A stretch of 64,000 nucleotides of DNA, taken from the NCBI GenBank assembly GCA_035539175.1, contig DATLIY010000008.1, positions 558,001-622,000 on the forward strand, written 5' to 3'. The translations under genes and the position numbers were made by a program. The notes under the pieces were generated by a model. The model was not told where the DNA came from, did not search any database, and worked only from the letters and a program-made list of their open reading frames with translations. This stretch comes from Acidisarcina sp. GTDB taxonomy: Bacteria > Acidobacteriota > Terriglobia > Terriglobales > Acidobacteriaceae. Shown piece by piece: positions 1 through 64,000 of the stretch; the stretch's first letter is position 1; the number at the start of each line of letters is the position of its first letter.

Positions 1-253
1 GCTTGCTCCAGGCGCTGGAGTTCAGGCAATCCACAATGCCGTCGATTACCTTGCCCAGACCACCCTGGAACTGCGCCGGATCAAGCACATGCTTATTGGC
101 AATAGCATCGGTCAGATTGATGGCGGATCCCACCATCGACAAGGCCGCCGCCTTCTTCTGATCCCCGTTGCCATTCCCAACAAAACTCTCCACACCCTGA
201 ATCATCCCAGGCAGAACTGCCAGACCACGCAGAAACATATTCAAAAAATTCAT
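1..253 (-). CDS. small phage-associated protein, 3' end outside window
   Basis: This reading frame of 84 codons runs off the left edge of the window, so its C-terminus is missing. It starts at an ATG preceded by a GGAGC ribosome-binding site. The visible protein begins with a mildly hydrophobic segment (MNFLNMFLRGLAVLPG) and continues as an alanine- and glycine-rich, probably helical protein without a motif I recognise. It is the most downstream gene seen in the leftward structural operon, after the XhlA-like gene. That is where lysis or host-interaction genes often lie, but no function can be assigned from the sequence. Confidence 0.6.
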   Translation of the reverse strand, partial: MNFLNMFLRGLAVLPGMIQGVESFVGNGNGDQKKAAALSMVGSAINLTDAIANKHVLDPAQFQGGLGKVIDGIVDCLNSSAWSK

Positions 254-378
254 TCTTGCTCCTTCTTCTTTCGGTTCACAATTCAATTCAAAAAACTTCT
301 CATCCCGACCATCGAGCTATCCCCAACTCCAGCTTCGAGCCCCCAAAGCGAACAAGCTCCCCATCGATCCTTGTCGCT

Positions 379-618
379 TCAGAGAAAGCTGAAGCTGATG
401 GAATGGCGTCGCATTACCTCGCTTGCTAAATGCAACAAAGTGACAAGCGCTCCCATCGCTGCCGCAAAGCCCTTGGCTCTTTGCCACTGCAACTCATGCC
501 GTTCTACGCGCCCCTCCAGAACACCTAGCCGGCCAGTCTGGCCATCCCCTAGCAATGTGGCCATCTGATTCTTCAATACGCACAGGTCCGCCAGCACCTG
601 CGCCTCAAACTCGTTCAT
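379..618 (-). CDS. XhlA-like small membrane protein (lysis module)
   Basis: This 79-residue protein starts at the ATG at 618, which has an AGGG ribosome-binding site; an upstream in-frame TTG at 639 lacks one. The N-terminal half (MNEFEAQVLADLC, then GRVERHELQW) is a short charged coiled-coil. The C-terminal third (KGFAAAMGALVTLLHLA) is a single membrane-spanning helix. A coiled coil followed by one helix near the end of a late phage operon is the layout of the haemolysin XhlA family, which assists holin or endolysin action. The family call is by similarity of layout. No endolysin is visible, though one could lie left of the window. Confidence 0.55.
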   Translation of the reverse strand: MNEFEAQVLADLCVLKNQMATLLGDGQTGRLGVLEGRVERHELQWQRAKGFAAAMGALVTLLHLASEVMRRHSISFSFL

Positions 619-697
619 CTCTCTATCCCTGCTGACCAACGGAGACGATCGTCTCCCGGTCTCAACTCTCTCGAACGTTCGGGCTTATCGCCCTCTC

Positions 698-3010
698 TTA
701 CATTGGTAAGTTCAGAAACACCGCGCTGGAAAAGCGCGAATACACAGGTGGGGTTGATCCGTCGTACATGCGAATGTAGTACTGTTCAGCCGCTGCCCAG
801 CGTGGAATGTTGAAGTGCTGAACCGGGCTGCGCAGGACCAGATCACTGTCCGTACCCGGACCGAAAGCCCAGTCGCGCCGCCGCACCTCGAACCCTCCCC
901 CTGTCGGAGGAGCCATGCCTGCATCCACCGCGATTGTCCCCCCACTCACCTGGGCGCTCAGATTCGGAAGATTGCTCAGCACCGGAATGTCAGGACTCTG
1001 TGGAATCCACGCATCCGCTGGAACTGCGGAGGAAACCGCCAGCGAAAGCTCTCGTGCCCAGTCATTCGCAACATCAATGGTGTACTGCAGTAATTCCGGC
1101 GCACTCGGCGTCAGATCCAATTTGACCTCGCGAACTACGACGTCAGATTGAAAAGCACCGGATGCAAAGTTGATAGCGAGTAGATCTCCCGGCCACACAT
1201 CAGCCTGTGTCGTGTCTCCGTCAAGCACAGCCATTGTGTACTTACCTTCAAGAGCAGCCGACCGGCTACAGGAAGTATTTAGCAATGCCAGTGCGCCGTT
1301 CTCGCAGTCTGCGGAGCTCCTCGCCTTGGGCCGCGTCAGCGTGCCTGTCAGACGAGAAGTTCCAGGGATCGCCCCCCTGCTCTCCGCCGTCACACTCGCT
1401 GGTTGAGAGAGCCTGGCGATGGCACGCCGTCGTGTTCTGTAACAAACGCTGATACTTGATCCCGCTGGCGGAACAGAACCGGCAAAGAATCGCAGCGTTC
1501 CCGCCGAATCCAGTTTGCAATCGCCATCGGTGCTCTTCGTGCCGACTCGCTTGCTTGCCCACCCTCCGCCTTGCGGCTCGACCTGGACCCATACAGGAAT
1601 GCGTTCCCATACCCGCATGCTCCGCAAACTCCCCGTCAAGCTAGTGCTGCTCGCGAGCACCAGGCTGCATACCGCCGGAGCCTGGCTAATCGATCCGTCA
1701 TATAGAATCGTCGCTACTCCAGGAATCCCATTCACGGTCTCCTGCACTTCCATCAACACGCTTGCAGCCGCAGGAATCAAGTTCCCGCCAAACTGCTCCA
1801 GCCCCGCATCCCCCAGAGAGTAGAAGCTCTCCAACACACGTTGAGCCTCTACGCTGTAAACACGTAACCGTAGCGTGTACAAATTGCCCGTGCTGATCGG
1901 CAAAGCAGCACCTGCCTCGGTGCCACCGACTACTGGTACAAGGCATGTGCTCCCGGAAACCTGCTTCACGCGAAAACCCGCAAAGCAATTTGCCTCCGTG
2001 CTGGCTCCCCGGCAAAGGCTAAGCAGCAATCCATCGCTCCCGGCACCCAGACTTACTCCGCTCGCCTCCAGCAGCAGTGACCCGCCAATCTCAAGCGTGT
2101 TTACCGAGGAGAGATAGGTTTGTCCCTCAATCCCGCTCCCGCCATTAAAAGTAAGTCCTGCGGCGGTCACGGCCAGATGGGATCCCGGATCCACCACCTG
2201 CCACATCCGGGTATCGATGCTTGGACTATTGAAGTCATCCTGATACCAGGTCTTGCCGCTACCCGTAGAGGTAAATGGTTTGGCCGTCAGGTTGAACACC
2301 GCGGTCGTTCCATCTCCCTGAAAAAGTTCGGTCACGTAGGCTGAAGGCTCTTCTTCTCCACAGAGAGTTGCGTCATTCACGAGCATCTTCGTCTTCGCTG
2401 CGGTCAGCGTCTGAACCTGCAGCGTTCCATCTGCCTCGCTCAGTTGGTGCACCGTCGTGCCTATCGGCGCCAGACTCACACTACCATTCAGGGCTCGGTA
2501 GGAGGACCGTGCTGTTGAAGCCACCACCTGCGCGTTTTTTGACCAGCTCTCCGTCTCCTGGGGGCTGAACCTCCCGAGCAACGGCGAGCCAGTACCGCCC
2601 GCTAGTTGGAGCAAACCTCCTGCCCGGGAAATCAGAGTGCTCATGAGCGTCGAAGCAGGCTGTCCCGAGGTATTGCTACTACGGGAGAGCTCTTGCCTAT
2701 CCAGCAGAAGCTCATCGCTGATCGCGAAAATAACTGCACTAAATGTTGTCCCCTCGACTCCAGCGCCCAGATACTCCAGCACCGGCTCCGTTGCTACGTA
2801 GCCCGTAAAATAAAGAACCCCACTGTCGTTGCCAACTACGATTCGCGAATTTCGTAACAGTGTTGGTGACGTGCCTGTCGAAAGTACACCGAAGGTGCAG
2901 GTTGATGGCTCGTTGAGCTTTCTGACAATCTTTAGAGGGTGCTTCGCATCTATCGTCGAGCTGTAGTCACGCGGTCCTGTCCCGTCCAGCAAATCAATGG
3001 TTATCTTCAC
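698..3010 (-). CDS. phage tail/baseplate-like protein
   Basis: This 770-residue protein starts at a GTG with an AAGGA site seven bases upstream. Residues 1-250 (MKITIDLLDGTG start) resemble the hub-like N-terminal domains of phage distal-tail or baseplate proteins. Residues of about 260-480 form a jelly-roll or laminin-G-like insertion that could bind carbohydrate. The last 90 residues look like a fibronectin type III-like beta domain (FEVRRRDWAF, then YYIRMYDGS). It follows the tail-tube-like gene in the leftward operon, where tail-tip genes usually sit. Tail association is inferred from position and domain style; I recognise no catalytic motif. No tape-measure gene lies between it and the tail tube. 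Confidence 0.6.
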   Translation of the reverse strand: MKITIDLLDGTGPRDYSSTIDAKHPLKIVRKLNEPSTCTFGVLSTGTSPTLLRNSRIVVGNDSGVLYFTGYVATEPVLEYLGAGVEGTTFSAVIFAISDELLLDRQELSRSSNTSGQPASTLMSTLISRAGGLLQLAGGTGSPLLGRFSPQETESWSKNAQVVASTARSSYRALNGSVSLAPIGTTVHQLSEADGTLQVQTLTAAKTKMLVNDATLCGEEEPSAYVTELFQGDGTTAVFNLTAKPFTSTGSGKTWYQDDFNSPSIDTRMWQVVDPGSHLAVTAAGLTFNGGSGIEGQTYLSSVNTLEIGGSLLLEASGVSLGAGSDGLLLSLCRGASTEANCFAGFRVKQVSGSTCLVPVVGGTEAGAALPISTGNLYTLRLRVYSVEAQRVLESFYSLGDAGLEQFGGNLIPAAASVLMEVQETVNGIPGVATILYDGSISQAPAVCSLVLASSTSLTGSLRSMRVWERIPVWVQVEPQGGGWASKRVGTKSTDGDCKLDSAGTLRFFAGSVPPAGSSISVCYRTRRRAIARLSQPASVTAESRGAIPGTSRLTGTLTRPKARSSADCENGALALLNTSCSRSAALEGKYTMAVLDGDTTQADVWPGDLLAINFASGAFQSDVVVREVKLDLTPSAPELLQYTIDVANDWARELSLAVSSAVPADAWIPQSPDIPVLSNLPNLSAQVSGGTIAVDAGMAPPTGGGFEVRRRDWAFGPGTDSDLVLRSPVQHFNIPRWAAAEQYYIRMYDGSTPPVYSRFSSAVFLNLPM

Positions 3011-3104
3011 AAGCGATCCTTCTCGATGGTCCCCGCACCGTGGTTCCGCGAACTGGTTGACGCTGCCCTTCGCGATTCTTCACAGAAAGTAGCAGCAGCG
3101 AAAA

Positions 3105-4058
3105 TTAGAGAGGCATCCCTGCCGCTGGCAGAAAGCTGCGATAGCACAATGCCGGTTGTCCATCCTTGATATCCACTACAGGCATAGCCCGAAACTCCGC
3201 CGCTAGGCAGATCCTCTCCAGCGTTCCAGCTACAGGATGCGTAGACTCCTGTCCGCCCTTCATCGCCTGCAGACGCGGATAGTTGTAGAGAATGCGCTCG
3301 CCCTCCTCCCCATCCATGACGAAAAGTGCAGACCATTCCTGGAAGAATGTTCCGCCCTCGCGATCCATGAATCCGGCTACGGTCTGTACGCGCATCGCCG
3401 CAGATGGCGCACCAGCAAGGAGTGGCTCTTCAAGTTGAACGGAACCCGCTCCGACCGCGGCAACACGGGAGACGTTCAATGTCAGTCGCCGCACATAGTG
3501 AACATCGCCCTGCACTGCCGTTGCATTTCTGATGTACGCACACGAGGCGCCACTTCCCACATATCCCGTCTGCCCCGTGTAATCCACATCAACCGCAACT
3601 CTTTGTCCAACGCTGAACGTTGCTGCATCGGTAGAGCTCATCATTAACGTCGTTGCAGTCGACCCTGCGACTAGAGATACCGCGTTCGTGCCCGGAGGAG
3701 TAAGCAGATTCCAATGATCCGACCCTGCGGCCAGGGCCATCTGCAGCTTTCCCCAGTGCAGAAAGCGCAGCGATACCGAGGCGTCGATCTTTTGCCGTAC
3801 CTGTACCTTGCTGGCACCAGGCGCACCTGCAGCCAATGAGCCAATCTCGCTCGCCGACTTCCTGCTGAAGTTATCCACCCAGCCAAGATCTATCCATGGC
3901 GCCGGAGGATTTTCGAGATCGAATCTCCCGAACTGTGCAGCATCAAATGGAACCGGAGCAGGCAGCGTGCGGTCAACCGGCGCAAAATATGCCCGAATGC
4001 GACGAGTGATGGGCGCCGAAGCGTTTACAGCACAACCTTGAGTCGTTGCTGTGCTCAT
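3105..4058 (-). CDS. phage tail tube-like protein
   Basis: The protein has 317 residues. The chosen ATG at 4058 has a very strong AGGAGGAG site and overlaps the upstream gene by four bases (ATGA), so a longer frame reaching 4157 is rejected. The N-terminal region mentions a recurrent pattern (FAPVDRT, WIDLGWVDNF, KVQVRQKIDASVS) that I associate with tail-tube or major-tail proteins in Acidobacteriota prophages. The middle is beta-rich with a short internal domain (VGQRVAVDVDYTGQTG). Its place after the connector genes and before the baseplate gene fits a tail structural role. The exact identity is inference. Confidence 0.5.
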   Translation of the reverse strand: MSTATTQGCAVNASAPITRRIRAYFAPVDRTLPAPVPFDAAQFGRFDLENPPAPWIDLGWVDNFSRKSASEIGSLAAGAPGASKVQVRQKIDASVSLRFLHWGKLQMALAAGSDHWNLLTPPGTNAVSLVAGSTATTLMMSSTDAATFSVGQRVAVDVDYTGQTGYVGSGASCAYIRNATAVQGDVHYVRRLTLNVSRVAAVGAGSVQLEEPLLAGAPSAAMRVQTVAGFMDREGGTFFQEWSALFVMDGEEGERILYNYPRLQAMKGGQESTHPVAGTLERICLAAEFRAMPVVDIKDGQPALCYRSFLPAAGMPL

Positions 4059-4543
4059 TGCACTCCTCCTGCTTGCCGGGCTAGAACTGTGACCTTGACC
4101 ACGCGTTCCAGGGAATCGCGACTCATGGTCGTCGCGCCGAATACAGGTTCGGTCCACAAGACAGTCATTCCCGTAGCCGTCGCAGGGACCACGCTGTAAT
4201 TCATGACTGGTGCCGATAGCGGTCTAAGGATCTGCAGCAATTCCTCGTCCATGATCGCCAAGAGCCGTCCGCGATCCAGGCCGAGTGCCGCCTCGGTTCC
4301 CACCGTCCCATAGTGGATTTCGCATCCTAGGATTGCCATCGTTTGTGGCAACACCGGGTCCTTCTCCAGCACGGTCCATCGCAGCACAAAAACGTTCCGC
4401 GGCATCTTTGCTGCCACCGGCTCGGCGTCCTCTACCAGGATTCCTGGTCTCAGCGCTCCACGCACCATCATCGTGCGTTGGGGATTGACCACTGCCAATC
4501 TGTCCCGCAGCGCGATATAAAACGTGTCCTTCGCATCCAACAT
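4055..4543 (-). CDS. phage tail terminator/completion-like protein
   Basis: This 162-residue protein starts at ATG 4543 with a GAGGCGAAAG site; the open frame upstream to 4648 lies inside the preceding gene and is not used. It begins MLDAKDTFYIALRDRL and is a mixed alpha/beta protein without recognised catalytic residues. Size and position, between head-tail connector genes and the tail-tube gene, match tail terminator or minor tail completion proteins of siphophages. Its stop overlaps the start of the tail-tube gene by four bases, suggesting translational coupling. The function is inferred from synteny only. Confidence 0.45.
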   Translation of the reverse strand: MLDAKDTFYIALRDRLAVVNPQRTMMVRGALRPGILVEDAEPVAAKMPRNVFVLRWTVLEKDPVLPQTMAILGCEIHYGTVGTEAALGLDRGRLLAIMDEELLQILRPLSAPVMNYSVVPATATGMTVLWTEPVFGATTMSRDSLERVVKVTVLARQAGGVQ

Positions 4544-4556
4544 TCTTTCGCCTCGC

Positions 4557-5000
4557 TTATATCCCCTGCGCCTTCGGCAAGGCTTCGCGTAAAAGCAGCC
4601 TGTAGAGGTATATCCGCCCACACCACTCCGAGGCGGAGATAGATTCAATCAGAAATGTGTTCGTCCCCACCAGTATGGAGACCGCCTCGGCGAATAGAGC
4701 TTCCGCGGAGCCCAGTTGGGAAGCGCTGAGCTGCGCCTCCACGGCACATGCCGAGAGCAGCAGTTCCCACCTGTACTCCGAGCCCTCGACCATCGTTGCC
4801 CGCACGCGGCGAAATACGACAGGGCTAAGCACCAGATCTTGATAAGAACCGCTGTCTAGGCCCACTTGATCGCCGTCCGTGGCACACGGTGCGGTCGGCA
4901 ATCGCAGTAGAACTGAAGTGCCTCCAAGCGACCGTAACAGCGCATCCGCGGCTCGCTGTGCAGCCTCCGTTGGATTCCGTACACTTACATCCGCTCCCAT
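4557..5000 (-). CDS. phage head-tail joining region protein, unknown
   Basis: The protein has 147 residues and starts at the ATG at 5000, five bases after the connector stop codon, with a GGGG site upstream. An in-frame GTG at 5021 would overlap the connector and has a poor ribosome-binding site. No motif is recognised. The protein has an alpha-helical N-terminus (EAAQRAADALLRSL) followed by beta-rich sequence. Synteny with HK97-type phages suggests a head-tail joining or neck protein. I would not go further than phage structural. Confidence 0.45.
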   Translation of the reverse strand: MGADVSVRNPTEAAQRAADALLRSLGGTSVLLRLPTAPCATDGDQVGLDSGSYQDLVLSPVVFRRVRATMVEGSEYRWELLLSACAVEAQLSASQLGSAEALFAEAVSILVGTNTFLIESISASEWCGRIYLYRLLLREALPKAQGI

Positions 5001-5005
5001 ATCAG

Positions 5006-5632
5006 TTACCCCAACCGGCACGAAACATACGGCCGCAACAACGCCTTCACCTGCTCGTCAAGCAGCGTCGCTGCGAAGTAATCCATACGCATCGTGTCCA
5101 TCTTTGTCGATTTCACGTTGAGCGAAGGTGTCGCCTGCGCATTCTTTACAATCTGTGCGCACGCGCTCTGCACGGCACTGGGAATCACAGTCAGCCCCGC
5201 CGTATAAGTAACCTCCACTTCGTTGTATGGAAGCCCGAGAAGGTTATAAGGCAGCGTCACCTCACCCGTGTCGGCCACAAAGTCCAGCGTCGAGCTATCG
5301 AGCATCGTCCATGTTCCCGGAAGGGAAAATGCCCACGCAATCTCCGATCTCATCGGCTCTAGAACGATCTCTCCGCGTCTGGGCCGCGCATATCGGGCCC
5401 TTACCGTGATCCATGGTGAGGTTCCCGGTGCAACGACTGCCAGTGGAAGGTAACTCAGCCGAATACTTTGGCTTCCCTCCACGACGCGCAATCTCTCCAC
5501 ATACTGCGTCACACTCAGGCTGGTTCGCCGGCAGTGAGCATCCATCAATGCGGAAGCCGCCGTGATCCAGTCATCCGTCGTGTTCGGAGCCAATCCAAAA
5601 TTCTCGTAGTCCGTCGGCTGCAGATATCCCAT
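5006..5632 (-). CDS. phage head-tail connector (gp6-like)
   Basis: This 208-residue protein has the typical N-terminal helical pattern of gp6-type adaptor proteins (DDWITAASALMDAHC). A beta-rich segment follows and then a C-terminal helical region (QSACAQIVKNAQ) that normally packs into the dodecameric ring under the portal. It starts at ATG 5632 with an AAGGG site. It lies downstream of the capsid gene, separated by about 200 bases that contain a strong hairpin, and is followed within five bases by the next neck gene. The family assignment is by pattern and position. Confidence 0.6.
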   Translation of the reverse strand: MGYLQPTDYENFGLAPNTTDDWITAASALMDAHCRRTSLSVTQYVERLRVVEGSQSIRLSYLPLAVVAPGTSPWITVRARYARPRRGEIVLEPMRSEIAWAFSLPGTWTMLDSSTLDFVADTGEVTLPYNLLGLPYNEVEVTYTAGLTVIPSAVQSACAQIVKNAQATPSLNVKSTKMDTMRMDYFAATLLDEQVKALLRPYVSCRLG

Positions 5633-5705
5633 CTTTACCCTTCATCTCAATACGCCACAGTTACTGTGCCGTATCGTTGTTGCTCCATCTCCCAGAACGC
5701 ATCAA

Positions 5706-5737
5706 GGCCAGACCCGATATTCCCATCGGGTCTGGCC
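5706..5737 (-). terminator. perfect 13-bp hairpin after capsid gene
   Basis: Two 13-base arms (GGCCAGACCCGAT and its complement) flank a six-base loop between the capsid stop at 5835 and the connector start at 5632. The stem is perfect and GC-rich, but neither strand has a good U-tract after it. On the leftward transcript it could act as a partial or Rho-assisted terminator, or as a 3' stabiliser that keeps the capsid message abundant relative to downstream genes. Termination is inferred. Confidence 0.5.
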
Positions 5738-5834
5738 GTGTATCTACGCATCCAGATAAACTCGGCTCAAGGTGGTTGCCTCGACCCAGTCTGGATTCCT
5801 TTATTCCCTCACACTATCTCGTGGAGGGAGGACT

Positions 5835-6803
5835 CTAGCGATCTACCAGAACCTGGTAGTGGGCATAGTTGGCGCCCTTCACCACAACGCCGCCAAACTT
5901 CACGACGACATACTGCGAAGCCAGCGATCCAGGTACTCCAAGCTGGAAGACGCGAGGAGAAGAATCGCTCAGCCAGTGATACTCAATCAGATCCTCCGTC
6001 ACAATGTAGGCAGGCAGCACCGCTGTTCCCGATCCCGGGGTACCGGAATAGCTCAGCGCCCATTCAGGAATGAGAGGCAGGTCGCCGGCCTGGGTCGAAA
6101 GCGTCTTGACCGTGAACCCTGCTCCAATTTCCTTCGAGTTCAGGACAACGTTGAACTCGCTCTTCATCTCACGGTCAATCAGATCCAGTAGTACCGGATT
6201 GGCATAGATCGCTGTGGGGCGAACCGCAAAGCCGCTGTTGGAGACCATCTGCGCAACCGTGGACTTCAAGCCATCTACAATGCTTTGTGTCGTGCCGATC
6301 GTCGTCGTATTCCCACCGGCAGCAATCTGCGCCGACGCGCCGTAATACTGGGTCGACGTCGGAGTGCTCAACGATGTGTCTGCGCCATTCCACAGTGCAA
6401 CGTCGTGCGTGCGCATCACGCCATCGATGGTGTCCACCAGGTCCTTCGCCTGCAGATAGGCAAACTGCTTCTGCTGCGTTCCGAGCTCAATGTCAAACAG
6501 GTTGTAATTCAGCTGCGCCACAAGCGCCTTCAATGGAACGCTACGTTCCACGCGCGTTGGGCTTACAACCGGAGCGACAATGTTCCGTGGATCTACAAAT
6601 CCGGATGTGCTGGGAGATGGAATCCCAATCTCTTCGAAGAAGCGCGAGGGATGGCCCGTCGCCGGCACTTGCTTGATGCGCTGCCCGAACAATCCGCGGC
6701 GGCGAACAATATCCGTGATCTCAGTCTGGTACAACGGCAGTTCGATGGCGCCAGGTCCAATGAAGTCAGCAGCGGAATGGATGTCGAGAAAATTTGCGGT
6801 CAT
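5835..6803 (-). CDS. phage major capsid protein
   Basis: The protein has 322 residues, starting at ATG 6803 (MTANFLDIHSAADF). A longer open frame to 6926 has no supporting ribosome-binding site. The length, the N-terminal region with GPGAIELPLYQTEITD, the central helix-rich segment (VDTIDGVMRTHDVALWNG) and the C-terminal beta tongue (QYVVVKFGGVVV) match the single-chain HK97-fold capsid proteins that follow protease and scaffold genes. It probably forms the shell as pentamers and hexamers. It is the best candidate for the most highly expressed gene of the operon, which may explain the hairpin downstream. Confidence 0.65.
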   Translation of the reverse strand: MTANFLDIHSAADFIGPGAIELPLYQTEITDIVRRRGLFGQRIKQVPATGHPSRFFEEIGIPSPSTSGFVDPRNIVAPVVSPTRVERSVPLKALVAQLNYNLFDIELGTQQKQFAYLQAKDLVDTIDGVMRTHDVALWNGADTSLSTPTSTQYYGASAQIAAGGNTTTIGTTQSIVDGLKSTVAQMVSNSGFAVRPTAIYANPVLLDLIDREMKSEFNVVLNSKEIGAGFTVKTLSTQAGDLPLIPEWALSYSGTPGSGTAVLPAYIVTEDLIEYHWLSDSSPRVFQLGVPGSLASQYVVVKFGGVVVKGANYAHYQVLVDR

Positions 6804-6967
6804 AATTTCTTTCTGCCTGCTCCCAGGCGGTAGTTCCGTGGTTCGTGGATTCTCAGGAGGAGCAATTGCCCATCCTGAAAAAACGACAGTACACTCCCCC
6901 ATAAATCGTTCGCAGTTCTCAGGCAACTTGCCAGAGCACTCTACTTCTTTAGGAGGAGCTCCAGGTG

Positions 6968-7408
6968 TTAGCGCAGCGAGCCAGCGCGAAGAAGCTGTGC
7001 CTTCACCGCGATTCGCTGCTCCAGGCTCAAGCCCGCAAGTGCAGCGTCCAGTGAGCCGGCTTCCACTCGATCCAGATCCTCAAGACCCTGCTTGCTCAGC
7101 AACTGCACCGTGGCAGCAGGCAGAGTCTTACGCGCTGCGGAGGTCTTCACCTCGCGCTGAGCCGCTTGTGCCCTCAACTCGGCAATCTCTTCTTCCGCCG
7201 CCATCAGCTTTTGCTCCAGCTCTTGCTCTCTGCGGCTGCCCTCGTTGTTCTGCTCAACGGTTGCCACAATCTTCTGCACATCTCCAGCCAACGCGGCGCG
7301 TCCCTGTTCCAGCAATGCCACTGTCTTCTCCAGCAGTGTTGCAGCAGCCTCCAGCCGTTCCAGGCTGCCCGCTTCCGAGTCCAATACTTCCCGATTGTCT
7401 AATTCCAT
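6968..7408 (-). CDS. capsid scaffold-like coiled-coil protein
   Basis: This 146-residue protein is strongly charged, glutamate-, alanine- and leucine-rich, and predicted to be a long coiled coil between residues of about 15 and 100 (for example EQELEQKLMAAEEEI). A short helical C-terminus follows. Length and composition fit phage scaffolding proteins, which direct capsid assembly and are then removed by the prohead protease. It lies between the protease and the capsid genes, the usual place. The start ATG has a GGAAGGACA site; its first codons overlap the 3' end of the protease frame by 10 bases. Confidence 0.55.
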   Translation of the reverse strand: MELDNREVLDSEAGSLERLEAAATLLEKTVALLEQGRAALAGDVQKIVATVEQNNEGSRREQELEQKLMAAEEEIAELRAQAAQREVKTSAARKTLPAATVQLLSKQGLEDLDRVEAGSLDAALAGLSLEQRIAVKAQLLRAGSLR

Positions 7409-8010
7409 AAGTGTCCTTCCCTTTCTCTCACCGTCTCACCCATTCCCGTTGAGGAACCGTATGCCGAGCATCGTGCCGCCAACCGCACCGGCCGTCGCGT
7501 CATCGACCGGCACTGCGTTAAGCGAAACGATGTACTGCGATAAGCCGCCTTATCCCGCAACAGAATCGCCGCACCTGTAAAGGTGGCCTTGCTTAGCCTC
7601 CAAACCTCGGCTCGCATATCTTCCACGTGCGCATCCGCCAGTTCGTAGGACATCCCCATCGTCCCTTCCTGGCCGCGAGTCATCTGCTCCTCCACTTCCG
7701 GAAAATCTCTTCCGAAGAGATAACCGCTCACGCGCAACTCATTTCCTTCGACGTTTGCTTCGGTGATAATTCCGCATTTCCTCCGCGCATCGTGTCCATC
7801 CCAACCCGGCCGATAGTCCACTGCCATTCCCAGCAGGGAGGGCAATGCCGCCATCGCTGCCGCACGTGTTAACAGCACACGATGGCCTCTCGCCCCCGAA
7901 GGAGCCTTGTCGCTGGCTACATCCACCAGCGTCAACACGCCTTCAAAGGGAATCCGGTTTGGATGGCCCGCGACTGCAGGAATCTTTAATGCCATTGCTT
8001 CAAGTCTCAT
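7399..8010 (-). CDS. prohead protease-like protein
   Basis: The protein has 203 residues, starting at ATG 8010 behind a GGGAGAG site. Its core (IPFEGVLTLVD, DYRPGWDGHDARRKCG, VSGYLFGRDFPEV, GTMGMSYELAD, KATFTGAAILLRDKAAY) matches phage maturation-protease-like proteins, which cleave the scaffold and capsid during head assembly. The catalytic residues are not assigned with confidence. The last 45 residues look non-native (arginine-rich, SMTRRPVRLAARC). Shifting frame near 7535 would give a more typical tail with NAVPVDD and ending at 7436, so a frameshift or sequencing error is possible. Confidence 0.55.
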   Translation of the reverse strand: MRLEAMALKIPAVAGHPNRIPFEGVLTLVDVASDKAPSGARGHRVLLTRAAAMAALPSLLGMAVDYRPGWDGHDARRKCGIITEANVEGNELRVSGYLFGRDFPEVEEQMTRGQEGTMGMSYELADAHVEDMRAEVWRLSKATFTGAAILLRDKAAYRSTSFRLTQCRSMTRRPVRLAARCSAYGSSTGMGETVREREGHLWN

Positions 8011-8035
8011 TCACTCTCCCACTCGCGTTCTGCTT

Positions 8036-9295
8036 CTACTGCTCACCCCGCGACTCGCCCGCAATCCCATCTTGTTGAGTCGTTGGCAACGGCCCCAACC
8101 CTCGCATCGATCGCACCTCATCGACCGTCAGAACGCCCGCCTTCAGCAATGAAGTTTGTATCTGTACTTCCGTCATCTCGTCGCGTGCATCCAGTTCGTT
8201 GAAGACGAACTCAAATTCCCGCCAACCGAGCCTCTTGGCCAACACATCCCGGGTCAGGTGCTCCGCCAGCAGTTTTGCCAGCGGTGCAATTGCACTGCGA
8301 AACGCCTCGTTCCCTTGCTCTGCGGCTGTCGAGCGATTCACGTCGTGCTCCAGCCCCAGCATCATCGGCGGCAAACCAAATGCATTCGCCACCAATCGCA
8401 TCAGGAACTCCTGCCAGTTCAGCCGCAGGTCTGCATCCGTGCCGGAGCTGAAGCGCAATACCTCCGGCTTCTGCTCCGAGCTCAACAGCGGAACCCGACC
8501 CGTACCCTCGATCTCATCCTGCCACCAGCGGATCAGCCGTTCATGCTGTGCCGGAGTCGTCTCGTTCAACCACAGCGCATACTGCACCACGGAGTTGCTG
8601 GCCAGCTTCGAGGCAAAACGGTTCGCGCTCAAAAACGCGTTCACTGTTTCAAATGCAACTTCCAGCGGGCCCAGGCCAAATGGTGTATGCGTCCGAGGAT
8701 TCATTCGCAGATAGATCAGCTCATCATCACGCAGCGAAATCAGCCCGTCCGTCCCCATGCGGCCTGTCATCTGCGCATAGCGCGGTGTCTCCTGCGTGCC
8801 ATCCCATTTGGGATTAATACGGATCGTCGCGCCATCCACCGGCCACAATGCAAACGGCCGCTCCCCATCGCCCGTCAGGTCGATTTCGATAGCCCCAAAC
8901 CCGCCCACCAGCGCGTCTTCCAGCACCTGCTCCACCAGCGTGCGGAAGGAGTCGCTGTCGTTCGGTTCTTCTAGCGCCCTGCGGATCGCCGCCATGCGCG
9001 CATCCAGGTCTGCAACCTCTGCCGGCACGTAACCGCGCTTCACCTTGATCTGCCAATCCAGACTGGCAATGCGATCCTTGATCACGTTGATCGCGCGCCG
9101 CACTACCGGCGTCTCCGCAAATTTGCGCAGATTCGCTGGCGTCGGCTTTGGCATCAGGTTGGTAGAGGATGGGTGTGGCGACAAGATCGACGGCAGCATC
9201 AGCGTCTTGCGCTGTCCTTCCGTCTTCTGGCCTTCCCCGGCTTCCACGCCACTCAGACGCTTCCACGCACTTCGTATCGGTTCCATCAGCTTCAA
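8036..9295 (-). CDS. phage portal protein
   Basis: The protein is homologous to Phage_portal family proteins: an N-terminal region with TPVVRRAINVIKDRIASLDW, a clip and stem region, WQEFLMRLVANAFGLPPMML, and a C-terminal helical wing ending near VDEVRSMRGLGP. The portal forms the dodecameric DNA channel at one capsid vertex. The open frame extends to an ATG at 9394. That ATG lies inside the transcription terminator of the upstream gene, so I place the start at the TTG at 9295, which has an AGGGG site eight bases upstream. ATG 9286 is the alternative. That gives about 419 residues, normal for the family. Confidence 0.8.
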   Translation of the reverse strand: MKLMEPIRSAWKRLSGVEAGEGQKTEGQRKTLMLPSILSPHPSSTNLMPKPTPANLRKFAETPVVRRAINVIKDRIASLDWQIKVKRGYVPAEVADLDARMAAIRRALEEPNDSDSFRTLVEQVLEDALVGGFGAIEIDLTGDGERPFALWPVDGATIRINPKWDGTQETPRYAQMTGRMGTDGLISLRDDELIYLRMNPRTHTPFGLGPLEVAFETVNAFLSANRFASKLASNSVVQYALWLNETTPAQHERLIRWWQDEIEGTGRVPLLSSEQKPEVLRFSSGTDADLRLNWQEFLMRLVANAFGLPPMMLGLEHDVNRSTAAEQGNEAFRSAIAPLAKLLAEHLTRDVLAKRLGWREFEFVFNELDARDEMTEVQIQTSLLKAGVLTVDEVRSMRGLGPLPTTQQDGIAGESRGEQ

Positions 9296-9363
9296 TGTGC
9301 TCGCCCCTTTTTCCTGATTCCAAAATTCATTCAATGCCGCCACTGCTTCCGCCACCCTGGCCC

Positions 9364-9398
9364 AAAAAACAAAAGGCATGGCGTTGATCGCCATGCCT
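9364..9398 (-). terminator. Rho-independent terminator after DUF3037 gene
   Basis: On the leftward strand a perfect 10-bp stem (AGGCATGGCG with a five-base ATCAA loop) is followed by a T-rich run with ten T among eleven bases. It lies 24 bases after the stop of the DUF3037 gene and just before the portal gene. This isolates the HipA-like/DUF3037 pair from the phage structural genes, as is typical of a moron cassette. Confidence 0.8.
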
Positions 9399-9421
9399 CT
9401 CGAATCCTGCTCCGCTCTAGC

Positions 9422-10246
9422 TCAAACCCGCAGCTCTCTCCGTGCCGTCTCTGCCACCCGCACCAGGTCGCTCGTCGTCAGAACTCGAATTGTCTGCTGC
9501 TCCATCGTCTCTACCGCAAATCGGTATTGCGATATCCGGTCCTCGTCCTCGCTCGCGCCCTTGATCTCTGCCAGAGGCTCAATAATCGCGGTCAATTCCA
9601 GCTTCGCCTGTTCCACCCGCGCGACTCCCTCCACCAGCGCCGGCGCGCTGAACGCCAGCACCTTCGCCATCTCCGCGTCGCTCTCGAGCGAGACTGCGTG
9701 AAACATCTTCACCACGCCGTTCGGCCTGTACCCGCAATCAATCCGCATAGGATCGCCCGGCTTCGTATAATCCGAGGCCGCGATCCGCTTGCGCATTAGG
9801 TCCCACACGCCCACCCTGTCAAACTGGTTGCGCATCCGATTCAGCAGCGCGCCCCGCCCGCTTCTACGCACCTCGCGCTGCCGCTTCTGCGGATCGACAT
9901 AAAGCTGCATCAACTGCTCCAGCTCCGCAGGAATCGACTCCGCCAGGCATCCTTTCGCCTCGGTCATCTGCACCGCGTTTGAGAAGGAGTCCTCAATCAC
10001 CTGCATCACCGTCTTCGTTCCATCTGCCGCCTCAGCCAGCCTGCGCCGTACCTCTACCTCAAGCGCCTCCAGCATGGCCGTATCCGCATCCGGATCGATG
10101 CAGCGCACTCGCTGCCAGTCGCGCGTAAAACGCACCTCGGTATGCCCGGCTTCCCGTAGCATCACTCCGATGTTCACAAACTCGTTCTTCACAGCATCCG
10201 GAACGTACCGGATCAGGAAGAACTCGCATTGCCTGCGTCCTACCAC
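9422..10246 (-). CDS. DUF3037 domain protein
   Basis: The N-terminal motif CEFFLIRYVPDAVKNEF followed by VNIGVML is the signature of DUF3037 proteins. I start it at the GTG at 10246, which has an AAGGGG site and matches the usual N-terminus; an in-frame TTG lies at 10279. The protein has 274 residues, with a conserved N-terminal domain of about 110 residues and a helical C-terminal half. The biochemical role of the family is unknown to me. It directly follows a HipA-like kinase gene on the same strand, and from memory these two families often travel together. The pair is followed by a dedicated terminator and sits between terminase and portal genes. Confidence 0.75.
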   Translation of the reverse strand: MVGRRQCEFFLIRYVPDAVKNEFVNIGVMLREAGHTEVRFTRDWQRVRCIDPDADTAMLEALEVEVRRRLAEAADGTKTVMQVIEDSFSNAVQMTEAKGCLAESIPAELEQLMQLYVDPQKRQREVRRSGRGALLNRMRNQFDRVGVWDLMRKRIAASDYTKPGDPMRIDCGYRPNGVVKMFHAVSLESDAEMAKVLAFSAPALVEGVARVEQAKLELTAIIEPLAEIKGASEDEDRISQYRFAVETMEQQTIRVLTTSDLVRVAETARRELRV

Positions 10247-10330
10247 TCGCGCCCCTTCTCGCCCAATCTGCAAAATCAACCGAATTCTACTTCTTCTATC
10301 GGCAGCTCCCGCTCGTCCCGCACCCGCGTC

Positions 10331-11209
10331 CTACATCATCCACTTCGGGCCTTCCGTATCCTGTACCTGCTTCGGGTCCGGAAACCCACCTTTCACCAGC
10401 TTTTCTTTTGGCCGCATCCAATTTGGAAATGGCTTCCGCGAAGATTCCCGAAACATATCAATATGCTCCCGCACCCGCAGCCTGCGCTCCAGCAGTTGCT
10501 CTACCAACTGCTCCAGCTCCGCCGTATCGCCGCCGTACCACTCTGGAGGAACCGCCTCCGCAATCGCCCAGGCCTTCTCCGGTGCAAACGTCTCAATGCG
10601 GCTCAGCCAGGGTTCAAAGCTCTCCCATCCAACCACGTCCCTGTATACCGGATTGCGGGCATACACACCCCGCAGCGGAGCATCCACAAACTTCCATTCC
10701 CCTGCGTGAAAGCAGTACCCCTGGTCAATAAAGGTCGCCGCATACCGCCGCTCCCGCGGCTTCTTCACAAATACCGCCTGGCGCCCATTTACGTTGCAGG
10801 TCCACTTGTCCAGCGCCAGCATGCCGGCAAATTCCTTCAGGTTCCGCGTCTCCAGCAGCATCTCCTCCGGCAAGTAATCCACTACCTGCCCGGGCATCAG
10901 CCCACCCACAAAGCGCGATCCAAACTGCAAGCCGCCCCTGCACCTCTCCTGCGATCGCCCCAGGTCCATCTTCAGCTCCGACGTATGGTCGATCAGCCAG
11001 TCGGTCACCTCGACCACCTCGCACGGCGGCACCGTCAACCCCACCGCCTCTGCCAGCCTCGTGGCCAGAAACTCGTTTGCCAGCACGCGCACATGCTGCG
11101 GATTGTTCTGGAACTTCACCACGTACAGGTTCGTGTCTGCGCCCAGCATCAGATGACTCTGTGCTCCCCCCCGCATCCGCCGAATCTCCTGCACTACCAG
11201 CACTGCCAA
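10331..11209 (-). CDS. HipA-like protein kinase
   Basis: The 292-residue protein resembles the HipA family kinase domain. The conserved RRMRGGAQSHL near the N-terminus would be the glycine-rich nucleotide loop, and VVKFQNN at residues 30-36 carries the likely ATP-contacting lysine (K32). LALDKWTCNVN supplies a catalytic-loop aspartate and asparagine (D134, N139), and FIDQG a metal-binding aspartate (D162). All key residues appear intact, so an active Ser/Thr kinase is likely. The start is uncertain: TTG 11209 is used because the motif RRMRGG is preceded by conserved residues, and ATG 11176 has a better ribosome-binding site but would cut these off. No HipB-like antitoxin is present; the partner is DUF3037. 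It is inserted within the phage head gene cluster. Confidence 0.75.
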   Translation of the reverse strand: MAVLVVQEIRRMRGGAQSHLMLGADTNLYVVKFQNNPQHVRVLANEFLATRLAEAVGLTVPPCEVVEVTDWLIDHTSELKMDLGRSQERCRGGLQFGSRFVGGLMPGQVVDYLPEEMLLETRNLKEFAGMLALDKWTCNVNGRQAVFVKKPRERRYAATFIDQGYCFHAGEWKFVDAPLRGVYARNPVYRDVVGWESFEPWLSRIETFAPEKAWAIAEAVPPEWYGGDTAELEQLVEQLLERRLRVREHIDMFRESSRKPFPNWMRPKEKLVKGGFPDPKQVQDTEGPKWMM

Positions 11210-11339
11210 ATCCGTCGTTCCCCTTCTTAAGGTCTATCCTCAAATTCTATCCTGCGAACCTGCCCGCCCCACTACCTTCGGCCACCGCCTTCCACACCGT
11301 GCGCGGCCAGTGGAGGAATGCCACATTAGCTGGTCGTCA

Positions 11340-11612
11340 CACTGTGCGATCCTGAGCGTCACTCTGTGACCCTGATCGTTCCTGTGTCGTCTCGAGACTT
11401 ACTTTGTCTTCCCGAGCGTTGCTTGTCGCTTCGAACGTCCTTGCAGTCTCGAACGCACCTTGCAAGTCTCGAACGTTCCTTACAAGTCTCGAACGTTCCT
11501 TGCAGCCTCGAGCATTCCTTTGTGACCCTGAGAGTTACTTTGTCGTCTCGAGAGTTCCTGCGTCGTCTTGAGACTTACTTTGTCATCCTGAGCGAAGCGA
11601 AGGACCTGCTTT
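11340..11612. repeat. 13-unit 20-bp tandem array ending in dispersed repeat copy
   Basis: Between the HipA-like gene and the terminase gene there are 13 consecutive degenerate units of 18-20 bases starting at 11340, 11360, 11380, 11400, 11420, 11439, 11457, 11477, 11497, 11516, 11536, 11556 and 11576. The unit pattern is close to TACTTTGTCGTCTCGAGAGT. The last unit is the intact first half of a 34-base dispersed element (11579-11612) also present at 39600, 44925/44973 and 60799/60946. The array therefore looks like expansion of half of that element. The stretch 11210-11339 has no recognisable feature. Confidence 0.85.
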
Positions 11613-13110
11613 CCCCGCCTTCCAGCAACTCCGCTCGCACGCCCATCGCGATCGCCATCGCCATCACGCAATCATCGTGCTCTCCCGCCCGCGCCCCAGT
11701 CTTCCCATTGGCATGGCGAACAAAGCTGCAGCACTCCTCGAGCAACCGCCGGCTCTGGAAGATCTCCGGCTCCTCAACCAGGGCGCTTCCAATCCTTGCC
11801 AACGCTGCCGGCCGGGAAACCGACGTGGTCAGCCATCCATGCTGCCCGCCTTGCATATAAAGCCTCTCATAGCGGCAGACACTTCCCAGGTAAGCAAGCA
11901 CCCCCGAACCATGATTGTTCCTCTCTACTGCCAGCAGTGCCTGGTTATACTCCTTCGCCAGGGCCGTAGCCTCTCGTGCCAACTCCAGCGTATCCAACTT
12001 CGCTCTCAATTCGGCACACTGCAGTCCTGTCTCCAACTCCACCACCTGTACAGCGGAGTAGTCCCCCTCAGCGCCACCTCCCGCAGGGTCCGCCGCCACA
12101 ATGTAGCTCCGGCCCGGCACCGGCGGATACCAGATCTGCAGCGCTCCGCCCAGCCTCGTCGATATGGCATCCGCCGCATCCCGAATCCTGCCGGCAATAG
12201 CATCCGCATCAAAGACGCAGGCGCCGCTGGCCAGAAAGCATTCCTCCGCATCCTCCGCAAATTCCTGCTTCGCCAAAATATCGAAGTCAGCCCTGAGCTT
12301 GCGGCGAAACCCGATCTGCTCCAGGCTAAGACCGTTCCGCTCGCGCACCGCCACTTCCTCGGCGGTCAGCGTATGTTCTGCAACCGCCTCGGTTACATAG
12401 GCACTCTCCCACCACCAGGGGAAAAAGTGCCGCACCGTTCCCGTCTCGCCTGCCCGGCGCCATTCGTTAAAGAAGCACCCCGAAGCCCCCTTCGGCGTAG
12501 ACTCCAGCACGATCTCTCCATCAGGAGGCATCGCGGCCCGTAGCCCGGCCAAAGTCTCTCCGGCATTCCCCGGCCAGCGAGCGACCTCCGAGCAGTGCAG
12601 ATTCTGGATCGTAATCCCCCGCCCAGCATTTGTATCCCCGGCACTCTCCACGCGGTACTCGCTGTCGAGCGCAGGAAAGATCATCTGCCGCGCGCTCGAC
12701 CGCGATGTCCGCAGCGCGCCCTGCCGCAACCCTTCTGGAAGATACTCCCAAAAACGGTGCACCATGCGGAAGAGATCTTCCGCCGCTTCCTGCGTATGCG
12801 CGACCTCTACCGTCAACGTCCCCGGCTTTGTAATCGTCTTCAGAAAAAAGCGGCCGGCAACCCACGTGCTGATGCCCATCTGCCTGGCCTTCAGCACAAT
12901 GTTTCGCCGCCCGCGTCTTCTTTCAAACTCCCTCTGCACCCGGTTCGGAACGAACGCCACGCACTGTCCGCGCCGATCCCGAACCTTCAGCAGTGCCTCC
13001 GCCAAAAACATCCCCGTCGTTTGTTCCTTGAGTGTGGCCAGCCTCTCGTCCAGCACCACCCCCAGGCCGCACAGTTCTCCCAGATCCCCCGGCACATCCT
13101 GGGCCTTCAT
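11575..13110 (-). CDS. phage terminase large subunit
   Basis: The 511-residue protein is the DNA-packaging motor. The ATPase half has a Walker A-like KARQMGIST at residues 74-82 and the coupling motif ESTPKG. The nuclease half has DPAGGGAEGDYSAVQVV with a metal-binding aspartate and ends with HDDCVMAMAIA, another conserved acidic motif. The start ATG 13110 has a GGAGAAGAG site. The final 13 residues (GESRSFASLRMTK) are encoded by the dispersed repeat, so the original stop codon was probably replaced when the repeat inserted at the 3' end. The conserved domains are complete, and function is probably unaffected. Confidence 0.85.
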   Translation of the reverse strand: MKAQDVPGDLGELCGLGVVLDERLATLKEQTTGMFLAEALLKVRDRRGQCVAFVPNRVQREFERRRGRRNIVLKARQMGISTWVAGRFFLKTITKPGTLTVEVAHTQEAAEDLFRMVHRFWEYLPEGLRQGALRTSRSSARQMIFPALDSEYRVESAGDTNAGRGITIQNLHCSEVARWPGNAGETLAGLRAAMPPDGEIVLESTPKGASGCFFNEWRRAGETGTVRHFFPWWWESAYVTEAVAEHTLTAEEVAVRERNGLSLEQIGFRRKLRADFDILAKQEFAEDAEECFLASGACVFDADAIAGRIRDAADAISTRLGGALQIWYPPVPGRSYIVAADPAGGGAEGDYSAVQVVELETGLQCAELRAKLDTLELAREATALAKEYNQALLAVERNNHGSGVLAYLGSVCRYERLYMQGGQHGWLTTSVSRPAALARIGSALVEEPEIFQSRRLLEECCSFVRHANGKTGARAGEHDDCVMAMAIAMGVRAELLEGGESRSFASLRMTK

Positions 13111-13181
13111 CTCTTCTCCGATTCAGTTACCGTCTCGTTGAACCACCGGCTCATATGCCGCCCGCCGCTCTTGACCGGCGC

Positions 13182-16100
13182 CTATTCGTTTGCGACTCCC
13201 GCATTCCCAGCGACCCACTTCGAGAGCGCACTTACATAGGAGAAGCTCTGCGAACTGCATGTCGATGCTGTCGCGCCGATGGTCATCCCACCCCGAACAT
13301 TCGCAGGCCACGCAAACGTGTGTCCGCCAACTGAGTCCTGGCACACAACAAACGTCATGCTCTGGCCGCTGGCGCCTGCTCCAATTGTGGAAGAGGTGAC
13401 GTTCCCTGTCAGCAACAGATAGTTCACGCTTCCCGTTGACGAGAAGGTTGGAGTTGCCGAGTAACTTATATCCGCCTCTGCAAATAAACCCGATACCTGC
13501 GAAGGGCTGGCCAGCGTCAGGTTCGCCACCGGGGTAGTAGAGGTCACCGAGATAGGAGCGGTTCCCGTGGCAACATTGGAGATCAACGTATTCGTATGCC
13601 AGTTCCCGCTTAAATCCCCACCGTACACCCCGCCAAAGGACAGAGGATACGTAGGGCTGCCCGGTCCAAAGTTACACCCCGTTGAGGTGCATAGCTCCTG
13701 CAATGCGTTGTTAATCAGCAGGGAGTAAGGGATGGTTGAAATCGCTGCACCAAAGCTGTGCGTCGTTGCAGTCGTGCCCAACAAACCTCTGGACAAGTTA
13801 TCCAAAGAGACGCTGTAATCGCCACGGCAATGCACCGATCCCCACGAGATTACCTCGCTATCGATAACTGCCTGTCCAGGTACACCAAATGCCGGCTGAG
13901 TATAATTCACAGGAACCGAATTAGGGTTGCACGTACTTGTCAAAGGAATACCGTCCGTTGACAACGAAGTGGAGCCTAGATTCGTGTTGATGGTCGAGGC
14001 TACCGAAGTCCCGACCTGACTCGACGTGCTCACAGTCTTGGCAACAACATTGTCCACATTTGCTGTCGTTACATTGATCGAGTCCCACTTAGGCGAGAAC
14101 ACGATAGGACCTAAAGAAATACCCGAACCATTCGCTGTCCCCTGAGAACTGATATTTACGCCCCCATTGGTGTTAAACCATCCTCTACCGTTGATGGTTG
14201 TGTCATAAGGAACGGCACACACCGACCATGATGGAGTCAGGTTGCAGGTCGTGGTTGTTCCCAGGTTGAGCGACCACCCTTGCGTTGTCGGGCCATAATC
14301 GGCCTTCAACGTAAGGTACATCGTGCCCTTCCCATAGTTGATCCGCTGATTCAGCGGCACACCGCTATCCTGCAGCCACCCTCCTCCTTGCCATCCGCAG
14401 CATTGGCCGTGATACGGAATATGCAGCGCCTTCCCTCGTCCGAGCGGCACTGTGGCATCGGAGTAGATGCTTCCATTCACACCCCGCGGGCTTCCCAGGG
14501 TGCTCATCAAGTCTTCTGGTTCAATCTTCATATCCACCAGGGAGTTGAACCAGTCATTGTTAATGTTGCCCATCAGGAAAGCATCCGGCCGCGACTGACC
14601 CACGTTCTCGATCTGTGCTATACCATTCAGCTTGCGATAGCCTGCATTTGCCGTGGCGATACCTGTTACCGTGTTGTCCTTGCCGTAATCGGCAGCCGGA
14701 GCAGTGGCCAGGTTATTCGCAAACGATGAATCCGTCAGGATGACATTCCCAAGAAACTGTCCTTTGCTGTCCGCCGTCGAGGTGTCTAGATAGAACGGCT
14801 GCTGCGTGAACCAGCTAGGTCCAAGGATCGTTTCCGCATTGCTGGTCATCCCGTTATGCAGAATCCCTGCAGGATAAAACGGATTGATGTGCCAGCCTGT
14901 GCCTAAGTTGAATTCTCCACTGACGCCCTTCAGCTTCAGGTCGCTGCCCGTTACGTATCCTGCTTCGTCCGTCACAAGACCATCGCTGGGCTGCCGAGAT
15001 TCTGAAAACGGCTGGTCCACGTTATTGATGGTGTTCGGCCCGCTCTCGATATTCATCTCATCGATAATCTGCGGTCCGGCGATAGAGAACCAGGGCACTG
15101 GCGTATCCACCATACCGTTGGTGAACTTGTTATAGGGGCTGGTATTCGTCCATCCGGCGGCGCCGTTGTAGGCTTGCGCCGCGTCGTTCACGCCGGCCAT
15201 AGCCCATACAATGCCGTAGTTCGTGTGCCAGATGTGATAGTTCTTCACAGATACCGAGTAAGGCCAGCTCTGGTAGAAAATGCTGCAGGAGCTTGTGCTG
15301 TTTGAGGATGATCCGAGAAACTCAATATTTTCCAGGTCCGGATTTCCCAACGTCGGGTTGGTAACCAGCGCACCCGCCGGCGAACCATCGGAGTAATGGA
15401 AGGCCAGCCCGCAGTTGCCAATGTTCCATGCAGGAATAACTCCGTTGTGTTTCCCGTTCTGTGTTGGAGTCGTGAAAGTAAAAGGATTGACGGCATTGAT
15501 GACCGCATTGGAAGCGTGAGCCACAGCAGTTGTCGAAGTCTGCCCGCGCTTCACTCCGAGATAGACAAGGAAGTATTTCGTCGGAGTCGTTCCCGGAATA
15601 ATGAACGGTATGCCATCCGTATAGGTCGCATACTCGTTCGAGGCTGTTCCGTAGTCTATGCCGATCGCCCCAATCACCTCGCCGTATCCGCCAAAGTCCG
15701 CGTAGCCTAGCGGCGTGTTGGCTGGATTATCCGTGATGGCGATTGTTGTTTGGCTGGCAGCAATACCGTCCACCACGTTGACGACTGCCCCGGGATCATG
15801 CGCTTGTGCAGTGGCCGTCGTGGTAATGGTGTTGCCCGAAATGGCGCTGTAGTTGATACGCTCCGAATCAATCAGCAGCGTTCCAGAAGCAGGGAAGCCA
15901 ATCGGCGCGTAAGCCAGCGTAATCGATGTAGAGCCCGCAGCGGCAGTCGCCCCAAGCACTCCAGGAAGATAACTGGAGTAGACAACAGTCTCCCCTGCCG
16001 AATTTCCACCTATCCCGTTATGTGCAACCGCAGTGGTTGCATATAGTCCCCGGGTCAGCCCCGTAAGGGTATTCCCGCTGATCCCGGTATAGCTGACAAA

Positions 16101-17786
16101 CTCGCCACCTAGCTGGATGACTCCAGAGGTAGGAAGCCCCGCAATGCTGGCCAGTGTAATCGAGGTATCGGTTGCTCCAATGTTTGCAGTGGGCCAGGTG
16201 CGCAGCGTACTCGCCGGAGCATGAGAGATAGAGCTGACCCACGGCTTGTTTGCCCACGCCGATCCCTGCCCGGAAAAGGACAGATCGCCCAGGTAGTGCA
16301 CAGGAGCACCCGCCGCGTGTGCCACCGCAACCGTGCCACCATATCCGCGATCTACCGCGTTACTGGTCGTGATCGTGTTGCCACTTACTGTCGTGTAGTG
16401 AATCAATTCCTGATCCACCAGCACGAAACCCGCGCGACGGTAATACTGCGTCGAGCCAACGGTCAGAGAAGTATCCGTGGCTCCAATCGCATTCGTCAGC
16501 GTGGTGTAAAGCTGTGTCACGTCCACACTGGTATCCACCTGCAAGGTGAGATCCTGAATCTTGCCCTTGGTCACGATGCCCTGCCAACCGCAAATGCCAT
16601 TGCCTCCGCCACCCGGCAATCCGTCTGTTGTTCGGTCGTTCGGGTCCATATTGCTGATGATGTCCTGCCCTGGGCCACCAACCAATACAGAGAGTCCTGT
16701 TCCCACGCCTTTTAGATACTGACAGGTGTAGGGCAATGGCTTCGAGGTATAGCACTTCCCAGCCGGAAACTTCAGGCCAAAGGGCTTGTAGGGATTGATC
16801 GCGGCAACGAACGCATCATGCAGCGCTTGGTAATTGTCCGTCCCTGTGCTGCCGTTGAAATCGCACTTCACGCCCCAGTCAGTGACCGACCGGTACTCCA
16901 TGACTCGCAAATCAATTACGGGTATGCCGTATGGATTCGTGAAAGTGTCGGTGCCCGCATAATTCGCAGGGATCTCCACCGCACCTGTAGCTCCCGCCGC
17001 ATTGATCGCCTGCTGAAGTGTGGTTCCCTCTGGAAAGTATTTCCCATTCACCACAGGAGTCGTCAAAGGCCCCGTCATCGTGTCTCCCGCCTTGGAGACA
17101 GAAGCAGACGATGCGCGGTCGACATATTCCTTTGTGGCTGCGTCGTAGTTCCCGACAGGATCGTTGGCTAGCGTCAGCGATCCTTTCATCGTGCCTCCTG
17201 TCATTGGCAGCAGCGCGGAGGCTGCTTGATCCACATAGTGCTTCGACGCTGCCTGCTGAACGGTAATTGGATCGCTGTTCAGCAACAGAGGCCCCGTCAT
17301 TGTGCCGCCGCTCGAAGGTACAAAACCTGTAGTTACGCCGGCAATCGAGGTATCCACATACTGCTTCGTGACTGCCTGCACCGCCATTGCTACTGGCATC
17401 ACCTTCGCGCGCACCGACGCCAGGCTGACTGTCGCAGCAGAGGGAACAACCCAGTACTCGGTGCTTGTCGTCCCATCATTCAGATGGTAGACGGCCGTAT
17501 AGTACGTTCCATCCGGAGCAGCTCCGGCATTGGGAGCGAGACCAATCGCCACCCATCCGTCAGCTCCAATCGGGATTGATTTACTGCCCGATGCCACTGC
17601 CTCATTTGCACTCGTCGTAAATGCGGGCCAGCTCAGCAGCAGCGTCCCCTGTGCCACGCTTCCATCCGCGCGATACACCGTACCCTGCACCGTATCCGTT
17701 GCCACCGCCAAAGCCCTCTGAGGCAAAAAAGCTAACAGTATTCCCAGCCACGCAACAACTCCCGGCAACCTCTTCACAAATGTCAT
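13182..17786 (-). CDS. giant secreted tail-fibre/pectate-lyase-like protein
   Basis: The 1534-residue protein begins with a clear Sec signal peptide (LGILLAFLPQRALAVA). Three tail-fibre-type repeats follow at about residues 135-245 (GGTMTGPLLL and KHYVDQA patterns). Next is a pectate-lyase-superfamily-like start of a right-handed beta-helix at about 295 (YRSVTDWGVKCDFNG). At least five copies of a 55-75 residue module occur near 430, 530, 612, 675 and 1285 (pattern GATDTSxTL, a Glu-hydrophobic-Tyr site, SGNTxT, RGxxGTTAxAH). The last 90 residues form a beta-rich C-terminal domain. It overlaps the upstream gene by four bases (ATGA), so it is expressed with the phage genes, yet the signal peptide points to export of the protein itself. 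It may be a receptor-binding or surface-degrading protein; the function is not established. Confidence 0.6.
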   Translation of the reverse strand: MTFVKRLPGVVAWLGILLAFLPQRALAVATDTVQGTVYRADGSVAQGTLLLSWPAFTTSANEAVASGSKSIPIGADGWVAIGLAPNAGAAPDGTYYTAVYHLNDGTTSTEYWVVPSAATVSLASVRAKVMPVAMAVQAVTKQYVDTSIAGVTTGFVPSSGGTMTGPLLLNSDPITVQQAASKHYVDQAASALLPMTGGTMKGSLTLANDPVGNYDAATKEYVDRASSASVSKAGDTMTGPLTTPVVNGKYFPEGTTLQQAINAAGATGAVEIPANYAGTDTFTNPYGIPVIDLRVMEYRSVTDWGVKCDFNGSTGTDNYQALHDAFVAAINPYKPFGLKFPAGKCYTSKPLPYTCQYLKGVGTGLSVLVGGPGQDIISNMDPNDRTTDGLPGGGGNGICGWQGIVTKGKIQDLTLQVDTSVDVTQLYTTLTNAIGATDTSLTVGSTQYYRRAGFVLVDQELIHYTTVSGNTITTSNAVDRGYGGTVAVAHAAGAPVHYLGDLSFSGQGSAWANKPWVSSISHAPASTLRTWPTANIGATDTSITLASIAGLPTSGVIQLGGEFVSYTGISGNTLTGLTRGLYATTAVAHNGIGGNSAGETVVYSSYLPGVLGATAAAGSTSITLAYAPIGFPASGTLLIDSERINYSAISGNTITTTATAQAHDPGAVVNVVDGIAASQTTIAITDNPANTPLGYADFGGYGEVIGAIGIDYGTASNEYATYTDGIPFIIPGTTPTKYFLVYLGVKRGQTSTTAVAHASNAVINAVNPFTFTTPTQNGKHNGVIPAWNIGNCGLAFHYSDGSPAGALVTNPTLGNPDLENIEFLGSSSNSTSSCSIFYQSWPYSVSVKNYHIWHTNYGIVWAMAGVNDAAQAYNGAAGWTNTSPYNKFTNGMVDTPVPWFSIAGPQIIDEMNIESGPNTINNVDQPFSESRQPSDGLVTDEAGYVTGSDLKLKGVSGEFNLGTGWHINPFYPAGILHNGMTSNAETILGPSWFTQQPFYLDTSTADSKGQFLGNVILTDSSFANNLATAPAADYGKDNTVTGIATANAGYRKLNGIAQIENVGQSRPDAFLMGNINNDWFNSLVDMKIEPEDLMSTLGSPRGVNGSIYSDATVPLGRGKALHIPYHGQCCGWQGGGWLQDSGVPLNQRINYGKGTMYLTLKADYGPTTQGWSLNLGTTTTCNLTPSWSVCAVPYDTTINGRGWFNTNGGVNISSQGTANGSGISLGPIVFSPKWDSINVTTANVDNVVAKTVSTSSQVGTSVASTINTNLGSTSLSTDGIPLTSTCNPNSVPVNYTQPAFGVPGQAVIDSEVISWGSVHCRGDYSVSLDNLSRGLLGTTATTHSFGAAISTIPYSLLINNALQELCTSTGCNFGPGSPTYPLSFGGVYGGDLSGNWHTNTLISNVATGTAPISVTSTTPVANLTLASPSQVSGLFAEADISYSATPTFSSTGSVNYLLLTGNVTSSTIGAGASGQSMTFVVCQDSVGGHTFAWPANVRGGMTIGATASTCSSQSFSYVSALSKWVAGNAGVANE

Positions 17787-18241
17787 GCTTCATCCTCACT
17801 CCGCGTATCAGCGGCTTTCGGTCCGTGTTGCTGCGCCTGCGTCTCCTGATCCTTCGGATCTTCGACTTCAGTCTCCATATCGTTGCGCTTGGCGAGTTCT
17901 TTCATCAGCATCTCTGCCAGGCTTACATGCCGTTGTTTCTTCCCACGGCTCGTCCGTTCATCCTTCACGCCGGCCATCTCAATCAGAAACTTCGTGTGTG
18001 TCAGGCTCCCATGTTTCGCTCGCTCGATCGACGAATCCACAATTTCCGGAAATGCCTCCGATAGCTCCTTCTTTGTATGAGCCTTGTAGTTTCTAATTCG
18101 TTTCTTCGGCGTAGGTGGATTTGTACTCTTCTTCGTTGCGCCGGTCTTCTTTGCTCTCGACTTCAAGCTAGCTTCTCGTAGTTCGTCTTCCACCGGACCC
18201 GTTACTGCATTCCCGCTTTTCTTCTTCTGCACTGGCATCAT
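17783..18241 (-). CDS. small basic/acidic protein, possible small terminase position
   Basis: The protein has 152 residues if started at the first of two tandem ATGs at 18241. The N-terminal 60 residues are rich in lysine and arginine (VQKKKSGN, KKRIRNYKAHTKKELSE), and the C-terminus is strongly acidic and glutamine-rich. The middle (FPEIVDSSIERAKHGSLTHTKFLIEMAG) is helical. It lies upstream of the terminase large subunit, separated by the giant fibre gene, so a DNA-binding small-terminase role is possible but unproven. No ribosome-binding site is visible: the ATG directly follows the T-tract of a terminator hairpin. Its start and expression mode are therefore unclear. Confidence 0.5.
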   Translation of the reverse strand: MMPVQKKKSGNAVTGPVEDELREASLKSRAKKTGATKKSTNPPTPKKRIRNYKAHTKKELSEAFPEIVDSSIERAKHGSLTHTKFLIEMAGVKDERTSRGKKQRHVSLAEMLMKELAKRNDMETEVEDPKDQETQAQQHGPKAADTRSEDEA

Positions 18242-18242
18242 C

Positions 18243-18281
18243 AAAAAAGGCAAGAGGGACGCCGATCGCGTCCCCCTTGCC
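18243..18281 (-). terminator. terminator/attenuator hairpin with T6 tail
   Basis: The arms 18249-18262 and 18268-18281 pair over 13 positions with one internal mismatch around a five-base loop, and on the leftward strand the stem is followed by six T. This is a strong intrinsic terminator for the transcript carrying the zinc-ribbon and sigma-like genes. The T-tract ends one base before the ATG of the next gene, so late genes need either readthrough (antitermination) or a promoter inside or after this site. Confidence 0.8.
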
Positions 18282-18369
18282 CCTCTTTTCTTTCACTGTT
18301 GTTCTTAGAATAGCAACTGGCGAGAGTTAGTTACGCCAGCCGCCTGCAACACGGTTCAGCGCAATGGTT

Positions 18370-18894
18370 TCAGCCTCTTGGCCGCCTCCCATTCTTCGCT
18401 GCATCTTGACACGAATCCATTCCTGGAATCGTCAGCAGCTTCACACTCAGGAAAATTGCCGTAAGCCTGTCCAGCGCTTCGCCATATTTCCTCACTACGG
18501 AACGTAGACTCATGCCCATCAGTGCTGCCGCTTCGCCCTGCGTGTATTCTTGCAGCGCGATCCGTGCGATCAGCCCTTGGTGTACCTGGTCCAGGCGTTT
18601 CAAGCACTTCTCGATGTCGAAGACAAAGATCACCGCGTCTTCAAAACTCCGTACCCGGTAGCTCGACACGCGTCCCCGGAACATGCACTCGCCTAGAACC
18701 GACGGCACCCTGCCCATCTGCATCGACATGTGCATATACCTTCGTAAGAGAGATTGTGTGTGCTTGCGATAAAACGCGAGTTCTTCTGCCGGCCATTCTT
18801 CCTGCTCGCGCTTAAGGACACGCTGTCCTGGCGATGCTATAGGCTGCTTCTCACTCTCGCTCCACACGCAGGGCAGCACCAGCGCAGCGCTCAT
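18370..18894 (-). CDS. sigma-70 region 4-like phage regulator
   Basis: The protein has 174 residues from ATG 18894, which has a perfect GGAGGTG site and overlaps the zinc-ribbon gene by four bases. Its centre to C-terminus (residues of about 92-150: FDIEKCLKRLDQ, YTQGEAAALMGMSLRSVVRKY, EALDRLT) has the spacing of a sigma-factor region 4 helix-turn-helix. Such short sigma-like proteins occur in early regions of prophages and are thought to switch on late genes. Here it precedes the terminator and the late operon, consistent with that role. No sigma region 2 is recognised, so it may act with the host RNA polymerase in a different way. Confidence 0.6.
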   Translation of the reverse strand: MSAALVLPCVWSESEKQPIASPGQRVLKREQEEWPAEELAFYRKHTQSLLRRYMHMSMQMGRVPSVLGECMFRGRVSSYRVRSFEDAVIFVFDIEKCLKRLDQVHQGLIARIALQEYTQGEAAALMGMSLRSVVRKYGEALDRLTAIFLSVKLLTIPGMDSCQDAAKNGRRPRG

Positions 18895-19112
18895 GCCGCA
18901 CCTCCAATCGCCTTGCGGCAATCCGCTGTCTCATGCCGATGCTTCTGCCTCCGTTGCCTGCGACTCCCAGGCGCGGGAAAGTCTTTGAGCTTCCGCACAC
19001 ATCCCTTGCAATAAACACCTGCCTGTTCGGAACGGAACCAGAGGTTTCCGCACCCCTCACACACTTTTAACTGCACGCTGAAATACACTATGGTTTTCTC
19101 CAAGGCATACAT
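18891..19112 (-). CDS. small zinc-ribbon protein
   Basis: The 73-residue protein contains two CxxC pairs (CEGCGNLWFRS and YCKGCVRKLKDF), which form a zinc ribbon of about 25 residues, followed by a very basic tail (SRRQRRQKHRH). It starts at ATG 19112 behind an AGGGGA site and is coupled to the sigma-like gene by an ATGA overlap. It is the first gene of the leftward transcript. Nucleic-acid binding or RNA polymerase binding is plausible from the fold and charge, but the exact role is unknown. Confidence 0.65.
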   Translation of the reverse strand: MYALEKTIVYFSVQLKVCEGCGNLWFRSEQAGVYCKGCVRKLKDFPAPGSRRQRRQKHRHETADCRKAIGGAA

Positions 19113-19277
19113 TCCCCTGCGGACTATTTTTTAAATGCTTTGGCGTTCGCAGGGCAGTGGAAGTCCCACCGGCTTGGCTCAGCATCTGTCGGCTCAGCTC
19201 CACTCCGGTGATCATTCTTCCGTTCGTTTCCATTCGTTATTGGCTCACAGATCGCTGGGAATGCTGTTTCCATTACG

Positions 19278-19292
19278 GAGACAACCTGTCTC
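19278..19292. promoter_or_regulatory. candidate operator dyad GAGACA-N3-TGTCTC
   Basis: Perfect six-base arms separated by ACC lie in the divergent control region. The size suits a dimeric helix-turn-helix repressor such as the product of the gene at 19638. Binding is inferred from position and symmetry; only one copy of this sequence is seen. Confidence 0.35.
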
Positions 19293-19444
19293 TGTCAAAA
19301 TAACGGCTCCCCATGGTTCGTCGAACAGCGCGCCCCAGCCAGAGAAAACGCCGAAATTCAGGCACACAGGAATCGGAGAAAATGCAATTCCTCCGTATGT
19401 GCTCGAATCGGTTGGTAATCTACTGGACTTGGTCAGCTCTCGCG

Positions 19445-19459
19445 TTCCAACATTTGGAA
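19445..19459. promoter_or_regulatory. candidate operator dyad TTCCAA-N3-TTGGAA
   Basis: A second perfect dyad with six-base arms and a three-base centre, the same geometry as the one at 19278 but a different sequence, lies about 180 bases upstream of the repressor start. It could bind the repressor or another regulator; this is unproven. Confidence 0.35.
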
Positions 19460-19637
19460 AGTAGTCGCAATGTAAAGGCACGAACCTGGATCATCAACAT
19501 GCCTTGGTAGAAAAACCAAAAGAGGTCGGTCCCGCATTTGCCAGAACCTCACGGTTTCAAAGAAAACTGTCAATATTGCATTTCTGCCTGGAATACCATT
19601 TCGCCCCGATCTATCGCTGTCTGGCAACTTTCCACAC

Positions 19638-20348
19638 ATGAATTTTTCTCAGCTCCATGAACGCCTTCGACTCGAACTTGTTCGGCGGATTGAGCGAGGT
19701 TTCCTCACAGGGACCATGCTTGCGCGTCAAACGGGGTTTGGCCAGGCCCACATCTCAAATTTTCTTCGCAGGAAGCGTGTCCTCAGCCTCGAAGGACTTG
19801 ATCGCGTTCTACAGTCCCAGCTCCTTACCATCGCCGATCTCATGCCCGACCAGTTCTTGCTTGCACGCCGGGCTGCTTGTGCTGAGACGAATTACGATGC
19901 TGTGCCGCTCGTCTCCTCCACCACCGCTCTCACCAGCCAGATAGTTCCACCGCACTCTGTGCTCGATGTGCTGAATATTCCTTCAGGCATACTGCAGAGC
20001 TTCCGCTCGCGCCGCGCGAATTCCCGCAAAGGCTGGCTCCGCTTCGTCGCCATCCGCCTCAGTTCGCTGCAGGCTTCCCCCATGGAGCCGGTTCTCACGT
20101 CGGAGTCGATAGCCGTCATTGACCGCCATTACAACTCCCTCCTCCGCTATCACCCCGCCCGGCCCACACTCTATGCCGTGCAATATGCCAACTCACTCGT
20201 CATTCGCTATCTCGAGTTCGAATCCAACCGCCTCGTCCTCCGGCCTCACAGCCCCGCGTATCCCGTCGTTCTCGTGGAACTGGGGGCCAATGAAACGCCG
20301 TCCGATCACGTGATCGGACGGGTCTGCTTCCTCCTCAGTCAGCTCTAG
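19638..20348 (+). CDS. phage-type repressor, HTH plus degenerate S24 domain
   Basis: The 236-residue protein has an N-terminal Cro/CI-type helix-turn-helix (residues of about 22-68: TMLARQTGFGQAHISNFLRR). After a linker, its C-terminal domain aligns with LexA/CI S24 peptidases. The usual GDSMEP nucleophile region reads ASPMEP (residues 146-151), with proline at the serine position. The strand that normally carries the catalytic lysine (VKR) reads VIR (I189). Both members of the Ser-Lys dyad therefore appear to be lost, so it should not self-cleave under SOS. It is divergent from the phage operon and is probably its repressor. How it would be relieved is not visible. Confidence 0.7.
   Translation: MNFSQLHERLRLELVRRIERGFLTGTMLARQTGFGQAHISNFLRRKRVLSLEGLDRVLQSQLLTIADLMPDQFLLARRAACAETNYDAVPLVSSTTALTSQIVPPHSVLDVLNIPSGILQSFRSRRANSRKGWLRFVAIRLSSLQASPMEPVLTSESIAVIDRHYNSLLRYHPARPTLYAVQYANSLVIRYLEFESNRLVLRPHSPAYPVVLVELGANETPSDHVIGRVCFLLSQL
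20298..20321. repeat. perfect 24-bp palindrome in the 3' end of the repressor gene
   Basis: The half-site CCGTCCGATCAC is followed directly by its reverse complement with no loop, within the codons for residues of about 221-228 of the repressor. It can form a cruciform or hairpin, or act as a dimeric protein site. It is not followed by a T-run, so an intrinsic terminator is unlikely. Confidence 0.6.
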
Positions 20349-20359
20349 AAAATTTTTCT

Positions 20360-21556
20360 CTAAGCAAATACCAGGCATTGCGGTTTGCTGATGGCGAATT
20401 CTTTGCCAGACTCGCTCAACTTGCCGCTTTTCAAGTCGCGACGGAAGACCGCGATATTCCCTGATATCTCATTCGCAACCAGCAGCCAGCGCTCGGAGGG
20501 ATCGAGTGCGATATGACGCGGTTTCTTGCCTCCGCAGTGCCTCCGGTCCAGCACCGTCAGCTTGCCCGTGGATGCGTCGATGCTGCAGGTGATCAGGCTA
20601 TCGATCCCGCGCACCGCGAAGTAGGCGAACTCGCCGCGACGGTCAATCGCGCTCTCTGAAGCGGTAGATGACGCATCCGGTCCATCCGGAGTCAGCTGTA
20701 CCCTCTGCCGCGAGGTCAGCGTGCCCGCCGTTGCGTCCCATTCCAGCAGCTCCGCCGTCTGGTCCAGCTCATTCATGTCGTAAACCCAGCGTCCGTTGGG
20801 GTGGAAGCGCAGGCTCCTGGGACCGGAACCGGGCGTTGCTTTCCACTGCGGCGGATCGTTAGGCGTGAGCTTCGCCGTTGCCGCATCCAGGCGGTAGATA
20901 TGGATCGCGTCCCCGCCCAAATCATTCACCAGCAGAAAACGGTTGTCCGGCGATACCGTCACGCGATGCGCATGGGCGGTATCTTGCCGCTCTTTGTTCG
21001 GTCCGTGCTTCGTGTATTTCACATCTTCCACCGCATCGCTCAGCCGCCCATCGCTCCCCACCCGGAAGGAGACTGCGCTGCCGCCGAAGTAGTTCGCGGC
21101 AAACAAGGCGCGGGCAGTGCGATCCAGAGCCACGTGGCACGGTGCCGCCCCCTCAGAGGAAACCGCGTTAATCTCGGTCAGCTTGCGCGTCGCACGATCC
21201 AGGCGAAAGCCCGTGACCTTGCCCGGTCCCCCGCCCAGCCCTTCGCCCAGTTCGTTGGTGCAGTACACATGCCTTCCGCCCGGAGCCAGCGCCACAAACG
21301 TCGGCATCGCCACTTCGGCGGCAAGCACCTGCTCCTCCATCTCGCCCTTTGCTGCATCCCAGCGGTAGGAGTAGATGCCCCTGCTGCCTTCGGTTGTCTG
21401 CGTACCAACCAGCAGAATCCTGCGCTCGCCCGCCGTGGCAGCCTCTACCAGCCATCCCCGTGCGGCCAGGGGAGCCAGCACTGCCGCGGCCACAACCCGT
21501 CTCCGCGAAATCTCATGCTCCCCGCGCATGCCTTGCTTCTCGTCCCAATCCGCCAT
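20360..21556 (-). CDS. secreted lactonase family protein (beta-propeller)
   Basis: The 398-residue protein matches the seven-bladed propeller lactonase family that includes 6-phosphogluconolactonase of the Pgl type. Repeated blades carry motifs such as TFVALAPGGRHVYCTNE, PCHVALDRTARALFAANYFGG, AHRVTVSPDNRFLLVNDLG and PRHIALDPSERWLLVANE. The N-terminus has a twin-arginine motif (ISRRRVVAAA) followed by a hydrophobic stretch, so it is probably exported by Tat. It would act on a sugar lactone or similar substrate in the periplasm; the true substrate is not known. Its 3' end converges with the repressor gene 11 bases away, which marks the right edge of the phage-like element. Confidence 0.75.
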   Translation of the reverse strand: MADWDEKQGMRGEHEISRRRVVAAAVLAPLAARGWLVEAATAGERRILLVGTQTTEGSRGIYSYRWDAAKGEMEEQVLAAEVAMPTFVALAPGGRHVYCTNELGEGLGGGPGKVTGFRLDRATRKLTEINAVSSEGAAPCHVALDRTARALFAANYFGGSAVSFRVGSDGRLSDAVEDVKYTKHGPNKERQDTAHAHRVTVSPDNRFLLVNDLGGDAIHIYRLDAATAKLTPNDPPQWKATPGSGPRSLRFHPNGRWVYDMNELDQTAELLEWDATAGTLTSRQRVQLTPDGPDASSTASESAIDRRGEFAYFAVRGIDSLITCSIDASTGKLTVLDRRHCGGKKPRHIALDPSERWLLVANEISGNIAVFRRDLKSGKLSESGKEFAISKPQCLVFA

Positions 21557-21612
21557 GTGTTCCTACCCTTTCCTCGCCCGGTCTAGAATCAAAATCGATC
21601 GCTGTCCCTACT

Positions 21613-22152
21613 ATGGCCCACATCAACAGCTTCGTGCGAATTCCGCTGCTCGGAATCCGCCAATATCTCCGTCCCCTGCCACGCATCGGAGTGCTCGACG
21701 AAGATCTCGTCCGCATGCGCGTGTGGCCCAACGATATCGATCTCAATTTCCACCTGAACAATTCCCGTTTTCTCAGTTGCATGGACTATGGCCGGATGCA
21801 CCTGACCGCCGCTACCGGAGTGCTCCAGCAGGCCGTAGCGCAGCGCTGGCAGCCGCTGGTCGGCTCGGTCTTTGTTACCTACCGGCGCTCCCTGCCCCTC
21901 TTTACGCCCTTCCACCTCTCCAGCCGCATCCTATGTTGGGACGAGCGCTGGTTCTATATGGAGCAGAGCTTCCGTTTTCGCGAGGGGTTAGCTGCCGTCG
22001 CCTGGGTCAAGGCGCTGTTCCGCGCCCGCAACGTCAACGTCGCGCCACAGGCAATTGTCGATGCCGTCTCCAGCGGTCAGGCATCTCCACCCATGCCAGA
22101 CTCTCTGGCGCAGTGGAACGCCCTGACGCGCGACAAGCTGCAAAGTCAGTGA
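21613..22152 (+). CDS. thioesterase-like hotdog-fold protein
   Basis: The 179-residue protein starts at ATG 21613. The motif MRVWPNDIDLNFHLNNSRFL is the N-terminal signature of the 4-hydroxybenzoyl-CoA thioesterase-like superfamily (THEM6 type), with the conserved Asp-x-Asn-x-His and NNSR. A beta-sheet core follows (SVFVTYRRSLPLFTPF, FYMEQSFRFREG). Family members hydrolyse acyl-CoA or related thioesters in the cytoplasm, but members of this subgroup often have unknown substrates. It is divergent from the lactonase gene with only 56 bases between them. Confidence 0.7.
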   Translation: MAHINSFVRIPLLGIRQYLRPLPRIGVLDEDLVRMRVWPNDIDLNFHLNNSRFLSCMDYGRMHLTAATGVLQQAVAQRWQPLVGSVFVTYRRSLPLFTPFHLSSRILCWDERWFYMEQSFRFREGLAAVAWVKALFRARNVNVAPQAIVDAVSSGQASPPMPDSLAQWNALTRDKLQSQ

Positions 22153-22218
22153 AGCGTACGAAAATAGAACCGAAGTCCCCATCGCGGCAGGCCGTTACTT
22201 CCTCGTAGGAGATTCTGT

Positions 22219-22566
22219 ATGCGGAGACTGGCGATCTTAGTCCCTCTGGTTCTTAGCCTGGCAGCCTCCCCGGCGGTTTCCCGAAGTCAAGCCGCAAATG
22301 CGCCCGGCTGCACCCTCATCCAACGGGCGCTCGACGACATCAGCGGTATCAGGGTGGGGATGAAGAGAGGCGATCTTGAGAAGAGATTCAAGATCACGCA
22401 TCAAGATGCGTTTCGAAACCAGGCCGTCTACGCCTACAAACGCTGCCCCATGATCAAGGTGCGCGCTACCTTTTCCATGGACCCGAACCAGGACTCCAGC
22501 CGTACCTCGACCGACATCATCACCACGATGTCCCAGCTCTTCCTCAGCCGCGATCCCAACGACTGA
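22219..22566 (+). CDS. small secreted protein of unknown function
   Basis: The 115-residue protein has an N-terminal signal peptide (LAILVPLVLSLAASPAVS), and the mature part contains two cysteines that could form a disulphide. The segment ISGIRVGMKRGDLEKRF resembles the start of small lipoprotein or SmpA-like beta-alpha folds, but I cannot assign a family. A TAGGAG ribosome-binding site supports the ATG. It follows the thioesterase gene by 66 bases on the same strand and may be co-transcribed. Confidence 0.6.
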   Translation: MRRLAILVPLVLSLAASPAVSRSQAANAPGCTLIQRALDDISGIRVGMKRGDLEKRFKITHQDAFRNQAVYAYKRCPMIKVRATFSMDPNQDSSRTSTDIITTMSQLFLSRDPND

Positions 22567-22626
22567 GGAAATCCACCGAGTGAGAAAATCCGCTCCGCTC
22601 CAGCGTTCCTCTGCCTTCTCCCAGCC

Positions 22627-23685
22627 CTAGTATTCGAAGGCAGGAAGGGTGGGCTTTGCCGCCGCAAACTCGGCTTCGCGCAGGGCAAAGACGCGTTTGG
22701 CAATGGCGTACTTCAGGGCTTCGACGCCCTCGCCGGTCACGGCGGAGATGGCATAGAACTCCAGCTTCTTCCGCTTCGCCATGGCCTGCAGCTTCTTGAG
22801 CTTGTCAGGGTTGGCGACGTCGGCCTTGGAAGCGACCACCAGCATCGGTTTCTCGTCTAGCCCGTGGCCAAAGCTCTCCAGCTCCTTCTGGATCACCTTG
22901 AAGTCTTCCACCGGATCGGGCCTGCCGCTGCCGTCGGAGACATCCACCAGGTGCACGAGGACCCGCGTGCGTTCGATGTGGCGCAAAAACTGCATCCCCA
23001 GCCCGGCGCCCTGATGGGCTCCCTCGATCAGGCCCGGAATATCGGCGACCACATAGCTGTCTTCGTTCGGAGGCTCCCCGATCGACACCACGCCAAGGTT
23101 CGGTTGCAGCGTGGTAAAGGGGTAATCGGCGATCTTTGGCCGGGCCGCCGAGATGCGTGAAATCAGCGTCGATTTGCCGACGTTGGGGAAACCCACCAGC
23201 CCGACATCTGCCAGCAGCTTCAGTTCCAGGCGGTAGTTCTTCTCCTCGCCCGGACGTCCCTCTTCGTGCTCCCGCGGAGCCTGGTGCACCGGCGTGGCAA
23301 AGTGCTGGTTTCCCCGCCCTCCGCGCCCGCCATGTGCAATGATGACGCGCTCGTCCGGCTCTTTGAAGTCGTGCACCAACTCGCCTGTCTCCTCGTCATA
23401 GAGCGAGGTGCCGACCGGTACCCGCAGCACCACATCCTCGCCGTCCTTGCCGGTGCAGTTGGAGCCCATGCCGTGCTCGCCGCGCTCCGCCTTGTGCTCG
23501 GGGTTGTAGCGGAAGTGCACCAGCGTGTTGTGCCGGTTGCTGGATTCCATGATGACATCGCCGCCCCGGCCGCCGTCGCCGCCCGAGGGGCCTCCACGCG
23601 GTACAAACTTCTCTCTCCGAAAGGCCATGCAGCCGTTCCCGCCGTCGCCTGCCTTTATCCGGATTCTTGCCTCATCGATAAACAT
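22627..23685 (-). CDS. obgE: GTPase Obg/CgtA
   Basis: The 352-residue protein has the glycine-rich Obg fold ([21 protein letters not shown] onwards, residues 1-158) followed by a GTPase domain. The GTPase motifs are G1 GFPNVGKST, switch I DYPFTTL, G3 DIPGLIEGA, a G4 of the form ASKAD and G5 ISAVTG. Obg binds the large ribosomal subunit and links GTP levels to ribosome maturation and growth. I start at ATG 23685, which has an AAAGGAC site and the conserved N-terminus. The C-terminal extension seen in some Obg proteins is short here. Confidence 0.93.
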
Positions 23686-24080
23686 ATGTCCTTTCAGTGT
23701 GGCGAATGGACACACGAACGTCAACGCGCTAGGGAGCCAGGTGCGCCTCAGGCTCGATGCGTGCGCCACGCCAAGCGGGATTTCAGGGCGAATTTTCCAC
23801 CCCTTCCCAAAAGATTTCTAGGGGACGCAGCCTTGGATGGGGTATCCTGCAGGCACTTATCCCTGACTTTCCGATGCGTTCTTCACTGGAGACGGTGCCC
23901 GGTCTGCGCCCAATGATGTATCGATTTGCGACAGTACCGTTTCCGAAGTCACGTATCGCCTAAAGATGAAACCAACGTATCGATACCCGCCCCATGCCGA
24001 CCATTGAGGGCTGGATCGAAAGCAAATCTTCCGGCCGACCTGCCTCTCGCAGCCCACGGGCCTGATTGAGGATTTTTTGT
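23686..24080. other. intergenic region upstream of obg and the first TonB receptor
   Basis: These 395 bases separate the divergent obg and receptor genes. They contain a 10-base palindrome GTATCGATAC near 23976 and related GTATCG copies near 23920 and 23955, possible sites for a regulator. No convincing promoter or gene is seen. Confidence 0.4.
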
Positions 24081-27000
24081 ATGGCGCAACTGCCTGCGCG
24101 ATTGAGTGACCCGCGAGCAGCGCGGAAAATCGCACCCCTGTGGATGGGCCGCCCCCTGCTTTGCCTCGGGCTGGCGCTGGGTATGCTTTTGCTCCTGGGG
24201 AGCCGGGTCCTGGCGCAATCCCCGGCCAGCGGCTCCGTGGGCGGCTCGGTCACGGACGCCTTCGGCAGGCTGGTCGTTGGGGTACGTATCGAGGCTCGCA
24301 ACCAGGCGACTGGTGCCGTGCGCTGGACGCGCACCGATGCCGAAGGGCAGTTTCGGCTGGAGCAACTCGACCCCGGTGTCTACACCGTCCAGGTAGACGG
24401 CCCCGGATTCGCCCCTACCAGCGCCACGTGTGTCGTGCAGTTAGGCCGCCAGACGGAATTGCCGCTCAGCCTGTACGTGGGAGGCCCGCACGAAGCTGTA
24501 ACGGTGCATGGCGAGGCGCAGCGGCTGGACGTGACCAACTCCTCCGTCGCCACCAATATCGACCAGGCAACGCTCGACGCACTGCCCTCCAATGGCCGCC
24601 GCTGGTCGGACTTTGCCCTGCTGACCCCGGCCGCCGTGCCCGATGAGAATGGCTACGGCCTGGTCAGCTTCCATGGCACCAGCCCCCTGCTGAATAACAG
24701 CGTGATCGACGGCGCGGATAACAACCAGGCCTTCTTCTCGGAGGAGCGCGGCCGAACCCGCGTCGCTTACTCCACCAGCCAATCGGCGATCAAGGAGTTC
24801 CAGGTGAATGCCTCGAACTACTCCGCCGAATTTGGTGGCGCAGCAGGTGGCGTCGTGAACACCGTCACCCGCTCCGGCGGCAACACGCTGCATGGGCAGG
24901 TCTTCTACTACGACCGCAGCAGCAACTGGGGCGCGCGCAACCCCTTCACCACGCTTACCACCCGGACAGCTCCGGGAGTCTACCAGACGGTTCCATATAA
25001 GGCGCGGGATATGCGCTACCAGGGCGGCATCGGGGTCGGTGGGCCCATCCGGGCAAATAAGCTCTTCTGGTTCGTCTCCTATGACCAGCATTACCGGGAC
25101 TTCCCCGGCATTGCGCGGGCGCTGCACCCGGACAAGTTCTTTGCCATGCCGAGCGCGGCGAGCCTGCAGATGCTGGGCGCACGCACCCGTACCGACACGC
25201 AGACCGCCCGGACCAACTACAACGCCGTGCTGGACAGTCTTGCCGGACAGCTTGGGCTGGTGGCTCGCACCTCCAGCCAGACGGTCTTCTTTCCCAAGAT
25301 CGACTGGCAGATTGGCGATCGGAATCACCTGACCGTGCAGTACAACCACCTGCACTGGGATTCGCCAGCCGGGGTGCAGACGCAGCCTTCCCAGAGCTAT
25401 GGCATAACCAGCTTCGGCAACGATGTCGCCCGTGGCGACTGGGTCATCGCACGGTGGAACTTCTTCCTGACGCCGAACATGGTGAACGAAGTCCGCTACC
25501 AGTACGGGCGCGATCTTCAGTCGGAGATGAGCCAGCAGCCCACCCCCTTTGAGCAGTCCTTCTCGCATAACCTGTGGGGCCGGCCGCCGCAGGTCTCCAT
25601 CGCCGGCTCCAGCAATGGCTTCACCATCGGCAAGCCGGCATATCTCGACCGCGTTGCGTATCCTGACGAGCGCCGCAACCAGTTGATCGACACCATCACC
25701 TGGGTGGATGGCAGCCACGTCTTCAAGCTGGGATACGACTACAACCACGTCAACGACTACAGCAACAACCTGCGCAACCAGACAGGGACGTACAACTACA
25801 CCAACGTCCTCGATTTTGCCGCCGATCTGCTCGCGCCAAACCACTGCGACGCCGCCGGAACAGGGCTGGGAAATCTGCCCTGCTATTCGTGGTTCTCGCA
25901 GGCCATTGGCCCCGCCATCTTTGAGTTTTCCAGCGCGGATTACGCTGTCTTCTTTACGGATGAAATCAAGGCCGGCCACTCACTCACGCTCTCGCTGGGC
26001 CTGCGGTATGAGTATGAGCAGCTCCCCAACACGCAAAAAAACCTGGTCAACCCTGACTTCCCGCAGACCGCATCGCTGCCTCACGACGGCAACAACTTCG
26101 GTCCGCGCTTTGGCTTCGCCTGGGATCTGACCCGTTCCGGACGCACGGTTCTTCGCGGCGGCTATGGCGTTTACTTCGGACGCATCGTCAACTCGACGGC
26201 CTTCGCGGCGCTGACCAGCACCGGCTCCGCCAATGCGCAGCGCAGCTACTACTTCCGTCCCACCAGCGTTGGCGCACCGCCCTTCCCGTATTCCTTCGGC
26301 ACCGCTCCCGCGGTCAGCGTCGCGCCCAACGCTGTCTTCTTCGACCGCCGATTCCAGAATCCCCAGATCCATCAGTCCGAGCTGTCTCTGGAGCAATCGC
26401 TGGGGCACGGCACCAGCATCTCCGTGAGTGCCTTAGCCAGTCTGGGCAGGGAGCTCCCGAATTTTGTCGATGCCAACATCGATCTCACACAGGTGGGCAG
26501 CATCACCTACCAGGTTTCGGATTCTACCGGTCGCGGCCCCATCAAGAGCGCCACCTATATCGCACCCTTCTTTACCCACCGGCTCAATCCGGCATACCAG
26601 CAGGTCACCAGCATTTTTTCTGAGACCAACTCGCGTTACCAGGCAGTCCTCGTCCGCCTCAACCATCGCATGCAGCGGAGTCTCCAGATCCACGCCAACT
26701 ACACCTACTCGCACGCCACCGATTACAACCAGAATGAGAGTCCTTTTGCCGATGGCAACGATGTTCTCGACCCGCGAAACTTCAGCCTGGAGTACGGAAC
26801 CTCGCGCTTCGATGTGCGGCAGCGCCTGACCGGAGGAGCCGTCTTCTCCTCGCCGTGGAAGGCGCATGGCTGGAAGGGGATGCTCGCGAACGGCTACGCG
26901 CTCGCGCCCGTGGCGCAGATCCAGACCGGCCTGCCCTACACCATGCGAACCATCGGATCGGTGCCTTCCGTCAAGGTCATCGACAGCCTGAGCCGCATTG

Positions 27001-27359
27001 AAACGGTGAGCGGCCTCGGCGCCAGCATCAATGGCTCCGGCGGAGATAACCGGCTGGCAGAGGTGGGACGCAACACCTTCCGCTACCCTGCAACCTTCGG
27101 CATCGATCTGCGTGCCTCCAAGCGCACCCGATTGAGCGAGAAGTTCAGCCTGGAGATTATGGCGGAGTCCTTCAATCTCCTGAATCACAGAAACGCCAGC
27201 CACATGGATACCGCCGGCTATGTCCTCAACGGAGCCTCCGGGCCGTTCTCCATGCCGCGGATGACGTACCTGACCGGATTCGGCAGCGTGACCAACGCGA
27301 ACAGCACCACCCTGCTGCGAGAGCGGCAAATGCAACTCGCCCTACGCCTCCATTTCTAA
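24081..27359 (+). CDS. TonB-dependent receptor, Oar-like
   Basis: The 1092-residue outer-membrane protein has a signal peptide after a charged N-terminus (LLCLGLALGMLLLL to VLAQ). A carboxypeptidase-regulatory-like beta-sandwich follows (residues of about 52-135: GGSVTDAFGRLVVGVRIEA). Next are a TonB plug (LNNSVIDGADNNQAF, ASNYSAEFGGAAGG, VVNTVTRSGGN) and a 22-strand-type barrel ending in a terminal phenylalanine (LALRLHF). I start at ATG 24081; an in-frame TTG at 24066 is weaker. Such proteins are numerous in Acidobacteriota and are thought to import large substrates such as glycans; the ligand here is unknown. It is followed by a paralogue in the same orientation. Confidence 0.88.
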   Translation: MAQLPARLSDPRAARKIAPLWMGRPLLCLGLALGMLLLLGSRVLAQSPASGSVGGSVTDAFGRLVVGVRIEARNQATGAVRWTRTDAEGQFRLEQLDPGVYTVQVDGPGFAPTSATCVVQLGRQTELPLSLYVGGPHEAVTVHGEAQRLDVTNSSVATNIDQATLDALPSNGRRWSDFALLTPAAVPDENGYGLVSFHGTSPLLNNSVIDGADNNQAFFSEERGRTRVAYSTSQSAIKEFQVNASNYSAEFGGAAGGVVNTVTRSGGNTLHGQVFYYDRSSNWGARNPFTTLTTRTAPGVYQTVPYKARDMRYQGGIGVGGPIRANKLFWFVSYDQHYRDFPGIARALHPDKFFAMPSAASLQMLGARTRTDTQTARTNYNAVLDSLAGQLGLVARTSSQTVFFPKIDWQIGDRNHLTVQYNHLHWDSPAGVQTQPSQSYGITSFGNDVARGDWVIARWNFFLTPNMVNEVRYQYGRDLQSEMSQQPTPFEQSFSHNLWGRPPQVSIAGSSNGFTIGKPAYLDRVAYPDERRNQLIDTITWVDGSHVFKLGYDYNHVNDYSNNLRNQTGTYNYTNVLDFAADLLAPNHCDAAGTGLGNLPCYSWFSQAIGPAIFEFSSADYAVFFTDEIKAGHSLTLSLGLRYEYEQLPNTQKNLVNPDFPQTASLPHDGNNFGPRFGFAWDLTRSGRTVLRGGYGVYFGRIVNSTAFAALTSTGSANAQRSYYFRPTSVGAPPFPYSFGTAPAVSVAPNAVFFDRRFQNPQIHQSELSLEQSLGHGTSISVSALASLGRELPNFVDANIDLTQVGSITYQVSDSTGRGPIKSATYIAPFFTHRLNPAYQQVTSIFSETNSRYQAVLVRLNHRMQRSLQIHANYTYSHATDYNQNESPFADGNDVLDPRNFSLEYGTSRFDVRQRLTGGAVFSSPWKAHGWKGMLANGYALAPVAQIQTGLPYTMRTIGSVPSVKVIDSLSRIETVSGLGASINGSGGDNRLAEVGRNTFRYPATFGIDLRASKRTRLSEKFSLEIMAESFNLLNHRNASHMDTAGYVLNGASGPFSMPRMTYLTGFGSVTNANSTTLLRERQMQLALRLHF

Positions 27360-27697
27360 AGCCAGGAGCACAGCGCGCGGCTCCAGTAAGCGGCGGCGTG
27401 TGTGGCGTTTTTGTGGGACGTTTTTGTAGCAGGTCGCCATTCATATTCCTTCAACGTGGATTTCACGGCAACTTAAAGCTCCTGTGGCAATGTTCGCGTG
27501 TACGTCAAAAAAACAGAATCTGCTCACTGTGAGTTATCGCTGTTTCCATTCGTTTTGTCGTACGCATTCCTGAATTTACTGAATTTGTCACAGGTAGACT
27601 GCCCCCTCAATGGCTTTCAAGATCCCCGTAGATCGGATGAAAGCCGATCCATGTCAATCAACGGTATCCCCGCAAGTGCTTGCTTAAGGAGATCCAG
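27360..27697. other. intergenic region between the two TonB receptors
   Basis: These 338 bases contain no gene. The AT-rich section 27520-27600 probably includes the promoter of the second receptor. A six-base hairpin (GATCGG with CCGATC) lies near 27630, and an AAGGAG ribosome-binding site sits at 27686-27691. No clear -35/-10 pair and no clear terminator for the first receptor were found. Confidence 0.4.
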
Positions 27698-30600
27698 ATG
27701 ATGCATCGTTTCCGACTGGGCTTTACCCCCGTTTTCATCCTCGTTCTCATTCTTCTCGCTTTCCCCCTCGTGCTCTCCACTCCCGCCAGTGCCCAGTCCA
27801 CCACGGACGGCGCGATTGACGGCACTGTCTTCGATCAACACAACGCTGCCATCTCCAAGGCCACCATCGTCATCCGCAATGAAGGCACCAATGCTGAGAC
27901 GACCACGACGACCAATGAGAATGGCTACTTCCGCATGATTCATCTGAACCCCGCAACCTACCTCGTCACGGTCAGCGCGCCGGGTTTTGCGGACTACGCA
28001 GCCGAGCACACGATCGTTTCCATCGGGCTCACCACTTCGTTGCAGCCCCATCTCAAAATCGGAAGTGCCGGCCAGACCGTAACGGTGAGTGGCGAAGCGC
28101 CGGTCATCAACACGGACTCCGCTGTATTCAACTCCACCATCAACACCAAACAGATTGATAACCTCCCGATCAATGGTGGCCGCTGGTCCAGCTTCGCGAT
28201 CCTGACGCCGGGCGTGGTCAGCGATTCGTCCGGTTTTGGCCTGCTCAGTTTTCGTGGTGTCTCGGCACTGCTCAACAACGTAACCGTGGATGGCGCCGAC
28301 AATAATCAGGCATATTTTTCTGAAGAGCGCGGCCGCACCCGTCTGCAATACTCCACCTCCGAAGAGGCAATTCAGGAGTTCCAGGTGAACACCTCGAATT
28401 ACTCCGCGGAGTATGGCCGCGCTGCCGGTGGCGTGATCAACACCGTCACCAAGAGCGGCACTAATGAACTCCACGGTCAGGCATTCTTTCGCGACCGGGA
28501 CAATGCGTGGGGCACTAAGAACGGCTATACCACGCTGACCACGCAGAATCCAACCACAGGGGCGTTCTCCACCAACGTCTACAAGCCCAAGGACTGGCGC
28601 AAGCAGTGGGGCTTTGGCGTGGGCGGACCCATTCTGCGGAACAGGCTCTTCTGGTTCTATGCATACGACCAATCGAAGCGGAACTTTCCCGGCACCGCCA
28701 AGGTAGGTACACCATCGGCCTTCTTTGCGCAGCCTGTAGCCACTCTTCCCACCGGAGTTACCTGCTCCAACATCGGCAGCTCGGCCGCGGCTTTCGGCGG
28801 TTCCGGCAACCCGCAGTACCAGGCCAGCAAGGATGCGTGCCAGCTCTATACCAAGCTGAAATTGAGCAGCTACGCAACGGCTGTTACCTATGACGTGCAG
28901 GGCATAGCCGGGTTGGCCGCGGGCACTCTTGGCGCCGTTCCACGTACTGGCGATCAGATGGTGAACTTCCCGAAACTCGATTGGCAGGTCAATTCCAAAA
29001 ACCATGCCTCGATTGAGTACAACCGCATTCGCTGGTCCTCCCCCGCTGGCATCCAGACGCAAAGCTCCAATACCTATGGCAAAGCCAGCTTTGGTAGCGA
29101 CTATGTGAAGGAAGACTGGGGAGTTGCGAAGCTGGAGTCGATACTGACTCCCTCCATCCTCAACGAAGCGCGTTTTCAATATGGCCGCGACTTCGAATAC
29201 GAGATCAGCCAGGCGCCGACGGCATATGAGCAGCCCTTTACCAGCAACCCATTTGGCCGGCCGGCAAATATTGCGATCGATGGCAGTGCAGGCTTCCAGA
29301 TAGGCAAGGTGCTCTTCCTTGAGCGCAAGGCTTATCCGGATGAGCGGCGAACCCAGTTTGCCGATACGGTCAGCGTCCTGCGGGGAAACCAGAACTTCAA
29401 GTTCGGCGTCGACTTCAACAACGTGGGCGACTACATCAACAACCTCTACAACGAGAACGGCGGCTATACCTACAACTTCATCGGGGATTACCTGTCGGAT
29501 TACTACCACGCCACGCAGGGCCTTGGTCCGTCCAACTACGTCGGCACCTATAGCGCCTACGTGCAGAATTTTGGACCCACCGCCTTCCAGCTCAACACCA
29601 AGGACTATGCCTTCTATGCCGAAGACGACTGGAAGATTCTGCCTCGCCTGACGCTGAATCTCGGCCTCCGGTACGAGTACGAGAGCATACCTTCGCAGTT
29701 CGTGCCCAATCCGGATACCTCGGCGGCAACAACGGGAATGCTTGCAGGGATACCGATGAACCGCCTCACCTCCCAGTCGCCCGACGACAAGAACAACATC
29801 GGTCCGCGCGTCGGATTTGCCTGGGATGTCTTCGGCACAGGGAAGACGGTGGTTCGTGGCGGATATGGCATGTACTACGGCCGCATCATCAATTCCAACG
29901 TCCTCACCACCTACATCGCGTCGGGCAGCCCCAAGGGGCAACAGAGCTTCCCGCGCTTCACTCCCACAACGGGCGGACCCTCCTTCCCGAACATCTTCAG
30001 CGCGCCGCCGAAGAGCCCGACCAATCTGCAGATTGCCTACTTCGACAAGAATTTCCAGGCCCCGCAGATTCACGAGATCGACTTCGCGGTGGAACAGGAT
30101 CTTGGCTGGAACACGGTCCTTTCCGTCAGCTACGTCAGCAGCCTCGGACGGGAACTCATCAACGGTATCGACCGCAATTTCGATACCTCCTCGGTTTCTA
30201 CCATTACCTATACGGTTGTCGGCCAGGCCGCTGGCCCGTATCGCGGCGCCAAGGCCGGTCCCTTGCCCGCTGGCTCCCTCGTCACCAACAAGCTCTATAC
30301 CAATAAGAACCGCCCCAACCCGAATTACGCGGGCATCATCGACGTCATCAGCAATGTCAACTCCAGCTACAACGCGATGGTGGCAGAGGTAAAGCACCGG
30401 TTTACCTCTCAGCTTCAGTTCACGGCCAACTACACCTGGGCCAAGTCGATGGACTTCAACCAGTACACCGGCACAGGCTCTCCCTTCAACAGCCCGCTTG
30501 ATCCCATGAATCCCCGCGCGGATTACGCCTCGTCGAACAATGATGTCCGGGACCGTTTCGTCTTCAACGCCGTCTACCAGCCTGCTTTCCAGGTAAGCGG

Positions 30601-31033
30601 ACTTAAGCGATATCTGGCCAATGGCTGGACGCTCGCGCCCATCTTCCAGGCGCAGTCCGGCCTGCCATTTACCCTCAGTGCTACGGGCAGCGCGGCAGGC
30701 AGCGCAAACTCAGGCCCGCTCGGCACGGGCGTATCCCGCCTCCCGGGTTTACGCAACTCCTATAACAATCCCCGCACAGGCGTTCTGGACTTCCGGCTCT
30801 CCAAGCGGATAGCCATCGCCGAGAAGATGAATGTTGAGTTCTTCGGCGAGCTGTTCAATGCGCTGAATCACCAGAACATTACAGTGGTCAGCACTCATGG
30901 ATACACCATCGGCGGCACCGCCGCTGCGCCCACGCTGACCTTCGACCCCACCTTCGGCAGCTACCAGAACGCGAACTCCAACTACACCTACAACCCGCGT
31001 CAGGTGCAGATTGCGGCGCGCCTCAACTTCTAA
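27698..31033 (+). CDS. TonB-dependent receptor, Oar-like (paralogue)
   Basis: The 1111-residue protein has the same architecture as its upstream neighbour: signal peptide (FILVLILLAFPLVLST), regulatory-like domain (GAIDGTVFDQHNAAISKATI), plug (LNNVTVDGADNNQAYFSEE, SNYSAEYGRAAGG) and an outer-membrane barrel ending in IAARLNF. The plug segments of the two proteins are nearly superimposable, so they are tandem paralogues, although their barrels differ in length and loops. It begins at the first of two ATG codons behind AAGGAG. A strong terminator follows the gene. The substrate is unknown. Confidence 0.9.
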   Translation: MMHRFRLGFTPVFILVLILLAFPLVLSTPASAQSTTDGAIDGTVFDQHNAAISKATIVIRNEGTNAETTTTTNENGYFRMIHLNPATYLVTVSAPGFADYAAEHTIVSIGLTTSLQPHLKIGSAGQTVTVSGEAPVINTDSAVFNSTINTKQIDNLPINGGRWSSFAILTPGVVSDSSGFGLLSFRGVSALLNNVTVDGADNNQAYFSEERGRTRLQYSTSEEAIQEFQVNTSNYSAEYGRAAGGVINTVTKSGTNELHGQAFFRDRDNAWGTKNGYTTLTTQNPTTGAFSTNVYKPKDWRKQWGFGVGGPILRNRLFWFYAYDQSKRNFPGTAKVGTPSAFFAQPVATLPTGVTCSNIGSSAAAFGGSGNPQYQASKDACQLYTKLKLSSYATAVTYDVQGIAGLAAGTLGAVPRTGDQMVNFPKLDWQVNSKNHASIEYNRIRWSSPAGIQTQSSNTYGKASFGSDYVKEDWGVAKLESILTPSILNEARFQYGRDFEYEISQAPTAYEQPFTSNPFGRPANIAIDGSAGFQIGKVLFLERKAYPDERRTQFADTVSVLRGNQNFKFGVDFNNVGDYINNLYNENGGYTYNFIGDYLSDYYHATQGLGPSNYVGTYSAYVQNFGPTAFQLNTKDYAFYAEDDWKILPRLTLNLGLRYEYESIPSQFVPNPDTSAATTGMLAGIPMNRLTSQSPDDKNNIGPRVGFAWDVFGTGKTVVRGGYGMYYGRIINSNVLTTYIASGSPKGQQSFPRFTPTTGGPSFPNIFSAPPKSPTNLQIAYFDKNFQAPQIHEIDFAVEQDLGWNTVLSVSYVSSLGRELINGIDRNFDTSSVSTITYTVVGQAAGPYRGAKAGPLPAGSLVTNKLYTNKNRPNPNYAGIIDVISNVNSSYNAMVAEVKHRFTSQLQFTANYTWAKSMDFNQYTGTGSPFNSPLDPMNPRADYASSNNDVRDRFVFNAVYQPAFQVSGLKRYLANGWTLAPIFQAQSGLPFTLSATGSAAGSANSGPLGTGVSRLPGLRNSYNNPRTGVLDFRLSKRIAIAEKMNVEFFGELFNALNHQNITVVSTHGYTIGGTAAAPTLTFDPTFGSYQNANSNYTYNPRQVQIAARLNF

Positions 31034-31050
31034 ACCTTGCAGTTTCAACC

Positions 31051-31084
31051 AGAGCGGCGGCTTCGGCCGCCGCTCTGTCTTTTA
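31051..31084 (+). terminator. intrinsic terminator after the second receptor
   Basis: An 11-bp perfect stem (AGAGCGGCGGC) closes on a TTCG tetraloop and is followed by GTCTTTT. It lies 17 bases after the receptor stop codon and separates it from mnmG. Confidence 0.9.
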
Positions 31085-31138
31085 GCCCGGAGCTGGCGCA
31101 AATCCCCCAGCGCCGATGCTCTAAAATGAACCATACGC

Positions 31139-33109
31139 ATGGCATTTACCGAACAATACGAGGTCGCTGTTGTCGGAGCCGGTCACGCTGGCTGCGAAGC
31201 GGCGATGGCTGCTGCCCGCATGGGGCTGCGCACGGCGCTTATCACGCTGAATCTCGATCTCATCGCGCAGATGTCCTGCAACCCCGCGATTGGCGGCATT
31301 GCCAAGGGGCACCTCGTTCGCGAGGTCGATGCCCTCGGCGGCATTATGGGTGAGGTGGCCGACGCGGTCGGCATCCAGTTCCGCCTCCTGAATACCTCGC
31401 GTGGTCCGGCGGTGTGGTCGCCTCGCGCCCAGTGCGACAAGCAGCAGTATCGCAACCACATGCGCCAGGTATTGGAGTCGCAGCCCAACCTCGCCATCAA
31501 GCAGGCCGAAGTGACCGATCTGGTGATGGATGAGACTGTATCTCCGCGCCGTGTTCGTGGCCTGCGCCTGCGGGATGGCCGCACACTCTTCGCCGATGCT
31601 GTCATCATCACCACCGGCACCTTTCTGAACGGCCTCATCCATTGCGGAGAACAGCAGTACCCGGCAGGCCGCAGCGGCGAGCCGCCCAGCGTTTTGCTCG
31701 GCGAGGCACTCAAGCGTCTCGGCCTGCGTGGTTGCCGTCTCAAGACCGGAACCCCGCCCCGCCTCGATGGCCGCACGATTGATTGGAGCCGCTTCGAGGA
31801 GCAGCCCGGGGACGCCGATCCCACGCCCTTCAGCTTCCGAACAAAGGAGATTCGGCAACGCCAGATCTCCTGCCACATCGCATATACGACGCCCGAGACG
31901 CTGCGCATTATTCGCGAGAATGTCTCGCGTTCGCCGATGTACTCCGGCCAGATCCAGGGCATCGGCCCGCGCTATTGCCCATCGATTGAAGACAAAGTGG
32001 TGAAGTTTCCGGACAAGGCGCAGCACCAGTTCTTTCTGGAGCCGGAGGGGCTGGATACCCACGAAATCTACGTGAACGGCATGTCCACCTCGCTGCCCAT
32101 GGAGGTGCAGTACGAGATCGTGCGCTCTATCCCCGGGCTGGAAGATGCGGATATGCTGCGCCCCGGCTACGCCATCGAATACGACGCCATCGATCCTACC
32201 GAGCTGGATCGTTCGCTCGCCGTCAAGAGCATCGATGCGCTCTATCTCGCCGGGCAGATCAACGGAACCTCGGGCTACGAAGAGGCCGCATGCCAGGGCA
32301 TCATGGCGGGCATCAATGCCGCGCTGTGGGTGCGCGGACAGGAGCCCTTCACCCTTGACCGCACCGAGGCCTACACCGGAATCCTGATCGACGACCTGAT
32401 CAGCAAGGGCACCAATGAGCCGTATCGCATGTTCACGTCGCGCGCGGAGTTCCGCCTCCACCTGCGGATCGACAACGCTGACCGCCGGCTGACTTCTCAT
32501 GGCCGCCGTCTTGGCCTGATTGGCGATGCCGCATGGCAGGATTACGAGCAGAAGCAGGCCCGCGCCGTTGCGCTCGAGAAGATGCTCTCCACCCGTAAGG
32601 TCAATCCCGAGCGTCTTGCAGCCTGTCTCCCAGCCTCCCTGCCGGGCACGATTGCAGGACAGACGTATGGCCAGCTCTTGAAGCGGCCCGAGGTCACGAT
32701 CGAGGCGCTCTACCCCCTGCTGTGTCAGGATCTGCCAGAGATGCCCGATGCGGAACTGCTCGCCCCGCTACTTGCAACTTCGCTTGGCGGCGCGCAAGAT
32801 GTCGCACTGACCGCCAGCGTGCGCAACGAGCTCAAGTCGGTCGAGACGGAGATCAAGTACGCCGGATACCTCGACCAGCAGCGCAAGTCCATTGAGAAGT
32901 TGAAGAAGGCGGAAGAGCACGTCATTCCGCAATGGTTTGACTACACCGCCGTCAGCGGCCTGTCGCGCGAGATGCAGGAGAAGCTGTTGCGCGTGCGCCC
33001 ACAAACCATCGGCCAGGCCAGCCGCATCCCCGGCGTTACCCCTGCGGCGCTGACGTTGATCCACGTCTACATCCAGATTCAGGGGAAGCAACAGGCCACG
33101 CAGGCTTAA
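31139..33109 (+). CDS. mnmG: tRNA uridine-5-carboxymethylaminomethyl modification enzyme MnmG
   Basis: The 656-residue FAD protein has the N-terminal dinucleotide motif [14 protein letters not shown], the family signatures [21 protein letters not shown] and [13 protein letters not shown], and [17 protein letters not shown]-type sequence ([16 protein letters not shown]). The C-terminal helical domain binds MnmE and tRNA. With MnmE it installs the cmnm5 group on wobble uridine 34 of several tRNAs. Length and domain order are normal. The neighbour rsmG, often adjacent in other bacteria, is absent here. Confidence 0.95.
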
Positions 33110-33169
33110 GCAGCGGAATGGTCAGCCGCAGGAAGGCTCAGAACCTGCCCAGGCTGCCGCTCTTGGGGC

Positions 33170-33784
33170 TTACTGCTTCGCGCCTTGTGGCGCGGGGGAT
33201 GCCACCGCCTCGGAGCCCTGGTAGAGTCCCGGCACATGCATGGGCAGTTCGGCATTGCTGGCGCTGTTCTTCTTGTGGGTCTTGGGCTTGGTCAGGCTCT
33301 CCTCCACCACAAGCGTTCGCTGCGAATTGATGCACTGCCACGCGGTCCGCACTCGCTGAAAGACGTGCGAGAAAACCCCGCGCTCCTCCACCGGTCCACC
33401 CTCCCCGTGCTTCTGCAGCGTATAGGTGCCGTTTACGATCGCGATATCGCCATACATGCGCACCGTGATGACCTTCTGGTGAAGACTCGCCGGAGCGCCA
33501 TTATCCTTCAGGAAGATCCGTGCAATCTGCTGGTTGCGCGTGGTCACGTCGCCGGCGGATGAGATGTCGATAAACTGGGGCGCGAGCACCAGCTCCAATC
33601 CGTATTGGTCATGCCTCGCCAGCGCGTCATCCCATTGATCTTCCAGGTGCTGCATCTGCTTGATCTCAGGAGGCTGGGATGTGGTGGAGGCGGCGACGAC
33701 AGGAGCCTGCTGGCCGAATGCGGGAGTAGCGACAACACAAGCACTGAGGAGAAAAAGAGAGAATTTGTGAAATGGATGGATCAT
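33170..33784 (-). CDS. secreted DUF4440/SnoaL-like protein
   Basis: The 204-residue protein starts at ATG 33784 with a signal peptide (FSLFLLSACVVATPAFG). The mature domain (residues of about 45-150: MQHLEDQWDDALARHDQ, QFIDISSAGDVTTR, VRMYGDIAIVNGTYTL) is the alpha+beta cone fold of DUF4440/NTF2-like proteins. The family includes ketosteroid-isomerase-like enzymes and many of unknown role. The C-terminal 55 residues are lysine- and proline-rich and extend beyond the usual family length. The ribosome-binding site is weak (GGAGG is about 20 bases away), so the start is uncertain. It is convergent with mnmG and divergent from dnaB. Confidence 0.65.
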   Translation of the reverse strand: MIHPFHKFSLFLLSACVVATPAFGQQAPVVAASTTSQPPEIKQMQHLEDQWDDALARHDQYGLELVLAPQFIDISSAGDVTTRNQQIARIFLKDNGAPASLHQKVITVRMYGDIAIVNGTYTLQKHGEGGPVEERGVFSHVFQRVRTAWQCINSQRTLVVEESLTKPKTHKKNSASNAELPMHVPGLYQGSEAVASPAPQGAKQ

Positions 33785-33906
33785 TTTTTTGTAGGACTGC
33801 ACCTCCCATGATACCAGCCGACGCGTTTTCCTCTTATCGACGCTGATTCGCACAGGACGCATTTCCAGCTATTTCCCTTAAACTTCTCTTTTGAGGCATT
33901 TTCCGA

Positions 33907-35304
33907 ATGGCCACCTCCCAGGACTTCACTCTCGAACGCGGTCTTCCTGCAAATCTCGATGCGGAGCGGTCGATTCTCGGCGCGATCCTGCTCGATAACC
34001 TCGCCTACAACGAGGCTGCCGAGCGGCTGCGCGTGGAAGACTTTTCCCTGGACTCGCACCGTCGCATTTTTGCCCGCATGGCGGAGCTGATCGATGCCGG
34101 CCGCGCCGTCGATATCGTCACGCTGACCGACGAGCTCTCCCGCCGCAAGGAAGTGGAGTCCATCGGCGGAGTCGCCTATCTCGCTTCGTTGACCGAGGGT
34201 TTGCCCCGGCGCCTCTCCATCGAGGAGTACGTCCGCATCGTCAAGGACAAATCCCTGCTGCGGCAGTTGATGGGCATCTGCACCGACTCCATCACGCGCG
34301 CGGCCGACCAGAGCGAAGAGGCGCTGGAGGTGCTCAACGCGGCCGAGTCGTCTCTGCTGGAGGTGACTGAACGCGGCATCACCAGCGGCTTTGCCGGCAT
34401 TCCCGAGATCGTGCGCGACTCCTTCGGCACCATCGACAACCTGTACAAGCAGGGGCGCGAGATCACCGGCCTGGAGACGCATTACAAGGATTTCGACCGC
34501 ATGACCAGCGGTCTGCAGAAGTCGGAGCTGATCATCATCGCCGCCCGTCCCAGCATGGGCAAGACCGCCTGGGCCATCAACATAGCGCAGAACTGCGCTG
34601 TCAAAAGCGGCCACGTGGTTGCCATCTTCTCGCTGGAAATGTCGAAGGAGTCGCTCCTGCGCCGCATGCTCGCCTCGCAGGCCATGGTGAATACCCGGCA
34701 TATCCAGATGGGCTACCTGGCGGGAAACGCCCGCGAGAAGCTCACCAACGCGCTCGACGAGCTGGTGGAGTCGAAGATCTTCATAGACGACACGCCGGGC
34801 ATTTCGCTTACCGAGATGCGGGCCAAGGCGCGCCGCCTGCGGCAGATTCAGGGAAGCCTGGACCTGATCGTCATCGACTACCTGCAGCTGATGACCGCCA
34901 GCAGCGCGGGCCCCGGAGGCAAGCGCTTTGAGAATCGCACGCAGGAGGTCTCCGCTGTCTCTCGCGGTCTAAAGGCGCTGGCCAAGGAGCTTAAGGTGCC
35001 AGTCATTGCGCTGTCGCAGCTCAGCCGTGCCTCGGAGAAGCGCGAAGGCACCAAGAAGCCGATGCTGTCCGATCTCCGCGAGTCGGGATCGATCGAGCAG
35101 GATGCCGACGTCGTCGCCTTCATCCACCGTGAAAGCTACTACAACAAGGACGAGAACGGCGAAGAGGATCCGGATACCAAGGGCAAGGCGGAGATCATCA
35201 TTGCCAAGCAGCGTAACGGCCCAACCGGATCCGTCTTCCTCGCGTTCCTCTCGGACTACACGCGCTTTGAAAATCTCGCGCACGACCCAGGACCAGACGC
35301 CTAG
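33907..35304 (+). CDS. dnaB: replicative DNA helicase DnaB
   Basis: The 465-residue hexameric helicase has the N-terminal primase-interacting domain (LPANLDAERSILGAILLD) and a RecA-like C-terminal domain. That domain has Walker A ARPSMGKTAWA, Walker B LIVIDYLQLM, and an arginine-containing segment near SDLRESGSIEQDADVV. It unwinds DNA at the replication fork. Length and motifs are typical, with no intein. It is chromosomal rather than part of the phage-like element. Confidence 0.95.
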   Translation: MATSQDFTLERGLPANLDAERSILGAILLDNLAYNEAAERLRVEDFSLDSHRRIFARMAELIDAGRAVDIVTLTDELSRRKEVESIGGVAYLASLTEGLPRRLSIEEYVRIVKDKSLLRQLMGICTDSITRAADQSEEALEVLNAAESSLLEVTERGITSGFAGIPEIVRDSFGTIDNLYKQGREITGLETHYKDFDRMTSGLQKSELIIIAARPSMGKTAWAINIAQNCAVKSGHVVAIFSLEMSKESLLRRMLASQAMVNTRHIQMGYLAGNAREKLTNALDELVESKIFIDDTPGISLTEMRAKARRLRQIQGSLDLIVIDYLQLMTASSAGPGGKRFENRTQEVSAVSRGLKALAKELKVPVIALSQLSRASEKREGTKKPMLSDLRESGSIEQDADVVAFIHRESYYNKDENGEEDPDTKGKAEIIIAKQRNGPTGSVFLAFLSDYTRFENLAHDPGPDA

Positions 35305-35434
35305 CAGCAGCAGGCCGGCGAAGCTCGGGTTGCTGGAAGTCCTGTTTGCTAAATGCCCCGCCTGCCAAGAGGCAATCTGCATCTCTCGCGGCTGAGGTGC
35401 GAGGTCTGAAGGTGCGGGACCTGAGGGATGCGCG

Positions 35435-37540
<2,106 letters not shown>

Positions 37541-37642
37541 CTAAGCCTTGTCGTCGGTCCGCGGTGGGAAACGTACAATGAGCCAGGAGCAGGCAGTCGA
37601 ATTTCCGGCGTGGCCGCTGCCAGTGGAGGGAAGAGCCGCACG

Positions 37643-38692
37643 ATGGAACCCATAACCCACTTCATGACCGGCGCCTGCCTGTCCCGCACCGGCTTGAATC
37701 GCAAAACGGCTTATGCAACCCTCGCCATGACGCTCGCCGCCGAAGCTCCCGATATCGATATGCTCTGGGAGGTGCGCGGCCCCGTGGCCGCATTCGAGCA
37801 CCATCGCGGCATCACGCACACCTTTGTCGGCGCGCCTTTCATTGCCCTGCTCGTGGTCGCCGTGGTGTGGCTCTACCATCGCTGGCGAAAGAAGAAACCG
37901 CAGCAGCCGGTGCGCTGGAAGCTGCTGTACGCCTTCTCCCTGTTTGCGGCGCTCAGCCACCTGCTGCTGGACTTCACCAACAACTACGGCCTGCGTCCCT
38001 TCTTCCCCTTCAATCCGCGGTGGTACTCGTGGGATATCGTCTTCATCCTTGAGCCTGTCATCTTCGCTGCTCTGCTTCTGGCGCTGGTGGTTCCGGCCTT
38101 GCTGGGCCTTGCGGATCGTGAGATCAGCGCACGTCGCAGCGAATTCCATGGGCGGGGCTGGGCGATCTTCGCTCTATCTACCATGGTCCTGGTCTGGGTC
38201 GTCCGCAATGCCGAGCACGAGCGTGCCTTGAACCTCGTGCGCAATGGCACCTTCGCCGACGCAAAGATTCTCAAGGCAGCCGTGCAGCCCTTTCCGCTCA
38301 ACCCCTTCCGCTGGTTTGCCGTGGTGGAGACGCCGGACTACTTCCAGACGGGATTGGTGAATACCCGAAGCGGCGAGGCGCGCGCCAACGACACCCTGAT
38401 CTATAAGCCGCCGGTAACCCTGGCCACCCTGGCGGCGAAGAGGTCGTGGCTTGGCCACGTCTACCTGGATTGGTCCTCTTTCCCGGTGGTCGAGGATATG
38501 GGGAACGAAGTTCCTCCCGGCCTGGACGACAGCCCCTCGCCCCAGGGAACCACCGTTGAGTTTCGCGACCTGCGTTTTGCCTATTCCGCGATGTTTCTCC
38601 GGGGCAACCGCTCTCCGCTCTCTGCCTGGGTCGTGGTTGCTCCCAACCGCACGATTGAAGCCACGGTGATGGATGGACGGGAACAGAAATAG
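37643..38692 (+). CDS. membrane-bound metal-dependent hydrolase (YdjM/LexA-binding type)
   Basis: The 349-residue protein starts at ATG 37643 behind GGAGGG. The N-terminal motif MEPITHFMTGACL, then HHRGITHTFVGAPF and LSHLLLDFTNNYG, matches the YdjM/PF04307 family, with histidines and aspartates that could bind a metal. Four or five hydrophobic segments span the inner membrane (for example ALLVVAVVWLY, ALLLALVVPALLGL). The C-terminal half after residue 210 is soluble. The biochemical role of the family is not well defined. Confidence 0.75.
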   Translation: MEPITHFMTGACLSRTGLNRKTAYATLAMTLAAEAPDIDMLWEVRGPVAAFEHHRGITHTFVGAPFIALLVVAVVWLYHRWRKKKPQQPVRWKLLYAFSLFAALSHLLLDFTNNYGLRPFFPFNPRWYSWDIVFILEPVIFAALLLALVVPALLGLADREISARRSEFHGRGWAIFALSTMVLVWVVRNAEHERALNLVRNGTFADAKILKAAVQPFPLNPFRWFAVVETPDYFQTGLVNTRSGEARANDTLIYKPPVTLATLAAKRSWLGHVYLDWSSFPVVEDMGNEVPPGLDDSPSPQGTTVEFRDLRFAYSAMFLRGNRSPLSAWVVVAPNRTIEATVMDGREQK

Positions 38693-38870
38693 CCCGGCCC
38701 CCATATCGTCGGTCCGCGCAATTCGTATGCATAGCGTCAATATCAATTTCAATGGAGCTAAACGTTTGAGCTTGACCCTGCAAGGATCCATCCGCAGAAT
38801 TAATAAGTTATACGTCGGGCGCCGGCTTCAGCCCATTTCCTCGACTCAATCTTGATTCCATGAGGTGCCC

Positions 38871-39398
38871 ATGTCCTCTTTTCTGCTCATTCTGCTTGCT
38901 ATAGCGAGCCGCGTTCTCCCGCATACGTGGTGGAACTTCACGGCGGTCGGCGGTTCCTTGCTGTACTTCGGAGCCAGGCGTCCGCTGCGCCAGGCGATTG
39001 TGCCTCTCGTGCTGATGGCGTGTACCGACTACTACCTCACCGTCTATGCGTACAACTATGCCTTCCATGTGCAGGGCTATCTGCTGACCTGGGTCTGGTA
39101 TGCGGCGGCTATCCTGCTGGGCAGGATTCTGCTGCGCGACCAAGTCTCGCTGGCGCGGGGCGGAGCGGCGACCCTGCTTTCGGCGACCTCATTCTTCGCC
39201 ATCAGCAACTACGCGGTCTGGGCGGGCTCGGGGATGTATCCCCACAGCATCGCGGGACTGGCAGCCTGCTATACCGCGGCTCTGCCGTTCTATCGCAACG
39301 ATCTGATCTCGACCGCTCTCGTCCTCGGTGTGGCCTTCGGCCTTCCAGCGCTGGCACGCCACTTGCTGACACCCGAGAAACACCACGTCTCCGCGTAA
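38871..39398 (+). CDS. DUF6580-like small integral membrane protein
   Basis: The 175-residue, very hydrophobic protein has about five membrane helices (for example LLILLAIASRVL, GYLLTWVWYAAAILL). The N-terminal SRVLPHTWWNFTAVGG and the pattern YAVWAGSGMYPHS are typical of DUF6580 proteins as I know them, which resemble ECF-type transporter membrane subunits. The substrate is unknown. ATG 38871 has a GAGG site six bases away. A strong bidirectional terminator follows the gene. Confidence 0.65.
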   Translation: MSSFLLILLAIASRVLPHTWWNFTAVGGSLLYFGARRPLRQAIVPLVLMACTDYYLTVYAYNYAFHVQGYLLTWVWYAAAILLGRILLRDQVSLARGGAATLLSATSFFAISNYAVWAGSGMYPHSIAGLAACYTAALPFYRNDLISTALVLGVAFGLPALARHLLTPEKHHVSA

Positions 39399-39420
39399 AA
39401 CGAAGAACGCAACAAGGTAC

Positions 39421-39467
39421 AAACAGGAAAGGGGCGAACTCAAGATCAGTTCGCCCCTTTCCTGTTT
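39421..39467. terminator. 20-bp perfect stem, bidirectional terminator
   Basis: Two 20-base arms (outer bases AAACAGGAAAGG) flank a seven-base loop. A-rich and T-rich ends allow intrinsic termination in either direction. It separates the DUF6580-like gene from the convergent DedA operon. Confidence 0.9.
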
Positions 39468-39488
39468 GAGTCCCCCAGCTCCCAGGCC

Positions 39489-39633
39489 TGTCATCCTGAG
39501 CGAATCTGTATTGTCATCCTCAGTAACGCACCGCTTAAGTTTGTCACCGGGGCAAAGCACCGCTTAGGTATTGCCATCCTGAGCAAAGCACCGCTTAGGT
39601 TTGTCATCCTGAGCAAAGCGAAGGACCTGCTTT
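39489..39633. repeat. 30-bp tandem array of dispersed repeat
   Basis: Units start at exactly 39511, 39541, 39571 and 39601 (30-base period), preceded by a partial unit at 39489. Each begins TTG(T/C)CA and carries GCAAAGC or a variant. The last unit (39600-39633) is a nearly complete copy of the 34-base dispersed element with one mismatch to the copy at 11579. Intermediate units end in ACCGCTTAGG rather than in the AAGGACCTGC of complete copies. Confidence 0.85.
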
Positions 39634-39666
39634 TGGCATATCCCCCGGGACCGCGCAGCTCGCGAT

Positions 39667-40314
39667 TTAACTCTCCGCTTCCTCGGCAGACCCAGCCTTG
39701 CGCTTCGCCATATTCTTGCGGACATAGTAAATAACCACCATCCCAAAGAGGATGCTGATCGTCATCAGAACTCCACCGAGATGCTGATGGGCAAACTTCA
39801 TCACGATCTGCACCATCTCCGGCCCATAACGCATGGTGAGCCACGCCAGCAGCACGTAATGGATGAGCCGCCCCAAAAAGACAGCGGCGAGAAAATTGAT
39901 GATCTTCATCTCGAAGACGCCCGCGCCGAAGACAAAGGCCTTCCACGGCGTCGGCGGAGGCAGCATCGACGGTATGAGCATCGCGAGAAACTCCTGCCGC
40001 TCGAAGCGATCGCGAATCTGCTCGAAACGCTCGCGGTTCACCCGCTTCAGCAGGAAGAGCTCGCCCCCGGCCCGGCCCAGCAGAAAGGGAACCAGCCCTC
40101 CCAGGCAGGAGCCCAGCGCCCCCAGCACGGCATAGGCGTAGGCATGGCGTTTATCGCCCCACGCGTAGCCTGCGATCACAATATCCATAGGCACCGGCAG
40201 GGACGACGAATCCACGAAGGCGATGATCCCAACACCCCATATCCCCAGCGGCTTCAGAGCGGTAAGCAGATACAACTTGTACTTGAGGAGGAGGGTGGTG
40301 ATGGAGTGTTTCAC
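39667..40314 (-). CDS. DedA/VTT-domain membrane protein
   Basis: The 215-residue protein has the DedA family pattern: an N-terminal helix, a re-entrant loop (FVDSSSLPVPMDIVIAGYAW), a glycine-rich segment (LGALGSCLGGLVPFLLG) and a second loop region (SMLPPPTPWKAFVFGAG), then two C-terminal helices. VTT-domain proteins are implicated in lipid scrambling and membrane homeostasis. Its start overlaps the stop of the MogA-like gene by four bases, so the two are translationally coupled. Confidence 0.8.
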   Translation of the reverse strand: MKHSITTLLLKYKLYLLTALKPLGIWGVGIIAFVDSSSLPVPMDIVIAGYAWGDKRHAYAYAVLGALGSCLGGLVPFLLGRAGGELFLLKRVNRERFEQIRDRFERQEFLAMLIPSMLPPPTPWKAFVFGAGVFEMKIINFLAAVFLGRLIHYVLLAWLTMRYGPEMVQIVMKFAHQHLGGVLMTISILFGMVVIYYVRKNMAKRKAGSAEEAES

Positions 40315-40838
40315 GGTCTTTCCAATTCCTTATTCTTCAAAGTAGAGCCCGTCTCGCCCTCGGAGTGCTGCCCGTATGCCCCGGAAAGCAGCGCCAGCGC
40401 GTGGGACAGGATGGGCAGGACGACCTCCAGCGACTGGACCGCGCCTCGGGGGCTTCCAGGCAGATTCAGAATCAGCGACGTGCCCCGAGTTCCGCAGAGA
40501 GCCCGGCTCAATGGCGCGAAGGGTGTTTGCCTCAGCCCCTCGGAGCGCATCCGTTCGGAGATTCCATCCACCAGCCGGTCACAGACGTTCCTCGTAGCCT
40601 CAGGAGTCACATCCCGGGGAGCAAGCCCAGTACCTCCCGTGGTCACCACCAGGGCAGCCTTGCCGCAGGCGCTTTTCAGCCATTCCTCGATTGGGGCCTG
40701 CTCGTCGGGGAGAACGCCGCACCCGTCGACCGCAAAGCCATGCGACCGCAGCAGTGTGGCCACCGCCGGGCCCGACAGATCTTCCCTCGCACCCTTGGAG
40801 CAGGAGTCGCTGACGGTCAATACAGTGGCGGTGGGCAT
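40311..40838 (-). CDS. MogA/MoaB family molybdopterin protein
   Basis: The 175-residue protein has the MoaB/MogA fold: VLTVSDSCSKGAREDLSGP at the start, the substrate loop TTGGTGLAPRDVTPEA, and FAPLSRALCGTRGTSLILNLPGSPRG. Family members adenylylate molybdopterin before molybdenum insertion or act as its binding protein. I start at ATG 40838 (GGGAG site, conserved N-terminus). ATG 40889 and the much longer frame to 41084 are less likely. Coupling to DedA appears to be an operon accident rather than a pathway link. Confidence 0.8.
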   Translation of the reverse strand: MPTATVLTVSDSCSKGAREDLSGPAVATLLRSHGFAVDGCGVLPDEQAPIEEWLKSACGKAALVVTTGGTGLAPRDVTPEATRNVCDRLVDGISERMRSEGLRQTPFAPLSRALCGTRGTSLILNLPGSPRGAVQSLEVVLPILSHALALLSGAYGQHSEGETGSTLKNKELERP

Positions 40839-41118
40839 ATCTCCCGATTGTAAGGGTTTTTCCGGCGATTCCACGCCAACAGTGTCCATCCCGGCGATCC
40901 TTTTCTTCACCTTATGGGTTCTCCACCGAGGACGGGAGCAAACGCCAGCATCTTCCATCTTTCTGGCAGGATTGGGCTGATTTGCTGCCCGCCAATAGGA
41001 ACCGGGCAGCAAATTGGCCGCAGCCGGGCAGCAAAAGAATGAGAGAATAAATGCTAGACTCCGTGAGTTCTGGCCGTACGGCACAACAGATTTGCCAGAG
41101 CAGTGCTTTATCTAGTAG

Positions 41119-42180
41119 ATGCCTATCACCGAAACTCCAACTAGCCCTCCAGAGCAGCCGCCGGTGCGCCCGTCGAAACGGAAACGCCATCGCTACGATG
41201 AGCTTGAGCCGCATGAGATCTTCTCGCTCATCGAGGAGTATGAGGACGAACGGGCCAAGGCTCGCCTGCGAGAGTCGATCTGGATCTCCATCATCATCTA
41301 CATGGCGCTGGCCTGGTACCTCTTCTACGGCCCACGCTATCTGTTTCATCAGCCTCACGTGATCAATCCTGCGGACGCGCTCAAGGACCGCAAGGATCTG
41401 ACCTACCTGGATCTGCCGCCGGATGCGCTGAAGCAGGTCAAGCCAAAGTCTTCGCAGGCGATCTCGGATAAGGATCGCGTCGCCCAGTCCAAGCAGCCGA
41501 CGCTGGATAAGAAGACGCTCGAGCAGTTGCAGGCAATGCGCAAAGCGCGTGCCGCCGAGCAGCCCGGCCCTCCGGCCTCGCAGCAGCCTGCCGCGCCTGT
41601 ACCGCCTCAGCAGCAGATGGCGCAGCAGCCTGAGCCGCAGCAGAGGCCCAGCCAGCCCCTGCCCTCCAACCAGCAGTCCACGCTGGAGGCGCCTCACCCC
41701 GCACCCTCCGCGCCCAGTATGAACTCCGGTGCAATGTCGCCGGGAGAGGCCATTCGCCAGGCAGCCCGCGACGCCAGGGGAGCCGGCGGAGCAGGTGGGG
41801 ACTACGGTCAGGGAGCACAACCGAAGCATCCTGGCCTGCAGAGCGGCTACGAGATTCTGAGCGATACCCTGGGAGTCGATTTCGGCCCCTATATGCAGCG
41901 CGTCGTTCGCGAAACCTATCGCACCTGGGATCCATTGATCCCCGAGGCGGTCCGGCCGCCGCTGTATAAGCAGGGTAAGGTGTATATCCAGTTCATCATC
42001 GCGCCCGACGGCAGCGTCAAGAACATGCGCCTCATCGGACCCTCCGGGGATGTATCGCTCGACCGCGCGGCTTGGGGAGCTATTACCGGCTCCAACTACC
42101 CGGCCCTGCCGAAGGAATTCAAAGGGCCGTACCTGGAACTGCGCTTCGCCTTTCTCTACAACCCCAAGCAAGGGCAGTAG
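41119..42180 (+). CDS. TonB-like energy transducer
   Basis: The 353-residue protein has a 50-residue cytoplasmic acidic/basic N-terminus, one membrane helix (IWISIIIYMALAWYLFYG, residues of about 54-71), a long proline- and glutamine-rich periplasmic linker (residues of about 140-235) and a C-terminal TonB domain (VRPPLYKQGKVYIQFIIAPDG, ALPKEFKGPYLELRFAF). Such proteins couple the ExbBD proton motive force to outer-membrane receptors such as the two upstream in this window. No exbB or exbD is nearby. The 50-residue cytoplasmic extension is longer than in E. coli TonB. Confidence 0.8.
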   Translation: MPITETPTSPPEQPPVRPSKRKRHRYDELEPHEIFSLIEEYEDERAKARLRESIWISIIIYMALAWYLFYGPRYLFHQPHVINPADALKDRKDLTYLDLPPDALKQVKPKSSQAISDKDRVAQSKQPTLDKKTLEQLQAMRKARAAEQPGPPASQQPAAPVPPQQQMAQQPEPQQRPSQPLPSNQQSTLEAPHPAPSAPSMNSGAMSPGEAIRQAARDARGAGGAGGDYGQGAQPKHPGLQSGYEILSDTLGVDFGPYMQRVVRETYRTWDPLIPEAVRPPLYKQGKVYIQFIIAPDGSVKNMRLIGPSGDVSLDRAAWGAITGSNYPALPKEFKGPYLELRFAFLYNPKQGQ

Positions 42181-42185
42181 AGGCC

Positions 42186-42368
42186 ATGCGCCCACGGCTC
42201 CGGAATGCAGACTCCGGCCAGCAGACGGTACCGGCGGAGATACGGCTCGAACAGCGCCGCCGCCAGGTCGCCGGCCTTGCGCTTCTCGCGATAGCTATCC
42301 TCATCTTTAGCCTCTGGCGAGCCGGTCTCGCCGCCGTCTTTCCAACGGGCTGGTGGCGGCTATGGTAG
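42186..42368 (+). CDS. small membrane protein of unknown function
   Basis: The 60-residue protein has a basic N-terminus (LEQRRRQVAG) and one membrane helix (LALLAIAILIFSLWRAGL) ending in WWRLW. It starts five bases after the TonB gene stop and its stop overlaps the miaA start by seven bases, so it sits tightly between two expressed genes. It may be a real coupled ORF. No family is recognised. Confidence 0.5.
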   Translation: MRPRLRNADSGQQTVPAEIRLEQRRRQVAGLALLAIAILIFSLWRAGLAAVFPTGWWRLW

Positions 42369-43330
42369 GCGCGCATTCTCCTGAGCCTCTGGTTGTTGTG
42401 CTGCTGGGGCCGACAGCCAGCGGAAAGACTTCGCTATCGCTGGCCGTGGCGGAGCAATTTGCGGGCGAGGTGGTCAGTTGCGACTCCGTGGCCGTCTATC
42501 GCGACATGGAGATCGGCACTGCCAAACCCTCTCGCGCCGAGCGGGCGCGCGTGCCGCATCACCTGATTGATGTGGTTTCTCCGGCTGAGCCATACACGGC
42601 TGGCGATTACAGCCGCCATGCCCGCGCCGCACTTGCCGATATCACCGCACGAGGCCATCTGCCGGTTGTTACGGGAGGCACAGGCCTCTACCTGCGTGCG
42701 CTGGTCGATGGCCTGTTCGCAGGGCCGGAGCGTTCGCAACCGCTGCGCGATCGCCTGCACCGCATTCGAGCGCGGCACGGAGAGGGTGCGCTGCATCGCA
42801 TCCTGCGACGCCTGGACCCCGCCTCCGCAGCCCTCATCCATCCCAACGACACGCCCAAGCTGATCCGTGCCATCGAGGTCAGCCTCCAGGCCGGAAAACC
42901 CATGTCGCAGGCCTGGCAGCAGGGCCGCGACCGGCTGAAAGGCTATCGCATCCTCCGCATCGGGCTGGAGCCGGAGCGGAAGGCTCTCTATTCCCGGATC
43001 AATCATCGCGCAGAGGAGATGTTTCGCGAGGGCCTTGTTGCGGAAACCGAGCAACTGCTCGCGAAGTATGGCGAAGATTGCCGCCCCCTGGATTCCCTCG
43101 GCTACAAGCAGGCCAAAGCGATTCTGAACGGCACCATGACCGCCTCCGAGGCCATTGCAGCCGCGCAGCAGGGCCACCGCAACTACGCCAAACGCCAAGG
43201 GACATGGTTCCGCCGCGAACCGGAGGTGCATTGGCTCCACGGCTTCGGGAATGAGGCAGAGATCCGCGAACAGGCGCTCGGCCTCGTCGAGCAGGCCATC
43301 GACCGCACAGCGGCAGGGGCCGCATCCTGA
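42362..43330 (+). CDS. miaA: tRNA dimethylallyltransferase MiaA
   Basis: The 322-residue enzyme has the P-loop LLGPTASGKTSLSLAV at the N-terminus, the DSVAVYRDMEIGTAKPS motif, the VTGGTGLYLRALVDGL substrate segment and the C-terminal region with RQGTWFRRE. It transfers the dimethylallyl group to A37 of UNN-decoding tRNAs, the first step of the ms2i6A modification. I start at ATG 42362. An in-frame GTG nine bases upstream is the alternative. Confidence 0.93.
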   Translation: MVGAHSPEPLVVVLLGPTASGKTSLSLAVAEQFAGEVVSCDSVAVYRDMEIGTAKPSRAERARVPHHLIDVVSPAEPYTAGDYSRHARAALADITARGHLPVVTGGTGLYLRALVDGLFAGPERSQPLRDRLHRIRARHGEGALHRILRRLDPASAALIHPNDTPKLIRAIEVSLQAGKPMSQAWQQGRDRLKGYRILRIGLEPERKALYSRINHRAEEMFREGLVAETEQLLAKYGEDCRPLDSLGYKQAKAILNGTMTASEAIAAAQQGHRNYAKRQGTWFRREPEVHWLHGFGNEAEIREQALGLVEQAIDRTAAGAAS

Positions 43331-43408
43331 GATTTTCCGCTGTATTTCGCTTTCGGTATTTCGCTTTCCGGGTTTCGCGATCCGTTCCCGCGCAAGTCGG
43401 CCCATAAA

Positions 43409-43445
43409 AAGCGGCCAGCAGAGTCTTCCTGCTGGCCGCTTCTTT
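43409..43445. terminator. bidirectional intrinsic terminator between miaA and Ig-like gene
   Basis: A 13-bp perfect stem (AAGCGGCCAGCAG) with a seven-base loop is flanked by an A-run on the left and CTTTT on the right. It serves convergent genes: miaA (rightward) and the Ig-like protein (leftward). Confidence 0.9.
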
Positions 43446-43459
43446 TCCGGTTGGATTTT

Positions 43460-44473
43460 CTAGTTCGTTACTGTCAGCGTAATCGGCAGACTGTGCACCA
43501 CCGCAACATTGCCGTTGCTGGCGGAGGCGTAGACCGTCACCGTGCTCACTCCGGCCGGTGTTCCCTTATTCACAGTCGGCGGATGATGGTAGTAGCCGTA
43601 TTGTGCCGAGCAGGCGCCCAGGCCCATTCCACCTGCGAGCAGCAGAGCGGCCAGGCTGAACATGCGGATTCCCGGCGTACGCTTGCGGACCGCTCCCAGC
43701 CCTGCCAGTGCCAGTACTCCCGGCATGACAAACGCAACCACAGGGAGTTTGCCGGTTGGCCTTGCCATCGCCGTGCCGCCCGTAATCGCTACCGTCTGGA
43801 TATTGAGCGTGGTGACGATCGGCGTATTCTTGCCGTCCGGGACTACTGGTGACGGAGTAAACGTGCAGGTGGCCTCCAGAGGCAGCCCCCCGCAGGAGTA
43901 GCTGACAATCTGGTTGAATCCATTTTCCGGAGTCAGTTGAATCGTGGTCGTTCCGAACTGGCCTGCCTTCAGGGTCATTGAGGTTTGGCCCGTGGCGGCA
44001 ATAGTGAAGTCGGGCAGCGCCGAGGTGACCGAATCCAGCGGACGAACCGGCGAAGTGGAGGGGGCAAAACTCGCCGTTCCCTCATACGCGGCTACAATCT
44101 GCTGCCTTCCCTGCGGAAGCGCATCCTTGGAGAAGGTGGCGAAACCGTTCTCGTCCAGCACCGCTGAGCCCAGCGACTGGTCCCCCAGCTTCAGGCTGAC
44201 GCTGCCGCGAGGAACCGCGCTCGTCCCCACGCCCATCACGTGCACGGTGAACATCGATTGTGTCCGCGTGTCGCCTTCCTGCGTGGCAATGGAGAGCTGT
44301 GTGGTGGTCGCAGCGTGTGAAGCGACGGGTTCCGTGGCGGTCTGCGCCAAGGCATGAGGCGTCGTGATTCCGCCTTCGATCAACAGCCCGGCCACAACAC
44401 AAGCTGCGGCGCAGATCCCCGCAACTGAGCGGCTTGCCATTCCAAACCACTGCATCCTGACTACCTTTCGCAT
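43460..44473 (-). CDS. secreted Ig-like repeat protein with C-terminal lipoprotein-like tail
   Basis: A protein of about 337 residues with a signal-like N-terminal helix (VAGICAAACVVAGLLI) and alanine-rich cleavage region (PHALAQ). An Ig-like beta-sandwich follows at residues of about 55-130 (TTTQLSIATQ to AAYEGTASFAPS), then a second beta domain (FTIAATGQTSMTLKAGQF, CGGLPLEATCTFTPSP). Near residue 250 there are two hydrophobic segments and a short final beta domain. This architecture is common in Acidobacteriota surface proteins of unknown function. ATG 44473 has a GGGG site; ATG 44491 and 44455 are alternatives. Confidence 0.6.
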   Translation of the reverse strand: MRKVVRMQWFGMASRSVAGICAAACVVAGLLIEGGITTPHALAQTATEPVASHAATTTQLSIATQEGDTRTQSMFTVHVMGVGTSAVPRGSVSLKLGDQSLGSAVLDENGFATFSKDALPQGRQQIVAAYEGTASFAPSTSPVRPLDSVTSALPDFTIAATGQTSMTLKAGQFGTTTIQLTPENGFNQIVSYSCGGLPLEATCTFTPSPVVPDGKNTPIVTTLNIQTVAITGGTAMARPTGKLPVVAFVMPGVLALAGLGAVRKRTPGIRMFSLAALLLAGGMGLGACSAQYGYYHHPPTVNKGTPAGVSTVTVYASASNGNVAVVHSLPITLTVTN

Positions 44474-45083
44474 CCGCACCCCATCGCCCATCTCTGGACT
44501 TCGATCTTATTCAAGGAGCACTGCCCAGACGGCAGACTCCCCGGCAGAAATTTTGAGCAGATCCACTCGATCCGGCATTCGCTGCCGGGGCGCCCGTGAA
44601 GGAAAGCCCCGCGCGGCTCAGATCCACTCATACGGCTGAAGTGGAGCGATCCAGGCTCAAACTACCATTGTATCTGGCGCGGAGCCAAAACAGGAGGGAG
44701 CACAGCCGAAAGACACGGCAATTGCGTATCCGGCAGCGAACTATGGGTTGGCGGAGGGTTGACGGGCGGTTGGCGGGCGGTCTGAGTGGGGCGGTAGGTC
44801 TTGGCGTGTCATCCCGCGCTCAGCAAAGGGCAGGGGAAGGAAGAAGACGCAGTGTACTGCCCTGTCATTCTTAGCGCAGCAAAACGTTTGTTATCCCGAG
44901 CCAACTAAACCTTGCAACTACACCTTGTCATCCTGAGCGATATAACTTCGCTATTCCAAGCACAGCAAAACCTTGTCATCCTGAGCACCTGTTTTTCTTG
45001 TAGCAGCGCAGCAAAGGATCTGCTTCCAATGACCGACACTGGATCGACCCGTGCCCGGATCGACCCAGTTGTCAGCCCGTGGA
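44474..45083. other. intergenic region with repeat cluster
   Basis: These 610 bases contain no credible gene. The right half (44863-45028) is a cluster of dispersed repeat fragments, listed separately. The left half, 44474-44860, should contain the Ig-like gene promoter, but no clear -35/-10 pair was identified. Confidence 0.5.
44863..45028. repeat. degenerate dispersed repeat cluster
   Basis: Segments matching the first half of the dispersed element (TTGTCATCCTGAGCG or variants) start at about 44863, 44891, 44925, 44951 and 44973, and the second-half sequence (AAAGGATCTGCTT) occurs once near 45014. No exact period is kept here, in contrast to the arrays at 11340 and 39511. It lies downstream of the gene at 45084. 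Confidence 0.7.
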
Positions 45084-45728
45084 TCAGGAGGCCTTGGACC
45101 TGCCAGGGTCGATGATCTGGTCGCGATCGGCCTCCCGCTCGATCCGCACCGTCCGCTCGCTCGCGGTAGTTGAGCGGATAGGGGTTTTCTCGACTCCGTG
45201 TGTGCTGACGGATTTTTCACCCGACGACGAGATATCTTCTGCGCCGGCGGCTTTCAAAGCATCCTTGGCACGGGAGACTTCTTCCGAACTGTCGCAGTGA
45301 ACGGACAGCAGAATACCTCCATTCTTTACGCGGCCTTCGTAGCGCTTGGCTTCATATTCCGGGATACCCATCCCCACCAATGCTCCGACAACGCCGCCCA
45401 CCGCTCCTCCCACGCCCAGGCCGGCCAGGGCTCCCATAATTGGGCCAGCCGCGATCAGCGGACCTACGCCGGGGATTGCAAGAGCGCCCATGCCTGCAAG
45501 CAGGCCCAAGGCACCGCCGATACTTCCGCCTACACCCACGCCAGTAGCGGTCCCTTCAGGAGCCTTGGTGTTCTTCTCCGTTGCAAACTCGTGGGTGCTT
45601 TCGTTATCTGCCATCAGGATGGATATGTCCCGGCTGGGAAATCCTGCCAGGGTTAGCATGTCAACCGCAGCCTCTGCTCTTGCGCGATTGGGGAAGATGC
45701 CGAAAGCTGCTGTATTGGTTCCTGCCAT
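45084..45728 (-). CDS. general stress protein 17M-like, glycine-zipper protein
   Basis: The 214-residue protein has an N-terminal alpha/beta domain (FGIFPNRARAEAAVDMLTLAGF, ISILMAD) typical of GSP17M-type proteins. A glycine-zipper membrane-like stretch follows (residues of about 62-125, rich in GxxxG: GSIGGALGLLAGMGAL and later repeats), then a C-terminal alpha/beta segment (ILLSVHCDSSEEVSRAKDALKAAGA). Such proteins are stress-induced and may associate with membranes; the exact role is unknown. It is followed by the BON protein gene upstream on the same strand. Confidence 0.65.
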   Translation of the reverse strand: MAGTNTAAFGIFPNRARAEAAVDMLTLAGFPSRDISILMADNESTHEFATEKNTKAPEGTATGVGVGGSIGGALGLLAGMGALAIPGVGPLIAAGPIMGALAGLGVGGAVGGVVGALVGMGIPEYEAKRYEGRVKNGGILLSVHCDSSEEVSRAKDALKAAGAEDISSSGEKSVSTHGVEKTPIRSTTASERTVRIEREADRDQIIDPGRSKAS

Positions 45729-45783
45729 ATTGATTCTCCTTTGGTTGCTCGAACGTGACCGGACCAGCCTGATTGCTGGTTGG

Positions 45784-46350
45784 CTATTGCTTTACCGTGA
45801 GTTCGTTCGTCACCTTATCCGCGCTGCCAGCTACTTCAGCGGCCTTGGCAGCCACACTCTGCTTCTCTTCCTCGGAGTTCACCGTTCCCCTCAAGGTCAC
45901 CATTCCATCCTGCGTAGCGATCTTTACGTTGTGCGCAGACATGGAAAGAGACTTATCCGCAAGAAGCGAGCGACGAATCTTCTTCGTCATCATGCGGTCC
46001 GAGGCCTTGTCCGTGGGCTGCGCGGCCATTGGCTGGGCAGCGTTTTGGTTCTGCTGTGTATTACTCGGAGCCTGACTTTGCGGAGTCGCCTCCGGGGTTG
46101 TGCTTGGCGGTGTAGCTTCCGGCGCCGTGTTTTGTGGCGTGGTTTCAGGAGTCTGCGGCGCAGTCTCCGGTGTCGCGGTCTGCGGCGAGTTCTCCGAAGG
46201 GGTGTTCTGCTGCGAGTTGTCAGGAGCGGTAGCGGGTGGAGGGCTGCTCGGTTCCTGCGCGAATGTTGCGCAGGGCACAGAGGAAAGTGCCAATAGCGCC
46301 GCGGAGGCGACGAAAGGCTTCTTAAATCTCGTGAGTTTGCGAATTGTCAT
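45784..46350 (-). CDS. secreted BON-domain protein
   Basis: The 188-residue protein starts at ATG 46350 behind a GGGG site. A signal peptide (VASAALLALSSVPCATFA) is followed by a 60-residue linker extremely rich in proline, threonine and glutamine. A BON domain then follows (residues of about 122-188: KKIRRSLLADKSLSMSAHNVKI, DGMVTLRGTVNSEEEKQ, ADKVTNELTVKQ). OsmY-type BON proteins bind membranes and respond to envelope stress. Together with the gene at 45084 it may form a stress response pair. Confidence 0.75.
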   Translation of the reverse strand: MTIRKLTRFKKPFVASAALLALSSVPCATFAQEPSSPPPATAPDNSQQNTPSENSPQTATPETAPQTPETTPQNTAPEATPPSTTPEATPQSQAPSNTQQNQNAAQPMAAQPTDKASDRMMTKKIRRSLLADKSLSMSAHNVKIATQDGMVTLRGTVNSEEEKQSVAAKAAEVAGSADKVTNELTVKQ

Positions 46351-46663
46351 CGGATACCCCATGAGTAACGCGAGCGAAGCCTCTCTCCAGATTTCTTCCG
46401 TCTCGCGATACGTGTGTTCGGCAGTGTCTTCTGCCGGATGCTCCGAAACCGAGGGGGATCTTTCCGCACGCCCCGATTTCGCGCTATCCAATGCTGGGAT
46501 GCACGCATACCCGCTCCTGTTGGCAGGTAAGACGTGCAATATAAGCGTAATATTTTCAATTATTTGTAAGATTTACAGCGGACCGGAAAGTAGCTAAAGA
46601 GGCGACCTTCGCCATTGGCGCATCAAAGGGAGGTCTGGGCGAGCAGCCAGAGGCAAAAAGAAG
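46351..46663. other. upstream region of the BON gene
   Basis: An AT-rich segment at about 46541-46570 (with TATATT on the minus strand near 46547) stands out from GC-rich surroundings and is the likely leftward promoter region of the BON gene. The remainder shows no gene or motif. Confidence 0.4.
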
Positions 46664-46720
46664 AAGGGCTGAGCTGCCTCGAAGTTGTCGGCTTCGAAGG
46701 CACTCAGCCCTTATGTTTTT
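46664..46720. terminator. compound stem terminator after the SGNH gene
   Basis: The outer arms AAGGGCTGAG and CTCAGCCCTT (46664-46673 and 46703-46712) enclose an inner stem of CTTCGA-type sequence. Runs of T follow on the rightward strand (TTTTTTT) and a TTCTTCTTTTT tract on the leftward strand. It lies just beyond the stop of the SGNH lipoprotein gene at 46741. Confidence 0.85.
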
Positions 46721-46740
46721 TTCTGCCACGGAGGAAGGAA

Positions 46741-48075
46741 TCAGCGGCGGAACATCCACTCCACAGCCTTGCCTGCCTCGGCGCTGATGTGTGAGGGCAC
46801 GGCCGCTCCATGCATGAGATTCGGCGGGAAGAGAGGATCTGTAGCGGCGACCGCTCCCACGTCCACCACCGGAATCTTGGTTCCCAGTGCAGCGTTCATT
46901 GTCTGGATGAAGGCATTCGCCGTGATGGCATATCCAGTGTTTGTCGGGTGGATCCCATCGAGCGAGAAGAAGCCGCCGAGAAATCCGAAGCCCAACGGAT
47001 AGCCGTTGATCACCGGAGGATGGAGCCGCAGATTGTTGGTCGCGGAGTAGACATCGACCAGCGTTCCGCCGCTGGCCGCGACCTGCTGGGCTATGACTGC
47101 GTTGTAGCTCTGCACCATTTGCCGCACCGCAGCGGCTTCACTCGCGTTCAGCGCACCGGCATCGTCCACTTGCGTCTTCTGCTTGCCCTGCAGAATCGCG
47201 GCTACCTCCGCCAGTCCTGTCGGGTTCACCAGATCGGTCGGCTGAATACCTGTGAGCAGGCTGAGCTGCGCCGCGGGAATCCCGGTGATCTGCGAGTACT
47301 CGCCCAGCACCAGTGCCCCTGGCGTCAGATACGCAACGCCGGTGACATCCGGAATGTTCGCTACGATCAGGTTGGCCCTGGTGTCGGTCTGCAGCCGCTG
47401 CATCAGCAGCGTAAATTGCGCCGTGAAGTCGCTGATCGAAGTCATGCTGGCAGGAGTGCCGGTAATATCGGCCACCAGCGCGTCGTTATTGCCAATCCAC
47501 AGGAAGAGCGTGGTCGGGTTGAGCTGGTGCGCCCACTGCAACTGCGTGTACTGCACGCCCTCCTGGATGCCGGGGAAGCCGAGCACCAGGTAGGTAATCG
47601 TCTCCTCGCCGGTGGTGGGAATCAGTGACGGCGCGGTGTGAATGAGGTCGTTCAGCGTGTGTCCCGGCACGGCTACGTCGGTCGCCTGCAGCTTCAGGTC
47701 GTCGCGCCCTTTGCTGGTGCCGCTCGCCGGTTGGACCACCGGCGGAGGCCCAAGGCTGGCCAGTTGCAGCACGGCGGGAGCCCCGGGTGGCGCAATCAGC
47801 GGCAGCTCGATGGAAAACTTCGCCTGCTCCGCGACCAGGCTGGCGAAACCATGGGGTTGCTGCGTATCCAGCAGCGAACCGTTCTGAAATCCAGCCGTCA
47901 GCGAATCCCCTAGAAAGACGACATTGCTGAAATTTCCCGCGTTTTGCGCGGGAGATCCGCTCAGGGTTGGGGAGGAGAGCTTGTCGCCGCAGCCGCTGAT
48001 CCCAAGCAGCATCAGGCAGGCGAGGAAAGACCGGGCAATCAACCGCTTTGTCCAAAAATTACTGGCAGTGCTCAC
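46741..48075 (-). CDS. SGNH/GDSL hydrolase lipoprotein
   Basis: The 444-residue protein has a lipoprotein signal (LACLMLLGISGC, acylated Cys29). The GDSL motif VVFLGDSLTAGF holds the nucleophile Ser58, block III is IGNNDALV, and DGIHPTNTGY carries the catalytic Asp and His. SGNH hydrolases deacylate esters of lipids or sugars. The mature protein would be membrane anchored in the periplasm or on the outer membrane; the substrate is unknown. Expected catalytic residues are all present. A terminator follows. Confidence 0.8.
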   Translation of the reverse strand: MSTASNFWTKRLIARSFLACLMLLGISGCGDKLSSPTLSGSPAQNAGNFSNVVFLGDSLTAGFQNGSLLDTQQPHGFASLVAEQAKFSIELPLIAPPGAPAVLQLASLGPPPVVQPASGTSKGRDDLKLQATDVAVPGHTLNDLIHTAPSLIPTTGEETITYLVLGFPGIQEGVQYTQLQWAHQLNPTTLFLWIGNNDALVADITGTPASMTSISDFTAQFTLLMQRLQTDTRANLIVANIPDVTGVAYLTPGALVLGEYSQITGIPAAQLSLLTGIQPTDLVNPTGLAEVAAILQGKQKTQVDDAGALNASEAAAVRQMVQSYNAVIAQQVAASGGTLVDVYSATNNLRLHPPVINGYPLGFGFLGGFFSLDGIHPTNTGYAITANAFIQTMNAALGTKIPVVDVGAVAATDPLFPPNLMHGAAVPSHISAEAGKAVEWMFRR

Positions 48076-48260
48076 TTGGGGGCCTCAATTGGGAAACGTT
48101 GCAGCGAGGCAAACTCCAACTCACTCCAACCGCGCGAGTTTCCTTGAATGCAGCGGCACCTGTCAAGAGGGGCGGGGATTCAGAGAGTGTGCCCTCCACC
48201 GCAACAGGCTCCGCACCTGAAAAGTGGGCGCGACAATTCGTTTAAGATGAAGCTTCCAAC

Positions 48261-49508
48261 ATGTCTACACGTCCAACCTGGGTCGAAATCTCGCGCCAAA
48301 GTCTTCTCGCCAACTATCACTTCCTGCGCCAACTGGCAGACCGGTCCGCTGACCTGCTGGCGGTCGTCAAGGCGGATGCCTATGGCCATGGGCTGGAGCA
48401 CTGCGCACCGATCCTGGCGGACGCAGGAGCGGAGTGGCTGGGCATTACTTCTGTCGAAGAAGGAGTTTGCACTCGATCTTTATGCCCCGGCCCGCAGCGC
48501 ATCCTGGTGATCTCGGGCCTATGGCACGGCGAAGCAGGAGCGGTGCTGGAGCATGACCTGACGCCGGTTGTGTGGGAGCACTTCCACCTGGACGAGTTGG
48601 AGGCCGCGGCGGCGCAAAGGGGGCTCGGTCCGCAATCGGTTGCCGTGCACCTGGAGATCGACACCGGGATGGCCCGTCAGGGAGTGGCGGCTCCGTATGT
48701 CGGAGCGGACGGGCAGAGAGTTACCGATGCGCCGGAGCTGAAGCGTGTGCTTGAGCGGTTCCATCCCCAGTCCCCGCTGCGGCTCGAAGGCATCATGACG
48801 CACTTCAGTGCGGCGGATGACCTGGTTTCCGGGCAGTCCGAGCACCAGATGGCGCGCCTGGCAGCGGCGCTCGAGTACGTTGCCGCGGCTGGATTGCAAT
48901 TTCACTGGCTGCATGCGGGAGCCTCCGCCACGCTGCTGGACGGGCAGGATCTGCCCGCCATGGCGCAGTTGGCGTCCAGTGCAGGAGCGCGCCTGATGCT
49001 GCGTCCCGGCCTGGCGCTCTACGGATATAGCCCCCGCTTCTCTCCCCCCCGTCTCTCTGTCTGTGGCGAGCCTGGGGGCGAGTCTGGGAGCGAGTCTGCC
49101 GGGCACCTGCAGCCGGTACTCACGTGGAAGACTCGCGTGGTTTCCATGCGTTCGGTTCCTCCGGGCGAGGGAGTGAGTTACAACGGCACCTTTCGCACCG
49201 AACGCCCGACGCGGCTGGCTCTGCTCGCCGTGGGCTATGCCGATGGGCTGAACCGGCTGCTCTCCAACCGCGCCAGCTTTCTGGTGCGCGGCGAACGGGC
49301 TCCGATTGCGGGAAGAATCTGCATGGACCAGTGCCTGCTGGATGTGACCGATATTCCCGCGGTAGAGATCGGGGACGAAGTCACCATTCTTGCAGGAAAA
49401 GAGACGGGCGCCATGGACGCAAGCGACCACGCCGACCTCCTCGCCACCATTCCCTGGGAGGTGCTCTGCGATATCGGCCCCCGGGTTCCGCGTCTGCTCG
49501 TCGACTAA
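48261..49508 (+). CDS. alr: alanine racemase
   Basis: The 415-residue PLP enzyme has the lysine that binds the cofactor in VVKADAYGHG (K37), the EIDTGMARQG loop, and the second catalytic Tyr in GVSYNGTFRTERPTR. It interconverts L- and D-alanine for peptidoglycan. A short insert (GEPGGESGSES region, residues of about 272-282) is atypical and looks like a local duplication. Followed by a pair of 17-base tandem repeats. Confidence 0.92.
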   Translation: MSTRPTWVEISRQSLLANYHFLRQLADRSADLLAVVKADAYGHGLEHCAPILADAGAEWLGITSVEEGVCTRSLCPGPQRILVISGLWHGEAGAVLEHDLTPVVWEHFHLDELEAAAAQRGLGPQSVAVHLEIDTGMARQGVAAPYVGADGQRVTDAPELKRVLERFHPQSPLRLEGIMTHFSAADDLVSGQSEHQMARLAAALEYVAAAGLQFHWLHAGASATLLDGQDLPAMAQLASSAGARLMLRPGLALYGYSPRFSPPRLSVCGEPGGESGSESAGHLQPVLTWKTRVVSMRSVPPGEGVSYNGTFRTERPTRLALLAVGYADGLNRLLSNRASFLVRGERAPIAGRICMDQCLLDVTDIPAVEIGDEVTILAGKETGAMDASDHADLLATIPWEVLCDIGPRVPRLLVD

Positions 49509-49518
49509 GCATCTCCGC

Positions 49519-49552
49519 TTAAGCGAAGCAGCAAATTAAGCGAAGCTGCAAA
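49519..49552 (+). repeat. two tandem 17-bp repeats after alr
   Basis: TTAAGCGAAGCAGCAAA is followed immediately by a copy with one mismatch. The segment contains AGCGAAGC, also part of the dispersed element. It lies 10 bases after the alr stop codon. A weak hairpin (AGGGGA...TCCCCT) and CCGCG...CGCGG followed by a T-run near 49597 could terminate alr transcription. Confidence 0.6.
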
Positions 49553-49601
49553 GGGGAGCCTCGTTCCCCTGCTGTGCCGCGAAATTCGTGACGCGGAATT
49601 T

Positions 49602-50708
49602 TTAGAGGTGGAAGCGGTTCAGGCCGGTCCGGTCCAGGTGCGCAGCGATGGCGCGATTGATCTCCAGCGCGAGGGCCAGTGCCGCGCGGCCGTCTTCGGC
49701 GGAGACTCGTGGCCGGCTCCTCTCGCGCACCGCAGCCAGAAACGACTCGATCTCCAGCCGTAGCGGCTCCCCGGGCGCGATAGCAGGCTTTTTGAAGGAC
49801 AACCCGGCTGCAAGCGACGGAATGGGCAGCGAAAAATCTGGCGCCGGACTCGGGTTTGTTCCCGGGCTGGCTCCTGGGTTTGTTCCGAGATTGGCTCCGC
49901 TACCGGGATTGGTCTTATCGACATTGATGACCAGCAAATCTTTGCGTGCATAGTCGATCGAGACATACTGCCGCGGCTGGAAGAAGCGCAGCTTGCGGAC
50001 CCGCTCCGTGCTGACGCGGCTGGCGGTAAAGTTGGCCACCGCGCCGGACTCGAACTCGAGCCGGACATTGGCGATATCCACCCTGGGCGACAGGATGGGC
50101 AGGCCAACGGCCCGAACCTCGCGAACGGTGGAGCGCGCGAAACTGAGCACGATGTCGAGGTCGTGGATCATCAGGTCGAGAACGACATCGACGTCGAGCG
50201 CTCGCGGCGTAAAGACGCTGAGGCGGTGAACCTCAAAGAACATTGGGCAGTTCAGGTGCGGCTCAACCGCCGTGATCGCGGGATTGAAGCGCTCGAGGTG
50301 CCCCACCTGGAGGATGCGGTGCCGCGTTGCCGCAAGTTCGACCAGCGCATCCGCTTCTTCCAGCGTGGCCGCAATGGGCTTCTCCACGAGCACGTCGATC
50401 CCGGCGCGCAGCAGAGCCGACGCTACCGCAAAATGCAGGGATGTGGGAACGCAGACGGAAGCCGCATCGATCCGCAGGCCGGGCGCGGCCAGGCACTCTT
50501 CCACGTGAGCGAAGACGGGCACGCCATACTGCGCCTGGAGCGCGGCAGCCCGCGCCGGATCGGGTTCCACCACCGCGGCCAGAGCGACCGGCAGCCCGGC
50601 GTTCTGGAGCTCGCGATAGACGCGCACATGATTTTGGCCGAAAGCACCGGCTCCAAAGACGGCGACGTTCAGGATGGGGTGTTCCGTGGGTGAGCCGGTG
50701 TCTGGCAA
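49602..50708 (-). CDS. Gfo/Idh/MocA oxidoreductase, possible UDP-GlcNAc 3-dehydrogenase (GnnA-like)
   Basis: The 368-residue NAD(P)-dependent protein has the Rossmann motif VAVFGAGAFGQNHVRVY, the EKPIA segment (DVLVEKPIAATLEEAD), and the C-terminal dehydrogenase domain. The sequence LQVGHLERFNPAI is a feature I associate with family members in lipid A gene clusters. It is two genes downstream of lpxC, so GnnA-type oxidation of UDP-GlcNAc to make 3-amino sugars is a reasonable hypothesis; the partner aminotransferase is not in the window. A low-complexity insertion (residues of about 274-297, NPG, GAN and GTN repeats) lies in the second domain. Confidence 0.7.
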   Translation of the reverse strand: MPDTGSPTEHPILNVAVFGAGAFGQNHVRVYRELQNAGLPVALAAVVEPDPARAAALQAQYGVPVFAHVEECLAAPGLRIDAASVCVPTSLHFAVASALLRAGIDVLVEKPIAATLEEADALVELAATRHRILQVGHLERFNPAITAVEPHLNCPMFFEVHRLSVFTPRALDVDVVLDLMIHDLDIVLSFARSTVREVRAVGLPILSPRVDIANVRLEFESGAVANFTASRVSTERVRKLRFFQPRQYVSIDYARKDLLVINVDKTNPGSGANLGTNPGASPGTNPSPAPDFSLPIPSLAAGLSFKKPAIAPGEPLRLEIESFLAAVRERSRPRVSAEDGRAALALALEINRAIAAHLDRTGLNRFHL

Positions 50709-50716
50709 GGCTCGCG

Positions 50717-50938
50717 CTAGCGCGCCTCTCCCTTGCCTTCGACCACGCCGAGACAGCGGGAGTAGAGCTCGAGCAGGTGGGTCACCTGGTCTTCCGGCTT
50801 GGTGGCGGTTGAAGGTACAAAGCCGGTGGATGGCGCCGCAGCGCGGCCAATGCCAGTGGTGCCGGCAACAAACTTGAGCAGGTCGAGCGCAATATCCTCA
50901 TTGCGGCGTGCGACGGCGAAAGGGGGAACCTGTTCCAT
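50717..50938 (-). CDS. small conserved-looking protein between lpxC and the dehydrogenase
   Basis: The 73-residue protein starts at ATG 50938 with a strong GGAGGAG site. It begins MEQVPPFAVARRNEDIALDLL, with a helical segment and a helical C-terminus (VTHLLELYSRCLGVVEG). No family is recognised. It sits eight bases upstream of the dehydrogenase start, so it is probably co-transcribed with lpxC. The strong ribosome-binding site argues that it is real. Confidence 0.55.
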   Translation of the reverse strand: MEQVPPFAVARRNEDIALDLLKFVAGTTGIGRAAAPSTGFVPSTATKPEDQVTHLLELYSRCLGVVEGKGEAR

Positions 50939-51021
50939 GAACTCCTCCGAGCCGATGCTACCAAACTTTGCGGAGGAATGCTGTGCAGGACACGCCCGCC
51001 TGGCGAGGGTTCCGGCAGGGC

Positions 51022-51933
51022 TTATACCCGGGCCAGCGTGGGAGCCTTGGCGTGGGTCGGCTTTGGCTGGTCGAAGGGCAGGTGGGCCACCTCCCAGGTA
51101 GAGCGGTCGCGGCGCAGGCGGGAAACCAGTGCCGTGTGCATCGCGTGACCGGCGCGTTCGGCTACCACGCGGCCCAGGATACAGTACTCCGCCAGCGCCA
51201 GGTCCCCGATCAGGTCCAGCACCTTGTGACGAACAAACTCGTCGCGAAAACGAAGCGGCCCATTCTCCACTCCGGTCCTGGTCACGATAATGGCGCTCTC
51301 ATTGGAGACACCGCGGATGAGCCCCATGTCGCGCAGCTTCTGCTCGTCTTCTTTGAAGCCGAAGGTGCGAGCCGGAGCAATTTGGGAGCCGTAGGTACCC
51401 GCGCCCAGGTCAACCGCGAAGCTGTGCCGGCCGATGGGCGAGGGGAAGTCAATGGCGTATTCGATGGTGTAGCTGTCGCCGGGGTAGATGCCGATAAATT
51501 TATTGCCGTCGTGGACCTCTACCGGCTTGAGGATGCGCAGGTACTCCCGCCGCCGCCGCTGCCTGCTGAGTCCTACCGACTGAAACGCCTCCACATAGGG
51601 CAGCGCGCTGCCGTCGAGGATGGGCAGCTCCAGGTTATCGAGTTCGATAATGACGTTGTCGACGCCCATGCCCGTCAGGGCCGAGAGCAAATGCTCGGTA
51701 GTGGAGATGAGCACGCCCTGCCGCATCAGGCTGGTGGCGTAACTCACCTTGGCCACGTTCCGCCCGGTGGCAGGAATCTCAAAGTTGTCGAGGTCCGTGC
51801 GGCGAAAGACGATGCCCGATCCGGCGGGCGCAGGCAGCATCCGCATATGAACGGGCGCACCGCTGTGCAGGCCGACTCCGGAGAATTCAAGCGCCGCAGC
51901 GATGGTATGTTCGAAGTGCTGAAGTTCCGCCAA
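51022..51933 (-). CDS. lpxC: UDP-3-O-acyl-N-acetylglucosamine deacetylase LpxC
   Basis: The 303-residue zinc hydrolase has the motif ISTTEHLLSALTGMGVDN with the first zinc-ligand histidine, and FVRHKVLDLIGDLAL with the second histidine and aspartate. It catalyses the committed step of lipid A synthesis. Domain I starts EHTIAAALEFSGVGLHSG. The C-terminal extension after residue 265 is short and basic. It is upstream of a possible GnnA-like gene, which may modify the same UDP-sugar pathway. Confidence 0.93.
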   Translation of the reverse strand: MAELQHFEHTIAAALEFSGVGLHSGAPVHMRMLPAPAGSGIVFRRTDLDNFEIPATGRNVAKVSYATSLMRQGVLISTTEHLLSALTGMGVDNVIIELDNLELPILDGSALPYVEAFQSVGLSRQRRRREYLRILKPVEVHDGNKFIGIYPGDSYTIEYAIDFPSPIGRHSFAVDLGAGTYGSQIAPARTFGFKEDEQKLRDMGLIRGVSNESAIIVTRTGVENGPLRFRDEFVRHKVLDLIGDLALAEYCILGRVVAERAGHAMHTALVSRLRRDRSTWEVAHLPFDQPKPTHAKAPTLARV

Positions 51934-52020
51934 AGGCCAAAATCCTTGCGCACGCTGCTGCGAGCTGGCCAGCAGGGATGCAATCTGGATATGAGACTAC
52001 CCGCCAAAACGAAACTTTCT

Positions 52021-52060
52021 GTGTGTCAGTTTTGACACACTTTTTGCACGGGAATACCAT
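52021..52060 (+). promoter_or_regulatory. promoter with operator-like palindrome before the M20 gene
   Basis: A 20-base inverted repeat (GTGTGTCA-N4-TGACACAC, 52021-52040) overlaps a TTGACA -35 hexamer at 52032-52037. With a 17-base spacer the -10 hexamer TACCAT follows at 52055-52060. A regulator bound to the palindrome would block RNA polymerase. It lies between lpxC (leftward) and the M20 gene (rightward, ATG 52131). As the palindrome has only a four-base centre and is followed by T5, it could instead be a weak terminator; the promoter reading is preferred. Confidence 0.6.
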
Positions 52061-52130
52061 TTCACGCCAGCATTGACCCCTAAAGATTCTTTTATCCCCA
52101 AGCATCCACACACGGATCGGAGGACCGGGA

Positions 52131-53288
52131 ATGAGACAGGCTATCGAAGTCCCAGCACTGCTTGCGGAGGCCGTCAGGCGGGAGAAAACCCTGCTGGATC
52201 TGCTGGCAACGCTCGTCCGCACCGAGTCGCCGAGCGAGAACAAGGCTGCCGTCGACGCCTGTGTCGCGCTCGTCGAGCGCAGGTGCACGGAGGCAGGCGC
52301 CAGCACGCGGCGCTATCGAAACAAGCAGCATGGCGACCTGCTGCTGGCGCGCTTCGGTCCCCCGGCACGAGGCCGTAAACCACTGATGCTTTTGGGGCAT
52401 CTTGATACGGTTTGGCCTCTGGGAACACTACAGAACATGCCCTTTCAACTGCGGGATGGCCGCGCCTGGGGTCCGGGCGTGCTGGACATGAAGGCCGGTG
52501 TGGCGATGGCGCTTACCGCGTTGGAGATTCTGCAAACCAGGCAATGGTTTTCGCGCCCCGTTGTGCTGTTGTTGAACAGTGAAGAGGAGACAGGGAGCGA
52601 GGTCTCCCGGCCCGTGACGGAGAAGATTGCCAGCGCGAGCGAGGCCGTGTTTGTGCTGGAGCCGGCGCAGGGGCTCGAGGGCGCCTACAAGACGGCACGC
52701 AAGGGTGTGGGTACCTTCCGGTTGCAGGTCCGGGGAGTTGCGGCCCATAGCGGCCTGGATTTTGAGCGTGGGCACAGCGCGATTCTCGAGCTGGCGCATG
52801 TCATTGAGAAGGTTGCCGGGTTTACCGACCTCAAGCGCGGCATCACGGTCAATACCGGCGTCATGGCCGGGGGCACGCGGTCGAATGTTGTCGCCGCCGA
52901 GGCGTGGGCGGAAGTGGATCTTCGCATTGCCCGGCGTTCGGATGGCACCCGGATCGAAAAGCGCTTTCAATCGCTGCGTACCAGGGATAAGCAGTGTGTG
53001 CTGACCGTCGAAGGCGGACTGAACCGGCCCCCGATGGAGCGGACCGCTGGCACGGTGAAACTCTTTCGGCGCGCCCAGGCATTTGTCTCGCAGATTGGCA
53101 TTGCGCTCGAAGAGGCATCTTCCGGCGGCGGCTCGGACGGCAACTTTACCTCTGCATTAGGGGTTCCTACGTTAGATGGGATGGGAGCAGTAGGCGAGGG
53201 TGCGCACGCGGCGCATGAATCGATTGTGCTGGAGCACCTGGCGCCCAGAACGGCGCTGCTTGCAGCCATGATGGCAAACCCGGGCTAG
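52131..53288 (+). CDS. M20 family metallopeptidase (glutamate carboxypeptidase-like)
   Basis: The 385-residue protein has the M20 signature LMLLGHLDTVWPLG with a zinc-binding His and Asp, the bridging aspartate in GPGVLDMKAG, the EETGSE glutamates, and the C-terminal histidine in GEGAHAAHESIV. The dimerisation (lid) domain spans residues of about 195-310. The closest type by motifs is CPG2-like glutamate carboxypeptidase. There is no signal peptide, so the enzyme is probably cytoplasmic. The substrate is likely an acyl- or pteroyl-amino acid or a dipeptide. Confidence 0.85.
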   Translation: MRQAIEVPALLAEAVRREKTLLDLLATLVRTESPSENKAAVDACVALVERRCTEAGASTRRYRNKQHGDLLLARFGPPARGRKPLMLLGHLDTVWPLGTLQNMPFQLRDGRAWGPGVLDMKAGVAMALTALEILQTRQWFSRPVVLLLNSEEETGSEVSRPVTEKIASASEAVFVLEPAQGLEGAYKTARKGVGTFRLQVRGVAAHSGLDFERGHSAILELAHVIEKVAGFTDLKRGITVNTGVMAGGTRSNVVAAEAWAEVDLRIARRSDGTRIEKRFQSLRTRDKQCVLTVEGGLNRPPMERTAGTVKLFRRAQAFVSQIGIALEEASSGGGSDGNFTSALGVPTLDGMGAVGEGAHAAHESIVLEHLAPRTALLAAMMANPG

Positions 53289-53359
53289 AAGTGGAAAATA
53301 CAGGCACCAAATAATACAGGCGCCAAATATAGACGCAAAATCACCAGGAGCCAATTCTT

Positions 53360-53509
53360 ATGTTGAAGTTTATTGAGGCTGGATTGCTTGCAGTAAGTGT
53401 TTTGGTATGTATTGGGCTGATTGTGACCGTGCCCGCCCGCCGCAAGACCCGAAAGGAAACCGAGGCCGCCCGCATCGCCAACGATGCACCGGAGACCGGC
53501 CGGTCGTAA
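53360..53509 (+). CDS. 49-residue single-pass membrane protein
   Basis: An ATG at 53360 with an AGGAG site nine bases upstream opens a frame of 49 residues. It has one membrane helix (GLLAVSVLVCIGLIVTV) and then a basic cytoplasmic or periplasmic tail (PARRKTRKETEAAR). It lies after the M20 gene and converges with maf. The ribosome-binding site and the classical membrane-protein profile suggest it is real. No family is recognised. Confidence 0.55.
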   Translation: MLKFIEAGLLAVSVLVCIGLIVTVPARRKTRKETEAARIANDAPETGRS

Positions 53510-53518
53510 ATATAACCC

Positions 53519-54133
53519 TTATCCAGCGCTGCTCATCAGGCTGGCGGAGCGCTTCAGGCGGCGATGCATGCCCTCGATCAGATTCGCCACGAGAGACAGC
53601 GGCAATCCCACTACATTGAAATAGCACCCCTGAATGCGGGGAATCCAGCGGGCGGCATAGCCCTGGATGGCATAGGCTCCTGCCTTGTCCATGGGTTCGC
53701 CGCTGGCGACGTATGCCTCGATCTCAGCAGTGGAGAGCGTCTGCATGCGGACGAAGGTCACTTCCGCCGCCGCTTCCATTCCCGCGCGGGAGAGAAGGCA
53801 GACTCCGGTGATCACCTGGTGCGTGCGCCCGGAGAGCTGTGCGAGCATGCGTGCGGCGTCTGGCCTGCTGGCGGGCTTCCCGAGGATCTCGCCATCGACC
53901 ACGACGACCGTATCCGCGCCGAGTACGAGCAGCGGATTCTCGGCGTCGTCTAGGGCGGAGTGTTCGTCGAAGACCGCCTGGGCCTTTTCCCGCGCCAGCC
54001 GCGTAGCGAACGAGATAGCGTCTTCGCCAGGTTGATGCTCCTCCGGAACCGAGGACGGAAGGACACGAAACTCAAAGCCTGCCTGGGTAAGCAATTCCCT
54101 GCGGCGCGGCGAAGCGGATGCGAGCACGAGCAT
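53519..54133 (-). CDS. maf: Maf-like nucleoside triphosphate pyrophosphatase
   Basis: The 204-residue protein has the Maf signature LASASPRRRELLTQAGFEF, the catalytic SFATRLAREKA segment, LGADTVVVVDGEILGKP and DKAGAYAIQGYAARW. Maf proteins hydrolyse non-canonical or modified nucleoside triphosphates (for example dTTP/UTP or m7GTP, by subgroup) and can delay septation. Length is normal. It converges with the 49-residue gene, with nine bases between them. Confidence 0.9.
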   Translation of the reverse strand: MLVLASASPRRRELLTQAGFEFRVLPSSVPEEHQPGEDAISFATRLAREKAQAVFDEHSALDDAENPLLVLGADTVVVVDGEILGKPASRPDAARMLAQLSGRTHQVITGVCLLSRAGMEAAAEVTFVRMQTLSTAEIEAYVASGEPMDKAGAYAIQGYAARWIPRIQGCYFNVVGLPLSLVANLIEGMHRRLKRSASLMSSAG

Positions 54134-54191
54134 AGAAACAATTATGGCTGAGAAAACGCTTCGGCAAAACTGTGCCGCAAAACGATCTTGT

Positions 54192-54247
54192 CAGGGTTCG
54201 CTTGCCAGGGTTCGCTTGCCAGGGTTCGCGCCTCAGGGTTCGCACCG
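54192..54247. repeat. four tandem 14-bp repeats
   Basis: CAGGGTTCGCTTGC occurs twice perfectly and twice with 3' changes, at 54192, 54206, 54220 and 54234. The array lies between maf and the isoaspartyl peptidase gene. It is not related to the dispersed element. Copy number may vary between strains. Confidence 0.8.
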
Positions 54248-54299
54248 CTGAAGTGCTCTGTGCCGCTGCGATGACCAGCTTTTGCCAGCCGCCCGCTGG

Positions 54300-55244
54300 C
54301 TAACTTCGCACGGTTCCGGTTTGGATGCTGCTGGCCGTCGCCACTCCCCAGGCCATGCGGGGCGTATTGTGGGCGATGCCGTAACGGCCGTCCGGCCCCA
54401 GCAGAAGGATGCCGCCGTGGCCGTTGAGGCGGCGGTGGAGATAGTCGATCGCATCCTGCGCGGATCGATCCGGCGCAAAGCCATCCGCTACACGATCCAC
54501 TGCCCACTTGCCCAGCACGAGCTTCATAATCGGCTCGCCCCAGCCTGTCAGCGAGGTGGCTGCGCTCAGGTTGTCGGCATAGCCTCCGCAGCCGATGATC
54601 GAAGAATCGCCCACACGGCCGGGAGTCTTGTTCAGGGTGCCGCCGGTTGAAGTGGCCGCGGCGAGATTGCCAAAGCCGTCCAGGGCCACCGCGCCTACGG
54701 TGTCATGCGAGGTGTAGGTGGGCGGTTCCTGCTCCGAGGGCGGGCCGGAGAAGCTCTCATCGGGGAGCCCCCGCATCGCCAGCAGATGCGCTTCGTCCAG
54801 CCGCCGGCGCTCGCGGTCCAACACCAGATCGGCGTTGTCGATGAGCTTGATGCCGTGAGCCCGGGCAAACTCCTCTGCGCCTGCGCCCACAAAATAGACA
54901 TGCGGGCTCTTGTCGAGCACCAGGCGCGCGGCATGAATGGGGTTGCGGATACGCTCCACGCAGGCCACCGCGCCAGCCCGCAGGTTCGACCCATCCATCA
55001 GCAGGGCGTCCAACTGCACGCGGCCATCGCGGGTAAGAAAGCTGCCGCGGCCGGCGTCGAAGGTATCGTCGTCCTCCATCATGGCGACCGCAGTCTCCAC
55101 CGCATCGAGGGCGCGACCACCCTGTTGCAGCAGGGCATAGCCCGCGGCCAGCGCAAGGGAGACTCCCCGCTGGTGCGCGGCTAACATATCGTCGGGGATG
55201 GCCCACGCTCCGCCATGAACCAGTAGAACCGGCTTCGTATTCAT
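54300..55244 (-). CDS. isoaspartyl peptidase/L-asparaginase (Ntn hydrolase)
   Basis: The 314-residue precursor has the motif VLLVHGGAWAIPDD at the N-terminus. The predicted autocleavage site comes just before the nucleophile threonine in TSHDTVGAVALDGFGNL. The TSTGGTLNKTPGRVGDS segment follows, and the substrate-binding GCGGYADN. It should self-process into two chains and hydrolyse isoaspartyl peptides or asparagine. I start at ATG 55244; a longer frame to 55289 has no support and the ribosome-binding site is weak. Confidence 0.85.
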   Translation of the reverse strand: MNTKPVLLVHGGAWAIPDDMLAAHQRGVSLALAAGYALLQQGGRALDAVETAVAMMEDDDTFDAGRGSFLTRDGRVQLDALLMDGSNLRAGAVACVERIRNPIHAARLVLDKSPHVYFVGAGAEEFARAHGIKLIDNADLVLDRERRRLDEAHLLAMRGLPDESFSGPPSEQEPPTYTSHDTVGAVALDGFGNLAAATSTGGTLNKTPGRVGDSSIIGCGGYADNLSAATSLTGWGEPIMKLVLGKWAVDRVADGFAPDRSAQDAIDYLHRRLNGHGGILLLGPDGRYGIAHNTPRMAWGVATASSIQTGTVRS

Positions 55245-55344
55245 AGGAATTCTTATCGTACGGGATGTGCGCGCAACAGGGGGAAGCATTTGCGCGAGAC
55301 GAGCACAGTGCGAAGGCAGAGATCTGCGCGCTTACGAGTTTGGT

Positions 55345-56067
55345 CTAGGCGTTTGGGGCGGCGGTCTTCAGGTCTTGCGAAGCAGTGGCCACAGCCGGGG
55401 CGGCGGATTCCCTCTGGCGCTGCAGGACCAGGGGAGTCGTCTCTTTTACCGGGGCAAGGTGGCGTGTCTGCTGGTAGGTGTAGCGGATGCGGTGGATCAC
55501 GGTGATGGTGGAGACGACCGCGAGCACCCAGAGAGCAGGAGCCATTACGCCCCAGCGATTGAAGAGCGCTCCCAGAATCACCAGCACAATCCGCTCCGGC
55601 CGCTCCATGAAGCCGACCTTGCAGCTTCCGATGAGTGCCTCCGCGCGGGCGCGGGTGTAGCTCACCATCAGCGAGGTAACCATGACGAAGGCAACCAGCC
55701 AGACGTAGAACAGGCGGTGGCCGCGAGCGTAGTACACCAGCAGGCCGAAGAAGAGCACCACGTCGCTATAGCGATCGATCACGGAATCGAAGAAGGCTCC
55801 GAAGACCGTGACCTGATCCGTCTGGCGGGCGACGCGCCCATCCACCATGTCGAAGATGCCCGCGCCAATAATCACCAGTCCCGCATACAGGAACATGCGC
55901 ACATTGTTGTGCGCATTGGCGAAGCCGAAGAGCACCGCCGCGCCGGTGTTGATAATCAAGCCGATGAAGGTGAGTGCGTTGGGCGAGATGCGAGTAAGCG
56001 CAAGCCCATTCACGATGCTCTGCAGAATAACGCCGCAGCCCCGTCCGAATGCGCTGGTCCAGGTCAT
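55345..56067 (-). CDS. CDP-alcohol phosphatidyltransferase
   Basis: The 240-residue integral membrane enzyme has the family signature DMVDGRVARQTDQV followed by GAFFDSVIDRYSD, with the required aspartates. Five or more membrane helices are visible (FIGLIINTGAAVLFGF, FVMVTSLMVSYTRAR). Family members make phosphatidylglycerol phosphate, phosphatidylserine, phosphatidylinositol or cardiolipin from CDP-diacylglycerol. The precise product cannot be told from the sequence. The last 40 residues form a soluble alanine-rich tail. Confidence 0.85.
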   Translation of the reverse strand: MTWTSAFGRGCGVILQSIVNGLALTRISPNALTFIGLIINTGAAVLFGFANAHNNVRMFLYAGLVIIGAGIFDMVDGRVARQTDQVTVFGAFFDSVIDRYSDVVLFFGLLVYYARGHRLFYVWLVAFVMVTSLMVSYTRARAEALIGSCKVGFMERPERIVLVILGALFNRWGVMAPALWVLAVVSTITVIHRIRYTYQQTRHLAPVKETTPLVLQRQRESAAPAVATASQDLKTAAPNA

Positions 56068-56128
56068 CGCGAGCTCCGGTGATTCGGAGATCCCATCGTC
56101 TTGCAGACTGGGAACCGGCTACACGGCT

Positions 56129-56614
56129 TCATTTTGCCTCTTCGTTCACTTCATCGTGGATGGTTACAAGCTTGAGAATCTCAAGTTCACGCTTGCCGTT
56201 GGGGGTCACAATCACTACGGTTTCCCCCACCTGTTTGCCGACGAGACCGCGGCCGATCGGCGACGTGGTCGAGATCAATCCCTTGCTCACGTCGGACTCT
56301 TCGCTGGTCACGAGCTTATACTCGATCTCTTCTTCCTTGGTGGAGTCGTATACCAGCACGGTGGATCCGAAGGCGGCACGATCCCTGGGAATGTTCGCCA
56401 GGTTCACCAGCGCAAGCTCACCCATACGAGCCTTCAACTGGCCGAGACGCGCGTTGACATAGACCTGGCGCTGCTTCGCCATGTGATATTCGGCGTTTTC
56501 GCTCAGGTCTCCAAGGGAGGCAGCCTTCTTGATCTCTACCGGCAGCTCATGCGTGAGCTCGTACTCGAGCTTGATGATCTCTTCCTGGAGCTTCTTTTTG
56601 ATGTGTTCAGGCAT
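56129..56614 (-). CDS. greA: transcription elongation factor GreA
   Basis: The 161-residue protein has the N-terminal coiled coil with the acidic tip LGDLSENAEYHMAK (Asp36 and Glu39 among conserved acids) and the C-terminal FKBP-like domain (STTSPIGRGLVGKQVGETVVI, TPNGKRELEILKL). It rescues backtracked RNA polymerase by stimulating transcript cleavage. Length and order are typical. It is divergent from carD, another RNA-polymerase-binding protein. Confidence 0.93.
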   Translation of the reverse strand: MPEHIKKKLQEEIIKLEYELTHELPVEIKKAASLGDLSENAEYHMAKQRQVYVNARLGQLKARMGELALVNLANIPRDRAAFGSTVLVYDSTKEEEIEYKLVTSEESDVSKGLISTTSPIGRGLVGKQVGETVVIVTPNGKRELEILKLVTIHDEVNEEAK

Positions 56615-56766
56615 GCAACTCTTTTATCCGCCCCGGCTGGAAGAACACGAGGCGCGTGTCTTTGACTGACCGTCTTTTCTGGCCCTACTGGATTATACGA
56701 CGATCTGGCCCTATGGCGAGACTCCTGCGGGCAGGTGGCCCTCCATCCAGCAGGAGATCGTAACCC

Positions 56767-56796
56767 TTGACGGTCGTAACTTCAACAGCATATCCT
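56767..56796 (+). promoter_or_regulatory. possible carD promoter
   Basis: TTGACG (56767-56772) and TATCCT (56791-56796) are separated by 18 bases, about 60 bases upstream of the carD start. The match is moderate; this is a suggestion only. Confidence 0.35.
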
Positions 56797-56855
56797 CGGT
56801 CCACGTTTGCTTCTTGGTTACTCCCGCTAGTTAACGGCTTCATGCATAAAAACCT

Positions 56856-57389
56856 ATGAGAAGCATGCCGAATTTTCAGGTTGGTGACAAAGTCGTCTAT
56901 CCGAATCACGGGATAGGCATTGTGGATCAGATTTCAACCCGAACGAATGGATTCCAGGTAGAGCGCTTTTACATGGTGTCGATTAAAGCGAGCTCCCTGA
57001 AAGTGATGGTTCCGTGCGGTAATGTCCTGACGGTTGGACTGCGTCGCGTCGTTCGGCAGGATGAAGTGGACAATATCTTCGCGTTTCTGGGCGACGACCC
57101 GTGCAGCAATTGCAATGCGGACTGGAAGGAAAGATACCGCGAACATTGCGAAAAAATGAAGGCCGGTTCCCTGATGGAAGTGGCCGAAGTTTTGAAGAGC
57201 CTGCTGGTGCTGAATAAGAAGAAGCCTCTCGGCTTTCGCGAGCAGAAGATGCTGGAGAAGGCGCGCTATCTGCTGGTAAATGAGATATCCCAGGCCGTCG
57301 GCGGCTGCGAAGGAACCGTGGATGAGGAGCTGGTTACCTCCCTCGCGAGAGCGGAACTGAAGTTCCCGGACATCGTAGGCGAGGCTTAA
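56856..57389 (+). CDS. CarD-family transcription regulator
   Basis: The 177-residue protein has the N-terminal RNA-polymerase-interacting Tudor-like domain (FQVGDKVVYPNHGIGIVDQ, YMVSIKASSLKVMVPCGN) and the helical C-terminal DNA-binding domain (SLMEVAEVLKSLLVLNKKK, SFREQKMLEKARYLL-type). CarD proteins stabilise open complexes at many promoters, often in rRNA regulation. Unusual here is a cysteine-rich segment at the domain junction (C54, C83, C86, C98). The start at ATG 56856 has no clear ribosome-binding site; ATG 56865 is the alternative. Confidence 0.85.
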   Translation: MRSMPNFQVGDKVVYPNHGIGIVDQISTRTNGFQVERFYMVSIKASSLKVMVPCGNVLTVGLRRVVRQDEVDNIFAFLGDDPCSNCNADWKERYREHCEKMKAGSLMEVAEVLKSLLVLNKKKPLGFREQKMLEKARYLLVNEISQAVGGCEGTVDEELVTSLARAELKFPDIVGEA

Positions 57390-57445
57390 AGAGCCTCGTC
57401 TGGCAACACCAGGCATCCAGCAGAGTCAGACATTGGATTCAAACC

Positions 57446-57481
57446 GGCATCGAGCCCTCTATGAGGCAAGATGCCTTTTTT
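57446..57481 (+). terminator. intrinsic terminator after carD
   Basis: The arms GGCATC and GATGCC (57446-57451, 57470-57475) enclose an inner CCTC...GAGG stem and are followed by six T. It lies about 55 bases after the carD stop. Confidence 0.75.
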
Positions 57482-57518
57482 GTCCTTGATTTTTGTCCTT
57501 GATCCGCTATCCGCACCA

Positions 57519-58073
57519 TTAACTCTCCTGTTTTTTGTCGGTTACAGATTCATCGCCCTGTAGCTTCCCCACCAGGCCTTCTGCCCAGGCGCGAATTCCC
57601 GGCCAGTCGCGAAGGTCGCTCGCGGCGACCTTGCGGAAAGGACTGGCAGGCAATTTCAGCAACAGGCTATCGGGAAAGCGCAGGTTTGCCGGATCGTATT
57701 TGCCGAGAAACACCTCCGTCGCAACCGGCGACAGCCAGGAGTAGCCGGCCAGCGCCTTGTCGAGCGCGCTGCGCGCCGCCTTCATCTCTGCTTCTTCCGG
57801 GCGCAGCGGGCCCAGCGCAAAAACGGCGACCGGGCGCGTGATGAGGGCAACACAGTGTTGCGATAGAAAGCGCAAAGCATCCTTGTGCCACTTGTCGTAA
57901 TAGATTGGCGCACCCAGCACAACCGCGTCATACGGCACAATCGAGGTGACAGTGTGTACGGGCAGAGCTTCGGCTATCAGCCCCCGGTCGCGGAGCGTTT
58001 TGGCGATCGCGTCTGCGACCTCCTGCGTAGAACTGTAGCGGGTGGCATAGGTGACGAGAATGGATGATGACAT
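57519..58073 (-). CDS. flavodoxin-domain protein
   Basis: The 184-residue protein starts at ATG 58073 (AAGGGAG site). It has the FMN-phosphate loop TYATRYSSTQEVADAI, the loop APIYYDKWHKDAL, and the flavodoxin fold. It is related to HemG/flavodoxin-type proteins such as protoporphyrinogen dehydrogenase, but the exact electron partner is unknown. The C-terminus (LPASPFRKVAASDLRDWPGI) is typical of this subgroup. Confidence 0.75.
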   Translation of the reverse strand: MSSSILVTYATRYSSTQEVADAIAKTLRDRGLIAEALPVHTVTSIVPYDAVVLGAPIYYDKWHKDALRFLSQHCVALITRPVAVFALGPLRPEEAEMKAARSALDKALAGYSWLSPVATEVFLGKYDPANLRFPDSLLLKLPASPFRKVAASDLRDWPGIRAWAEGLVGKLQGDESVTDKKQES

Positions 58074-58233
58074 GACTGGCTCCCTTGCCGCGCCATCCGG
58101 CGGCTTGCGGTAGACGCGCCAAACCAGCGGGATCAATGCAGCGGAGCGATTGTAGGCGAGTCGCAGCGTCTTTGGAACGTGCCGCCATCACATCGGAGTG
58201 TGTTGCCATTTTTAGGAGTGAGCGGGTTCGCCG

Positions 58234-58740
58234 CTAGCTTTTGTTCCCGGCATCCCGCGCTTCGCGTGCCAGGTTGTTGGCGCGGGCGTCCAGAAAGCTT
58301 TGCAGAATCAGGACGGCGGCCACCTGGTCCACCACCATCTTGTGCTCCGCTCCGGGGCGGCCAGCCTCATGCAGCAGCCGATGGGCCTCGGTCGTCGTCA
58401 GCCGCTCATCCCATAGGGAGATGGGCAAGCCGAACTCCTGCCGCAGCATTTCGGCAAAGGCCTGAGCCTTAACGGCCTGCGGGCTGAGGTCGCCCGACAT
58501 ATACAGCGGATTGCCCACCACAATCTCCGCGCAGGCATACTTGCGCAGGATTCGTGCCAGCGAACGGAGATCCTGCCGGCGATTGCTGCGGACCAGCGTC
58601 AGGACAGGATGTGCCGTTTGGCCACGTTCATCGGAGACCGCCACGCCAACGCGCCGGTCGCCCACATCCAGACCAAGGATGCGTGGGACGGGGGCTGATT
58701 CGGGGACTGATTCTTCGGCTTGGGAGAGAGGCTGGTCCAC
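58234..58740 (-). CDS. ruvX: Holliday junction resolvase RuvX
   Basis: The 168-residue protein of the YqgF family has the RNase H-like fold with catalytic acids in LGLDVGDRRVGVAVSD, an acidic residue in WDERLTTTEA and the C-terminal VDQVAAVLILQSFLD. It processes Holliday junctions or pre-16S rRNA. An alanine-rich 20-residue N-terminal extension precedes the core. It is divergent from mltG, its usual neighbour in many genomes. Confidence 0.9.
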   Translation of the reverse strand: MDQPLSQAEESVPESAPVPRILGLDVGDRRVGVAVSDERGQTAHPVLTLVRSNRRQDLRSLARILRKYACAEIVVGNPLYMSGDLSPQAVKAQAFAEMLRQEFGLPISLWDERLTTTEAHRLLHEAGRPGAEHKMVVDQVAAVLILQSFLDARANNLAREARDAGNKS

Positions 58741-58858
58741 ATAGGAATCTTAAGCTACCGCCCATACGTCTACGTAGTTATAGGAGAATCAACCCGCCAT
58801 CATAAAATCAATCAAGTGGCCCGGGCTGGGAATCTAAGAAATTAAAAGGCTGGATTGA

Positions 58859-59842
58859 GTGCGACGTTTTTTCCTATTAGTCATTCTGGCGGCGTTGGCA
58901 GGCGCGGCCTACCTCCTGCTTGCGCCTGCAGGCCCTACCCACGAGACGTTCGTGGATTTTCCGCCTGGAACCTCGGTGCGGCAGATGGGAGCCCTGCTGG
59001 AAGAGCACGGAATTATCCGCAGCAGGTATGCATTTCAAGTGGTGCGGCTGGCCGAGCGAGGGACGCTGAAGGCCGGGGAGTACCGCTTCGATCATCCGGC
59101 AACGGTGCTGGAGGTCTATGACCGCCTGCGCCGCGGCGACGTGTTCACCCGGTCGGTGACGATTCCCGAGGGCGCGAACATGTTCGACGTAGCCGAGCGG
59201 CTGGAGGCAGCGCAGCTCGGGCCGAAGGAATTGTTTTTGCAGGCCGCGAACCGGGACGTGCAACTGGTTGCCGATCTGGATCCCGACGCGCCGACTCTGG
59301 AAGGCTACCTCTTCCCCGACACCTATCATCTGCCGAGGAAGGCCACTCCGGACCAGATCGCGGCGGCGATGGTGAAGCGCTTTCGTGCAGCCGCTGCTTC
59401 GATGGGGCTCACGCGGAACTTTCACCAGGTGGTGACCTTGGCGTCCATCGTGGAGAAGGAGACTCCGCTGGAGTCGGAGCGCCCGCTGGTGGCTAGTGTC
59501 ATGGTGAACCGGCTGGAAAAGAGAATGCCGCTGATGACGGACCCTAGCGTCATTTATGCGCAGTTACGCGAGGGGCGCTACCGGGGAACCATCTACCAGT
59601 CGGATTTGGCCTATGACTCGCCCTACAACACCTATCGGCATGCAGGCCTGCCACCCGGCCCCATTGCAAATCCCGGCGTTGCGTCGCTCAAGGCCGCCAT
59701 GTCTCCGGCTGCTACGAATTACCTATACTTTGTCGCGGCCTCGGGAGATCCCTCCGGCCACTCGCGATTTGCAGCGACCCTGGAAGAGCACACACAGAAC
59801 GTTCAGGCTTATCGCAAGACGCTACACAACGGAAGCCGGTAA
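58859..59842 (+). CDS. mltG: endolytic transglycosylase MltG
   Basis: The 327-residue protein starts at GTG 58859. One N-terminal membrane helix (FFLLVILAALAGAAYLLL) is followed by a LysM-like domain and the YceG catalytic domain with the active-site glutamate in VTLASIVEKETPLESERP and the motif PLMTDPSVIYAQ. It cuts nascent peptidoglycan strands to release them from the membrane. The ribosome-binding site (AAAGG) is moderate. Divergent from ruvX. Confidence 0.92.
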   Translation: MRRFFLLVILAALAGAAYLLLAPAGPTHETFVDFPPGTSVRQMGALLEEHGIIRSRYAFQVVRLAERGTLKAGEYRFDHPATVLEVYDRLRRGDVFTRSVTIPEGANMFDVAERLEAAQLGPKELFLQAANRDVQLVADLDPDAPTLEGYLFPDTYHLPRKATPDQIAAAMVKRFRAAAASMGLTRNFHQVVTLASIVEKETPLESERPLVASVMVNRLEKRMPLMTDPSVIYAQLREGRYRGTIYQSDLAYDSPYNTYRHAGLPPGPIANPGVASLKAAMSPAATNYLYFVAASGDPSGHSRFAATLEEHTQNVQAYRKTLHNGSR

Positions 59843-59872
59843 CAGGGGCGGCCGGTAACCTGGAAGTTATAC

Positions 59873-60772
59873 TTGTTAACAGAGCTGAAAAGATTGAACA
59901 GACGATGGATGGGGGCAATGGCGCTGATCTTTCCGGCTTTGACCGGATGCCTGAGCCACACCCGAAAATTGCAGGTGCCGAAGCCACCGTCGATCGTGCT
60001 GGCCGCCAAGGCGGACGATCTGGTGGATCGCGTGAATGCGCAGTTCGCCTCCATTCAAACGCTCACCGCTACCGTGGAAATGCAGGCGCAGGTGGGAGGC
60101 GCCCGCAAGGGAGCGGTGACCGACTATACCTCTTTCCGCGGGTACATCCTGATGGAGAAGCCGGCAAAGCTGCGAGTGCTCGGCCTGGTTCCGGTACTGC
60201 ACACCCACGCCTTTGATTTAGCCAGCGACGGCAAGATCTTCAAGCTGGTGATCCCTCTGAAGAGCAAGGCCATCGTCGGCACCACCAAAGTTACAAAGAA
60301 ATCGAAGAATGCCCTGGAGAATATGCGTCCCAGCCTGTTCTTCGATTCCCTGCTGATCCACGACATCTCTCCGGACGAACTGGTTTTTGTCACCGGGGAG
60401 AGCCGCATCTATCCCGACCCTGAGCGGAAGCAACTGCTGGAGGAGCCGGTTTATGACCTGGACATCGTGGAGCGCAAAGCAGGAGGGAAAGATCTGATGT
60501 TGAAGCGCGTCATCCGCTTTGGCCGCGTGGACCTGATGCCCTTTGAGCAGGACATCTACGACCAGGACGGCAACATCGAAACGCAGACGCTCTATGGGAA
60601 ATATCAGACCTTCGGCACGACCAGGTTCCCCGGTGTGGTGACCATCCGCCGGCCCCTGGAGGAGTACCAGATCACGCTGACCATCGAGAAGTTGACGTTG
60701 AACCAGACTCTCACTGAGGACCAGTTTGAGCTGAAGATCCCGGAAAACATACCCATCCAGCAATTGGAGTAG
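59873..60772 (+). CDS. DUF4292-like outer-membrane lipoprotein
   Basis: A lipoprotein of about 299 residues with a hydrophobic signal and lipobox (LIFPALTGC). The mature part begins after the acylated cysteine and contains a long beta-rich fold similar to LolA/LolB-type lipoprotein carriers (AVTDYTSFRGYILMEKPAKLRVL). The start codon is uncertain: TTG 59873 is used; ATG 59909 would give a shorter signal. It follows mltG by 30 bases and may be in the same operon. The function is unknown beyond envelope localisation. Confidence 0.7.
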   Translation: MLTELKRLNRRWMGAMALIFPALTGCLSHTRKLQVPKPPSIVLAAKADDLVDRVNAQFASIQTLTATVEMQAQVGGARKGAVTDYTSFRGYILMEKPAKLRVLGLVPVLHTHAFDLASDGKIFKLVIPLKSKAIVGTTKVTKKSKNALENMRPSLFFDSLLIHDISPDELVFVTGESRIYPDPERKQLLEEPVYDLDIVERKAGGKDLMLKRVIRFGRVDLMPFEQDIYDQDGNIETQTLYGKYQTFGTTRFPGVVTIRRPLEEYQITLTIEKLTLNQTLTEDQFELKIPENIPIQQLE

Positions 60773-60773
60773 A

Positions 60774-61012
60774 TCCTTCGCTGCGTGTTGGTCACAACAA
60801 GCAGGTCCTTCGCTGCGTTCAGGATGACAAATCTAAGGTTTGAGGATTGCAAATAAGGCTGCGCATGGGATGACAAATCTAAGGTTTGGGGATGACACAT
60901 AAGGTGCGTTCAGGATGACAAATCTAAGCGAACTCCCACCTATGCTTGTCATCCTGAGCGCAGCGAAGGACCTGCTTTATAACGCGAGGGCCCTGCTTCT
61001 CGCAGCAAAGAC
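60774..61012. repeat. dispersed repeat cluster with inverted pair
   Basis: A complete element in reverse orientation (60799-60830, AAGCAGGTCCTTCGCTGCG core) is followed 115 bases later by a forward copy (60946-60977), so the two form a potential 32-bp stem with few mismatches. Three degenerate GATGACAAATCTAAG-type units lie between (near 60822, 60868 and 60913). It separates the lipoprotein gene from arsC, whose stop is at 61016. Confidence 0.8.
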
Positions 61013-61015
61013 CTC

Positions 61016-61432
61016 TTAGCCCGCCTTCTCCACCAGCTCCTTCACATGATCCCGAATCTGGTCGCGCACCCTGCGGAAAAAGACGCGCCGCTCCTCATCC
61101 GTGCCGGTGGCATCGGCAGGATCCTGCAACGACCAGTGCAGCCGGATGCTTGGTCCGGGAAAGATCGGGCAGGACTCCTTCGCGTTGTCGCAGACGGTGA
61201 CGAGATACGCAAAGTGCGTGCCCAGATACTCCGATGCATCCTTGGACCATTGGCTCGCGATGTCGATGCCCGCTTCGCGCATCACCTCAACCGCCATCGG
61301 GTTCAGCGTGGAGGGCCTGGTGCCCGCGCTGTGCGCTTCAAACCTGTCACCGCCCATGGAGCGGAGAAATCCCTCAGCCATCTGGCTACGGCACGAGTTT
61401 CCCGTGCAAAGAAACAAAACCTTCGTCTTCAT
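61016..61432 (-). CDS. arsC: arsenate reductase ArsC, thioredoxin-coupled type
   Basis: The 138-residue protein is of the low-molecular-weight phosphatase family with the loop LCTGNSCRS (catalytic Cys9, Cys14, Arg15) and the redox pair Cys81/Cys88 in VCDNAKESCPIFPG. It reduces arsenate to arsenite using a thioredoxin cascade. I start at ATG 61432, which has an AAGGGA site; a frame to 61513 is open but not supported. It is the last gene of the ars operon. Confidence 0.9.
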   Translation of the reverse strand: MKTKVLFLCTGNSCRSQMAEGFLRSMGGDRFEAHSAGTRPSTLNPMAVEVMREAGIDIASQWSKDASEYLGTHFAYLVTVCDNAKESCPIFPGPSIRLHWSLQDPADATGTDEERRVFFRRVRDQIRDHVKELVEKAG

Positions 61433-61488
61433 AACAATCCCTTTTTCTGGAAGAAACACTGCTGCTCTGGTTGATGGGAAACGCAGCC

Positions 61489-62583
61489 TTAACGCTTGTA
61501 TGCAGGAGCGCACACTGGCTGTACGTCAACAGATTGCGGATTGGCAAAGTATTTGCGCTGGAAGAAAAACGCTACATTCACCAGTGCGATCATCACCGGA
61601 ACCTCGACCAGCGGTCCGATCACCGCTGCGAATGCTGCGCCGGAGTTGATGCCGAAGACGGAGACCGCCACGGCGATGGCTAGTTCGAAGTTATTCGACG
61701 CGGCCGTAAAAGCCAGGGTTGTGGTCTTCGAATAGTCCGCGCCCACCTTCCTGCCCAGGTAGAAGGACACCAGAAACATCACCACAAAGTAGATCAAGAG
61801 CGGTACCGCGATGCGCAGCACGTCGAGCGGCAGGCGGACAATGTAGCTGCCCTTCAGCGAAAACATCACCACGATGGTGAAGAGCAGGGCGACCAGCGTC
61901 AGCGGGCTTACGCGGGGAATGAAGTTGGTGTCGTACCAGCTGCGCCCCTTGGTGCGGACGAGCACGGTTCGGGTAAGGAATCCTGCGAGGAAGGGGATTC
62001 CCAGGTAGATGAAGACGCTTTTTGCAATCTGCGCGATCGATACGTGGACCACCATTCCGTGCAGGCCCAGCTTTGCGGGCAGCACGGTAATGAAGATCCA
62101 CGCATAGAGCGAATAGAAGAGGACCTGGAAGACGGAATTAAACGCCACCAGCCCGGCGGCATACTCCGTATCGCCCTTCGCCAGTTCGTTCCACACGATC
62201 ACCATGGCGATGCAGCGCGCGAGCCCAATCATAATCAGCCCGGCCATGTACTCCGGATAGCCGCGGAGGAAGACCACCGCCAGCACAAACATCAGGATTG
62301 GCCCGATGACCCAGTTCTGCAAGAGCGACAGCCCAAGGACCCGCTTGTTGCGGAAGACCTCGTGCAGCTCCTCATACCGCACCTTGGTAAAGGGCGGATA
62401 CATCATCAGGATCAAGCCAATGGCAATCGGAATCGAGGTTGTGCCGAAGCTGAAGCGATTCAGAAACGGAACGATGCCCGGCGCAAGCCAGCCGGCAGCC
62501 ACGCCGACGAGCATCGCGGCAAAGATCCATGCCGTCAGGTAGCGATCCAGAAATCCCAGTCTGCGTGTCGCAGTCTCTGCCAT
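61489..62583 (-). CDS. acr3: arsenite efflux transporter ACR3
   Basis: The 364-residue protein has ten predicted membrane helices and the ACR3 motif [19 protein letters not shown] with the functional conserved cysteine. ACR3 exports arsenite using the proton gradient. It starts at ATG 62583 (AAGAGG site), 11 bases after the arsM stop; an ATG at 62607 would overlap arsM. It is the efflux step that complements reduction by ArsC. Confidence 0.93.
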
Positions 62584-62593
62584 GTCGCGCCTC

Positions 62594-63424
62594 TTACTTT
62601 CTGCCATGCAGCTTGATGGAGACGACTGCCTCTGCCGCCTGCCGAACCAGCTTGTCGGGATTCTTCAGCGAAGCCACCGAGACAGTCGATCCGCAGCAGG
62701 AGGTCCTGCCCTCGCCAAAACCCTCTGGCGCCAGCACCTTCACCAGGTCCGAGCCATAGGCCATGCGCGGAATCGAGAGATCATGCAGCCCCGCCGCCAG
62801 GGCAGTGCTCAGATAGTCCGTCAGCAGGCTGGCCCCGGAGATGCAGCCCACGTAGGCGCTGATGTCCTTGGCAACCGCCTCGGGCAACTGCTTCAGCAGC
62901 ACAATGTCGCTCACCGCGAAACGCCCGCCCGGCTTCAGCACGCGCGCAATTTCACGGAAGACGGCAGGCTTGTCCGGCGACAGATTGATGACGCAGTTGC
63001 TGATGACATAATCCACCGACGCGCTCTCGATGGGCAGATTCTCGATAAAACCCTTGCGGAACTCCACGTTCGTTGCGCCGCGCTTCTCCGCGTTCTGCCG
63101 CGCCAGGGCCAGCATGTCGTCCGTCATATCGACGCCGATCACGCGGCCTGTTGGGCCTACGCGATTCCACGCAAGAAAGGCATCGAAGCCCGCGCCGGAG
63201 CCCAGATCGACGACCGTCATTCCCGGAGCGAGCTCGGTCAGTGCCAGAGGATTACCGCAGCCGAGACCAAGATTGGCATCCCCCGCCAAGGCCAATTCTT
63301 CCTCGCTATAGCCAATGGACTTGGCTACATCCGCCACCGGGGCCGCACAGCAGGAGGATTCCCCGCGAGCAACCGCGGCATAGTGCTCTTCCACAGCAGT
63401 AGTAAGCATCGCGTTGTCTGTCAT
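62594..63424 (-). CDS. arsM: arsenite S-adenosylmethionine methyltransferase ArsM
   Basis: The 276-residue protein starts at ATG 63424 (GAGGAG site, ATGA overlap with the marR-like gene). The SAM motif is [14 protein letters not shown]. The arsenic-binding cysteines correspond to C56 (or the C25/C26 pair), C144 ([10 protein letters not shown]) and C194 ([10 protein letters not shown]), and another CC pair lies near the end (C243-C244). It methylates arsenite to methylated arsenicals for detoxification or volatilisation. Length and motifs are normal. Confidence 0.92.
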
Positions 63425-63918
63425 TCCGTCTCCTCGATTCTTGTCAGTTTTGCTACCGGTGCGTTCAGCGCGCAGCAACCGGCCGATTCAATTGCTGTGT
63501 TCAGGATTTGCAGCGCGCTCAGGACCTCCGTTCGCCGCTGCTCTGGGATGGATTCCATAATCTGGCTGGTTCGCTGCCGCATCAGCCCATCGAGCTGCTT
63601 GCGCGTGCGACGGCCCTCCGCCGTGATCCGCACCAGGGCCGCGCGGCCGTCAGCCTGGGCTCCACGGACCCGCTCCACCAGTCCACGAGCCTCCAGCTTC
63701 TCCAAAATGCGCGTCATCGCGCTGGGCGTGATGCCGGAGATGGCCGCCAGATCGGTGAGGCGGGCGCCCTCCCGGGCCACCAGCGTGCGCAGAATGGCGC
63801 ATTGCCGCTGGCTCAGGCCATCGCAACAAACTTCATCGGGACCTACCTGGCCGAGGATTCGCCCCAGCCGCTCCAGCTCATCCCACCATTGTTTGGTCGC
63901 TTCGCCGCTGATATCCAT
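63421..63918 (-). CDS. MarR-family regulator of the arsenic operon
   Basis: The 165-residue winged-helix protein has a MarR core (residues of about 36-130: RQCAILRTLVAREG, RLTDLAAISGITPSAMTRI, GRAALVRITAEGRRT). Three cysteines (C31, C32 and C40, CC-x7-C) sit just before the winged helix, and another CC pair (C148, C149) is near the C-terminus. No ArsR/SmtB-type protein is present, so this protein is the likely arsenic sensor, with As(III) binding three cysteines and releasing DNA. No ribosome-binding site is seen at ATG 63918; the message may be leaderless. It is coupled to arsM. Confidence 0.85.
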   Translation of the reverse strand: MDISGEATKQWWDELERLGRILGQVGPDEVCCDGLSQRQCAILRTLVAREGARLTDLAAISGITPSAMTRILEKLEARGLVERVRGAQADGRAALVRITAEGRRTRKQLDGLMRQRTSQIMESIPEQRRTEVLSALQILNTAIESAGCCALNAPVAKLTRIEETE

Positions 63919-63941
63919 GGCAAGAGACTAGGCCGATATGC

Positions 63942-63958
63942 TTGCTTGCGTCAAGCAA
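63942..63958. promoter_or_regulatory. candidate MarR operator TTGCTTG-N3-CAAGCAA
   Basis: A perfect seven-base dyad with three central bases lies 24 bases upstream of the regulator ATG. A leftward promoter hexamer TTGACG at 63949-63954, with TAGTCT at 63925-63930 (18-base spacing), overlaps its inner half, so repressor binding would block the promoter. The -10 would place transcription start close to the ATG at 63918. Confidence 0.6.
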
Positions 63959-63987
63959 ATAAATTAAACCGCTGGTAAACTGTAGTC

Positions 63988-64000
63988 ATGTTGAAGGATC
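63988..64000 (+). CDS. possible start of a divergent gene, truncated
   Basis: An ATG at 63988 opens a frame that runs out of the window after four codons (MLKD). A TAAACT motif at 63976-63981 could be a rightward -10. There is no strong ribosome-binding site. The identity is unknowable from this window. Confidence 0.25.

Follow-up and report, generated by a model that had tools for sequence, protein, structure and literature searches.

A HipA-like kinase and DUF3037 gene pair between the terminase and portal genes of a phage-derived cluster in Acidobacteriaceae

The locus and its genes

The stretch of DNA analysed here (the window) comprises 64,000 nucleotides from Acidisarcina sp., positions 558,001 to 622,000 of the forward strand of contig DATLIY010000008.1 (assembly GCA_035539175.1). 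A sequence-only reading of the window had placed a HipA-like kinase gene and a DUF3037 gene between the terminase and portal genes of a phage head region, and Pfam matches to all four genes confirm that arrangement. The genes and other features of the cluster are, from left to right:

698..3010, minus strand: last conserved cluster gene, 770 aa, no family match; only its position suggests a tape-measure-like protein
3105..4157, minus strand: conserved cluster gene, possible tail protein (phrog_476 only at E 0.16)
4055..4648, minus strand: cluster gene conserved in relatives
4557..5021, minus strand: cluster gene conserved in relatives
5006..5632, minus strand: head-tail adaptor (phrog_442, 3e-15; adaptor gp8, PDB 9lw9, E 0.005)
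5835..6926, minus strand: presumed major capsid protein, from position and conservation (69-90% identity across genera), no family match
6968..7408, minus strand: conserved cluster gene, 146 aa, no family match
7399..8010, minus strand: conserved cluster gene, 203 aa, no family match
8036..9394, minus strand: portal protein (PF04860, E 8e-57), its start probably downstream of the hairpin
9370..9402, minus strand: intrinsic terminator-like hairpin between the DUF3037 and portal genes, 14 pairs followed by the T-run TTTTTTGGGC
9422..10279, minus strand: DUF3037 protein, presumed antitoxin, 285 aa (Pfam, PADLOC, fold comparison); its true start may be slightly downstream
10331..11209, minus strand: HipA-like kinase (HipA_2), 292 aa, TTG start (Pfam, PADLOC, predicted model, conserved residues)
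11340..11592 (11340-11379 and 11431-11592), no strand: 20-bp tandem repeats of a sequence dispersed in the genome, between the stop of the terminase gene and the start of the kinase gene (Tandem Repeats Finder)
11575..13110, minus strand: terminase large subunit (PF17289, E 2e-5; phrog_2)
13182..17786, minus strand: tail protein, 1534 aa (PF23666, Rcc01698_C of RcGTA, 4e-4, 21.1 bits, below the 27-bit cut-off; phrog_3639, 1e-4)
17783..18253, minus strand: cluster gene, 156 aa, with matches in only part of the relatives
18370..18921, minus strand: first cluster gene, present in most relatives (weak sigma/HTH match, PF04545, 0.0045)
19638..20348, plus strand: HTH gene of Cro/C1 type at the right border, a candidate regulator of the cluster (PF13443, 0.009)

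No integrase or replication gene was found among the cluster genes scanned; the window as a whole has no tRNA gene, and its positions 1-22000 gave no hit to Rfam. Outside the window, the left neighbours of the cluster are purE, purK and pyruvate dehydrogenase genes. The best of three PDB matches to the portal protein is the portal Rcc01684 of RcGTA (E 9e-6). The capsid profile, searched by sequence against solved structures, gave no match at E 1, and the 1534-aa tail protein is poorly conserved over most of its length. It had been claimed that no HipB-like antitoxin accompanies the kinase, and this holds beside the pair, where the neighbours are terminase and portal; 8 kb off stands the Cro/C1-type gene of the right border, with a very weak score against the HipB model (16.5 bits, cut-off 79).

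The kinase matches PF20613 (HipA_2) over residues 9-102 (E 5e-11) and PF07804 (HipA_C) at 4e-6, under the latter model's own cut-off, and no Pfam model matched its C-terminal half at E 0.001. By sequence, its profile had no match among solved structures at E 1; with Foldseek, its predicted model (pLDDT 86.5) matches PI4K2A, CtkA, Fam20, Shewanella HipA (E 1e-4) and Legionella HipT (E 3e-3). The catalytic residues are intact, as first read: Lys32, Asp134 and Asp162 are identical in all 80 aligned kinases, the window's among them, and Asn139 is kept in 79, the alignment excluding the kinase of locus L102, which is broken into two frames. Judged by motif spacing, Lys32, Asp134, Asn139 and Asp162 would fit the ATP lysine, catalytic aspartate, metal asparagine and DFG-like aspartate, respectively.

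The DUF3037 protein matches PF11236 at E 8e-22. Its profile found only chance-level matches among solved structures by sequence (best E 0.075), and Foldseek with its predicted model (pLDDT 82, pTM 0.53) returned nothing at E <0.001. The VIA-align list, which covers residues 136-285 only, places PD-(D/E)XK folds at Z 9.0 (PspGI) and 8.7 (BstEII), with 127-134 residues aligned and against a background of Z 7-8; for the predicted model this is no more than suggestive of a PD-(D/E)XK nuclease-like fold in the C-terminal half. An E-x-K motif is expected of such nucleases, and inspection of this half by eye found no clear one, so the protein may be a non-catalytic relative.

Both genes of the pair are under purifying selection: among the 18 locus pairs tried, those with computable dS give pairwise dN/dS of 0.05-0.23 for the kinase and 0.035-0.28 for DUF3037, with an exception of 0.69 for a 52-codon DUF3037 fragment, many of the underlying dS values being above 1 or saturated. 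A foreign composition was not seen, the pair resembling the terminase gene (GC3 0.75 vs 0.72). Among 50,697 records of sequenced phages, the kinase had one partial match (29.8%) and DUF3037 none.

Conservation of the pair and its cluster

The order terminase-kinase-DUF3037-portal recurs in 59 of the 60 loci that show both terminase and portal, a set that was retrieved by terminase or capsid, not by kinase, and in which L102 counts as pair-bearing despite its broken kinase; the lone exception is L046, in the complete genome G032. Among the best 80 of 207 named-genome loci, which overlap the former set, both neighbours are visible in 38 and the pair is present in every one (38/38). Both neighbours are likewise visible in 23 of 41 viral-contig loci, and 20 of these carry the pair. 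Beyond the family, the capsid gene was found in 47 of 250 genomes of the class, 45 of them of the same family and two (G278 and G260) of another, f7; in both of the latter the pair adjoins the portal gene, with the same gene order in G278 and with the terminase gene apart from pair and portal in G260. Occurrence in two families implies that the pair entered before they parted, unless the cluster later moved between them. The sequence-only reading had seen in the pair a moron inserted into the head genes, and a phage moron would be expected in few relatives, with an empty site in most; absence from one of 60 genome loci and three of 23 viral-contig loci is not that pattern, and the moron reading is not supported. 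In the portal tree, the pairless L046, L268, L271 and L275 are placed among pair-bearing rows, which marks them as losses of the pair, and five distant phage-like contigs that form the outgroup lack it. Genome G366 has lost the pair along with half of the cluster, and G374 has lost the capsid gene and kept terminase, pair and portal.

Two features had been taken to set the pair apart from its surroundings. Firstly, it was credited with a dedicated strong terminator. The 14-pair hairpin is real, and a strict scan found a terminator in the DUF3037-portal interval of 29/58 loci (0.2 expected) and in none of the terminase-kinase (0/59) or kinase-DUF3037 (0/48) intervals. It is not, however, private to the pair: the same scan found a terminator upstream of portal in 2/4 pairless loci and none behind DUF3037 in the seven loci without a portal after the pair (five pair-only loci, described below, L303 on a 7-kb contig, and L304 in genome G139). 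The hairpin thus marks the start of the portal unit. A looser scan gave 27/59 loci (1.0 expected) for the DUF3037-portal interval and 2/59 (1.7 expected) for the terminase-kinase interval; its thresholds differed from those of the strict scan, it missed the hairpin of L275 because the stem grew into the T-run, and it reported in pairless L268 a 7-pair hairpin that the strict scan did not. Nor is the pair's interval unique in having a terminator, since the strict scan found them between capsid and adaptor in 17/56 loci. Genome G139 has a portal gene and a kinase fragment on another contig.

Secondly, a 20-bp array was read as the upstream bound of the pair. The array is present, but as a boundary it is ruled out: a 15-base word taken from it has 33 occurrences in the genome and none in the reversed control, and the corresponding interval of a sister genome is 126 bases long and lacks it. 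Against its own proposal, the sequence-only reading had set the case of relatives that always carry the pair as part of a head operon with shared transcription. Carriage is indeed nearly constant, but sharing of transcription with the head operon does not hold, because a terminator often separates the pair from portal.

The cluster itself occupies one place. The capsid gene is present in 88 of 150 genomes of the family, one copy each. Counting only loci with at least 1.5 kb visible beyond the cluster, the left border shows the same housekeeping genes in 13/14 (exception L051), and on the right the HTH gene lies no more than 3 kb from the first cluster gene in 25/29 (exceptions L048, L053, L054 and L057). 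A single chromosomal site is not what independent prophage insertions would yield. Protein distances of terminase, kinase, DUF3037, portal and capsid correlate with those of the host protein Obg at r 0.54-0.65, with none of 2000 permutations as high; the host-host control, E2 vs Obg, gave r 0.74 (8 genomes), and E2 against the five cluster proteins gave r from 0.34 (terminase) to 0.86 (DUF3037) in 7-8 genomes. These correlations, moderate and drawn from pairwise distances, together with the shared site indicate a cluster that appears to be mostly vertically inherited and to co-diversify with its hosts.

The pair also persists by itself. At five loci (L119, L120, L121, L302 and L306), in five genomes of four genera, it occupies the ancestral site alone: in G151, G171, G074, G082 and G136 its neighbour is purE/purK or the E2 gene, the visible sequence holds no further cluster gene, and genome-wide searches for capsid, terminase and portal found none of the three. 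As these loci were retrieved via kinase matches, no rate is derivable from them. Pair-only kinases sit among cluster kinases in the kinase tree, several forks of which are weak (trees and profiles were built without the L102 kinase and fragments at contig edges, and the kinase tree also without L136), and between pair-only G151 and G171 dN/dS is 0.048 for the kinase and 0.035 for DUF3037. Several lineages have lost the phage genes but kept the pair at its ancestral place, and such retention implies that the pair either has a use of its own or is difficult to shed. Six of 14 genomes searched carry the kinase without DUF3037 (G012, G028, G029, G102, G138 and G117, the last at 76% completeness), so that either the kinase without DUF3037 need not be lethal or it has another partner; in G078 and G131, DUF3037 stands alone beside purK and the kinase is elsewhere.

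Relation to known systems

Adjacent genes with the same two domains have been published as DS-6 or HipAD, an anti-phage, toxin-antitoxin-like system (PMC12548924, PMC13092281), and appear in PADLOC as the two-gene candidate PDC-M66. Both PDC-M66 models match the window pair, modestly: PDC-M66A the kinase at 1e-7 (29 bits) and PDC-M66B the DUF3037 protein at 1e-11 (43 bits). Deletion of HipA from the pair of Retron-Sda1 is described as abolishing defence and deletion of DUF3037 as toxic (PMC12548924), and in DS-6/HipAD a catalytic kinase mutation abolishes defence (PMC13092281); the intact kinase active site of the window pair is as expected of a member of this class. DS-6B is described as additionally carrying DUF1829 (PMC13092281), to which the window pair has no Pfam match. 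By analogy with these systems and from the PADLOC matches, DUF3037 would be the kinase's partner, as the sequence-only reading had supposed, and the host-growth or anti-phage role it raised would accord with the same evidence; by homology, the kinase may be a toxin that DUF3037 keeps in check until infection releases it. A further difference from HipAD lies in the setting, a vertically inherited phage-derived cluster. HipBA and HipBST have the kinase fold in common with the window kinase, as the Shewanella HipA and Legionella HipT matches indicate, but no HipB or HipS adjoins it here, where DUF3037 is the partner instead.

Like gene transfer agents (GTAs), of which RcGTA is one, the cluster is a caudovirus-like structural unit fixed in the host genome, with head-tail genes, a fixed site, a single copy and co-variation with the host, and the genes scanned include neither an integrase nor a replication gene; the attributes compared are those listed in PMC9662315, some of which are defined there on particles. 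A GTA would package random host DNA, be unable to package its own genome and deliver DNA to other cells. Likeness to RcGTA in particular resides in the portal's nearest PDB relative and in the sub-threshold Rcc01698_C match of the 1534-aa protein. Unlike GTAs, the window cluster is known from genes alone, has its 1534-aa tail gene upstream of terminase and carries the kinase pair aboard. Among the papers listed in literature searches, there was no report of a GTA in Acidobacteria or Acidobacteriota, or of a HipA-type pair in a GTA.

Parts of the cluster have been catalogued under another name. The acidobacterial 'prophage cluster 153' of Eichorst et al. 2018 (PMC5900883) is treated there as prophages, most of them predicted to be active, and two of its loci, T. 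roseus NC_018014 at 150-180 kb (L198) and KBS 89 scaffold 5 at 60-90 kb (L199), coincide with the cluster described here, L198 of the soil bacterium T. roseus DSM 18391 having the complete arrangement; 'HipA' is absent from the main text of that paper. For KBS 146 the same paper reports no prophage, whereas its genome carries the head-tail cluster (L209). In a peat-moss virome (PMC12142844), shared phage-like contigs match Acidobacteriaceae genomes, and GTAs are named as one possible fate of regions of this sort.

Origin and role of the pair

On balance, we think it probable that the pair is a resident growth-arrest or anti-phage module of the HipAD/PDC-M66 type, housed in a GTA-like, host-domesticated cluster and serving the host by itself. 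A module of kinase toxin and DUF3037 antitoxin would have joined a head-tail cluster of phage origin at an early date, probably ahead of the split between two families of the class, and would since have been inherited with that cluster, now a fixed-site GTA-like host element. DUF3037 would bind the kinase and restrain it; infection by a phage, or activation of the cluster at the wrong time, would disturb that restraint, and the freed kinase would phosphorylate a host target and arrest growth, with the consequence that an infected cell gives no phage. The cluster would provide the module with a stable site and might also let it be transcribed from the direction of terminase, given that in the strict scan there is no terminator between terminase and kinase and often one before portal. 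The constancy of its place further suggests that the pair is harmless there and may take part.

Such participation could go further, with the pair a control element of the particle programme, its kinase stopping growth or translation once a cell switches the cluster on and DUF3037, of suggested nuclease-like fold, acting as sensor or brake. We consider this possible, though unlikely. It would explain the fixed terminase-portal position, shared with G278 of the other family, the survival of the four-gene block intact in L044, L108 and L109 while the rest of the cluster was reshuffled, and the lack of terminators between terminase and kinase, where even the looser scan is near expectation. Gene order can, however, persist by linked inheritance alone, and the terminase gene is apart in G260, whilst in G009 terminase, kinase and portal lie on three contigs. 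Pairless clusters (G032, L268, L271, L275) and cluster-less pairs show that neither requires the other. An ambitious form of this idea holds that Acidobacteria carry an undescribed GTA, in one family and reaching a second, with a HipA-kinase/DUF3037 switch in its programme: the kinase would arrest cells when the agent starts or when the packaging genes are commandeered by an invading phage, and DUF3037, with its suggested nuclease-like fold, would be the releasing sensor. This we regard as unlikely; if true, it would be, to our knowledge, the first GTA with a built-in growth-arrest immune module.

Persistence without the cluster could also reflect selfishness. In an addiction module guarding its own locus, loss of the pair would be punished by free kinase and the pair would outlast the cluster around it. 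Among the 62 of 150 family genomes without a capsid match, a hand tally gives a strong kinase match (E <1e-50) in 24, as against a terminase match in four (two of them fragments) and a cluster-type portal in three; the kinase figure includes copies located elsewhere and genomes in which a contig end truncates the cluster. The pair-only loci, found in four genera, would each require that genes to the left and right were lost and the pair between them spared. Yet the cluster is not protected, losses of the pair do occur and kinases without DUF3037 exist, and we judge this account distinctly improbable. A recent passenger pair of an active prophage, to which the pair's own interval, strong terminator and repeat array lent some colour, is highly improbable given a position shared between genera and with another family, a single-copy fixed-site cluster, a terminator kept in half of the pairless loci, an array absent from the sister genome and a terminase-like composition; recent acquisition is refuted, and only an early one remains of it.

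The pair is thus of a kind already known and its setting is new: a HipAD-type module as a lasting tenant of a GTA-like cluster. Under the resident-module reading, an anti-phage toxin-antitoxin pair would have become a long-term occupant of phage packaging genes that a bacterial family has itself long kept. The cluster is probably a GTA-like element in Acidobacteriota, a major soil phylum, two of whose loci have been listed as prophages (PMC5900883). Natural deletions in both directions, of the pair from the cluster and of the cluster from the pair, allow benefit to the host, to the cluster and to the pair itself to be tested against one another.

The interval around the kinase-DUF3037 pair

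Within genus g34 (loci L044, L108 and L109), the capsid block is on the opposite side of the 1534-aa-type tail gene, and the terminase-kinase-DUF3037-portal block has been kept intact. Additional small genes, which by eye we take to be RAYT-like, GIY-YIG-like and 23S-IVP-like, sit in the gaps flanking the pair in some genomes (loci L095, L101, L110 and L116); as these gaps are occupied, the interval around the pair can be said to accept inserts. Kinases of the same type also occur without an adjoining DUF3037 gene (loci L122, L123, L124, L127, L129, L130, L132, L134 and L135). In five kinase-bearing genomes (G012, G028, G029, G102 and G138) a genome-wide search found no DUF3037, and yet active-site residues are retained.

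The cluster border and the dispersed repeat

19638-20348, + strand: Cro/C1-type HTH gene, divergent from the cluster start, with a very weak HipB match
39490-39619: extra copies of the dispersed GTCATCCTGAGC repeat
44927-44986: extra copies of the same repeat
60817-60959: extra copies of the same repeat

The HTH gene is present at the cluster border in 25 of 29 loci and is a candidate repressor of the cluster. The GTCATCCTGAGC repeat occurs in 9 copies in the window (at most one mismatch), against 0.54 expected.

Distribution and nature of the cluster

Relatives of the capsid (69% identity; L272:10001-11011, also L276 and L277) lie on viral-labelled contigs of 74-214 kb, with none of the other cluster genes in view; in L272 the neighbours are DNA ligase, polynucleotide kinase and nucleotidyltransferase genes. 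The acidobacterial cluster also turns up in public database entries assigned to Verrucomicrobia and Rhodanobacteraceae (L218, L248), which are probably misbinned contigs.

The capsid was detected in 88 of 150 Acidobacteriaceae genomes, and in 2 from a second family. The cluster occurs once per genome, at a constant chromosomal site. The head-tail cluster as a whole (698-18921) looks like a gene transfer agent (GTA)-like element of the family; our literature search found no description of it as one.
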